Part shown: in pieces, positions 1-36,533 of the stretch
Position numbering within the stretch: position 1 is the stretch's first letter
How the letters are laid out: every line of letters begins with the position of its first letter
From: an uncultured Acidimicrobiales bacterium
GTDB taxonomy: Bacteria; Actinomycetota; Acidimicrobiia; Acidimicrobiales; SZUA-35
DNA: 36,533 nt
NCBI GenBank assembly: GCA_938021675.1
Contig: CALIFY010000050.1
Span: 1 to 36,533 of the forward strand
Reading direction: 5' to 3'
Program-made: the position numbers and the translations under genes
Notes under the pieces: generated by a model
The model's input: the letters and a program-made list of their open reading frames with translations, nothing else
Database searches by the model: none
Told to the model about the DNA's origin: nothing

Positions 1-1
1 G

Positions 2-340
2 GACCTGGGCATCTACGGGTCGGCGTCGGTCGGCGGCAACCTGCGTATCTCCGGGTCGGGGTCAGTCGACGGGCTCCTGGGCATCGGCGGGTCGGTCGAC
101 GGGAACCTGACCATCTGGGGTTTGGTCAGGGACCTGGGCATCTCCGGGTCGGTCGGCGCGGACCTGGGCATCTACGGGTCGGCGTCGGTCGGCGGCAACC
201 TGGCCATCGACGGGTCGGCGTCGGTCGGCGGGGACCTCGCCATCGACGGGTCGGCATCGGTCGGCGGAGACCTGGCCATCTTCGGGTCGGTCGGCGAGAA
301 CCTGATCATCTTCGGGTCGGTCGGTGGTAAGGCGGTTGTG
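2..340 (+). repeat. In-frame 30/36-bp tandem repeat
   Basis: About ten imperfect copies of a 36-bp unit (12 codons, GACCTGGCCATC..GGGTCG..GTCGGCGG), with some 30-bp shortened copies, run in frame through the beta-helix part of the gene. The best-conserved copies are at roughly 170-275. The variation respects the codon frame, so the array is protein-coding and not a CRISPR or satellite. Confidence 0.85.
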
Positions 341-1024
341 ACGCCCGGTGGGGTGTTGGTGTTGGGGTCGGTGCGTGGGGCTCGGTTTGGGGCTGAGGCT
401 TATGTCGGGGATCGGGTACGGATCGATTCATGCGATTTTCGTCAGTGCCCTGACTTGGACAAGCTCCTCCTGGTCGGTACGGACCTGTTTCCTCGGCCGT
501 CGTGGCGGAGTGTCGAGCGTTGGCGTGGACCTCGTTTGGTGGCACCTGAGGGGGCGACTGATGCGGAGATGGCCAGTGTCTACCGGGGTCTTCGTACCAA
601 TCTCGAAGGGCGTAGTAACCGGCCGGGAGCAGCCGTTTTCTATCGGGGTGAGATGCGTTCCCGGTTCTGGGCTGCACTCAAAGCCGGTCGGTTACTGGAA
701 GCGTTCGTGATCGGTCTGTACTGGCTGATGTCCGGGTTCGGACTAAACCCGTGGCGACCAGTCGTGTTTTTCATCGCTCTCGCTACGGCAGCAACTCAAG
801 GTTTCCTCGGCGACAACGCCCTAGGCGGCACAACCGGTTTGGAATGGATCGATGTGTTCCAGTACTCGGTCCGGTCGATGGTCTCATTCATCAGCCCACC
901 AGACCCACCAGCCAGCGGGGTGCTCGACCGTAACGAACTCTGGCTGCAGCTCGGTCTCCGGTTCCTCGGGCCGCTCTTGTTCGCCCAGTTCGTTTTGGCC
1001 GTACGCGACCGAGTAGCCAGGTAG
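2..1024 (+). CDS. Beta-helix-repeat membrane protein, 5' end missing
   Basis: The reading frame is open to the left edge, so the true start lies outside; a TTG at 122 is only an internal start candidate. The first 110 or so residues are tandem 10-12 residue units of the form DLAIxGSASVGG, the periodicity expected of a bactofilin-like or pentapeptide-like right-handed beta-helix. A middle segment (pattern AxxYRGLRxNxE, then FYRGEMRSRFW) and a C-terminal pair of hydrophobic segments (LYWLMSGFG and the stretch before the terminal RDRVAR) resemble the C-terminal module of pentapeptide-repeat proteins that carry a two-helix ion-channel-like membrane domain. Between the helices is an amphipathic FQYSVRSMVSF segment at the place of a pore helix. 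I infer a membrane protein with a repeat scaffold; substrate and role are unknown. Whether it is host or prophage DNA cannot be decided. Confidence 0.75.
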   Translation, partial: DLGIYGSASVGGNLRISGSGSVDGLLGIGGSVDGNLTIWGLVRDLGISGSVGADLGIYGSASVGGNLAIDGSASVGGDLAIDGSASVGGDLAIFGSVGENLIIFGSVGGKAVVTPGGVLVLGSVRGARFGAEAYVGDRVRIDSCDFRQCPDLDKLLLVGTDLFPRPSWRSVERWRGPRLVAPEGATDAEMASVYRGLRTNLEGRSNRPGAAVFYRGEMRSRFWAALKAGRLLEAFVIGLYWLMSGFGLNPWRPVVFFIALATAATQGFLGDNALGGTTGLEWIDVFQYSVRSMVSFISPPDPPASGVLDRNELWLQLGLRFLGPLLFAQFVLAVRDRVAR

Positions 1025-1043
1025 AAGACCGTGTCGTTAGGGG

Positions 1044-1085
1044 CGGTCGGGGCTGCACTAGAGGACTAGCGTGCAGCCCCGACCG
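1044..1085. terminator. Strong hairpin after the beta-helix gene
   Basis: A perfect 15-bp inverted repeat (CGGTCGGGGCTGCAC with its complement at 1071-1085) with a 12-nt loop starts 19 bp after the stop codon. There is no T-tract, which is common in high-GC actinobacterial terminators. The position between two convergent genes suits a bidirectional terminator. Confidence 0.7.
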
Positions 1086-1088
1086 TGA

Positions 1089-1145
1089 CCCGGCCAACGC
1101 TTCCGCCGCCCAACACGAGGGGGTGGGTCGGGCTCGTTGGCCGGG
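1089..1145. terminator. Second hairpin, probable terminator of the minus-strand gene
   Basis: A perfect 11-bp inverted repeat (CCCGGCCAACG at 1089-1099 and its complement at 1135-1145) encloses 35 nt. It lies just past the stop of the small minus-strand gene, four bases from the previous hairpin, and could end transcription from the right. Without a T-tract the function is inferred from position. Confidence 0.45.
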
Positions 1146-1172
1146 CGGCCGTGTCGCCTTTAGTGTTCGGCG

Positions 1173-1376
1173 TTATCGATCTTGGAATCCGGTCCTGTAG
1201 ACAAGACGGCCGAGCTGGCGATCGGCTTCGAGGATCATGCGGTGGACCTCGTAGCGAGAGCCTATGAAGGTGATGGCGTCCGGGCCTTCGCCGAGTGTGA
1301 GCGAGACGACGTCGGTCTTTTGGGTGTGATCGGTGACGGCGGTGTGGTCGCCGGTAATGGTGATCGGGGGCGGCAT
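1173..1376 (-). CDS. Small hypothetical protein (67 aa)
   Basis: No family is recognised. The protein has a polar N-terminus (PITITGDHTAVTDH) followed by a mixed strand/helix segment containing LTLGEGPDAITFIG and EVHRMILEADRQLGRLV. Third codon positions are almost all G or C in this frame and not in the opposite one, which supports real coding on the minus strand. The ATG at 1376 was preferred; a GTG four codons upstream (1388) is possible and neither has a good ribosome site. It converges on the beta-helix gene and is divergent from the DUF6879 operon. It looks like a small phage or accessory protein. Confidence 0.55.
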   Translation of the reverse strand: MPPPITITGDHTAVTDHTQKTDVVSLTLGEGPDAITFIGSRYEVHRMILEADRQLGRLVYRTGFQDR

Positions 1377-1492
1377 GTCCACGCACACTAGGCCGACTCA
1401 ATCCATAATGCAAGATCGTGCAATGCTTGATATATCGATCTACTTGCGCGACGCTGCGTACCTACGCCGATCCTTACCGAGGGGAAACATTC

Positions 1493-1750
1493 ATGCGAGA
1501 AATGCGCTTCATCAAGAAAGACGGAAATAGTGGAGTGACGGACTGCGCAGCGATCATCGCTACCGAAGCTGCACCCTCCCGCTACCAATTGGCCGACACT
1601 CCTGGGTACGCCGTCCAGGTGGTGACCCTCACACCAGAAGAAGAAGCTCGAGTCCGCGCCGTCGCGGAGAAGCATGGAGTCGCGCTCGGAGCGCACGAGG
1701 CCCTAGGCTGGCTGCCGGCCGACGTGCTGGAGGGCATCAACGACACATGA
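1493..1750 (+). CDS. Small protein of a DUF6879/Scr1-type regulatory operon (85 aa)
   Basis: The start is the ATG preceded by a clear GAGGGGAAA ribosome site. The N-terminus (MRFIKKDGNSGVTDCAAI) resembles short proteins that I recall sitting next to DUF6879 genes in other actinobacteria; that link is from memory and moderately sure. The middle (YAVQVVTLT) looks like a beta-strand and the rest is helical (TPEEEARVRAVAEKHG). It has one Cys and no membrane segment. It overlaps the next gene by 4 bp (ATGA), so it is probably translated in a fixed ratio with its neighbours. The biochemical role is unknown. Confidence 0.7.
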   Translation: MREMRFIKKDGNSGVTDCAAIIATEAAPSRYQLADTPGYAVQVVTLTPEEEARVRAVAEKHGVALGAHEALGWLPADVLEGINDT

Positions 1751-2274
1751 TCGAGCTTTCACCCGAGGAACGGTTCGACCTGTTGCGGTTCGCGGAACGG
1801 TCCCTGTTCCATCTCGAACTTCGAACGTTCTATGCCTCGGACCAGAAGCAGTTTCAGGCGTGGCTCTCTGGCGACCGAACTCCGCCAGACGATTGGCCTC
1901 AGTTCGTCGAATGGGCGACGGTCGTTGGTGGACACGTCGCGTCAGGTTGCCAAGTCAGACGAATTCGAGTGTTCGATGATCCACCGACCGACTACCAGCG
2001 GTGGGAACGCTGGCTCGGCCGGTGGAACACCGAAGCTGGTGAACAACTGCGTACTGTGCCTCGGGCAGTTGCCAACGCTGTTGGTTTGACCGCCGATCTG
2101 GATGACTGGTGGCTGATCGACAGCGAAAAAGCGGTCATTCAACGGTTCGATGACGACGGAGTAAGAATCGGGCTATGGCTAGTGACCGATCCTGCCGAGG
2201 TCAACCGATTGGCCAAGCAATGGGAGTTGGCCATGGCCAATAGTGAGATCGAGAAATACCCGCAACCGGCCTGA
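1747..2274 (+). CDS. DUF6879-like protein (175 aa)
   Basis: The length, the acidic aromatic character and the pattern FYASDQKQFQAWLSG, then RRIRVFDDPPTDYQRWE, then DDWWLIDSEKAVIQRFDDDG match what I know of the DUF6879 family, found almost only in actinobacteria next to XRE/DUF5753 regulators. The protein is soluble with no signal peptide. Function is not established; partners of this type have been discussed as toxin-like or signalling elements. The ATG start sits in the ATGA overlap with the gene before, and the stop overlaps the next start by 1 bp (TGATG), so all three genes form one operon. Confidence 0.75.
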   Translation: MIELSPEERFDLLRFAERSLFHLELRTFYASDQKQFQAWLSGDRTPPDDWPQFVEWATVVGGHVASGCQVRRIRVFDDPPTDYQRWERWLGRWNTEAGEQLRTVPRAVANAVGLTADLDDWWLIDSEKAVIQRFDDDGVRIGLWLVTDPAEVNRLAKQWELAMANSEIEKYPQPA

Positions 2275-3134
2275 TGGACAACCCGGTTCTTTCCCAGTGG
2301 TTGACTCAGCCAGGCGGCCTTTCTACATTGCTGTCCGAGGCGCGGCAAGCCGCTGGACTGACCGGCGTAGCGTTAGCAAACCGACTCGATTGGCCTCAGT
2401 CGAGAGTGTCGCGAATCCAGGCTGGCCGCCAGGTCGCTACCCGGTCCGATGTCGCGCAGTGGGCCGAGGCTTGCGATGCTCCTGGATTAGTAGACGCTGT
2501 CGAGCCGCTTCTGTCCGAGGCTTCGGCCCGTCATCTTCCATGGCGGCTCCGGTTGGCCCGTGGTCATGCTGGGGCGCAGGAGGGCTACAACGTTCTCCAC
2601 CGCGAATCCGAGCGAGTCGTGATGGTCGAGACGGCTCTTATTCCTAGTCCGCTTCAGACGAAGAGCTACTCCCGGGCCGTTCTCTCGGCTCTGTCGAACC
2701 TTGTTCCTCAGATCGTTGATCTCGATGCAAGCGTGTCTGCTCGCGCCGCTCGGTCTGTCACCGATGACGCCGAGGGACCGGCGTATGAGTTCATCGTGAG
2801 CGAGGCGGCCCTTCTCGGGTCTCCGGCTTCGAAAGATGTGATGCTCGAGCAGCTCGAACATCTCCGCAACGTGATCACCTACGAGGGCGTCACATTTCGG
2901 CTACTGGAACTGACGCCTGACTCGCCGGTCGTGCCACTGGAATCGTTCCGCATATACCGCATCGAAGACCAGAACCTGGTGCTGGTCGAAACATTCAGCG
3001 GCGAGACCGAGTACTCGACACCGGAACGAACAGCCGACTACATCAAAGCGCTCGACTGGCTCCGGGAAGCCGCTGTAACCGGTTCTGAGTGCCGCCAGGT
3101 GATCAACCGAGCGATCCGCCGCCACCGACGGTAG
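2274..3134 (+). CDS. XRE-family regulator with DUF5753 (Scr1-like) domain
   Basis: Residues about 15-70 form an XRE helix-turn-helix (SEARQAAGLTGVALANRLDW, then SRVSRIQAGRQVATRSDVAQW). Residues about 95-275 match the DUF5753 domain (LARGHAGAQEGYNVLHRES, ETALIPSPLQT, then FIVSEAALL and the YSTPERTADYIKALDWLREAA end). This layout is that of the Scr1 family antitoxin-like regulators of actinobacteria. It is the last gene of the operon and probably regulates it. Downstream it converges, after 70 bp, on the minus-strand Zn-ribbon gene. The 286-residue length is normal. Confidence 0.88.
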   Translation: MDNPVLSQWLTQPGGLSTLLSEARQAAGLTGVALANRLDWPQSRVSRIQAGRQVATRSDVAQWAEACDAPGLVDAVEPLLSEASARHLPWRLRLARGHAGAQEGYNVLHRESERVVMVETALIPSPLQTKSYSRAVLSALSNLVPQIVDLDASVSARAARSVTDDAEGPAYEFIVSEAALLGSPASKDVMLEQLEHLRNVITYEGVTFRLLELTPDSPVVPLESFRIYRIEDQNLVLVETFSGETEYSTPERTADYIKALDWLREAAVTGSECRQVINRAIRRHRR

Positions 3135-3204
3135 GGCGCCACCCGCCTAAGGGCAGCGCTTCGACGGCACCGACAGGCGTCTTGCACCGTGAGGGAGTTC
3201 GCCA

Positions 3205-3855
3205 CTAACCACCATCGGGGCCGACTCCGGTCACGCCTGGGTCGGCCTCCATGACATTTCTGCCGAGAGCGAGCGCCTCGGCAGGGATCCGTTCGACGCC
3301 CTTGGCAGTCCAGTGTTTCCGACATGGGTCGCAGCGCCCGGCCCGCAGGTACTCGCCTGGTTTCATGATCCGCTGACAGTTCGGGTTGGAGCACATGCGA
3401 ATGTTGCGGTCCGATGATCCGCATTGCACGCCATCGATGACCCGTTGGCACCGGTTGTATCGCCGGTCGATCGGGTGATCGCAGCGGGGGCATTTCGCGG
3501 TTGACCGGGTTGGGTTCCATTGGTCAAACGCGGCGAGGATCACCCGGACTGTTTTGGCTTGGGTAGCGACTCGCTCCAGTACGAGGCCGGCGTACCGGGC
3601 GACCGGGTCGTCGCCGAGGGCTTTGGCTTCGGTTGGTGTGTCGGGTTGGACGGGCCGGCCTTCGTCGTCGGTTTGGTTGTGTGGTGTTGTCGATGTCCCT
3701 GACGCTGTTGTGGGGTAGCTGGCGTCGGCCGCGTCGGCTAGCGCCTGGAGGACGGTCGGGGCGTGAGGTTTGCGAAGTTCGGCAGCGAGCTGGTCGCAGA
3801 GCAGCGCAAGGTCAGCGATTTGGGTTCGGGTGGGAGGCCGGGGCGTGCGGGTCAT
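3205..3855 (-). CDS. Zinc-ribbon-like phage protein (216 aa)
   Basis: This is the last gene of the leftward operon. The N-terminal half is helical and Pro/Thr-rich. The C-terminal half has paired cysteines (CPRC, CxxVIDGVQC, CSNPNC, CDPC), consistent with two zinc ribbons. No named family is recognised. The ATG start has an AAGGGA ribosome site about 10 bases upstream. There is a 36-bp gap from the methyltransferase stop, the largest gap inside the operon. DNA or RNA binding is a guess from the zinc ribbons. Confidence 0.7.
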   Translation of the reverse strand: MTRTPRPPTRTQIADLALLCDQLAAELRKPHAPTVLQALADAADASYPTTASGTSTTPHNQTDDEGRPVQPDTPTEAKALGDDPVARYAGLVLERVATQAKTVRVILAAFDQWNPTRSTAKCPRCDHPIDRRYNRCQRVIDGVQCGSSDRNIRMCSNPNCQRIMKPGEYLRAGRCDPCRKHWTAKGVERIPAEALALGRNVMEADPGVTGVGPDGG

Positions 3856-3891
3856 TGGTCGGGGTCCCTTCGTGGGTTCACGGCTGAGCGT

Positions 3892-4686
3892 TCAGGCTTG
3901 CCAGAGGGTCATGGCCGCTGTTTCGGTGTTGACTGGTGCGCCTCGCTCGGCGTTGCGGAGCCGGTGCGCTGCTGTTGCTGCCATCGCGGTGTCGAGTTCG
4001 ACTCCGATGAACGACCGGTGGCGCCGGTAGGCAGCTATGCCAGTAGTCCCCGACCCTGCGAAAGGGTCGAAGACCGTTGCCCCTTCTGGAACGATCTGGA
4101 CCAAAGCGTCGAGAATTTCAAGAGGCTTTTCTGTTAGGTGAACTTTGTTTCTCGGTGACGCCGATACGAACACCCCGTCAAGACAGGGCGCTTCGGGTGC
4201 CGGTTTGTGTGGGCCATTGGTAGCCCAAACAAGGAACTCGGTGTCGTTCCACAGTCCGCCTTTCGTTGGCCGAGAGGCGCCTTTGGGTTTCTGCCAGACG
4301 CCGAGACCTCGCCAGACCCATCCGCCCGCTTGGACTGCATCAGTCGCGCTTGGCAGCTGGCGCCAATCGGTGAACATCAAAAGATGGCCGCCTGTTCTTG
4401 TCCGAATCCGGGCGGAAGCGAGCCACAGAGCGCACCAGTGAGCGAAGCTACGTTGGTCTCGGTTGTCGCCGGTGAAGTCTGGCAGTGCCGGTGCCCCACT
4501 GGTCCGGTATTTCGTGTTCACGTTCTGGTTCGTTCGATCGCCTCGCATTGCTCCACCGGAGCTATACGGCGGATCGGTGATGACCGCGTCGACGACGCCT
4601 GGAAATCTCTCAAGCCACAAGAGGCAGTCAGCGATGTGAACTTCCCACCCGTTGCCACTGACCGGAGAGTTCATGCCGGCGTCCAC
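3892..4686 (-). CDS. DNA methyltransferase, beta class, probably N6-adenine
   Basis: The catalytic motif IV DPPY occurs near the N-terminus (DAVITDPPYSSGG, about residues 34-46) and the AdoMet-binding motif FDPFAGSGTTGIAA near the C-terminus. This order defines the beta class of amino-methyltransferases; DPPY favours adenine N6, though cytosine N4 is not excluded. Length (264 aa) is normal for phage enzymes. No restriction endonuclease gene is adjacent, so it is an orphan methylase, probably protecting phage DNA or marking replication. The GTG at 4686 follows the previous stop by 3 bp; an ATG four codons later (4674) is an alternative start. Confidence 0.88.
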   Translation of the reverse strand: MDAGMNSPVSGNGWEVHIADCLLWLERFPGVVDAVITDPPYSSGGAMRGDRTNQNVNTKYRTSGAPALPDFTGDNRDQRSFAHWCALWLASARIRTRTGGHLLMFTDWRQLPSATDAVQAGGWVWRGLGVWQKPKGASRPTKGGLWNDTEFLVWATNGPHKPAPEAPCLDGVFVSASPRNKVHLTEKPLEILDALVQIVPEGATVFDPFAGSGTTGIAAYRRHRSFIGVELDTAMAATAAHRLRNAERGAPVNTETAAMTLWQA

Positions 4687-4689
4687 GCC

Positions 4690-4953
4690 CTAGCCGCAGT
4701 CTTTTCGCGTGATCTGATCCGTAACCCGGCGCTGGCCGAGACCGAGAGCGTCGGCGGTTTTGCGGGCGTGCCGGGCGCGGAGCCAACAAGCGACACGGCC
4801 TTTGGGCCGGCGGCGGATACACCAGGCGAGTGCCCAGTTGATGGGCCACGGGAACCGGGCGGCGGCGTCGCGGGTCCGGTCGTCTTTGGTGGGGACGTCG
4901 AATTCGTACATCCGATCGGGGTCGGGTGGTTCGGGGAAGATCCGGTCGAGCAT
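4690..4953 (-). CDS. Small Arg-rich hypothetical protein (87 aa)
   Basis: No family is recognised. It is basic, with Trp-rich segments (FPWPINWALAWCIRRRPKG) and a possible helix-turn-helix-like end (ARKTADALGLGQRRVTDQI). The ATG overlaps the stop of the endolysin gene by one base (TGATG); a TTG one codon earlier is possible. It lies between the endolysin and the methyltransferase. Although a holin would be expected next to an endolysin, I see no clean membrane span here, so I do not call it one. Confidence 0.6.
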   Translation of the reverse strand: MLDRIFPEPPDPDRMYEFDVPTKDDRTRDAAARFPWPINWALAWCIRRRPKGRVACWLRARHARKTADALGLGQRRVTDQITRKDCG

Positions 4954-5672
4954 CAACGGGTCGCCTTTGATATCCCGTGGATTGTTTCTAGGCGGCCGGC
5001 TTGGCTGGTGACGGTGGTGGTGGCGGCGCCGATCGTTATCGGCCCGGCGATCCCGTCGACGGTGACACCGAGGTGGCGTTGAAGTTGGCGAACCTGTGCT
5101 TCAAGAGCCTTCGAGGATGGGCTGCTGTCGTTTCGGTATGCGTCGAAGAATCGATGCCATGGGAAGCCCGGTCCGGGGTCGGTGCGGCGGTCGGGGTCGA
5201 GCGCTGCGTGGGAGGCGAATCCCGGCCCGTAGTGCCCTCCAGGTCCACGCTTGGCGGTACTTGCTGGGACGGTGATCCCGTGCGCTACACGGAGCCATTC
5301 TGCGGCGCTGCGGGCGGCTCCGGCGAGCCGGTCGATCACCTGGCCGATGTAGGAGTCGTCGAGGTCGGTCCATTCAGCGGCGCGGACCGCGGCGGCGATC
5401 CCGATGGTGTAGCTGTTGTGCCCGCGCACGTGGAACATCGTCCACCCGAACTGGCCGAGTTGGACGGTCGAGTCGGCGTCGCTGATCGTGTGATACGACC
5501 CGGCATCCGAGCGGTCGCGGATGAACCGGGCGACCGCTTCAGCTCCACCGTCGGGCAGGTCGGTGTCGGGGCGGTTTTCGGCGGTGTGGACGACGATCGT
5601 GCCGGTCGGTTTCGTGTTGCGGGTGGTGTAGAACTGGCGGCGCGCCGGCGGGTTGTGTTCGAGGTAGATCAT
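4953..5672 (-). CDS. N-acetylmuramoyl-L-alanine amidase (endolysin) with peptidoglycan-binding end
   Basis: The N-terminal 165 or so residues match the Amidase_2/PGRP fold: TIVVHTAENRP with the first Zn histidine, SYHTISDADSTVQL, HNSYTIGIAAAV, then SHAALDPDRRTDPGPGFPW, which supplies the second His and the Asp-containing ligand region. The C-terminus (VRQLQRHLGVTVDGIAGPITIGA) is a PG_binding_1-type repeat. It should cut the bond between MurNAc and L-Ala during phage lysis. No signal peptide is seen, so it would need a holin. The start is the ATG with AAGGAA upstream; the longer frame to 5831 has an Arg-rich N-terminus that overlaps the next gene. It overlaps its upstream neighbour by 4 bp. 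Confidence 0.9.
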   Translation of the reverse strand: MIYLEHNPPARRQFYTTRNTKPTGTIVVHTAENRPDTDLPDGGAEAVARFIRDRSDAGSYHTISDADSTVQLGQFGWTMFHVRGHNSYTIGIAAAVRAAEWTDLDDSYIGQVIDRLAGAARSAAEWLRVAHGITVPASTAKRGPGGHYGPGFASHAALDPDRRTDPGPGFPWHRFFDAYRNDSSPSSKALEAQVRQLQRHLGVTVDGIAGPITIGAATTTVTSQAGRLETIHGISKATR

Positions 5673-6004
5673 TGGGGGTTCCTTGTGGTGGTTAGGTCTC
5701 CGGTTACGAACGCGGTGCAGGCCGGCCACTTGATCCGAATGTCGGGGCCGTCGTGCCCTTGCCCGCCGGCGAGCCGGCACTTGAAAAACGAGTCGCCGGA
5801 GGGCACCGTTTTGCGCCAACAGTTCAAGCAATCACCACACGTCGACTCGGTGCCCTCGATGATCGGGCGGCGGGTCGCGGGGTGGATAGCTAACCGGAGC
5901 AACCGCTGGTTTCGGACGGTGCGCTTGGCGTCGCTGCCGAGGTCGTCGATGGTCGGCCTGTGGACGGGACCGGTGGCCATCGAGGGGAACGGGTCGGCGG
6001 TCAT
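5669..6004 (-). CDS. Small Cys-rich phage protein (111 aa)
   Basis: Not a named family that I can assign. The C-terminal half carries CGDCLNC followed by FFKCRL and WPACTAF, a pattern consistent with a zinc-binding knuckle. The start ATG overlaps the stop of the preceding gene by 4 bp (ATGA), and the gene ends in the ATGA of the endolysin start. An upstream extension to 6127 is Arg/Pro-rich and overlaps the next gene, so it was not used. Role unknown; similar small Cys-rich proteins are common in early operons of actinophages. Confidence 0.65.
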   Translation of the reverse strand: MTADPFPSMATGPVHRPTIDDLGSDAKRTVRNQRLLRLAIHPATRRPIIEGTESTCGDCLNCWRKTVPSGDSFFKCRLAGGQGHDGPDIRIKWPACTAFVTGDLTTTRNPQ

Positions 6005-6210
6005 GCGGCGTGCTCGTCGAGGTACGCGAGGGCTTCGGCGAGGTATCGCTTGCTGGCCCGTTTGTTCTGCGCTGCGACGAACCGGCGTTGGAGCTGCGGG
6101 GTCAGCATTCGCCAGTGCCCGAGGCACGTCAACGCGCCGGGTTTGATTCGGATTTCGCAGCCGGTGACCTGGCAGACGACAGGGGTTTCTGCGGGTGCGG
6201 TTTGGTTCAT
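6001..6210 (-). CDS. Small zinc-finger-like phage protein (69 aa)
   Basis: The N-terminus has CQVTGC, then CLGHW, giving a probable C-C-C-H zinc site. It is followed by a helical part (LTPQLQRRFVAAQNKRASKRYLAEALAYL). This short architecture is familiar from actinophage early regions but has no assigned function. The ATG at 6210 has AAAGG upstream and overlaps the preceding stop by 4 bp. Its own stop overlaps the next gene by 4 bp. Confidence 0.65.
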   Translation of the reverse strand: MNQTAPAETPVVCQVTGCEIRIKPGALTCLGHWRMLTPQLQRRFVAAQNKRASKRYLAEALAYLDEHAA

Positions 6211-6437
6211 GCTGCGTGCCTTTCGGTTCGGATCGGATAGCGAGTTCTTGGCTTTCGTTGGGCGATGTCGTCGAAGTAGCGGCGGATGTTCCCGTTCCAC
6301 GGCGGCAAACACCAGGCGTGAATCCACCGGCCGTCGCTGGTTTGGTGAGCGGTGAAACCGTCGCGGCATCCGGAGCAGAGCCGGCGACCGAGACGGTCAG
6401 GGCTCGGGTGTTGCTCGACTGGGTGCCGGGATCTCAT
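6207..6437 (-). CDS. Small zinc-finger-like phage protein (76 aa)
   Basis: The segment LCSGCRDGFTAHQ followed by RWIHAWCLP gives a C-x2-C ... H-x2-C zinc site. No larger domain is recognised. It is placed in the middle of the leftward operon with 4-bp overlaps on both sides. Together with its neighbours it forms a run of three consecutive small Cys-rich proteins. Function unknown. Confidence 0.62.
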   Translation of the reverse strand: MRSRHPVEQHPSPDRLGRRLCSGCRDGFTAHQTSDGRWIHAWCLPPWNGNIRRYFDDIAQRKPRTRYPIRTERHAA

Positions 6438-6754
6438 CGCGGGTTCCTGCCGCTGGTCGCGGCGAGGACGGCGCGGGCCTGGTTGAGCCCGTCCCGCGCT
6501 AGAGCCGCGTACCGGTCCGGGATTTTCTTCGGTTCGGTGGTCGGCCCGACGGGCGGGTCGGTTTGAGCTGGCGGCCGCCCGTTGAGAGTTCGGGCGAGGC
6601 GGGCCGGGGTGAGCCCTTCGGCGTCGCGTGCTGCGGCGTCGATGATCTCGGTTCGGGTGTACCCGCGTGCTGCTTCGGTGAGCATCACCCGCTCGGAGAT
6701 CGTGAGTTCCCAGCCGTGCGTATCGGCGAGCAAACCGAACACGTCGCCGGTCAT
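6434..6754 (-). CDS. Small helical hypothetical protein (106 aa)
   Basis: No family is recognised. The first half (ISERVMLTEAARGYTRTEII then ARDAEGLTPARLARTLNG) is predicted helical with a helix-turn-helix-like spacing, and the middle is Pro-rich. It overlaps the replication-type gene upstream by 4 bp, so it may be an accessory of that protein; a role as a helicase loader or replication partner is only a guess from position. Confidence 0.62.
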   Translation of the reverse strand: MTGDVFGLLADTHGWELTISERVMLTEAARGYTRTEIIDAAARDAEGLTPARLARTLNGRPPAQTDPPVGPTTEPKKIPDRYAALARDGLNQARAVLAATSGRNPR

Positions 6755-7773
6755 CCGAGGCCCCAGCGTTGGGCGTATTCGGCGTTGGCCGACGACAGCT
6801 CGGCCGCCGTCAACGCTTCCAGCTCGACGGGATCAAGCTCGGCCGGCGGGCCGGGTGTCCGGGTTTGCGGGCCGCGGTTGGGCTGGTCGGGTGGGTCGCT
6901 GTTGGCGTGCCGACGGACAGCGCCGAGCCACCAACGGCGAGGGTCGTCGGCGCCGCGGGCGGCAGCATCGTGGCCGAGTTCGACGACCACGGCGGGATCC
7001 CATCCGCGTTTGAGTGCTCGGCTCACGGTGCGTTCCTCGCCGACGGTCGGCGTCGCGTCGAGGTAGCCGATCGCCTGCAACGCTTCCCTGCCCACCACCA
7101 CCGCCACGGGTTCGGGCTCGGCGCTCTTGGGTCTGTCTGAGCGCGTGGGTGGTGGTTGTTTTTCTGCCCCTGCCTCTGCCTCTGCCTCTGTCTCTGCCTC
7201 TGATGCACGTGCTAAGCGCTTTTGGCTTGCACTGCGCTTGCGCTGCGCTGCCGCTGTACCGCTGTGCTGTGCTTGCGCAGCGCTAGCGCTTTTGTGCGCT
7301 CTGACCTGGTCTTTCTCGTCACAAAGAGGGCACCCCTCTCGTGGGTTACCGTCGTGCCAGCCCTGCTTATGACCGGACCGGAAACCGTTAGCTCGCTTTT
7401 TGGCCTCTGCCTCCGCCCGACGGTTTTCCACAGCTTCGACTGGATCGTTGTGTTTGAACCATCCCGAGATCCGGTACGTGTGCATCTTGTCGTCGACGAT
7501 TTCCCACAGTCCGAGCACTACCAGTTCGCCGATGGCGTCGGCTACGACGTCCTGGCAAACGTCGCCACTTTCGACCGTGACCGGAACGTCGAACAAACCA
7601 CCTAGAACCGACCGCCGGCTGACGATCCCATCACGAGCGGACACCTTGGCATGGACGAGCCCGCGGAAGTAGACGAGTTGAGCGACCGCAGACGCGAAAT
7701 TGAGCCGTTCGTCGTTCAGCACGTCGACCGAGAGCGGCACGAAGAGTAGATCTTTAAGCGCCCGGTCTGTCAC
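6751..7773 (-). CDS. Replication-initiator-like phage protein
   Basis: The N-terminal 115 residues (LLFVPLSVDVLNDERLNFAS ... IVSRRSVLGGLF ... LGLWEIVDDKMHTYRISGWF) have the winged-helix pattern of phage replisome organiser or DnaT/DnaD-like N-terminal domains. The middle (about 125-215) is low complexity, with Ala/Gln/Lys/Arg repeats, a Cys pair (CPLC) and an EAETEAEAEAGAE run. The C-terminus is helical (EERTVSRALKRGWDPAVVVE). Position next to recT and the exonuclease supports a DNA replication role. The start is a GTG in a GTGA overlap with recT. Family assignment is tentative. Confidence 0.6.
   Translation of the reverse strand: MTDRALKDLLFVPLSVDVLNDERLNFASAVAQLVYFRGLVHAKVSARDGIVSRRSVLGGLFDVPVTVESGDVCQDVVADAIGELVVLGLWEIVDDKMHTYRISGWFKHNDPVEAVENRRAEAEAKKRANGFRSGHKQGWHDGNPREGCPLCDEKDQVRAHKSASAAQAQHSGTAAAQRKRSASQKRLARASEAETEAEAEAGAEKQPPPTRSDRPKSAEPEPVAVVVGREALQAIGYLDATPTVGEERTVSRALKRGWDPAVVVELGHDAAARGADDPRRWWLGAVRRHANSDPPDQPNRGPQTRTPGPPAELDPVELEALTAAELSSANAEYAQRWGLG
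7164..7205. repeat. Hexamer microsatellite (CTGCCT)n inside the replication gene
   Basis: Seven consecutive hexamers, five of them exact or near-exact CTGCCT, encode the Glu/Ala run of the replication-type protein on the minus strand. Slippage here would change the length of the acidic linker without a frameshift. Confidence 0.85.
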
Positions 7774-8879
7774 GCCGACTCCAGCCAGTCGAGCATGGTC
7801 ATCGTGTGTGCGGGGTTGGCGGCGAGCCCGTCGACCGTCGGGTAATGAACGCCGGTCTGAGCGTGCGTGTTTTTGAGCAGGGCCGTCACGCCACCGTTGC
7901 CTTTCGCTCCGGTTCGGAGCGCGGCGACTCGTTCCTCGGCGGTCGAGGTGACCGCACCGCTAGGAGGACCGGCCGAGGAGCCCGCTGCCACGGTCGGCTC
8001 CTCGGCCGGTGGGACGCCCACAGCATCAGGAGGGGGTGATGCTGTGGGCGGGTCTTGTGGCGTGTAGGGCTCGACCGCGGGGTACTCGCTGACGATGCCG
8101 CCGTGTTCGTCGTCGAAGGTCAGGGGCCGCTCGTCGGCTGTGACAGCGCCGCTGTCGGCTGGGGTGAGGTCAAGGAACGGGACCAACGCCCGTACGGCTG
8201 ACTTGCGCCACATCTCGGCTTCCCACTTGGTCCATGGCGAGTAGGGGCGGGCCTTGGTCGACTTCCACGACTCCGACATCGCTCGCCGGGCGTGGACGTC
8301 TTCGATGTCGAGAACGACGAAGTTGTAGCCACCGTCGTGGTACCGGGCGACGGCGTAGACGCAGGTAAGTTCACCGGCTCTGCTCCGCGGTGCCGGTGAG
8401 TGTTCGAGGGTGTCGGATTCGAGTCCGCGTGCCCATTCGAAGTGATCGTTGTCGCGTACGACCTCAGCGAAAATGGTCTTGACGTTTGGGGCGCGGCGGG
8501 CGATCTTGAGGTAGCCCCTGTACCCGATCGACAGCTCGGCTTCGTCGACTCCGTCGTTCTTCCGTGGAAGAATCCATGCCTCCTGCGACGGGGTGTTCGG
8601 TTCCAGGCCGATAGTCGCCGCCTGGAGCGCTGCGATAAGGAGCGACCCTCGGCCTTGGTCGGTCTCGAAACATTTCGTGAGCCGCGGTGTCGACTTCACG
8701 GCCATAAGCGTTAACCGACTGAACCGGTCCGGGTCAACATGGTCTGGCAGGACTGCCCGGAACGCCGGTGATTGAGCCTCGATGGCCTGTCGGATGACAG
8801 CGGCTAGGGACGGCTTATCGGGCGTCGCAGCGATGACATCATCGCGTTTTTGGACAGCGTTACGAACATTCACTTTCAT
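7770..8879 (-). CDS. recT: RecT-family single-strand annealing protein
   Basis: Residues about 25-255 match the RecT family: VIRQAIEAQSPAFRAVLP, DRFSRLTLMAVKSTPRLTKC, LLIAALQAATIGLEPNTPSQ, then AELSIGYRGYLKIARRAPNVK and WTKWEAEMWRKSAVRALVPF. The C-terminal 110 residues are Pro/Ala-rich. RecT pairs single strands made by its partner exonuclease and drives recombination-dependent replication. The partner gene lies directly upstream with a 4-bp overlap. Length and motif order are normal. Start ATG at 8879; a longer frame is not available because of the overlap. Confidence 0.93.
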   Translation of the reverse strand: MKVNVRNAVQKRDDVIAATPDKPSLAAVIRQAIEAQSPAFRAVLPDHVDPDRFSRLTLMAVKSTPRLTKCFETDQGRGSLLIAALQAATIGLEPNTPSQEAWILPRKNDGVDEAELSIGYRGYLKIARRAPNVKTIFAEVVRDNDHFEWARGLESDTLEHSPAPRSRAGELTCVYAVARYHDGGYNFVVLDIEDVHARRAMSESWKSTKARPYSPWTKWEAEMWRKSAVRALVPFLDLTPADSGAVTADERPLTFDDEHGGIVSEYPAVEPYTPQDPPTASPPPDAVGVPPAEEPTVAAGSSAGPPSGAVTSTAEERVAALRTGAKGNGGVTALLKNTHAQTGVHYPTVDGLAANPAHTMTMLDWLESA

Positions 8880-9922
8880 CCTCCGGTGTTCTTCGGGATT
8901 CGCAGAACACGGAACGGGTCGGACTCATCGACCTCGCCGCAGTGTTCGCAGGTGGTTTTCCTGGTCTGAGTGCCGAGAGTGACCGCCCGTTGCCCGTTGA
9001 CGGTTCCCTCGTAGTTGTCAGCGATCGCCCACTTGAGGACCGCGGTCGCCGCTCCGACAGCGTCCGAGGCCGCCTTCTTTGCTGCCTTCGCTTCGGTCAA
9101 CATCGCGACAGCGCCGGCAACGTCATCGATCTCGACAGTCGACTTCGGGACATGCGCGGGGTAGATCGCTTCGATCGCTGCGAGGGTCGCAGCGTGCCCA
9201 TCGAGCGGTGGCGGTTCACCGGTCAAGACATGGCCGGTCCAAAACGCTTCGACCCGCTCCACCATGAAATCGATGTCGTCCTGATCCCGTTCTAGTTCAT
9301 AGACACGGAACCGGCGGCCGTGCAGCGTCGCGAACCACACCCGTTCCCACCCGGTCGCCGCCATCTGCCATTGACCTTGAGTCTGATAATGGGCCGGTAT
9401 CTCGATCCAGGGCACACCCCAGTCCGTTTTGATTTCTAGGCCACCGAGCACGTCACCGATAGGCGTGTCCGGCGAGTCGGCGACGGCCCCGTCCGGGGTC
9501 GCTAACATCCACGGGCGTTCAGGGTTCGTGACCCGCATTTGCTCGCCGACAATATGGAAACCGGTCCGGTCGGTGAACCACGGGCCGAGCATCGCTTCTG
9601 CTCGACGGCCGAATTCTTTCGGGTCGTCGTCGTTGTCGAACTGGTCGTCGTCGGGGACCAGGCCGACTTTGTCAGCCCAGATCGACCAGGGCGACGACCA
9701 GGGCGACAGGCCGAGGACCGCGGCGACATCGGACGCGCCGATGCCCCCTCTACGCCACGCCAGCCATTCGCTTCGATCAAAGTGGCCGGGAGCCTGCAAT
9801 GCTCCTTCACCTTGGGGGGTTCGGCTGTTCTCTTGGCTCCCGGCCCCGCCCTCCTCCCCACCCGTAGGCAGTTGTGAGGGCGTGCCGATTTCGGCAACCG
9901 ACGAATCGGTGCTGGCCGTCAT
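8876..9922 (-). CDS. YqaJ-type (lambda exonuclease-like) recombinase nuclease
   Basis: The segment about residues 45-225 carries the YqaJ/lambda-exonuclease fold: EWLAWRRGGIGASDVAAVLG, FGRRAEAMLGPWF, MLATPDGAV, the E-x-K core in GGLEIKTDW, and HYQTQGQWQMAATG. These give the PD-(D/E)XK catalytic residues. The enzyme should resect double-stranded ends 5' to 3', feeding RecT. The C-terminal tail has a CEHCGEVDESDPF zinc-knuckle-like end, which is unusual but plausible. It overlaps the genes on both sides by 4 bp, so nuclease and annealase are made together. Confidence 0.93.
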   Translation of the reverse strand: MTASTDSSVAEIGTPSQLPTGGEEGGAGSQENSRTPQGEGALQAPGHFDRSEWLAWRRGGIGASDVAAVLGLSPWSSPWSIWADKVGLVPDDDQFDNDDDPKEFGRRAEAMLGPWFTDRTGFHIVGEQMRVTNPERPWMLATPDGAVADSPDTPIGDVLGGLEIKTDWGVPWIEIPAHYQTQGQWQMAATGWERVWFATLHGRRFRVYELERDQDDIDFMVERVEAFWTGHVLTGEPPPLDGHAATLAAIEAIYPAHVPKSTVEIDDVAGAVAMLTEAKAAKKAASDAVGAATAVLKWAIADNYEGTVNGQRAVTLGTQTRKTTCEHCGEVDESDPFRVLRIPKNTGG

Positions 9923-10395
9923 AGCGCACCGTCCCGCATCTCGCGGCGGACGTACTCAGCGATAAGGGCAGCCTCCGCCCGGCCGCTGTCTTTCTTTCGA
10001 GCGAACAGGTCGGCGTTGCCTGGCCAGAGTTCGATGGCTTTAGCCCTCGATTTCTCTTTGCTGCGGGTCGGGTCTTTCCCGACGCGCAGCGCCTTTTTCC
10101 AGTCCTGGGGGCGGACGTCGAGAACTTGGTGGCTGACACCGAACGCGGCGCGCATGGTCCCCCAGCAGTCACCGAATTTGAACGCCCCGCTGTGGCCCTC
10201 GCCTGGTCTGGATCGGACGAGTTCGAGGCCGACGAGTTTGATCCGATCGTCGGTCGTGTAACCGCGCAGGAGCGGGATGGATACCCACCGGTCGACGGTA
10301 GGCATGTCGTCGGCGTAGTCGAGGCGCCCGTCGAGTGCGACAGCGGCGATCGCTCCGGTGACGCCGGGGTCGATCCCGACAATGATTCCGGTCAT
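9919..10395 (-). CDS. RuvC-like Holliday junction resolvase
   Basis: The N-terminus IIVGIDPGVTGAIAAV is the first acidic strand of the RuvC/RNase H fold. The Glu in LVGLELVRSRPG and the C-terminal acidic SGRAEAALIAEYV supply the other metal ligands. The RKKDSGRAEAALIAEY end is typical of small phage resolvases. It would cut branched DNA produced by the exonuclease and RecT. The ATG at 10395 gives an exact ATGA overlap with the upstream gene; the 13-residue extension to 10434 would overlap it further and is unlikely. Confidence 0.9.
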   Translation of the reverse strand: MTGIIVGIDPGVTGAIAAVALDGRLDYADDMPTVDRWVSIPLLRGYTTDDRIKLVGLELVRSRPGEGHSGAFKFGDCWGTMRAAFGVSHQVLDVRPQDWKKALRVGKDPTRSKEKSRAKAIELWPGNADLFARKKDSGRAEAALIAEYVRREMRDGAL

Positions 10396-10700
10396 GGTGT
10401 GCATCCGTGGTGTCGGTAGAGGCCGTCGGACCACAGGTCGATTGGTTGGCCTTCATGGATGGGCAGGTTGCAGCCCTCGCACTGGTCGAGGGTTCCGGCG
10501 GCGGGGACGGTCGCTACGACTACGACGCCGGGGCGGGTGGTGGGTGGTTGTTTGCAGTAGACGCACCAGTCAGGGTCAGCGATGCCGTGGACGCATTCAG
10601 ACACCGCTGACCGCCACCGGTAGAAACGCGAGGCCGCGTACGCTCCGGCGAGCGCTACGCATCCCCACGACAAAAGGGTCATAAGTAGCCACCGGGTCAC
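10392..10700 (-). CDS. Membrane-anchored Cys-rich protein (102 aa)
   Basis: Residues 3-25 form a hydrophobic segment (WLLMTLLSWGCVALAGAYAA), followed by a basic stretch. Two cysteine sites follow: CVHGIADPDWCVYC and CEGCNLPIHEG with a C-terminal HHGC. These look like zinc knuckles on the cytoplasmic side. The start is GTG inside a GTGA overlap with the 29-residue gene upstream. No family name is known to me. Confidence 0.65.
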   Translation of the reverse strand: MTRWLLMTLLSWGCVALAGAYAASRFYRWRSAVSECVHGIADPDWCVYCKQPPTTRPGVVVVATVPAAGTLDQCEGCNLPIHEGQPIDLWSDGLYRHHGCTP

Positions 10701-10786
10701 TTACGCCGAAGCGGGACAGCCACAACGAGCATGATCGCCAGGCCACTTAGTACGTAGATGGCGGCTACCACGTCGGCGGCGTTCAT
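10697..10786 (-). CDS. 29-residue single-span membrane microprotein
   Basis: The ATG overlaps the preceding stop by 4 bp (ATGA) and its TGA overlaps the next GTG by 4 bp (GTGA), so it exactly fills what would otherwise be an 82-bp gap in an operon without gaps. The product is almost wholly one hydrophobic helix (VVAAIYVLSGLAIMLVVAV) ending in PLRRK, the positive-inside arrangement. It is too short for most gene finders. Membrane anchoring, or a holin/antiholin or regulatory microprotein role, is possible but unproven. Confidence 0.6.
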   Translation of the reverse strand: MNAADVVAAIYVLSGLAIMLVVAVPLRRK

Positions 10787-11256
10787 GCCGGTTCCATCCG
10801 TCGACGGTCAGCGGTGATGACCTCGATCGCCCAATCGATCGCAGCTCGACGGTAAAGCATCGCTTCGATGTTCACGCGGGGCCGGGACCGGATCGTTCGG
10901 GTGATGTCTTGCACCCACTCATCCAGAACGGCGAGATACCAATCATCTCGATCGGTCGGAGGCACGTCGACGTAAGGGGAAGCCATCTCGTACGCCCACC
11001 AAACCGCCAGCTCACGCTCACGCGACCCACCACAATCCCTCAATGTCCGCGCCGCCGACGCAAGCTCGAACAAGCAGATCGATGTCCGGTCGGGGCCGGT
11101 CATGACCGGTGGTGAGGTGTTGTTTCGGTCGCGTCCGGGTCCCCGGTTCCGGGCACGAATCGCCTGCGCTCGGCTCTTGTCGTTGCTGGCTTGGCGTTGC
11201 CCTTCTCTGAACCCGGCACCGGGCGCGTAGCCCTGGCCTTGCATGTTGTTGGCCAT
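10783..11256 (-). CDS. Hypothetical early phage protein (157 aa)
   Basis: This is the first gene of the leftward operon. No family is recognised. The first 50 residues are basic and disordered (Gln/Arg/Asn-rich), and the rest is helical with many Trp and Arg residues (ELAVWWAYEMASPYVD, WYLAVLDEWVQDITRTIRS, RRAAIDWAIEVI). The ATG has a strong AAGGGAGGG ribosome site, in contrast to the overlapped genes downstream. Its leader is highly structured. Confidence 0.7.
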   Translation of the reverse strand: MANNMQGQGYAPGAGFREGQRQASNDKSRAQAIRARNRGPGRDRNNTSPPVMTGPDRTSICLFELASAARTLRDCGGSRERELAVWWAYEMASPYVDVPPTDRDDWYLAVLDEWVQDITRTIRSRPRVNIEAMLYRRAAIDWAIEVITADRRRMEPA

Positions 11257-11289
11257 TACGATGGCCCTCCCTTCAGAACAGTGATGGGA

Positions 11290-11412
11290 GGGCGGCGACC
11301 GGCGTTCCTGGAAGTTCTCCGGTCGCCGCCCAAATGAACTTTTACGGCGGTTGCACCCTCGCTAGTCGAGGGGTCTCCGATGAACGGACCTCCCAGGAGT
11401 GGGAGGAACCGC
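11290..11412 (-). ncRNA. Candidate structured leader RNA: cloverleaf plus H-type pseudoknot
   Basis: Read on the minus strand, an outer stem GCGGTT/AACCGC (11407-11412 with 11347-11352) closes three arms: a 7-bp stem (CCTCCCA/TGGGAGG, loop of 4), a 4-bp stem (TCCG/CGGA, loop of 5) and a 6-bp stem (CCCTCG/CGAGGG, loop of 5). Next come AAGTTC, a perfect 13-nt arm GGGCGGCGACCGG, GAACTT and the complementary CCGGTCGCCGCCC, in the order expected of an H-type pseudoknot. The ribosome site of the operon follows 14 nt later. Every helix is perfect Watson-Crick. Function is unknown; a riboswitch-like leader or a processed RNA are both possible. Confidence 0.4.
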
Positions 11413-11416
11413 GCGT

Positions 11417-11437
11417 GGTCAGACCGTGGTCATGACC
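11417..11437. promoter_or_regulatory. Tandem dyads, possible operator
   Basis: Two dyad elements, GGTCAGACC and the perfect palindrome GGTCATGACC, are spaced 11 bp start to start, close to one helical turn, just upstream of the structured leader. Cooperative binding of a phage regulator is a possibility; I see no convincing minus-10 box next to them. Confidence 0.3.
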
Positions 11438-11540
11438 CGCGGCCGGTTTCGGTTCCGTTCACCAGAGACGAGTTGCTCGACGCCGTGCCGCCGCGCAACG
11501 ACGCCGAGCAGAATCGATAGAGAGTGGCCGGGATAGGCGG

Positions 11541-11861
11541 CTATTCGTTGCCGTCGTCCGGTGGCGTTATTAGCGCGATCGCCTCGGCGGTTGTGTGGCT
11601 GACAATCGAGGCACCGGGTACGTCGAGCGCGACGTCGTCGACTCTTTGACAGGTCTCGATCTTTCGGCGAATTCTCGCTACCGCTTCGCCCGTATAGCTC
11701 CATCGAGCGAGCCGGCCCCAACAGTCGAGAAGTTCGATCGAGACCGGTTTTCCGTCGAGATTGATTTGCCACAGCCATACCGGCGCGGTAGTCGCTATCC
11801 CGATTCGGTGTTGTCGGCGCACCGAGTCTTTCGGCTCGATGCCTATCTCGGATAGGCGCAT
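11541..11861 (-). CDS. Hypothetical phage protein (106 aa)
   Basis: No family is recognised. The N-terminal half is beta-rich with many Trp (VWLWQINLDGKPVSIELLDCW), then a helical basic part (EAVARIRRKIETC), and the C-terminus ends in an Ala-rich helix. A GAAGGGA ribosome site lies 13 bases before the ATG, within a leader segment that is duplicated upstream of the gene starting at 11256. There is an 18-bp gap to the gene before it. Confidence 0.55.
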   Translation of the reverse strand: MRLSEIGIEPKDSVRRQHRIGIATTAPVWLWQINLDGKPVSIELLDCWGRLARWSYTGEAVARIRRKIETCQRVDDVALDVPGASIVSHTTAEAIALITPPDDGNE

Positions 11862-11879
11862 TACTTTTGCGGCTTCCCT

Positions 11880-12077
11880 TCAGTTCTCGGATGTGATGAG
11901 AAGGGCGGCGACGGCGCGGACTGGCTTGTGGCGTCGTTCGCCGCTTGCTTCCGGGTTGTAGTCGTCGACTGGGTAGGCCAACGGTGCACCGGGAGGGGCG
12001 GCACGCTCGAAGACGGCAGAGAGGTCGCCTAAAGTACCGACGTCCGACTTGGTGCGACAATGAGCAATATGGTTCAT
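11880..12077 (-). CDS. Small hypothetical phage protein (65 aa)
   Basis: No family is recognised. The start ATG overlaps the stop of the excisionase-like gene by one base (TGATG), and codon use is compatible with coding. The sequence is mixed, with an acidic and Pro-rich middle (YPVDDYNPEASGE). Its last codons overlap a hairpin (11905-11911 with 11938-11944) that resembles part of the later structured leader, so this end may serve both coding and RNA functions. Confidence 0.5.
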   Translation of the reverse strand: MNHIAHCRTKSDVGTLGDLSAVFERAAPPGAPLAYPVDDYNPEASGERRHKPVRAVAALLITSEN

Positions 12078-12289
12078 CAGCCATATTGCGAGCGTCCGAA
12101 CTGTGCTTCGGGCAATTCATCGACGAATCGTTCAAGTTCTGACCTTTCGACGATGGTCGAACCGCCTAGCTTTTTGGCCCTTATCGCTCCGGTGTTTAGC
12201 AGTCGGTAGAGGTTCGCTCGGGATATCCCGAGCGCTTCGGCAGCCGCTTCTGGCTTGTAGCCGACGGGAGTGGCGGCGGGGCGTTTCAT
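12077..12289 (-). CDS. Excisionase-like helix-turn-helix protein (70 aa)
   Basis: The segment YKPEAAAEALGISRANLYRL followed by NTGAIRAKKLGGSTIVERSE matches the HTH_17/MerR-like excisionase family, a winged helix-turn-helix used by phages and mobile elements as a recombination directionality factor or small regulator. It overlaps the upstream XRE gene by 4 bp. Its presence close to the tRNA attachment site supports an excisive element, yet no integrase is next to it. Confidence 0.8.
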   Translation of the reverse strand: MKRPAATPVGYKPEAAAEALGISRANLYRLLNTGAIRAKKLGGSTIVERSELERFVDELPEAQFGRSQYG

Positions 12290-12519
12290 CCGGCGGACAC
12301 CTCGGCAAGCTCGGCGAGGAGGCGGTGCCAGCGGAGCGCCGCCTTGCGGTTTGGATAGCGTTTACCGGCTTCCCATGCCAGTACCGCGGTATGGGAGACG
12401 CCAACGGCTTCGGCGACATGGCGGGCCGAGACCCTGGCCGCCTCACGCCGTCGGCGAGCCTCACCGTTGGCGGCCTGTGCTCTCATTTCGGCGACCTGCA
12501 CGACTTCGGTGGGTGACAT
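12286..12519 (-). CDS. XRE-type repressor-like regulator (77 aa)
   Basis: A compact helix-turn-helix (ARHVAEAVGVSHTAVLAWEA followed by GKRYPNRKAALRWHRLL) fills nearly the whole protein. It resembles small Cro/CI-like regulators. It starts just 23 bp from a palindromic operator shared with the divergent gene, so it is the likely master regulator of the lytic or excision decision. The ATG has no clear ribosome site, so the transcript may be nearly leaderless. Confidence 0.8.
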   Translation of the reverse strand: MSPTEVVQVAEMRAQAANGEARRRREAARVSARHVAEAVGVSHTAVLAWEAGKRYPNRKAALRWHRLLAELAEVSAG

Positions 12520-12542
12520 GGTCGAAACTTTAAACAGACCAC

Positions 12543-12580
12543 GTTTGTAATTGCAAACAGATAGCCGTCTTTTTTATAGG
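12543..12580. promoter_or_regulatory. Divergent promoter region with palindromic operator
   Basis: A 16-bp dyad GTTTGTAATTGCAAAC (one mismatch) overlaps TTGCAA, itself palindromic, which can serve as minus-35 both ways. Rightward it is followed after 18 bp by TATAGG; leftward, after 16 bp, by TTTAAA. The word AAACAGA occurs at 12532 and 12555. I infer the operator of the XRE protein. Confidence 0.5.
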
Positions 12581-12601
12581 CGATGGGTAGATTCGCCGTG
12601 G

Positions 12602-13291
12602 GTGCACTCGTGGTCTATTTCCGCTAACGTCATCGGCGTGTTCGAGTTCAAGGCCTCATCGGCTGGACTCACCCGCTTGCCGGTTGGCCGAAACGGTCGT
12701 TCTCGGGCGACATCCTGGCAATGCGATTTCTTCAACGAGGAAGAGGATCGGCTGAATGAGTTGGAGCCAGTGGCGACATTGGTGATCGACTTTGACGCCA
12801 ACGGCAGGGTGGTGGGTCAGCATCTGAATGGATCGGTTCATGGCATCACCGCGTCCCAATTGTCTCGGTTGCCTTGGACTCGCCTGATACGAATGGCCAA
12901 AAGCGAACGATCGCTCCAGCTAAACGCAGTAGTCAATCCCGACAAGCTGGAGCACGACGGCGCCAGTTCGACACTTCGACGCCTCGCCCAGGCCAAGGCG
13001 TCCGTGGCCGAAGAGCTGACAGCGATGGGGGAAAGTGTTAATCGAGTCAAGCGGCGGCCGGGGCGAGGCGGTCACCCAGACGAGTTCTATGAAGCTATAG
13101 CGCTTCGTTACTCCGCGTTGGTCGCCGAAGGGGTGACCAACCCGGTTCAGGTCATAGCGGAAGAAGAGAGCAACCGAAAAGAATCGGTTTCTCGGAACAC
13201 CGTGTCGACCTGGATTAAACGGTGCAGGGAACGGGGCCTACTCCCGTCGCCCGGTGGGAAACCTAGCCCGTCAAAGGGCAAGCCAAAATGA
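12602..13291 (+). CDS. Mobile-element regulatory protein with C-terminal helix-turn-helix
   Basis: The N-terminal 130 residues are of unknown fold (FEFKASSAGLTRLPVG, VATLVIDFDANGRVVGQHLN). The C-terminus (HPDEFYEAIALRYSALVAEG, PVQVIAEEE, VSRNTVSTWIKRCRERGLLP) is a helix-turn-helix seen at the end of many actinobacterial mobile-element proteins. It is transcribed away from the XRE repressor toward the tRNA attachment site. The frame is open from a TTG at 12551, but that lies inside the minus-35 region, so a GTG at 12602 or at 12638 is more likely; the exact start is unresolved. It is not an integrase: no Tyr or Ser recombinase motif is present. Confidence 0.7.
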   Translation: MHSWSISANVIGVFEFKASSAGLTRLPVGRNGRSRATSWQCDFFNEEEDRLNELEPVATLVIDFDANGRVVGQHLNGSVHGITASQLSRLPWTRLIRMAKSERSLQLNAVVNPDKLEHDGASSTLRRLAQAKASVAEELTAMGESVNRVKRRPGRGGHPDEFYEAIALRYSALVAEGVTNPVQVIAEEESNRKESVSRNTVSTWIKRCRERGLLPSPGGKPSPSKGKPK

Positions 13292-13304
13292 GAATCACCA
13301 AGAG

Positions 13305-13330
13305 GGCTCACAAAGACGGCTCACAATGAC
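13305..13330. repeat. 13-bp tandem repeat beside the tRNA attachment site
   Basis: GGCTCACAAAGAC is followed directly by GGCTCACAATGAC, differing at one position, 27 bp before the tRNA 3' end. Such paired short repeats next to an att core can be integrase or excisionase arm sites, which I infer here from position only. Confidence 0.6.
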
Positions 13331-13356
13331 GGTGTTTTCCCTGGTCAGAGCGTTAT

Positions 13357-13446
13357 TGGCGGAAGGTATGGGATTCGAACCCATGGTGACCCGGAGGCCA
13401 CAACGGCTTTCGAGGCCGCCCCATTCGTCCGCTCTGGCAACCTTCC
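13357..13446 (-). tRNA. tRNA-Ser (anticodon CGA), CCA encoded
   Basis: The acceptor stem GGAAGGT/ACCTTCC, discriminator G, encoded CCA, a T-arm with GGTTCGAATCC and a long variable arm identify a class II tRNA. The anticodon loop CTCGAAA reads CGA, serine, codon UCG. Its 3' end faces the prophage-like block, which is the orientation expected when an element has integrated in the tRNA 3' half. Confidence 0.95.
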
Positions 13447-13506
13447 GTCAGCTAGGTTAGCGCCATCGACCGCGAGAGAGGCCCACATTCGGTCGGATCG
13501 ACGAGA

Positions 13507-14001
13507 TCACCGTCGAACGGCAAAAAAATCGGAGAGCAAACGGCCACAGACCTCGGCCTCGACCCCCGCCACCAACTCAACCCGATGGTTAAGCCGCGGA
13601 TCGTCACAGACGTTATACAGACTCAGACAGGCGCCCGCCGCCAGATCGGCGGCGCCGTACACCAGCCGACCCAACCGGGCGTTGACCGCCGCTCCGCCAC
13701 ACATCGCGCACGGTTCGAGCGTCACGACCAGCGTGCAATCGTTCAATCGCCAAGACCCGACAACGGCCGCAGCATCGCGCAGAGCGAGAATTTCGGCGTG
13801 TGCCGTCGGATCTCCGGTCAGTTCTCGCTCGTTGTGCCGACGGGCGATCACTTCGCCATTGCGAACGACTACTGCGCCAACCGGTACGTCCCCATGAGCC
13901 TCGGCCAGCCGCGCTTCCGCTAGCGCTTGGTCCATCAAGTCCGCATCGTTCTCAACCTCGACGCCGGTTATCGGGAGCGTCCCTCGATCCGTCGACGGCA
14001 T
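13507..14001 (-). CDS. tadA: tRNA-specific adenosine-34 deaminase
   Basis: The zinc-dependent deaminase motifs are intact: HAE in GDPTAHAEILAL and the PCAMC pair in TLEPCAMCGGAAV, plus NARLGRLVYGA and the LNHRVELVAGV end typical of TadA. It converts adenosine to inosine at the wobble position of tRNA-Arg(ACG). ATG at 14001 is chosen; a TTG at 14040 inside the stop of the preceding gene would add 13 charged residues and is possible because of the 4-bp overlap. Length about 164 aa is normal. Confidence 0.92.
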   Translation of the reverse strand: MPSTDRGTLPITGVEVENDADLMDQALAEARLAEAHGDVPVGAVVVRNGEVIARRHNERELTGDPTAHAEILALRDAAAVVGSWRLNDCTLVVTLEPCAMCGGAAVNARLGRLVYGAADLAAGACLSLYNVCDDPRLNHRVELVAGVEAEVCGRLLSDFFAVRR

Positions 14002-14036
14002 ATCCCGGTCCGACCGACGCTGCTCACCATCGGTCG

Positions 14037-14495
14037 TCAACGGGCTGCCTCAACCATCTCGATGAACGTCTCCACCGATGTATGGGCGATCGTCTCGCCG
14101 ATCAATTCGAGTGGCACCTGATCCAGCGAGCGGAACCGCACGCAGGACTTGCCCATGTCGAGCTTGCAACCCGAGGCCTTGTACTCAGCGCGAAACCGTT
14201 GTTCAAGATCAGGGTCGCTGAACACGTTGGTGAGGTACAACGCCATGTGATTTTTTTGAGACGCAAGTGCGGCGTACATCAGCGGCCGCTTGTTGTAGGT
14301 GTCGGGATGGATATCGAGCGGCACCTCATAAGTGATCATTCCCCAATTCATGACTTCCACGTATCCGGCGGGGAGGTGGGCGAGCACAACATCTCGAATG
14401 GCGATGATCGCCTCACGGCGATCATCGCCCAACTCGGCCAGGTACTGTTCGACAGTCGATGCCTTGCTCGAAACCATGACGCCCATGCTAGGCAT
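14037..14495 (-). CDS. DUF1801-family protein
   Basis: The pattern TVEQYLAELGDDRREAIIAIR, GYVEVMNWGMITYEVPL, MYAALASQKNHMALYLTNVF and the C-terminal KSCVRFRSLDQVPLELIGE matches the DUF1801 (YdhG-like) family of small soluble proteins of unknown biochemical role. Starts at 14495, 14486 or 14477 are all ATG and none has a convincing ribosome site; the last gives the usual family N-terminus. It overlaps the tadA frame by 4 bp if tadA begins at the TTG. Confidence 0.85.
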   Translation of the reverse strand: MPSMGVMVSSKASTVEQYLAELGDDRREAIIAIRDVVLAHLPAGYVEVMNWGMITYEVPLDIHPDTYNKRPLMYAALASQKNHMALYLTNVFSDPDLEQRFRAEYKASGCKLDMGKSCVRFRSLDQVPLELIGETIAHTSVETFIEMVEAAR

Positions 14496-14517
14496 CGCAG
14501 CCAGGCCCGTTCACGTC

Positions 14518-15327
14518 CTACAACGGGCGCGGGCCTTTGGGCCGGGGACCAAGGATCGACAATGTCGCTCCCGAAGGATCGACGATGACCGCCTGCTGAC
14601 CGACCGGAATAGCGCATGGCTCATCCATCACCACTCCCCCAAGACGGACCACCGCGTTCATCGTGGCCTGCACATCGATGACAGAGAACGACGGACTCCA
14701 CGCGGCGACGATTCCCCTCGTCGGGACTTGGACAGCCCCGGCGACCGGCTCCGCATCCTTGCTGAACACGGTGTACGCACCACGGTGCTCACAATTTCGA
14801 CCGGGCGGTTTCTCCTCGGCCTTCCATCCGAACAACTCGCCATAGAAGTTTGCGGCTACGTCTACCGCTGGAGTTTCCAGTTCGATCCAGGCCATCGTGC
14901 CCGGACCGAGCGCAGTGGTCGACCCCACCGAATCGATCGGTTCCCAAAGACACAGCATTGCGTCGTGGGGATCGAGGATTGTGGCGACCGTGGCCATGGT
15001 GCCTCGTGGCGCCGGCGGGCTAAGGACGAGGCCACCATTCGTTTCGACTAGCGCAAGAACAGCATCGAGACCATCGACCCGCACGTACGGAACCCACCGT
15101 GCAGGAAGGTCAAGATCCCCATACGTCTCATTCCGTTCGACGATCTCAGCCACCGGCTGGCCGTGACTTAAGGCGACCATTCCCGGCCACGGGGTTGGAA
15201 CGCGACCGACGTCATCAGGTACGGCAACCAATCCAGCCCGTCTTCGGTAGGTCCAATCAAAAATCTGCTCGTAGAACTGGCGGGATTGCATTGGCAGGTC
15301 GGTGTGGAGGTCAACCCAGTTCGGCAC
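14518..15327 (-). CDS. Two-domain VOC (glyoxalase-like) protein
   Basis: Two copies of the vicinal oxygen chelate fold are visible. The first (NWVDLHTDLPMQSRQFYEQIF ... ATILDPHDAMLCLWEP) and the second (GTMAWIELETPAVDVAANFY ... AVIVDPSGATLSIL) each show paired beta-alpha-beta-beta-beta modules. Members bind metal and act on small molecules as dioxygenases, lyases or resistance proteins; the substrate cannot be told. The frame is open to an ATG at 15438, but the extra 37 residues are Arg/Pro-rich and unlike the family, so the GTG at 15327 is preferred. Confidence 0.85.
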   Translation of the reverse strand: MPNWVDLHTDLPMQSRQFYEQIFDWTYRRRAGLVAVPDDVGRVPTPWPGMVALSHGQPVAEIVERNETYGDLDLPARWVPYVRVDGLDAVLALVETNGGLVLSPPAPRGTMATVATILDPHDAMLCLWEPIDSVGSTTALGPGTMAWIELETPAVDVAANFYGELFGWKAEEKPPGRNCEHRGAYTVFSKDAEPVAGAVQVPTRGIVAAWSPSFSVIDVQATMNAVVRLGGVVMDEPCAIPVGQQAVIVDPSGATLSILGPRPKGPRPL

Positions 15328-15552
15328 ACCAGCGACCAGGCCGCAGCGCGACCCAAGACTTGGTGAACGGCGGGGCCTGATGGACCTCGACCTGTGGACA
15401 GGCGCGGGAATCGAACCGAGGTTCGTTGCGGCGGGCATTTGTAGCTCTGACTCCTAAGTGCGGCGGTGAGGGTGAATCGGAGGTGGCATCACACTAACCC
15501 AGCCGGGTCGACCTTCGCCCGTGACTGTCGCTGCTTGTCGTTCGACAGTGGA

Positions 15553-17280
15553 CTACATGCGTTCCAAGACGTCTATGCCGAGCAAATCGAGGCCTTGACT
15601 CAATGTCCGACTCGTGACCCGACAGATGCTGAGCCGACTAGCCCGAACATCACCATCGGCCTTCAAGACAGGACAGTGCTCGTAAAACGTGGTGAAGGCC
15701 GAAGCAAGGTCGAACAGGTAGTGGGCCAGGCGGTGAAAGTCGAGCGACTGTGACACCTCATCGACCACCGTGGCGAACTCGGTGAGGCGGATGGCGAGCT
15801 TGTGCTCAGCCGGCTCGGAGATGACGATGGCGCCGTCATCGACCACCGAACCGCCTGCCTCGTTTTTCCGAAAGATCGAATGGATCCTGGCGTTGGCGTA
15901 TTGAAGGTAGGGGGCGGTATGGCCGTCAAAGGCCAGCATTCGGTCGAAGTCGAAGACGTAGTCTTTCGTCCGCTCGGTCGACAAATCAGCGAATTTGGTG
16001 GCGCCAACCCCGACGGCCGTTGCGACAAGACCGGCCTCGGCTTCATCGAGATCCGGGTTCTTTTCGGTCGCCGCCCGGCGGGCGCGATCGACGGCCTCGT
16101 CGATCAGATCGATCAACTTGACCGACTTGCCGGCCCGGCTCCGCAGCATCTTGCCGTCATCACCCAGAATCGATCCGAACCCGACGTGGGTCGCCTCGCT
16201 ATCGGCCGTGTACCAGCCGATCTCTTTTGCCACCTGGAATACCATTTCGAAGTGCTGCTGCTGTGGCAACCCAACGACGTACAGGATCCGGTCCGCTCCC
16301 AGTTTGCAGAACCGGTCCCGGATCGTTGCGAGATCGGTGGCCGCATAGCCGTACCCACCGACTCGGTTGCGGACGATCAGCGGCAACGGGTCGCCGTCCC
16401 GATTGGTGAATCCCTCGGGAAACACACACATGGCACCATCGCTCTCCCGAAGGAGCCCCGCTGCTTCCAACTCGTCGACCACCGAATCGAGCTGATCGTT
16501 GTATGAGCTCTCCCCGGCGAAATCGTCTGGGGTGAGACGAACGTTCAGCCGGTCATAGACCGAGAGAAAGTAGCGCTGCGACGCGTCGATCAAGGTTCGC
16601 CACAACACCAACGTCTGCTCGTCGCCCCCTTGCAGGAGCACCACTCGCTGTCGTGACCGTTCGGCGAAGGAGTCGTCCTCGTCGAATTTGGCGTTGGCCG
16701 CTTTGTAAAAGCCATCGAGGTCGCCGATGGAAATTTCGGCTGCGGCCTCCGATTCGCCTACGTCGAGGAGATGTTCGATCAGCATGCCAAAGGGCCGACC
16801 CCAATCACCGATGTGATTCTCCCGTACGACGTCGTGGCCCATGAATTCGAGAAGGCGGACCGCGGCGTCCCCGATGTACGTCGATCGCAGATGTCCGACG
16901 TGCATTTCTTTTGCCACGTTGGGGGCCGAGTAGTCGACGATCACCCGCACCGGCTGTTCGGTCACCGGTATCGCCAACCGATCGTCGCCAGCCATCGTTG
17001 TCAGCAACCCGTCGAGCGCCGAGTCGGAAACGGTCAGGTTGATGAAGCCGGGGCCGGACACATCGACACCAGAGCAGAGATCATCGATCTCCAGCGCCTC
17101 GACCACGCTGGCGGCCACCTCCCGGGGTGGCCTGCCAAGCCGGTGGGCGAGCGGCAGCGCGCCGTCGGCCTGAAAGTCGGCGTGCTGAGATTCACGGAGT
17201 ACGGGGTCGACCGCCTCCCCCGCCACGGTGGCGAACGCCGCGGCGAGCCGCTCGGTCAGAAGTTCAAGCAGAGTGGCCAT
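15553..17280 (-). CDS. argS: Arginyl-tRNA synthetase
   Basis: This class I synthetase shows the HIGH-like HVGH in EMHVGHLRSTYIGDAAVR, the KMSKS-region equivalent in DGKMLRSRAGKSVKL, the family marker NHIGDWGRPFGMLIEHLL and the C-terminal DALR anticodon-binding domain (LAIRLTEFATVVDEVSQ ... ALDLLG-like end). An Arg-tRNA synthetase N-terminal domain covers residues 1-95. The ATG at 17280 gives the usual MATLLELL start; a longer frame to 17349 is not family-like. Length 575 aa is normal. Confidence 0.95.
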   Translation of the reverse strand: MATLLELLTERLAAAFATVAGEAVDPVLRESQHADFQADGALPLAHRLGRPPREVAASVVEALEIDDLCSGVDVSGPGFINLTVSDSALDGLLTTMAGDDRLAIPVTEQPVRVIVDYSAPNVAKEMHVGHLRSTYIGDAAVRLLEFMGHDVVRENHIGDWGRPFGMLIEHLLDVGESEAAAEISIGDLDGFYKAANAKFDEDDSFAERSRQRVVLLQGGDEQTLVLWRTLIDASQRYFLSVYDRLNVRLTPDDFAGESSYNDQLDSVVDELEAAGLLRESDGAMCVFPEGFTNRDGDPLPLIVRNRVGGYGYAATDLATIRDRFCKLGADRILYVVGLPQQQHFEMVFQVAKEIGWYTADSEATHVGFGSILGDDGKMLRSRAGKSVKLIDLIDEAVDRARRAATEKNPDLDEAEAGLVATAVGVGATKFADLSTERTKDYVFDFDRMLAFDGHTAPYLQYANARIHSIFRKNEAGGSVVDDGAIVISEPAEHKLAIRLTEFATVVDEVSQSLDFHRLAHYLFDLASAFTTFYEHCPVLKADGDVRASRLSICRVTSRTLSQGLDLLGIDVLERM

Positions 17281-17321
17281 CGGATCGAGCCTACCAACGC
17301 TCTTTGGGTCGGCTTTGCCGA

Positions 17322-18008
17322 TTAGAACGAAGCCTCCACCGCATCGCACAGGAACCCGACCAGCGGCTTGGCCCGTTTCGCCAGCTGATGGAAGTCGTCC
17401 ATGAAATCCTCTGAGGTGACCCTTGCCTGCGACAGCTTCGTTGTAACGATGAAGTCTTTCCGTTTGAGGTCATCGAGTAACGGGTGATCGGCGTCGAACC
17501 CCTTCGGCGGCCGCTTCAACGACTCGCCCTCAAAAGAGAACGTCTCTGCGATGCGCTTACTTTTGGCCGCCCGTTTCCACGAGGCCGGTTCAGCGTCGAT
17601 TCTGGCTCGGATGGCATAGGCCGTGGCCGTCGGCGGCCGCCACAACCCGGCCCCCATGAAACAATTCCCGGGGGCGAGATGGAGGTAGATCCCAGGGGCA
17701 TGAGCATCGGATGCCGCTTCGTGGCGGAAGTGCAAACCGGTGTTGAGCTTGTACGGCGTTTTGTCCTTACTGAATCGCGTGTCGCGCTGAATCCTGAAGA
17801 GCGAGCCGCCAACCGCTCGGGCGTCGGCGACCAGGTGCGGCGAGATGGCGGCAAGTTTCGGTCCGTAGTCGGTGATGAAGTCAAGGGCCGGTTGACGAAC
17901 CGCTCGCTCATAGCGGTCTTGGTTGGCCTTGAACCACACCCGGTCGTTGTTGGATTCAAGGTCCCGAAGAAAAGCGAACAACGCTGGAGTGAAATAGCGA
18001 GTACCCAT
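17322..18008 (-). CDS. DUF2461 (TIGR02453) family protein
   Basis: The N-terminus YFTPALFAFLRDLESNNDR, VWFKANQDRYERAVRQPALD, then SLFRIQRDTRFSKDKTPYK, HFRHEAAS, GIYLHLAPGNCFMGAGLW and the C-terminal LKRPPKGFDADHPLLDDLKR define the family, whose function is unknown. ATG at 18008 gives the usual start; the frame extends to 18098 but the extra residues overlap the phosphodiesterase end. It is followed by argS after 41 bp. Confidence 0.9.
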   Translation of the reverse strand: MGTRYFTPALFAFLRDLESNNDRVWFKANQDRYERAVRQPALDFITDYGPKLAAISPHLVADARAVGGSLFRIQRDTRFSKDKTPYKLNTGLHFRHEAASDAHAPGIYLHLAPGNCFMGAGLWRPPTATAYAIRARIDAEPASWKRAAKSKRIAETFSFEGESLKRPPKGFDADHPLLDDLKRKDFIVTTKLSQARVTSEDFMDDFHQLAKRAKPLVGFLCDAVEASF

Positions 18009-18045
18009 CGCCAGAGAATAGGCGGCTGCCGGGTCTGGGTGCTCG

Positions 18046-18954
18046 CTACCGAACGAGATCAGCGAGCCGATCCGGATAGTTGGTGTTGATGCCCTCAACC
18101 CCTAGTCCGAGGACTCGTTCAAGGTCGGCTGGGTCGTCGATGGTCCACGGCACGATTGGCACGCCAACGGCTCGGGCGTCATCGATAAACCCGCTGGTGA
18201 GAAGTTGCACGCCGCCGCTCCGTTCGGGAACCTGAAAGGCGTCGAACGTCGGCGAAGAGAGGCCAACCAATCCGAGCCGATGGAGCACATAAAACGTTCG
18301 GACTTCACCCTCGGTCGCCGAGGTTGCCACATCGGGGCACTCCCGACGAAAAACGTCCATGTTTCGCTGCTCGAAGCTGCTCACCAACACATCGTCTTCC
18401 CGACCGAGCCGGGCGATGACGGCGCACAACTCGGTGGCGGCAACGGCCGGCGTCTGTTTGATCTCGATACCTATCCGATGTGTCGGGAAGTTGACAAACA
18501 GTTCCTCCACGGTCACGACGCCGTGGCCTTGATCCCGGTATGGATGGGTCTCACCCCCATCGGTGGTGAACGAGTGAGCGAAGTCGAGCTGCCGAAGCTC
18601 GTCAAAGCTGAGGTCGCGCACGGCGCCGGTGCCATCGGAGGTTCGGTCGACGGTTTCGTCGTGGACGAGCACGAGGACGCCATCGCTGGTTCGTTGCATG
18701 TCGGTGTCTAGCACGTCTGCACCGAGTGCGACGGCGTGGCGAAAGGCCAGCATGGTGTTGGTGGGGCGAAGCGTTTCCCCACCCTGGTGGGCAAAGATCA
18801 ACGGCTCGGTTTCGCCATGGCGCGACGCGAAAAAGGCGGCCCTCTCGATAGTCGGCGTTCGTATCCAAGACACCACATAGCAAACGCTGATGGTGGCGAC
18901 GAGGACCGCTGCAGCAATGCCGGCGATCCGCCGGGTCCTTCGCATGGTCGCCAT
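18046..18954 (-). CDS. Membrane-anchored glycerophosphodiester phosphodiesterase
   Basis: An N-terminal transmembrane or signal-anchor segment (IAGIAAAVLVATISVCYVV) precedes the catalytic domain. Domain motifs are IFAHQGG, DVLDTDMQRTSDGVLVLVHD, TVDRTSDGTG and the E-I-K of RIGIEIKQTP. The usual HRG is HQG, a variant I recall in other actinobacterial members, and the metal-binding ELD is DTD. It should hydrolyse glycerophosphodiesters to glycerol-3-phosphate outside the membrane. The end (GVPIVPWTIDDPADLERVL, GLGVEGINTNYPDRL) is typical. ATG at 18954 or 18945. Confidence 0.92.
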   Translation of the reverse strand: MATMRRTRRIAGIAAAVLVATISVCYVVSWIRTPTIERAAFFASRHGETEPLIFAHQGGETLRPTNTMLAFRHAVALGADVLDTDMQRTSDGVLVLVHDETVDRTSDGTGAVRDLSFDELRQLDFAHSFTTDGGETHPYRDQGHGVVTVEELFVNFPTHRIGIEIKQTPAVAATELCAVIARLGREDDVLVSSFEQRNMDVFRRECPDVATSATEGEVRTFYVLHRLGLVGLSSPTFDAFQVPERSGGVQLLTSGFIDDARAVGVPIVPWTIDDPADLERVLGLGVEGINTNYPDRLADLVR

Positions 18955-19016
18955 GGTCCCTCAACTTCTTCGCGCCGGCAATGGCGCCCATCGTTCAAAC
19001 CTTTACCGTGTTCGGG

Positions 19017-19703
19017 ATGAGCGAACGGGTGCGAGTGTTCATCGACGGCCAAAACCTCTTCAAAGGGGTACACCGGCGTTTCCAGACCAGGGTGCATCCG
19101 ATACTGCTCGCTGGCGAGTTGGCCGGCAGCCGATCGCTGGTCGGCACTCGGTACTACTCCGGCATCCACGATCCCGATGTCAACTCGTCGATGTATGAGT
19201 TGGTTCGACGTCGACATGACCTCATGCGACAGACAGGGGTGTTGGTCACCGAGCGCACCCTCCGATACCACTGGGAATGGAAGGTGGATGATGATCTACC
19301 CTCTCCGTGGGACGAAGATGCCAACGACGGATACGACGCCAAGGTTCGCCGTCACCATGGGGCAAGAGAAAAGGGCATCGATGTGGCGCTGGCGCTCGAT
19401 GCTGTCGCCGCCGCGTTGACAGACGAGTGCGATGTCGTGATCATCGTGTCCCGCGACCGCGACCTCATGGAGGTGGCCGACGAAATCAAAGAACGGTGTC
19501 CAGCAGATTGTGTACGGGTCGAGGTCGCATACGTCTCGGAACGCCGAGGCGACGAACGAGCGCTCGCCAGCTACGACGAGCACCACGAAATCGATGAGGC
19601 AATGGCCGATCGGGCCCGGGACCGGTTCGACTATCGACGTCCACTTCCGCAGGCCGAAGTGGACCGTTTCCTCGCCTCGTTAACACCCGGCGGCGACGAG
19701 TGA
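19017..19703 (+). CDS. NYN-domain (PIN-like) protein
   Basis: The strand RVRVFIDGQNLF carries the first acidic residue of the NYN nuclease fold, and KGIDVALALDAVAAAL followed by CDVVIIVSRDRDLMEVADEI carries the conserved Asp cluster. These are the metal-binding residues of a predicted RNase. A Tyr/Trp-rich middle (RYHWEWKVDDDLPSPW) and a His/Glu-rich C-terminus are present. Target RNA is unknown. The ATG at 19017 was chosen because it starts the family N-terminus; an upstream ATG at 18981 adds 12 residues. It is divergent from the phosphodiesterase gene across 62 bp. Confidence 0.85.
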   Translation: MSERVRVFIDGQNLFKGVHRRFQTRVHPILLAGELAGSRSLVGTRYYSGIHDPDVNSSMYELVRRRHDLMRQTGVLVTERTLRYHWEWKVDDDLPSPWDEDANDGYDAKVRRHHGAREKGIDVALALDAVAAALTDECDVVIIVSRDRDLMEVADEIKERCPADCVRVEVAYVSERRGDERALASYDEHHEIDEAMADRARDRFDYRRPLPQAEVDRFLASLTPGGDE

Positions 19704-19754
19704 CATGACCGTTCGCCACCACGCCGACGCTCAACCGCCTCACTCGTTCTCACC

Positions 19755-20717
19755 TCACGCCAGCGGCCAGATCACCTGCGTCTTCCAATCGGCCGGGTCG
19801 GGAACCTCGCCCGGATCGGTGAGATATACCTCCCAGGGGGCGCCCCCGGGCTGGTGATCGTTTGCCGCCAGCCATCGATCGATGGCGGCATGGGCCTCGT
19901 GCAAGGTGTCGTACGGACCGGTGTGGATCGAAACCGCGGCATCCCCGGCCTGCAAGGCACCGGCCTCGATATGAGGTCGATCGACAGGGGCGGGGGCCGG
20001 CTCGGCCAGGGGGATACCGGCTTCGAGGGTCACGAAGGCCGGGCTCTGTTCGGCGTAACGCACGACGGGTGGTCCGGCCATGGCCAACCCGGCTTCCATC
20101 ACATAGGCGAACACGTCAGGCAACATCTCGGCCAGCTGGGTCGCCACCTCGGCAACGTCGATGCGTCGGCGGGTGAACAAAATCGGGGTCTCGTCCAACG
20201 TGGTCAGCTCGATCTGATAAGACATAGTTTCTCCCAGTTTGGTCGTGGATGGTCGAGAGATCGAAACGGGGAACCGGTAGAGGCCGATGCACGGCCCGGT
20301 ATGAATGGCCAAATCGAACGGGTTTCGATCAGACCCGGCTTCGTTGCCATCGACCGCGTTGCGCTTTGTTTTCCGTGACGATCCATCTTCGGACGTCGTG
20401 TTCCGATACGCCGTAGGCGAGGCCCCGTACCGACGAGCGAAGGCGCGACTGAAGGTCTCGTGATCGGCGAATCCCGCGGCCCTCGCCACCTCAGCTACTC
20501 GATCATCGGTGGTGAGCAGTCGCACAGCCGAGACCTCAAGGCGAAGCCGAAGCTGGTATTGCTTTGGGCTCTCGCCGACCAACCGGCGAAACGTCCGCTG
20601 AGCGTGATGGGGCGACATCGCCGCCCGTCGAGCGACCTCGGTAAGGGGCACGTCGTCGCTGCGGTCGCCGCTGAGTTCGGCGAGAACCGGGAGGAGATCG
20701 CGTAGCGTCGTGCCCAC
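19755..20717 (-). CDS. AraC-type regulator fused to a GyrI-like effector-binding domain
   Basis: Residues 20-105 hold two helix-turn-helices of the AraC family (PLTEVARRAAMSPHHAQRTF and RVAEVARAAGFADHETFSRA). Residues 165-320 match the GyrI-like/SOUL small-molecule-binding fold (SYQIELTTLDETPILFTRRR ... SIHTGPYDTLHEAHAAIDRW ... WEVYLTDPGEVPDPADWKTQ). The fold is used by multidrug-sensing regulators such as Rob and SoxS-related proteins. A low-complexity linker joins them. The ligand and targets are unknown. GTG start at 20717; the gene converges on the NYN gene, 51 bp away. Confidence 0.88.
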   Translation of the reverse strand: MGTTLRDLLPVLAELSGDRSDDVPLTEVARRAAMSPHHAQRTFRRLVGESPKQYQLRLRLEVSAVRLLTTDDRVAEVARAAGFADHETFSRAFARRYGASPTAYRNTTSEDGSSRKTKRNAVDGNEAGSDRNPFDLAIHTGPCIGLYRFPVSISRPSTTKLGETMSYQIELTTLDETPILFTRRRIDVAEVATQLAEMLPDVFAYVMEAGLAMAGPPVVRYAEQSPAFVTLEAGIPLAEPAPAPVDRPHIEAGALQAGDAAVSIHTGPYDTLHEAHAAIDRWLAANDHQPGGAPWEVYLTDPGEVPDPADWKTQVIWPLA

Positions 20718-20819
20718 ATCGACACCGTAGCAACCACCGAAGACGGCGACCTTGACGAATCTTGCGCGATGCCAAGGCGGCCTCGGACAACGCGCCGATC
20801 GGAACGGCCTATGGAGGTC

Positions 20820-23800
20820 TCACACGACGTTGCCGTAGCGGTGGCGGGTCCGGCTGATCGACTGCTCGTGGAGGTAAAACAGCAACTCTCGGCGCCCGTC
20901 GGCGACGACCGGCTCATCGGCAACGTATACGCCATAAGCGATAGCCGCCTCCCGAAGCTCGGACTCCGCTCGGCCGAGTAGTCGAACCCGTTCAACCCCG
21001 AGTCCGCCGAGTCTCGATGCGAAATCGGCTTGAGACTCGGTGGCCGCCATCGACCAGACGGCGGACACACCGACCCGTTCGAGGGCAGCCTCGACCCGAC
21101 GTACAACCGCCGGTGCGACATCGTTTTCAACCCGCACGGCGATCCGATCAAGCGGTCGGTAACGGAAGATGTTCGCTTCGCAAAAGAGCCCCGTCGGGTC
21201 GTGCTCCAGGCCGAACTCATCAGCCCAGCTGCTTTGGTCCGATGCCGTGGCGGCGGCCAACCACGCCCGGCCGTCATCATCGCCGTTCGGCCCGGCATCG
21301 ACCCATCGGCCCAACTGGGACACGTAATTCGGTCCACCCGCTTTCGCCCCAGGTCCGACCGACGACGCCTTCCAGCCGCCAAACGGTTGCCGCTGCACGA
21401 TGGCGCCGGTCGTTCCTCGATTTACATAGGCGTTTCCGACCTCAACGGCGTCGAGCCAGTGATCCACCTCGGTGTCGTCCAACGAATGAATGCCGCCGGT
21501 CAACCCGAACGAGGTGGCGTTCTGCAGGGCGATGGCCTCATCGAGGTCGCCGGCCGCCATGATCCCGAGGACGGGACCGAAGCATTCGGTTCGGTGGAAC
21601 CATGAGTCGCCGACCACGCCGATCCGAACCCCCGGCGACCAGCGGCCGGTGCCGATGCGCTCCGGCTTGACCAGCCATTCCTCCCCTGGTTCCAACTCGG
21701 TCAAGGCTCGCCGGAGCTTTCCCTGCGGTTCGGCAATCAAAGGAGCGAGGTCGGTTCCCGGATCGTGAGCGTCGCCGACATGCAACGATTCGACGGCATC
21801 GATGAGCTGCGACCGGAACCGGGATGACCGATAGACCGAGCCGACGACGATGGCCAGGCTGGCCGCTGAGCACTTCTGGCCGCCGTGCCCAAAAGCCGAA
21901 TCGACCAAATCGGCGACGGCGAGGTCGAGATCGGCTGACGGCGTGATGATCATCGAGTTCTTGCCCGACGTCTCGGCGAACAGCGGTCGTTCGGGCCGCC
22001 AGTTCTGAAACAGTTTCGCCGTCTCGGTGGCCCCGGTGAGGATTACCCCGTCGACGCCGGGGTGAGCGACGAGGTGCTGGCCGACGTCATCGTCGTTGGT
22101 TCGGACGTAGTGAAGCACGTCGGACGGCACGCCGGCCCGCCAACACAATTCGGCGACCAGTTCGGCACATCGGGGTGTCTCGGGGGCGGGCTTGAGGATG
22201 ACCGAGTTTCCGGCCGCCAACGCCGCCAGCACGCCACCGGCGACGATGGCGACGGGAAAATTCCACGGCGGCGTGATCAGCACGACACCGAACGGAGCGA
22301 ACTGCAGACCATCGGCCGCTGCTCGGTTCTCGGGCTGGACCTCGGCGGCCCGGTCGGCGTAGTAGTGAGCGAAGTCGACCGCTTCGGACACCTCGGGGTC
22401 GGCCTGGGCCACGGTCTTTGACCCTTCGGCCACCATGGCGGCGATCAGGTCTCCGCGACCGGCGGCCAGTTGATCACCGGCGGCGTGCAGGATCCGTTGC
22501 CGTGCCGCCCCACCGTCGTTCCACCATTCGGGTTGGGCCTGCGATGCTCGTTCCACGATCCGGTCGATCTCGGTCGCGTCGTCCACGACGGCAGCGGTCG
22601 GACCGTCGATCTCACGGGCGAGGACGTCGGCGACCCAGGCCCGATTCTCGGGCAGCGACGGGTCGGTGTCCGGCTCGTTCTCAAAACCAGTGTCCGGGTC
22701 GTTTCTCGGCAGTAGCTGCGGACGGTCCTGATGGCGCTGTGCTCCGGTGCCGACGGACCACCGGTCCGCTACCGCCCGGCGGAACTTGTCGGCTTCGGCT
22801 TCAAACCGGTCCGAACCGGGCTCGATCTCGAACAGGTATCGGATGAAATTCTCGTCCGATGTGTTCTCCTCCAAGCGGCGGAACAGATAACTGATGGCCA
22901 CATCGAAGTCGGCGGGATCGACGATTGGGGTGTACAGGAGCATCTTGCCGGTATGCGCCATCGTGACCCTGGCATGGGTGTGGGCCATGCCTTCCAACAT
23001 TTCGAGCGACACCGATTCCTCGACACCTCGCTCGGTTGCCAGCAGATGGGCGAAGGAACAATCGAAGAGATTGTGACTGGCCACCCCGACCCGGACCCCA
23101 ACGAGATGTTCGGGCCGAACGAGCCAGTCGAGGCAACGCTTGTAGTTGGCGTCGGTCTCGGCTTTCGTGCGGTACGGCGCCTGTTCCCATCCTCGCAAGG
23201 CGGACTCGACCCGCTCCATGGCCAGGTTCGCCCCTTTGACCAACCGAATTTTGACGACACCACCGGGTCGGCCGTCGACGGTTCGGCCACGACGATCGTT
23301 GGCCCACATGGTCAGGCGTTGCAGCGCGGGAAACGAATCGGGCAGGTATGCCTGGAGTACGATGCCCGCGTCGACATGGTGAAATTCCGGTTCCGAAAGC
23401 ACCTTCATGAAGACGTCGAGGGTCAGTTCGAGGTCGTGGTACTCCTCCATGTCGAGATTGATGAAGGTCGGCGGCGATGTGTTGCTTGCCGTTCGGAGCA
23501 GCGGGCGGAGGCGGTCCGCCACCCGGGTGATCGAGCCGTCATGATCCCACGGATTCAGCCGGGGGACGACGGAGGAAAGTTTGATCGAGACGTAGTCGAC
23601 GTCCGGTTGGGCCAACAGCCGCATCGACTCGTCGAAACGGTGGGCGGCCTGGCCCGAACCGAGTACCGCCTCACCCAACAGGTTGACATTGAGATCGAAG
23701 CCATCAGCTCTTCGACCACCAACGTGACGGCTCATCTTCTGTTCGGTAGCGTCGACGACGAGATGACCGACGATCGACCGCATCCGCCGCCGAGCCAGTG

Positions 23801-24155
23801 GCATGACAAGCTTTGGAAGTCGAGGAGCGACGAGCCCCCCGGCTCGGAGCAACAGCCGATCGATGAACCCGAGAAAGGCCGGCAACTCACCGGCGCCAAC
23901 CAACGATGCCAGCTGGTCCGCAGCCACCGAGTCGTCATCGGATCTCACCACCCGGTCGACGAAGCGCATCGTGAACCGCACTCCGGCCGGATCGGCGACG
24001 ACGCCCCGGAGTCGCTCCGCTACCTGTTCTTCTTCTTTGGTGGCGGCCGAAACGACGGCCCGCAACCACTCGGCAACCAACTGCTCCGCCCGCGTTGCCA
24101 GCTCGGACAAATCGGAAGCGGAAGAATCGACGGCAGGCGAAGGGTTCGTCATCAT
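20820..24155 (-). CDS. putA: Bifunctional proline dehydrogenase / glutamate-semialdehyde dehydrogenase
   Basis: The N-terminal half (about 70-470) is FAD-dependent proline dehydrogenase: SIKLSSVVPRLNPWDHDG, INLDMEEYHDLELTLDVFM, VLQAYLPDS, IRLVKGANLAMERVESAL and VASHNLFDCSF. The second half (about 515-990) is the NAD-dependent aldehyde dehydrogenase: PFGVVLITPPWNFPVAI, ILTGATETAKLF, catalytic Glu728 in ETSGKN and catalytic Cys762 in GQKCSA. The last 120 residues are the extra C-terminal part common in actinobacterial enzymes. It turns proline into glutamate. No N-terminal DNA-binding domain is present, so regulation must be external. Start ATG at 24155. The neighbouring divergent PAS-AraC gene is a likely regulator. 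Confidence 0.96.
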   Translation of the reverse strand: MMTNPSPAVDSSASDLSELATRAEQLVAEWLRAVVSAATKEEEQVAERLRGVVADPAGVRFTMRFVDRVVRSDDDSVAADQLASLVGAGELPAFLGFIDRLLLRAGGLVAPRLPKLVMPLARRRMRSIVGHLVVDATEQKMSRHVGGRRADGFDLNVNLLGEAVLGSGQAAHRFDESMRLLAQPDVDYVSIKLSSVVPRLNPWDHDGSITRVADRLRPLLRTASNTSPPTFINLDMEEYHDLELTLDVFMKVLSEPEFHHVDAGIVLQAYLPDSFPALQRLTMWANDRRGRTVDGRPGGVVKIRLVKGANLAMERVESALRGWEQAPYRTKAETDANYKRCLDWLVRPEHLVGVRVGVASHNLFDCSFAHLLATERGVEESVSLEMLEGMAHTHARVTMAHTGKMLLYTPIVDPADFDVAISYLFRRLEENTSDENFIRYLFEIEPGSDRFEAEADKFRRAVADRWSVGTGAQRHQDRPQLLPRNDPDTGFENEPDTDPSLPENRAWVADVLAREIDGPTAAVVDDATEIDRIVERASQAQPEWWNDGGAARQRILHAAGDQLAAGRGDLIAAMVAEGSKTVAQADPEVSEAVDFAHYYADRAAEVQPENRAAADGLQFAPFGVVLITPPWNFPVAIVAGGVLAALAAGNSVILKPAPETPRCAELVAELCWRAGVPSDVLHYVRTNDDDVGQHLVAHPGVDGVILTGATETAKLFQNWRPERPLFAETSGKNSMIITPSADLDLAVADLVDSAFGHGGQKCSAASLAIVVGSVYRSSRFRSQLIDAVESLHVGDAHDPGTDLAPLIAEPQGKLRRALTELEPGEEWLVKPERIGTGRWSPGVRIGVVGDSWFHRTECFGPVLGIMAAGDLDEAIALQNATSFGLTGGIHSLDDTEVDHWLDAVEVGNAYVNRGTTGAIVQRQPFGGWKASSVGPGAKAGGPNYVSQLGRWVDAGPNGDDDGRAWLAAATASDQSSWADEFGLEHDPTGLFCEANIFRYRPLDRIAVRVENDVAPAVVRRVEAALERVGVSAVWSMAATESQADFASRLGGLGVERVRLLGRAESELREAAIAYGVYVADEPVVADGRRELLFYLHEQSISRTRHRYGNVV

Positions 24156-24191
24156 AGGGCCATGGTGTCATTGCCCGAACTGTCGGTCTTG

Positions 24192-24219
24192 GATCGATTT
24201 CTCGAAGATGGTGATCGAT
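24192..24219. promoter_or_regulatory. Direct repeats in the putA / regulator intergenic region
   Basis: The word GATCGAT occurs at 24192 and 24213, exactly 21 bp apart, which is two helical turns. AraC-family regulators often bind such directly repeated half-sites. The repeats lie inside the 95-bp gap between the divergent putA and the PAS-AraC gene, so I propose they are its operator. Confidence 0.4.
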
Positions 24220-24250
24220 CGGTGCAATCATCACTGTCCTCTCCGAGCCG

Positions 24251-25021
24251 GTGACTCTCAAACAGAACGGCCCAGCGGCCCGACAACAACCAATTTTTGC
24301 CTGTCAAGATCAACTCCTGGCCTTGTACGACCTGTTGGTCGACGTCATTTTCTGTATGAAGGACCTCCACGGCCGCTACGTCACCGTCAATCGGGCGTTC
24401 GTAAGGCGAACCGGAAGACAATCGAAACGGGAGGTGATTGGCCGCCGGGCAAACGAAGTTTTCTCCCCGACCTTGGCCGCCCGGTATGAAGAGCAAGACG
24501 AGCGGGTATTCACCACCGGACGACAACTCCGCGACGAACTCGAATTGATCTGTCTGCAGGACGGTTCGCTTAGCTGGCACGTGACAACGAAGCTCCCGGT
24601 CACCGACGGCCGCGGACCGTCGATCGTCGGTCTGGTCAGCCTGAGCCGCGACCTGAAAACCCCGAGTCACGATGACGCCATCATCGGCTCGTTGACCCGC
24701 CTCATCGACCACATCCGATGTGACCTGTCCATCACACATCGCAAGGATGAACTGGCCGAGGTGGCCGGGTGCTCGATACCCCAACTTGATCGTCGAATGC
24801 GCAACGCATTCGGCATCCCGGTCACGAAGTTCATACTTCGAGAACGGGTCGATCGGGCGGCTGAACTCTTGCTGTCCACCGAGCGGTCGATCGCCGATGT
24901 CGGCAACGAGACCGGGTTCTACGATCAAGCCGACTTCACCAGACGGTTCGGGCAGCTGACCGGCCACACCCCGGCTCAGTTCCGGATCGAGTACCGGGTG
25001 GCTCCGAGCGCACGGCGATGA
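24251..25021 (+). CDS. PAS-domain AraC-family regulator, probable regulator of putA
   Basis: Residues about 18-130 form a PAS-type sensor (LYDLLVDVIFCMKDLHGRYV, then VIGRRANEVFSPTLAARYEE, TGRQLRDELELICLQDGSLS). Residues about 155-250 hold the AraC helix-turn-helix pair (KDELAEVAGCSIPQLDRRMR and SIADVGNETGFYDQADFTRR, then FGQLTGHTPAQFR). It starts at a GTG and is divergent from putA across 95 bp, so proline or redox sensing is a reasonable guess. The ligand cannot be told. A convergent giant gene follows 41 bp later. Confidence 0.88.
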   Translation: MTLKQNGPAARQQPIFACQDQLLALYDLLVDVIFCMKDLHGRYVTVNRAFVRRTGRQSKREVIGRRANEVFSPTLAARYEEQDERVFTTGRQLRDELELICLQDGSLSWHVTTKLPVTDGRGPSIVGLVSLSRDLKTPSHDDAIIGSLTRLIDHIRCDLSITHRKDELAEVAGCSIPQLDRRMRNAFGIPVTKFILRERVDRAAELLLSTERSIADVGNETGFYDQADFTRRFGQLTGHTPAQFRIEYRVAPSARR

Positions 25022-25023
25022 AC

Positions 25024-25058
25024 CCACCACCTGGCCGCCGCCGTAGGCCAGGTGGTGG
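25024..25058. terminator. Bidirectional terminator hairpin
   Basis: A perfect 13-bp inverted repeat (CCACCACCTGGCC and its complement) with a 9-nt GC-rich loop lies between the convergent stop codons of the regulator and the giant surface protein. No T-tract is present, but position and strength point to transcription termination in both directions. Confidence 0.75.
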
Positions 25059-25062
25059 AGAA

Positions 25063-28000
25063 CTACCGGGTCGTCGATGGGACCGGTCCCTTACGGCGAC
25101 GACCGAGGAATACGAAGGCCAGACCGAGTCCGGCTGAAAGCAGTGCCACAACGAGGAACCAACGGGTCGTCGTGCCGGTAAAGGCAAGGCCGACGCCACC
25201 GCCACCGTCTCGTTGGTCGACCGAGATCGAATCCGATGAGTTGTCGTTGCTTGAGTCGATATCGGTGGCCGTCGACTGCGACACCACCTCGTTCGTGATG
25301 GGGTTTCCAGCCGATGCGGCGACGTCGGTTTCAATGGTCAGCTCTGGGGTTATCTGGCCGGGGTCGAGCGGCGATTCATGCACACAGGTCACCGTGGCAT
25401 CGGCCGCCGCGCAGTCCCAACCGTCTCCGGACCCCGAGCGATAGCTCAGCCCGTCCGGAAGTTGATCGACCGCAGTGATCGGGCCGGTGTCCGGATCGGG
25501 ACCGTTGTTGGTGATCGTCACCGTCCAGGCCGCGACATCGCCGGCCGTTACCGAACCGACGCCGGTTTTGGTCGGCTGAAGATCGACTTCGCGGACTCGG
25601 AACAAAGCGGGATCGTGGTCGTCCTCATCGCCACCGGCACCGTCGATGACGTTGTCGTCGACCGACGGGTCACCGCCGGCGTCGTCCGATGGATCGGTGT
25701 CAGGGTTGGAGTCACCGTCGAGGTGAGGTATTCCGTTGATGTCGGTCGATCCCGAGATTTCGGCAACGTTGACTTGGTCTCCCGTGACGTCGGGGCCGAC
25801 GGTGGCTACCAATTCAATGGAATCCGATGCTCCCGGTTCGATAGGCCCGGCGATCGTTGCGGTCAGCGTGCCATCGCCGTTGTCGACCCAACCGTTGGTG
25901 TCGGCGGTGGCCAGGCTCAGGCCGTCGGGCAGGTAGTCGGAAACTTCGATGTCGATAGCGGCGATGTCGCCTTGGTTGACAACTTCGATGACGAAGGTCA
26001 GATCGTCTCCGATATCGACCAACGTGTCACCGGTCAGCCGCTTCGTGAGCGCCAGGTCGAACAGTGGTGTGGTGATCTCGGCGATGTCGTGATCGTCTTC
26101 GTCGGTGGATCCGTTGTTTCCCGTCTCGTCATCGACCAATAGGTCATCCGGTGTGCCGTCGGGGTCGGAGTCGATGTCGACCGGTGGGTCGGTCGTTGGA
26201 TCGCCGTCGTCGTCGGCCGAGCTGATCTCGACCTGATTGACGAACGTCGTCGGTTCTGACGGTACAGATGGGATCGTCATCACTATGAAGACCGTTGTCG
26301 ACTCGCCTGCTGCCAGGTCGCCGACCAGTAACGTCGGGGCCGTGGGATCAACCGATCCGTCCCAGTTGTTGTCGTTACCGGTCTCGGCTGCCCGATTATC
26401 GACGTCGGCGTAGGCGAAGCCGGTGCCGACCGTGTCGGTCAGTTCGATGTCGGTGGCATCGATCGACCCCTGGTTGAACACTTCGATGGCGAAGGTGACG
26501 ACCGCACCGTCGGCCACCGGTTCCGGCACGACCGAGGCCACGTTTTTGCGTACGGCGAGATCGAACACGGGAATGGACGTGATGTCGTGGTCGTCTTGAT
26601 CGGTGGTGCCGTCGTCGCCGATCTCGTCGTCGACCGCCGGATCGTCGTCGGGGTCGCCGTCGGGGGTGGAGTCGATGTCGGTCGGCGGGTCGGTCGTCGG
26701 GTCGCCGTCATCGTCGGCGGCGCTGATCTCGGCGTCGTTGTCGAGCGTCGAGGCGCCGTCGACGATGGTCAGCGTGATCGAGACCGTCGTCGAAGACTGA
26801 GCGGACAGCGCGGCGACGATGGTCGTCGGGTTCTCCGGGTCGGTACCGTCCCACGTCGGATTCAACGCCGGGTCGAAGCTGAGCCCGGGATGGATGTAGT
26901 CGGTTACCACGATGTCGGTGGCGTCGATGCCGCCCTGGTTGAACACCTCGATGTCGTAGGTGATCGCCGACCCGATCTTCATCGGCAACGGGTCGATACC
27001 GGCCACCGTCTTTCGCAGCGCCAGATCGAAAATCGAAAGGAGGGCGATGTCGTGATCGTCCTCGTCGGTGTCGCCATCGTCGAGAATTTCGTCGTCGACG
27101 AGAGGGTCGTCATCGGTTTGATCCGGGGTCGAGTCGATATCGGTCGGTGGGGCCGTGCCAGGGTCTCCGTCGTCGTCGTACCCGGAGATTTCGGCCCCGT
27201 TGTCTAGGACACCATCAGCCGGTGCGGTGGTGAACTGCAGGCGGATTACCACGGTGGTCGAGTCGCCGGCGGCGAGGTCGCCGACGAGCAGCGTCGGTGT
27301 TGTCGGGTCGACCGACCCGTCCCAGTCGTTTGCGTTTCCGGTCAGGGTCGCGGTGTTGTCGGCGTCGTCGTAGATGAATTCGGGTGCGACGTAATCGGTG
27401 AGCACGATGTCGGTGGCGTCGATGTCTCCTTGGTTGAAGACCTCGATCTGGTACTCGACGATCGAACCGATGACCAACGGTGGCGGATCGGCTCCGATAA
27501 CCGTCTTGCGGAGCGCAAGATCGAATCGGTCGAGCCCGGCGATGTCGTGGTCGTCCTGGTCGGCCACTCCGTCGCCGGTGGTGTCGTCCCGACCGTTCTC
27601 GCCGGTCTCGTCGTCTTCGAGCGCGTCGTCGTCCGGGTCGTCGTCGGGGACGGAGTCGACGTCGGTCGGCGGGTCGTTGGTGGCGTCGGTGTCGTCGTCG
27701 GCCTCGGAGATCTCGGCGATGTTGGTGAGGTCTCCGGTCCCGTTGTCGACGACCAGTCGAATCCGTACGGTCGTGGTCGCCCCCACGGGGAGCGATGGGA
27801 TGACGATGGTTGGAGCCGTCGGATCGACGGACCCGTCCCAATCGTTGGTGTTGCCGGTCAACGCCGCGGTGTTGTCGGTGTCGTCGTAGGCGAACCCGCT
27901 TTGGATGTGGTCGGTGACTTCGACGTTGAAGGCGTCGACCGAGCCCTGGTTTGTTACCTCGATGTCGAACTCGACGACCGAGCCGATAACGACCGGGCTT

Positions 28001-31000
28001 GGTGCCGAGGCGACGGTTTTCCGGAGCGCAAGGTCGAAGACCGGGAGAAGGGCGATGTCGTGATCGTCCTCGTCCTCCCCTGTCACGTTCCCATCGCCGT
28101 CGATACCGTGATCAAACTGTTCGTCATCGATGACGACGTCGTCGTCATCCTGGTCCGGTCGGCTGTCAACGTCGACCGGCGGATCGTTTGCCGGGTCGGT
28201 GTCGTCGTCGGCTTCGGAGATTTCCGATCGGTTCTCGGCCGGGGCCGGACCGCCGATGTACTCCAACACGATGGTCACCGTTGGTGAGCTTCCCGGGGCG
28301 ATCGTGCCGACGTCAAGGGTGGGGTTCAGCGGGTCGGTGCCGTCCCAATCGTTGGCATTGCCCGTGGCTGCCGCGGTGTTATTGGCGGCGTCGAAGACAA
28401 ACATCGGTTGGACGTAGTCGGTGACTTCGACCCCGTATGCCGTTTCCGAACCTTGGTTGATTACCTCGATATCGAACGTGACGAGCGAGCCGATGACCAA
28501 CGGCGTCGGTACCACCGAGTCGACGGTCTTGACCAAGGCCAAGTCGAATACGGGGAGCGAGGCGATGTCGTGATCGTCTTCGTCGTCGCCGGTGAGCGCA
28601 CCTTCGCCGTCGTAACCGAGCTCGTCGATCACGTCATCGTCGAGTTCGTCGTTCGTGTCGTCGTCGTCGGGCTGAGAGTCGACATCATTCGGTGCCGCAG
28701 TCCCCGAATCACCGTCGTCGTCGGCCTCGCTGATCTCGACGTAGTTATGAACTTGCTCACCGGGAAGCGGTGGCTGAAGAAGCTCGAGTACAACGTCGAC
28801 GATCACGCTTCCCCCAGCGGGAATGGCCCCGACGTCGAGGGTGGGGTTCAGCGGGTCGGCGCCATCCCAGCTGTTGGCGTTTCCTGTCGCCGCCGCGGTG
28901 TTGTCGGCAACGTTGAACTGCCAGGTCGTCGGTACGTAGTCGGTGATGGTCACGTCGGTGGCGTCGACGTTGCCTTGGTTGAACACCTCGATGGAGAAGG
29001 TGACGTTCGTACCGAATCCAAGATCGAGGGTGTCCATCCCACTTACCGTTTTACGGAGGGCGAGATCGAACACGTTGACGACGGCCTCATCGGTCGTTTC
29101 GTCCTCGTATGTTTCGCCGCCGCAGCAACTGTCCGATCCGGTGGCGTCGTCGCCGGTCACCGATGCGGTGTTGACGTGCTCGTTTCCGACGCCGAGGTAC
29201 ATCGGATCGTTGAGGACCTCGGATTGAGGAATGGCTTGGAACTCGATGACGATCTGTTGGCTTGAGTCGAGCGGTTCGGCCGCTCCGGAGGTCAAATCGG
29301 TCCACGTCAACGTTTCGACCGAGAGAGTGTTCGGGTCGGCGCACGCCCCGGTGCTGGCGGCGCAGCTCGGCTCGACGGCCACCGGCCCTCCGTTGTATGG
29401 CGTGGTAACCATGGCGCTGCCCGGTACGTAGGTCCAGCCTGGCGGCAAGTTGTCGACCGCGTCGACACCGAACAGGTCGGCCACCGTATCGAGGTTGGTG
29501 ATGGTCAGCTGCCAGGTGAACGGCTCGTCAACCCGAGCGTCGGCGGGGTCGCTCGGCGGCACGTGGGTCTTCTCAATATTCGGATCGGGAAAGTAGACCT
29601 CGACGGTGACGTCGTCTTCGTCGACTGGTCCTCGGGTGGCCGCCGGGTCGTTTCCGTAGGTGATGATGTCGTCGTTGTCCGGGTTGTCGACAACGATCTG
29701 ATCGCGTTCGGCCTCGGGGATGCCGAAATAGGTGGGGATATCGGCGGTGTTCTGCAGGTCTTCGAGATCGAGCAGGTCGTCGGAGGGTGCCACCGTCACG
29801 TCGTAGTCGACGATGGTCGTGCCGCTGTCGGCCAGTGGGCCGGGCAATGTCCAGCTGATGGTCCGGGCGATCGGGTCCCAGGTGCCGACCGATCCGGACG
29901 CACCGGTCACCACGTTGACGACGTGAATCGGGTCGAGGCCGATGGGAATGGTATCGACGACGGTGATGTCGTGGGCCGGGCTTGTTCCGGTGTTGTCGAT
30001 GGTGAGCGTGTAGCGGAGCGATGACCCCGCTTCGATGTCGCAGCCGTCTCCGGTCGTGGTGCCGGCCGGATTGGGGCCCGGAGTTCCGTCAGGGTCATCG
30101 GACGATGCGGTGTCGTTTCCGCCCGTGACATCGCACGGTGGGATGCCCGTTGGGCCGGGCAGAAGTTGCACGTCTTTATCGAGTTCGAGTTGGGGTTCGA
30201 CCACTGCCACCGTCTCGGAAACCGGGCCTGAGCTGTCTACGAACTCGCTCGGGTCATCGAAGTCCGATGGCAGGTCGCCGTCGGTCGCCACATCGTCGTC
30301 ATCGACCTGATCATCGTGGTTCCATACCGCAATGGCTTCGTTGGTCAGCGTGTCGGCGTCGAAGGCCGCATCGTCAACATGGACGGTGTAGGGAACGGTG
30401 ATTTCGCAGGTTCCACCTACGGCGATCACGTCACCGGCGAACCAGGCGAGAACCTGTGGGTCGCCGGCCACCGGGTGGACGGTTACCAGGTCGGCAGGGG
30501 TGAGCGGTCCGACCGGTGTGCCAAGATCACCACGGGAGCAGCTCGGCCCGATGATCGGGTCTGGCCCGAGCAGCGAGTTGCCGAACTGGTCGAAGGTGAG
30601 ACCGGTGGGGAGCGTATCGAACAAGGTCGTATCGAAGGTGACGATCTGGCTTGGGATGGCGTAGGTGACCGAGAACTCCAACGGTTGGCCAACTGTCCAC
30701 GGGTCGTCGTCGCCCGGGTCGGGCGGCCCGAACGGTTCGACGTCTTTGGTCAACGTCGGGATGGCAACTTCGAGCGAGTCATCGTCATCGTCTTCGTATG
30801 GGCGGGCGTCTTGATCGGTCGGGTCGTTCGATGGATCTTCCGGCGGCAGGCTGTCGCCGGTCACCGTCGCCTCATTCACGATGTCGGCAGACGCCGGAAG
30901 CGAGTCGGCGAATTCGACTTCGAAGTCGATCACGATCGGGGCGCCGTCCGGTGCCAATTCGTCGAGCACGGTTTCGTCGCCGCTCGGGTTCCATGGTGTC

Positions 31001-34000
31001 GCCACCGACCAGGTGATGGTGCGAGGACCGGAGGTCTCCCACAGGCCGACGGCCCCGCCCGGCCCTTCGATGGTGTCGCCGGTGGCGGTGACCGGCGCTC
31101 CCCCGGGGGTCGCCAGCGGTGTGGCGAACACCGGGACGGTGTCCACTATGACCAGATCATGGAGGGTGGTGACGTTGTTCGCCGTCGTGGACGGGTTGGT
31201 GATGGTCAGTTGCCAGACCGCGCCCCCTCCGGGTGAGATGGTGTTGCTCGGCGGGGTCGGGGTGGTGTGGTCCTTGACGATCTCGGGATTCGGTTCGACC
31301 ACCTCGGTGACGACCGTGTTGGAATCGACGTCGCCACCGTCGCCTTCTTCGTTCTCCCAGGCAAAGGTGGCCTGATTGGAAAACGTCGTGGCCGGTGCGG
31401 GATCAGCTTGAGTGGCCGACACGTCGTCGACCTGAACGTAGAAGGTGATCTCGACGATGTCGTCACCGGTTCCGATGGCGTTTTGGTAGTCACAGGGAAA
31501 GCTGAGCACAACGTCACCGGTTGCGTTGTGTCCCGGTGTGGCCAGGTCACCGACCGTGGGATCACCGCATGGGTCGGCGTTGCCCGCTGTCGCGCCGGCG
31601 TCGGCCGGATCGGGAACGATGGTCACCGTCGGTGCCAAGGGGCCAATAGCCCCGTCGAAGAGGCCGTTGCCCTCGAAATAGGTGAGGCCAGCCGGGATCG
31701 TGTCGCTTATTTCTCCGGCGTAGATGGTGGTGCCTTCGGGGACGACCGCGGTGATCGTGTACTGAACGATTTCGCCGATCGTCGCTTCGTCTGGTGCCGG
31801 CAATGGTGCACCGTTACTGTCGTTTCCGTCGTCGTCGATTCCGGACCATTGCGCCTTGGCCACCGATGGCGTTTTGGTAAAGACCGATGCCTGATCGTCC
31901 GCACTGACCGTGTTCGGCGTGACCGAAGGGTCGATGTTGTCTTCCGGGAGGTAGGTGAACGGCGATAAGACCGAGTTGACGTCGGCTTGGTAGCTGCGAA
32001 TTCCGGCCTCGTTCTCATACAGCTGATCGGGGGCGACACCGCCCGGTACGAGAAGTTCATAGGTGTAGCTGATGAACTCTCCGGGGTCCGGTTGATAGCC
32101 GACGTTGTCGTAGTCGTGAGGCAGCGGCAGATCGCCGGGCCATTGGATGACATCGTTGCCACCGACGGTGACACACGTTCCAGAGGGCGGGTTGATCGAC
32201 GCTACATCTATATCGGCGCAGGTAAAGCCGCTCGGGAGCTGATCCCACACTTCGACGTTGATGGCGTCGTGGTTGCCCTCGTTCCAGATGTCGATCCGAT
32301 AGAAGATACGAGCGCCGGCCTCAACCTCTTGAGGCGTTGGCGCATCATCGTTGTAAGAGTTATCGAAGTCAATGCCTTGGGGGCCTGGCACGTCTATATC
32401 GTCGCTGGTGCTTTCGATACGGTCGATCCCTTTCGCCAGTTGAACGATGGGCTCTTCCCATTCCATGCCGGCCATATCACGAAACTGGAAGACGTCACCG
32501 GCGGTGTTGCGGGTCGTCATCTTCTGCTGGTTGAACGTGATATCGCCGAGTGCGTTCGCTCCTGGCGGATTGATCAACGCAGCGATCACCCAGGTGAACT
32601 GTTGGCCGGTGTTTGGAAGGTCGCCAACATCCCAAACCACACGGTTGACGGCCTCAGAACTGACGACTGCACTGCCGATGCTGTCCGGCGGGATCGAACC
32701 ACCGCCAGCGATTGGACCGGATCCGGCGGTGACCCGAGTCGCCGAGCCGTTGATGTATTCGTAGCCGGGGGGCAGCAAGTCAACCATTTCGACACCGCCG
32801 TAGTCGAGGCCCGGCGGAAAGTCAGCGGTCAAGGCGAAACACACGATGTCGCCGGGCGAATAGCCGGTGGCGTACACATCGGTAGGGTTCGGTGCCCCAC
32901 CGGCGGAATCCTCCCAGGTGATGTTTGAGAACTCGGCGCCGCAGTCGCTCGCGGTATTGGGAATCGGAGCGGTGTTCTCATCGAGCGGGCCGGGGTCCTT
33001 GACCGATACGTATTTTGTGATCGACGGCAAGGGGGTGTCCAACGTGCCTTCGGCTGTGTCGCCGTCTGGTGTTCCGGCCTCGTCGGCCGGGTCGTCGTCG
33101 ATGCCTTCGGAGTTCTCGACGATCAGCAGATCGTCGGCCGAAACCTCAACGGTGTTTGAAATCGCATCGCCGGACAGCACGGGGGTGGTCGGCGCACCGT
33201 TGGCTCGATAGGTGGTGCGGACTACCGAATCGAAACTGATGGTGATGGCCGAGTCGGCGTCGAGCGTCGCCAATTGGGGGATGGTGGTGTAGTCCCACAA
33301 GATCTCGAAACGACCGTCTGGGAGCTCTTGCACCGTGGTGGCCGGCGCCGGAACGGGGGCTCCGCCGTCGATGGAGATCGTCGGAACTACAGAGCCAGCG
33401 CCGGGACAGTCGTTCGTCGCCCAATCGGTCGGTGGGGCGGTGACGTCGGCGGAATACGTTCCCACGTAGCACAGCCCGCTTGGCAGAAGGTCACGGATGG
33501 CGAAGTTCTCGAAGTCACGGTATTCGCTGACGGTGACCACCAGGTCGGTCGATACCGGCTGGCCGTGTTCCAAACCACCGCTCATCGCCTTGTCGATGAC
33601 GAGGTCTTCGGCGCTGGTCAGCTCGGTGACTTCCTGGCATTCATAGTCGGGGAATAGGGGCCCGGTGACGCCGGGGGTGTATGTGCCACACGTGCCGGCG
33701 GTGTTCTCGGAGATGTCTTCGTTTGTGCTCAGCAACTCGGGCAGGTTGGGGTTTGGCCAGGGCACCATGTCGTTTTCGTTTGTCGACTCGCCGCAGTTGT
33801 TGTCGAGGTTGCGGCCTTGCTGAAGGCTGACCGGCGTCGGGGGACCCCCGGTGAAGGTGGCGCAGTTGGCCCGCATTGCCACTCCGGCGCCGTACTCGAT
33901 ATCGACGTTCGACCCGGCCGCGAGGAGCGGAACGGTCCAGATCACTTCTGTCTCGCCGCCGCCGAGTGTGGTCACCGTGTTCGGTACCAGGCACCCCGGT

Positions 34001-34863
34001 CCGCCTGCCGGTCCGGGGGCCACCGGGCCAGATCCGGGCCACTCCTCGTTTGCTGGCGCCGCGCCGTTGAACGGGACGTCGGTCGTGTTGTCGACGGGAA
34101 GGTAACTTTCGCAACCGAGAAACTCGAGATAAGGGTCGAGGACGTCGGTCACCTGAAAGTTGGTGTTGTCGTAGTGGGGGTTGGCTTCCAGTGTCAGGGT
34201 GAACACGGTGCCGGTCGTGCCGCCCGTCGTGCCCATCGTGTTCTCGTGGACGCCACGCAGCAGCTCGCCGCCGCCCACCTTGACCAACCTGAAGGGGATG
34301 ATCGGTGTGTCGAGTTCGGCGGTGGCTTCGCCGGTGAAATCGCCGGTGAACTCGCCGGTAATCGGATCCCAGTCGGGGATGACGAAGGCATCGACGTTGC
34401 CCACCGCTCCGGCCTCGTTGTGGATGACAGAGCCAACGGGAGCGGTGGCGGGGTCGAAATCGGCGTCGGTGTCGACCGTGTACGACACCGACGACTCCGA
34501 CCCCGATGGCAAGTCGGACACGTTCTCCCACACCAGGGTGGTGAATCCTGCCGACGGTTCGTCGACGAGTATGGCGGTAGGGGCCGGATCGGCATCGACC
34601 AACTCGATGTGGGGAGGGAGCACGTCGCGGAACGACAGGTTGAACAGATTGTTGGTTTGAGAGCCCTCGGCGGTGAGGGTGAACGTGGCCTGATCGCCGA
34701 TCAGCACATCGGGCGGACCGGTTTTGGACAACGTGAAGTCGTCGGGGAGCGCCGCCGCCGGTTGAGCGTCGAGGATCGTTGCGGCCGGAAAGGTTATCGA
34801 AATCAACAGAAGCGCTAGCAGCACACGCAACGTCGAGTCACGACGTCTCAAGTGTTCACCCAT
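25063..34863 (-). CDS. Giant secreted DUF11-repeat surface protein with LAFTG anchor (3,266 aa)
   Basis: The N-terminus has a signal peptide (LRRRDSTLRVLLALLLISIT ... AAALP). The C-terminus shows LAFTG, a 20-residue hydrophobic segment and GRRRKG, the layout of a class E sortase signal. Between them are many DUF11-type immunoglobulin-like repeats. Residues to about 1,925 are divergent copies. Residues 1,930-3,085 are seven similar repeats of about 155-170 residues, each opening with FDLALRKT and ending in an Asp-rich EDDHDI linker that probably binds calcium. A final copy precedes the anchor. The ribosome site AGGGAG is clear. It should be a long stalk exposed at the cell surface; adhesion is an inference. 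No sortase is in the window. Confidence 0.93.
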   Translation of the reverse strand: MGEHLRRRDSTLRVLLALLLISITFPAATILDAQPAAALPDDFTLSKTGPPDVLIGDQATFTLTAEGSQTNNLFNLSFRDVLPPHIELVDADPAPTAILVDEPSAGFTTLVWENVSDLPSGSESSVSYTVDTDADFDPATAPVGSVIHNEAGAVGNVDAFVIPDWDPITGEFTGDFTGEATAELDTPIIPFRLVKVGGGELLRGVHENTMGTTGGTTGTVFTLTLEANPHYDNTNFQVTDVLDPYLEFLGCESYLPVDNTTDVPFNGAAPANEEWPGSGPVAPGPAGGPGCLVPNTVTTLGGGETEVIWTVPLLAAGSNVDIEYGAGVAMRANCATFTGGPPTPVSLQQGRNLDNNCGESTNENDMVPWPNPNLPELLSTNEDISENTAGTCGTYTPGVTGPLFPDYECQEVTELTSAEDLVIDKAMSGGLEHGQPVSTDLVVTVSEYRDFENFAIRDLLPSGLCYVGTYSADVTAPPTDWATNDCPGAGSVVPTISIDGGAPVPAPATTVQELPDGRFEILWDYTTIPQLATLDADSAITISFDSVVRTTYRANGAPTTPVLSGDAISNTVEVSADDLLIVENSEGIDDDPADEAGTPDGDTAEGTLDTPLPSITKYVSVKDPGPLDENTAPIPNTASDCGAEFSNITWEDSAGGAPNPTDVYATGYSPGDIVCFALTADFPPGLDYGGVEMVDLLPPGYEYINGSATRVTAGSGPIAGGGSIPPDSIGSAVVSSEAVNRVVWDVGDLPNTGQQFTWVIAALINPPGANALGDITFNQQKMTTRNTAGDVFQFRDMAGMEWEEPIVQLAKGIDRIESTSDDIDVPGPQGIDFDNSYNDDAPTPQEVEAGARIFYRIDIWNEGNHDAINVEVWDQLPSGFTCADIDVASINPPSGTCVTVGGNDVIQWPGDLPLPHDYDNVGYQPDPGEFISYTYELLVPGGVAPDQLYENEAGIRSYQADVNSVLSPFTYLPEDNIDPSVTPNTVSADDQASVFTKTPSVAKAQWSGIDDDGNDSNGAPLPAPDEATIGEIVQYTITAVVPEGTTIYAGEISDTIPAGLTYFEGNGLFDGAIGPLAPTVTIVPDPADAGATAGNADPCGDPTVGDLATPGHNATGDVVLSFPCDYQNAIGTGDDIVEITFYVQVDDVSATQADPAPATTFSNQATFAWENEEGDGGDVDSNTVVTEVVEPNPEIVKDHTTPTPPSNTISPGGGAVWQLTITNPSTTANNVTTLHDLVIVDTVPVFATPLATPGGAPVTATGDTIEGPGGAVGLWETSGPRTITWSVATPWNPSGDETVLDELAPDGAPIVIDFEVEFADSLPASADIVNEATVTGDSLPPEDPSNDPTDQDARPYEDDDDDSLEVAIPTLTKDVEPFGPPDPGDDDPWTVGQPLEFSVTYAIPSQIVTFDTTLFDTLPTGLTFDQFGNSLLGPDPIIGPSCSRGDLGTPVGPLTPADLVTVHPVAGDPQVLAWFAGDVIAVGGTCEITVPYTVHVDDAAFDADTLTNEAIAVWNHDDQVDDDDVATDGDLPSDFDDPSEFVDSSGPVSETVAVVEPQLELDKDVQLLPGPTGIPPCDVTGGNDTASSDDPDGTPGPNPAGTTTGDGCDIEAGSSLRYTLTIDNTGTSPAHDITVVDTIPIGLDPIHVVNVVTGASGSVGTWDPIARTISWTLPGPLADSGTTIVDYDVTVAPSDDLLDLEDLQNTADIPTYFGIPEAERDQIVVDNPDNDDIITYGNDPAATRGPVDEDDVTVEVYFPDPNIEKTHVPPSDPADARVDEPFTWQLTITNLDTVADLFGVDAVDNLPPGWTYVPGSAMVTTPYNGGPVAVEPSCAASTGACADPNTLSVETLTWTDLTSGAAEPLDSSQQIVIEFQAIPQSEVLNDPMYLGVGNEHVNTASVTGDDATGSDSCCGGETYEDETTDEAVVNVFDLALRKTVSGMDTLDLGFGTNVTFSIEVFNQGNVDATDVTITDYVPTTWQFNVADNTAAATGNANSWDGADPLNPTLDVGAIPAGGSVIVDVVLELLQPPLPGEQVHNYVEISEADDDGDSGTAAPNDVDSQPDDDDTNDELDDDVIDELGYDGEGALTGDDEDDHDIASLPVFDLALVKTVDSVVPTPLVIGSLVTFDIEVINQGSETAYGVEVTDYVQPMFVFDAANNTAAATGNANDWDGTDPLNPTLDVGTIAPGSSPTVTIVLEYIGGPAPAENRSEISEADDDTDPANDPPVDVDSRPDQDDDDVVIDDEQFDHGIDGDGNVTGEDEDDHDIALLPVFDLALRKTVASAPSPVVIGSVVEFDIEVTNQGSVDAFNVEVTDHIQSGFAYDDTDNTAALTGNTNDWDGSVDPTAPTIVIPSLPVGATTTVRIRLVVDNGTGDLTNIAEISEADDDTDATNDPPTDVDSVPDDDPDDDALEDDETGENGRDDTTGDGVADQDDHDIAGLDRFDLALRKTVIGADPPPLVIGSIVEYQIEVFNQGDIDATDIVLTDYVAPEFIYDDADNTATLTGNANDWDGSVDPTTPTLLVGDLAAGDSTTVVIRLQFTTAPADGVLDNGAEISGYDDDGDPGTAPPTDIDSTPDQTDDDPLVDDEILDDGDTDEDDHDIALLSIFDLALRKTVAGIDPLPMKIGSAITYDIEVFNQGGIDATDIVVTDYIHPGLSFDPALNPTWDGTDPENPTTIVAALSAQSSTTVSITLTIVDGASTLDNDAEISAADDDGDPTTDPPTDIDSTPDGDPDDDPAVDDEIGDDGTTDQDDHDITSIPVFDLAVRKNVASVVPEPVADGAVVTFAIEVFNQGSIDATDIELTDTVGTGFAYADVDNRAAETGNDNNWDGSVDPTAPTLLVGDLAAGESTTVFIVMTIPSVPSEPTTFVNQVEISSADDDGDPTTDPPVDIDSDPDGTPDDLLVDDETGNNGSTDEDDHDIAEITTPLFDLALTKRLTGDTLVDIGDDLTFVIEVVNQGDIAAIDIEVSDYLPDGLSLATADTNGWVDNGDGTLTATIAGPIEPGASDSIELVATVGPDVTGDQVNVAEISGSTDINGIPHLDGDSNPDTDPSDDAGGDPSVDDNVIDGAGGDEDDHDPALFRVREVDLQPTKTGVGSVTAGDVAAWTVTITNNGPDPDTGPITAVDQLPDGLSYRSGSGDGWDCAAADATVTCVHESPLDPGQITPELTIETDVAASAGNPITNEVVSQSTATDIDSSNDNSSDSISVDQRDGGGGVGLAFTGTTTRWFLVVALLSAGLGLAFVFLGRRRKGPVPSTTR
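25600..29090. repeat. Seven intragenic repeats of about 0.47-0.51 kb
   Basis: The sequence encoding the EDDHDI linker recurs at about 25612, 26086, 26583, 27050, 27543, 28055 and 28566, so the unit is 467-512 bp. Parts are near identical at the DNA level, such as the FDLALRKT and DWDG segments. Such arrays expand and contract by recombination and are prone to misassembly. Confidence 0.8.
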
Positions 34864-35045
34864 GGAAATTGGTCTCCCTAGCGAGTTGTGGTAACCCTCA
34901 CGCGTTTGGCCACGTTCGGCGACGTCGGCCGTACCTTGAGAAGAAATCCGAACTGTTCAACAAACAGGCTGATTCAACCGTGGCCTCTGATTGCGTCCGC
35001 CGACAGCAAAGGTCCTTCGATCCTCGTTTTGCCATACTGGAAGGA

Positions 35046-35501
35046 ATGGAACGATCCGATCAGAGCCCCGACGATTTTCTCGCTTCGATCGATGACAGCC
35101 GGCGTGAGGCCATGGTGTCACTCGATGCCACGATCACCGCGGCGATGCCGGACCGGAGCCGGACGCTGTGGAGGGGTGTGTTCTGGGGTGGCACCGATCA
35201 GTCGATCATCGGGTACGGCGACATGATCCAGCAACGCCCACGGGGGCAGGTCGTCGAATGGTTCGTCGTCGGACTGGCTCTTCAGAAACGCAACTTCAGC
35301 CTCTACGTGAACGCGGTGCTCGACGGGGCCTACCTCGGTGGCTCGTACGCCGACCGTCTTGGTGTGGGAGGCAAGGTCAAGGTCGGTGCGGCCAGCCTCG
35401 GGTTCACGTCGATCGACAAGATCGACCTCGACGTTCTCGCCGAAATGTGTGCCCACGCCAACCGGCTTTCGCCGGCAACCGACGCCGAGAACGCCCTGTG
35501 A
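35046..35501 (+). CDS. DUF1801-like protein (151 aa)
   Basis: The protein (DDFLASIDDSRREAMVSLDA, RTLWRGVFWGGTDQSIIGYG, WFVVGLALQKRNFSLYVNAV, LGFTSIDKIDLDVLAEMC) follows the order of DUF1801 proteins and is the second such gene here. The ATG at 35046 is preceded by GGAAGGA with very short spacing, so start choice is less sure; longer frames reach into the giant gene. It is divergent from the giant protein. No function is established for the family. Confidence 0.75.
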   Translation: MERSDQSPDDFLASIDDSRREAMVSLDATITAAMPDRSRTLWRGVFWGGTDQSIIGYGDMIQQRPRGQVVEWFVVGLALQKRNFSLYVNAVLDGAYLGGSYADRLGVGGKVKVGAASLGFTSIDKIDLDVLAEMCAHANRLSPATDAENAL

Positions 35502-35537
35502 TGCGATGCGATGCAATGTGACGTGATGCGATGCGAC
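35499..35537. repeat. Short GATGC-type repeat after the DUF1801-like gene
   Basis: Immediately at the stop codon is a run of GATGC units (TGATGCGATGCGATGCAATG, then a TGTGACG spacer and TGATGCGATGCGA). It is an imperfect microsatellite that marks the boundary to the lower-GC region. Confidence 0.7.
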
Positions 35538-35576
35538 GGCTACAAAGAATCAAAACGTTGAGGTACCCTCGCTGCC

Positions 35577-35873
35577 ATGGCCCAACCACTCGCCATTTCC
35601 TGGCAGGATTCTTCTGTACTCTCGGTTCTTTCATATATTCCTAATAACGCACTGTCATCAGAGTGCGACACTTCCAAACTGTCGATCAGGTTGGACTCCG
35701 GCGACACCGACATGATGCTCCCGACACTCTCGTCAGCCATCAGCCCACGAAAGACCGAATCCATGGCCGTTCTTGGCGAGTTCGACATCTCAGATCAACG
35801 CAGCCGGAGTGTCACAGTCCATCTGTTCTGTGGCCAAGAATCATTCTTCAATTGCGAGATCGAACTCTCCTAG
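35577..35873 (+). CDS. Orphan hypothetical protein (98 aa), lower GC
   Basis: No family is recognised. The sequence is Ser-rich with a hydrophobic N-terminus (MAQPLAISWQ) and beta-like segments (SVTVHLFCGQESFFNCEIEL). GC content and codon use are clearly lower than in the flanking genes, which suggests acquired DNA. The frame overlaps the next gene tail to tail by 33 bp, so at least one of the two could be spurious, but both have plausible protein character. Confidence 0.45.
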   Translation: MAQPLAISWQDSSVLSVLSYIPNNALSSECDTSKLSIRLDSGDTDMMLPTLSSAISPRKTESMAVLGEFDISDQRSRSVTVHLFCGQESFFNCEIELS

Positions 35874-36203
35874 ATCAGTTCTCACCCGCAGAACATGATG
35901 GGTTGACCCAAGTTCAAAGCCGAACACTTCGAACGATACGAACGTCCTTCCCGGACCAAGAGCGCCACAGTACTCCGACTTGAGACGCCGTCCAGCCGAA
36001 TCGGAAAAGCGCCACTTTTTGATCGTACGCTCCTTCACTTCGGAATCTTCAGCACAAACAACTGAAAAAACCGTCGTTGAATCAACATCAACCAATGCAG
36101 CAACGAAGTCGACTGACACGTCGGTTGCATCGACCGACACAGGCAGCAATCGAAGCAACTCAGCCATCAGCAACCCCTTCTGTGACTTCGGAAGCTTCTG
36201 CAT
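35841..36203 (-). CDS. Orphan hypothetical protein (120 aa), lower GC
   Basis: No family is recognised. The N-terminal half (LLMAELLRLLPVSVDATDVS, FVAALVDVDSTTVFSVVCAE) looks alpha/beta, then a basic hinge (KERTIKKWRFSDSAGRRLKS) and a beta-rich C-terminus (RTFVSFEVFGFELGSTHHVL). An ATG at 36167 is an alternative start. It converges on the previous orphan gene and is transcribed away from the tRNA. Codon use is lower in GC than the backbone. Confidence 0.5.
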   Translation of the reverse strand: MQKLPKSQKGLLMAELLRLLPVSVDATDVSVDFVAALVDVDSTTVFSVVCAEDSEVKERTIKKWRFSDSAGRRLKSEYCGALGPGRTFVSFEVFGFELGSTHHVLRVRTDLGEFDLAIEE

Positions 36204-36416
36204 GGAATCTGCAGTGTTCGTCTGGTCCGGAAAGTCGCTGGTCTTCCTGAGCCATGATGGTTGAGACCGCCTTGCGCACGTGATCTCAGATCTCGATCAG
36301 GACACAGGTCTCGCTAAACACCAACGCCCGATAGTGCTTCCATCCAATAATCATCAGCCCAGATGCTGGTGGCTGATCGATCTCAATCCACAACTCTGCA
36401 ATCAGGGCAAACACCT

Positions 36417-36504
36417 TGGCGGAGGAGGTGGGATTCGAACCCACGGACCCTTGCGAGTCACACGCTTTCCAAGCGTGCCGATTCGGCCGCTCTCGCACTC
36501 CTCC
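36417..36504 (-). tRNA. tRNA-Ser (anticodon GGA), CCA encoded
   Basis: Acceptor stem GGAGGAG/CTCCTCC, discriminator G, encoded CCA, long variable arm and T-arm GGTTCGAATCC define a class II tRNA. The anticodon loop TTGGAAA reads GGA, serine, for UCC/UCU codons. Confidence 0.95.
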
Positions 36505-36533
36505 ATGTCGCAGCAAACCCTACATCCGATTAC

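Follow-up and report, generated by a model that had tools for sequence, protein, structure and literature searches.

In the window (the whole 36.5-kb stretch of DNA analysed here), the gap at 11257–11540 on the minus strand is a real, unusual and orphan structured RNA region, which modelling of its folds suggests is probably a translation gate. The favoured reading, to which a probability of about 0.4 can be assigned, is that the RNA of the gap gates translation of the 157-aa gene downstream and, via coupled overlapping ORFs, that of the RuvC–RecE–RecT genes. The gap would be transcribed as RNA on the operon strand, and the folded RNA would hold the Shine–Dalgarno (SD) sequence of the 157-aa gene closed, at the base of a large folded domain. 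Control of the downstream genes by a structured RNA was also among the original suggestions, and it is still the best reading, although the stable fold differs from the one drawn there.

The source genome comprises 4.45 Mb in 99 contigs. The gap, with the 284-nt extent originally given to it, runs from the stop codon of a 106-aa ORF (11541–11861) to the ATG at 11256 of the 157-aa gene (10783–11256), both on the minus strand, and is the largest in a run of near-touching or overlapping minus-strand ORFs. In order of their starts, these encode an HTH protein (12519), an excisionase-like HTH_17 protein (12289), the 65-aa ORF (12077) and the 106-aa ORF (11861), followed 3' of the gap by the 157-aa ORF (11256), smaller ORFs and the RuvC-like, YqaJ/RecE and RecT genes, whose minus-strand reading frames overlap (7770–10434); the ORFs downstream of the 157-aa gene overlap in a chain. 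Because four ORFs of the same operon precede it, the gap is internal to the operon, and is not a leader before the early operon as had been proposed. Between 10500 and 13000, a scan confined to the Escherichia coli-type sigma-70 consensus found no promoter-like site, and no intrinsic terminator or attenuator (a GC stem with a U run) was found on the minus strand, the two terminator-like sites in this interval both being on the plus strand. Neither the 157-aa nor the 106-aa gene has recognized relatives: Pfam DUF6931 matches the former only below the cut-off (E 0.0034), and the predicted structures of the two proteins are of low confidence (pLDDT 55 and 48, respectively).

The surroundings are those of a phage-like early region (3205–13446), with an N6/N4 methyltransferase, an amidase/peptidoglycan-binding protein and RecET, ending beside a tRNA-Ser(CGA) gene at 13357–13446. 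No integrase or structural gene was recognized amongst the ORFs scanned, and the only repeats of the tRNA region within the window are a 15-nt match in the second tRNA-Ser gene and matches of 11–13 nt. A near-perfect palindrome, GTTTGTAATTGCAAAC, lies at 12543–12558, shortly before the start of the HTH gene (12519, minus strand), and from its sequence looks like an operator. It overlaps the listed TTG start of a divergent 246-aa ORF, which suggests that the true start of that gene may lie further downstream. A 46-aa ORF is present inside the gap on the opposite strand (11380–11520, plus), with GAGGGG before its ATG and no match in phages. Elsewhere in the window are a DUF6879 gene followed by an HTH_31–DUF5753 gene (1747–3134, plus strand), a pair typical of actinobacterial regulators, and a 3266-aa ORF (25063–34863, minus strand).

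The minus strand of the gap folds with a minimum free energy of -149.1 kcal/mol, compared with -112.4 ± 5.4 in 200 dinucleotide shuffles, none of which was as good (z -6.8); the plus strand is weaker (z -5.1). With 40 shuffles, the setting used for the control windows, the gap gave z -8.7. The 130 control windows, of the same length and taken from both strands across the 36.5 kb, averaged z -0.9 (sd 1.3), in a set that takes in two windows overlapping the gap (z -7.1 and -4.2); the lowest of those that do not overlap it (z -4.8 and -4.6) are at 7841 in recT. This coding part of recT is itself unusually well folded (7951–8100, minus strand, z -6.6; 7841–8124, z -4.6 and -4.8). Amongst the 150-nt minus-strand windows scanned between 12600 and 8000, that at 11475–11326 was the most structured (z -8.9). 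When 450 one-strand windows of 150 nt from seven of the loci with RecE/RecT relatives were folded, with 30 shuffles each, z went down to -5.1, as against -8.9 for the gap in the same scan.

On its minus strand, the gap contains uninterrupted helices of 16, 13 and 13 bp. None of 400 shuffles had a 16-bp stem, none had three stems of at least 13 bp and one had two such stems, which bears out the view that so much perfect pairing is unlikely to have arisen by chance. The four non-Watson–Crick pairs in the three long helices are all G-U when read on the minus strand, and are tolerable for a minus-strand RNA; this is weak evidence for the strand, since the folding program itself favours G-U.

From its 5' end, the predicted fold begins at 11474–11510 with a 13-bp helix (11510–11498/11486–11474, including two G-U pairs) and a further 2 bp. 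A three-way junction (11373–11469) follows, closed by a 16-bp helix (11469–11454/11388–11373, again with two G-U pairs), and excludes the closed four-way junction, or cloverleaf (11347–11412, outer stem 11412–11407/11352–11347), of the original prediction. Forcing the outer stem of the cloverleaf gave -137.2 kcal/mol as against -149.1, or 11.9 worse, and its outer pairs have a probability of 0.0 in the full gap; the cloverleaf loses because 11469–11454 pairs over 16 bp with 11388–11373. The three hairpins and the GCGGTT/AACCGC repeat from which it was drawn are present, and CGGTT (11411–11407) of the outer stem pairs instead with AACCG (11448–11444), inside the three-way junction. In 5'-truncated RNAs starting at 11450, 11430 and 11415, the four-way junction joins the best fold.

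Downstream of the junction, folding gives a 6-bp hairpin, CCCTCG/CGAGGG (11356–11372), and a stem, S2 (11290–11331), of 13 perfect base pairs (11331–11319/11302–11290), reduced to 9 bp when the next hairpin, S3, is fully formed. The 13-bp stem had been correctly recognized, as had the complementary strings AAGTTC (11341–11336) and GAACTT (11317–11312), proposed as a pseudoknot, and AGAAC (11318–11314) and GTTCT (11279–11275), which could meet loop to loop; these two pairings are mutually exclusive. Read from the sequence, an H-type pseudoknot of AAGTTC with GAACTT (11312–11341) is possible. By rough arithmetic the chance of a 6-nt match at this place is a few per cent, and the 4-nt loop of the pseudoknot would need to span up to 13 bp. 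The claim of strong folding therefore stands, but the drawing of the fold was only partly right, and it overlooked the SD hairpin (11293–11286/11271–11264), the helix at 11510–11498/11486–11474 and the repetition of a module at the previous gene start.

The 157-aa gene has the SD sequence AAGGGAGGG, which can pair with the sequence directly after S2 as hairpin S3 (11264–11293), in which GCCCTCCC faces GGGAGGGC (11293–11286/11271–11264) and TCA/TGA is added. When the gap was folded alone, the SD bases at 11271–11264 had an unpaired probability of at most 0.03; the 8-bp S3 had a probability of 0.50–0.58, and the remaining SD pairing was mostly with 11521–11526. With 40 nt of the gene added, the inner half of the SD sequence stayed in S3 (11270–11287, 0.86) and the outer half paired mostly with the gene start (11266–11251, 0.74), the pair 11266–11291 having a probability of only 0.10. 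The SD sequence was paired in all of the contexts folded, with differing partners, although the inner part of S3 persisted throughout, and amongst these contexts no fold was found that frees the SD sequence. The computed opening energy, again with 40 nt of the gene included, is 12.6 kcal/mol, the highest of 18 starts (3.0–9.5 for the other 17); when 58 ORF starts, a mixture of real and spurious ones, were compared, the 157-aa start ranked sixth (14.5; median 7.9), five being more closed.

The 5' arm of S3 and the base of S2 compete for GCCC. A state with 9 bp in S2 and 8 bp in S3 (-38.8) lies 0.6 kcal/mol from one with 13 bp in S2 and 4 bp in S3 (-38.2), and because the two are near-equal, the border between the stems can slide. 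They do not amount to a demonstrated on/off switch, since the SD sequence stays paired, its inner half in S3 and its outer half with the gene start. For the gate itself, the outer half would be held by S3 or, if the folded RNA takes in the first codons, by the GGCC with which the gene begins to pair. Beyond this computed closure, we infer an opener, an open fold and an effect on the recombination genes: the closing of the 157-aa gene would pass to RuvC–RecE–RecT by coupling of the overlapping ORFs.

The last ~80 nt of the gap (stem, SD hairpin and TAATG) recur, diverged, at the start codon of the preceding 106-aa gene. The copy in the gap, module B (11254–11348, minus strand), is the basis of covariance model R1 (S2, S3 and TAATG). 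The other, module A (11859–11963, minus strand), overlaps the 3' end of the 65-aa ORF and reaches exactly to the ATG (11861) of the 106-aa gene; it was identified from a model match and by alignment. In both modules the arms GCGGCGA/TCGCCGC are separated by a spacer of 26 or 24 nt and followed directly by the SD hairpin, the ATG comes 11 or 9 nt after TGAAGGGARG, and GTAATG is shared. Alignment of A with B scored 60, compared with 28.8 ± 5.0 (maximum 47.5) in 2000 shuffles of A; of 230 ORF starts, the next best reached 43, and amongst 949 minus-strand ATG/GTG positions, the best place outside both modules scored 49. A pattern fitted by design to the two copies gave exactly two matches in the 4.45-Mb genome that carries them and none in 60 relatives; the reversed pattern, used as a control, had no match. 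In a scan of the window, R1 matched module A with 12.5 bits, compared with 12.4 bits at an unrelated place (12368–12472).

The 7-bp arms of S2 are uninformative on pairing because they are identical in A and B. For S3, pairs were counted from the scored A–B alignment, excluding two alignments in which the SD hairpins are matched up differently and one that contains an opposite-strand self match. Six outer pairs could be compared in one register: one change is compensatory (C-G to U-A), one is C-G to U-G, four pairs are identical and none is broken; the inner UCA/UGA is also identical. These pairing-preserving changes are suggestive only, as module A has two competing registers, CTTCTC/GGGAAG with a probability of 0.25–0.58 by context and CCCTTC/GAAGGG with 0.33–0.43, the latter being favoured in the isolated A hairpin. 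Folded alone, module A has z -1.5, S3 is absent from its centroid and its SD sequence is not unusually closed (opening 4.8–5.8).

The TGA stop codon of the 65-aa ORF sits inside the module A hairpin. Where a terminating ribosome couples two genes, the stop codon usually lies in this way within a hairpin at the next gene start, and a ribosome terminating on the 65-aa ORF may open the hairpin at the 106-aa gene. Module B would need another opener, because the 284-nt gap removes the terminating ribosome. The candidates are a protein, a partner RNA or a refolding of the upstream three-way-junction domain; the 16-bp junction domain is perhaps what senses the signal.

The two modules could instead be sites in DNA, at which the inverted repeat GCGGCGA...TCGCCGC (spacer 24 or 26) and the SD repeat are bound by a phage or host protein. 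By analogy this is conceivable, although somewhat unlikely. The same layout is described in PMC3203893 for the start-associated repeats known as SAS and ESAS, for which the authors favour DNA-binding proteins, and the two copies here share identical 7-bp arms around spacers of different length. Set against this, there are two copies only, the S3 pairs change in a pairing-preserving manner in one register, and the 16-bp three-way-junction domain is left unexplained. Nor is the 13-bp SAS consensus, GGGATAGGAGCCC, enriched: 12 matches were found at up to three mismatches, compared with 10.3 by chance, and none with fewer than two. The modules are therefore not members of the SAS family.

It seems improbable that module B is simply a decayed duplicate of the junction between the 65-aa and 106-aa genes, with the rest of the gap being former coding sequence without function. 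One frame of B does read G-D-R-R...I-T, in register with the coding end of A (G-E-R-R...L-I-T) and with TAATG last, and the only start listed for this frame is a TTG (11333). Decay would not be expected, however, to yield helices of 16, 13 and 13 bp, given their absence from all 400 shuffles, or to leave B more structured than A.

No homologous leader was found in the viral_contigs and phages sets or in the family and order genomes searched, and covariation is for this reason limited to the two paralogous copies; this reflects a shortage of comparable sequences and does not refute the structure. A blastn search of 61 genomes with the leader returned its own copy and five matches of 29–45 nt in five genomes, covering different parts of query positions 83–142, which were judged to be GC-rich chance matches; in phages, blastn gave one 11% match (E 0.4). 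The 157-aa protein had no homologue in viral_contigs, phages, genome_contigs or plasmids. In 298 order genomes, at E ≤0.001, it matched in four (three besides its own, in which there is a second, weak match); the E values of the four weak matches range from 3e-4 to 1e-3, and stop codons occur in three. The 106-aa, RecE, RecT, 246-aa and 70-aa proteins had no match in viral_contigs. These single-protein scans, those with the 157-aa protein included, detect close relatives only. Amongst the matches listed, relatives of RecE and RecT are 24–38% identical, except for one 48-residue piece at 56% (genome G055). The loci of these relatives (L034–L045) had no R1 match above 11.6 bits (E up to 5), and a second model, R2, matched none of them (E up to 1).

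Each of the two models was built by entering a single sequence in duplicate, and they cannot find relatives as distant as module A, because A would score only 12.5 bits. At E ≤0.1, R1 matched 9 of 39 family genomes including its own, where about four are expected by chance; at E ≤0.01 it matched 6 of 298 order genomes, again including its own, where about three are expected. Thirteen other R1 matches, of 18–22 bits, all lie within stop-free frames of at least 120 codons and look like chance. Several R1 matches break pairs or lose S3; one, at locus L023, retains every pair, but its G+C content is 80% and its bias 12.6 bits. R2 matched one other genome of the 298 (E 0.019), in which the inner structure is broken. 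A pattern scan of viral_contigs returned five stretches, three of them near-identical; two, L031 and L033, lie just before an ATG but fold differently. In Rfam 15 no family reached its gathering score, the best hit having 16.1 bits where 55 would have been required. No tRNA was detected in the gap, ARAGORN and Rfam reporting only the two tRNA-Ser genes, in agreement with the original exclusion of a tRNA. Amongst open-licence PMC papers, none was found on a structured leader RNA of an actinobacterial or acidimicrobial prophage operon.

The folded transcript might, by analogy, act as a put-like processive antitermination RNA, binding RNA polymerase and carrying it through the long recombination operon, a reading less probable still than decay. 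The setting in a phage early operon and the large stable stems within an otherwise tightly packed operon would suit it, and HK022 putRNA is described as acting alone in this way (PMC9378689). However, about 1 kb of the operon precedes the element, the E. coli-type scan showed no promoter-like site in the vicinity, and this reading would account neither for the buried SD sequence nor for the module at the preceding start. Least probable is that the operon transcript is processed into a small RNA, as was also suggested originally, or that another trans-acting RNA is involved: the compact, stable domain at 11475–11326 (z -8.9) is consistent with this, but there is no terminator-like site on the minus strand and no Rfam family, and a start codon goes with the 3' part.

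The translation gate favoured here has a more ambitious form, which must be considered unlikely. The gap would then belong to a previously undescribed Acidimicrobiales phage RNA switch, with a three-way-junction sensor and an S2/S3 module at two successive starts, opened once by a terminating ribosome and once by another signal, and timing the RecET cassette. With two copies and no homologues found, the module counts as a good lead but not yet as a result.

Bacterial and phage operons have, as a general kind, hairpins that sequester the SD sequence in leaders and hairpins that serve translational coupling. The modules resemble them in that the SD sequence is paired in stems and that the hairpin of module A contains the upstream stop codon. 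They differ in that 284 nt separate module B from the upstream stop codon, so that simple coupling cannot open it, and in the large three-way-junction domain upstream of module B. HK022 put RNA is located immediately downstream of an early promoter. The gap element differs from it in its internal position and its buried SD sequence. As a structured RNA in a phage early operon the gap does recall putRNA (PMC9378689), but this is a looser parallel.

In cluster K mycobacteriophages, an SD-bearing repeat (SAS) occurs at start codons, and about half of the copies have an upstream 17-bp inverted repeat with a variable spacer (ESAS), according to PMC3203893. The copies, 11–19 in number, are at non-structural genes (PMC3203893; PMC12699233). 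Modules A and B likewise have an SD repeat just upstream of a start, preceded by an inverted repeat with a variable spacer, at non-structural genes. They differ from the elements so described in sequence, in having arms of 7 bp with spacers of 24 and 26, rather than arms of 17 bp, and in numbering two rather than 11–19. According to PMC3203893, departures in the ESAS arms generally do not support RNA pairing; here, unlike in that description, the only two copies, when compared, allow a pairing-preserving reading. SAS/ESAS elements have been recognized in actinobacterial phages since 2011, and their role still awaits experiment (PMC3203893; PMC12699233). A start-associated module that possibly acts by RNA pairing would make one version of this question testable by translational fusion.
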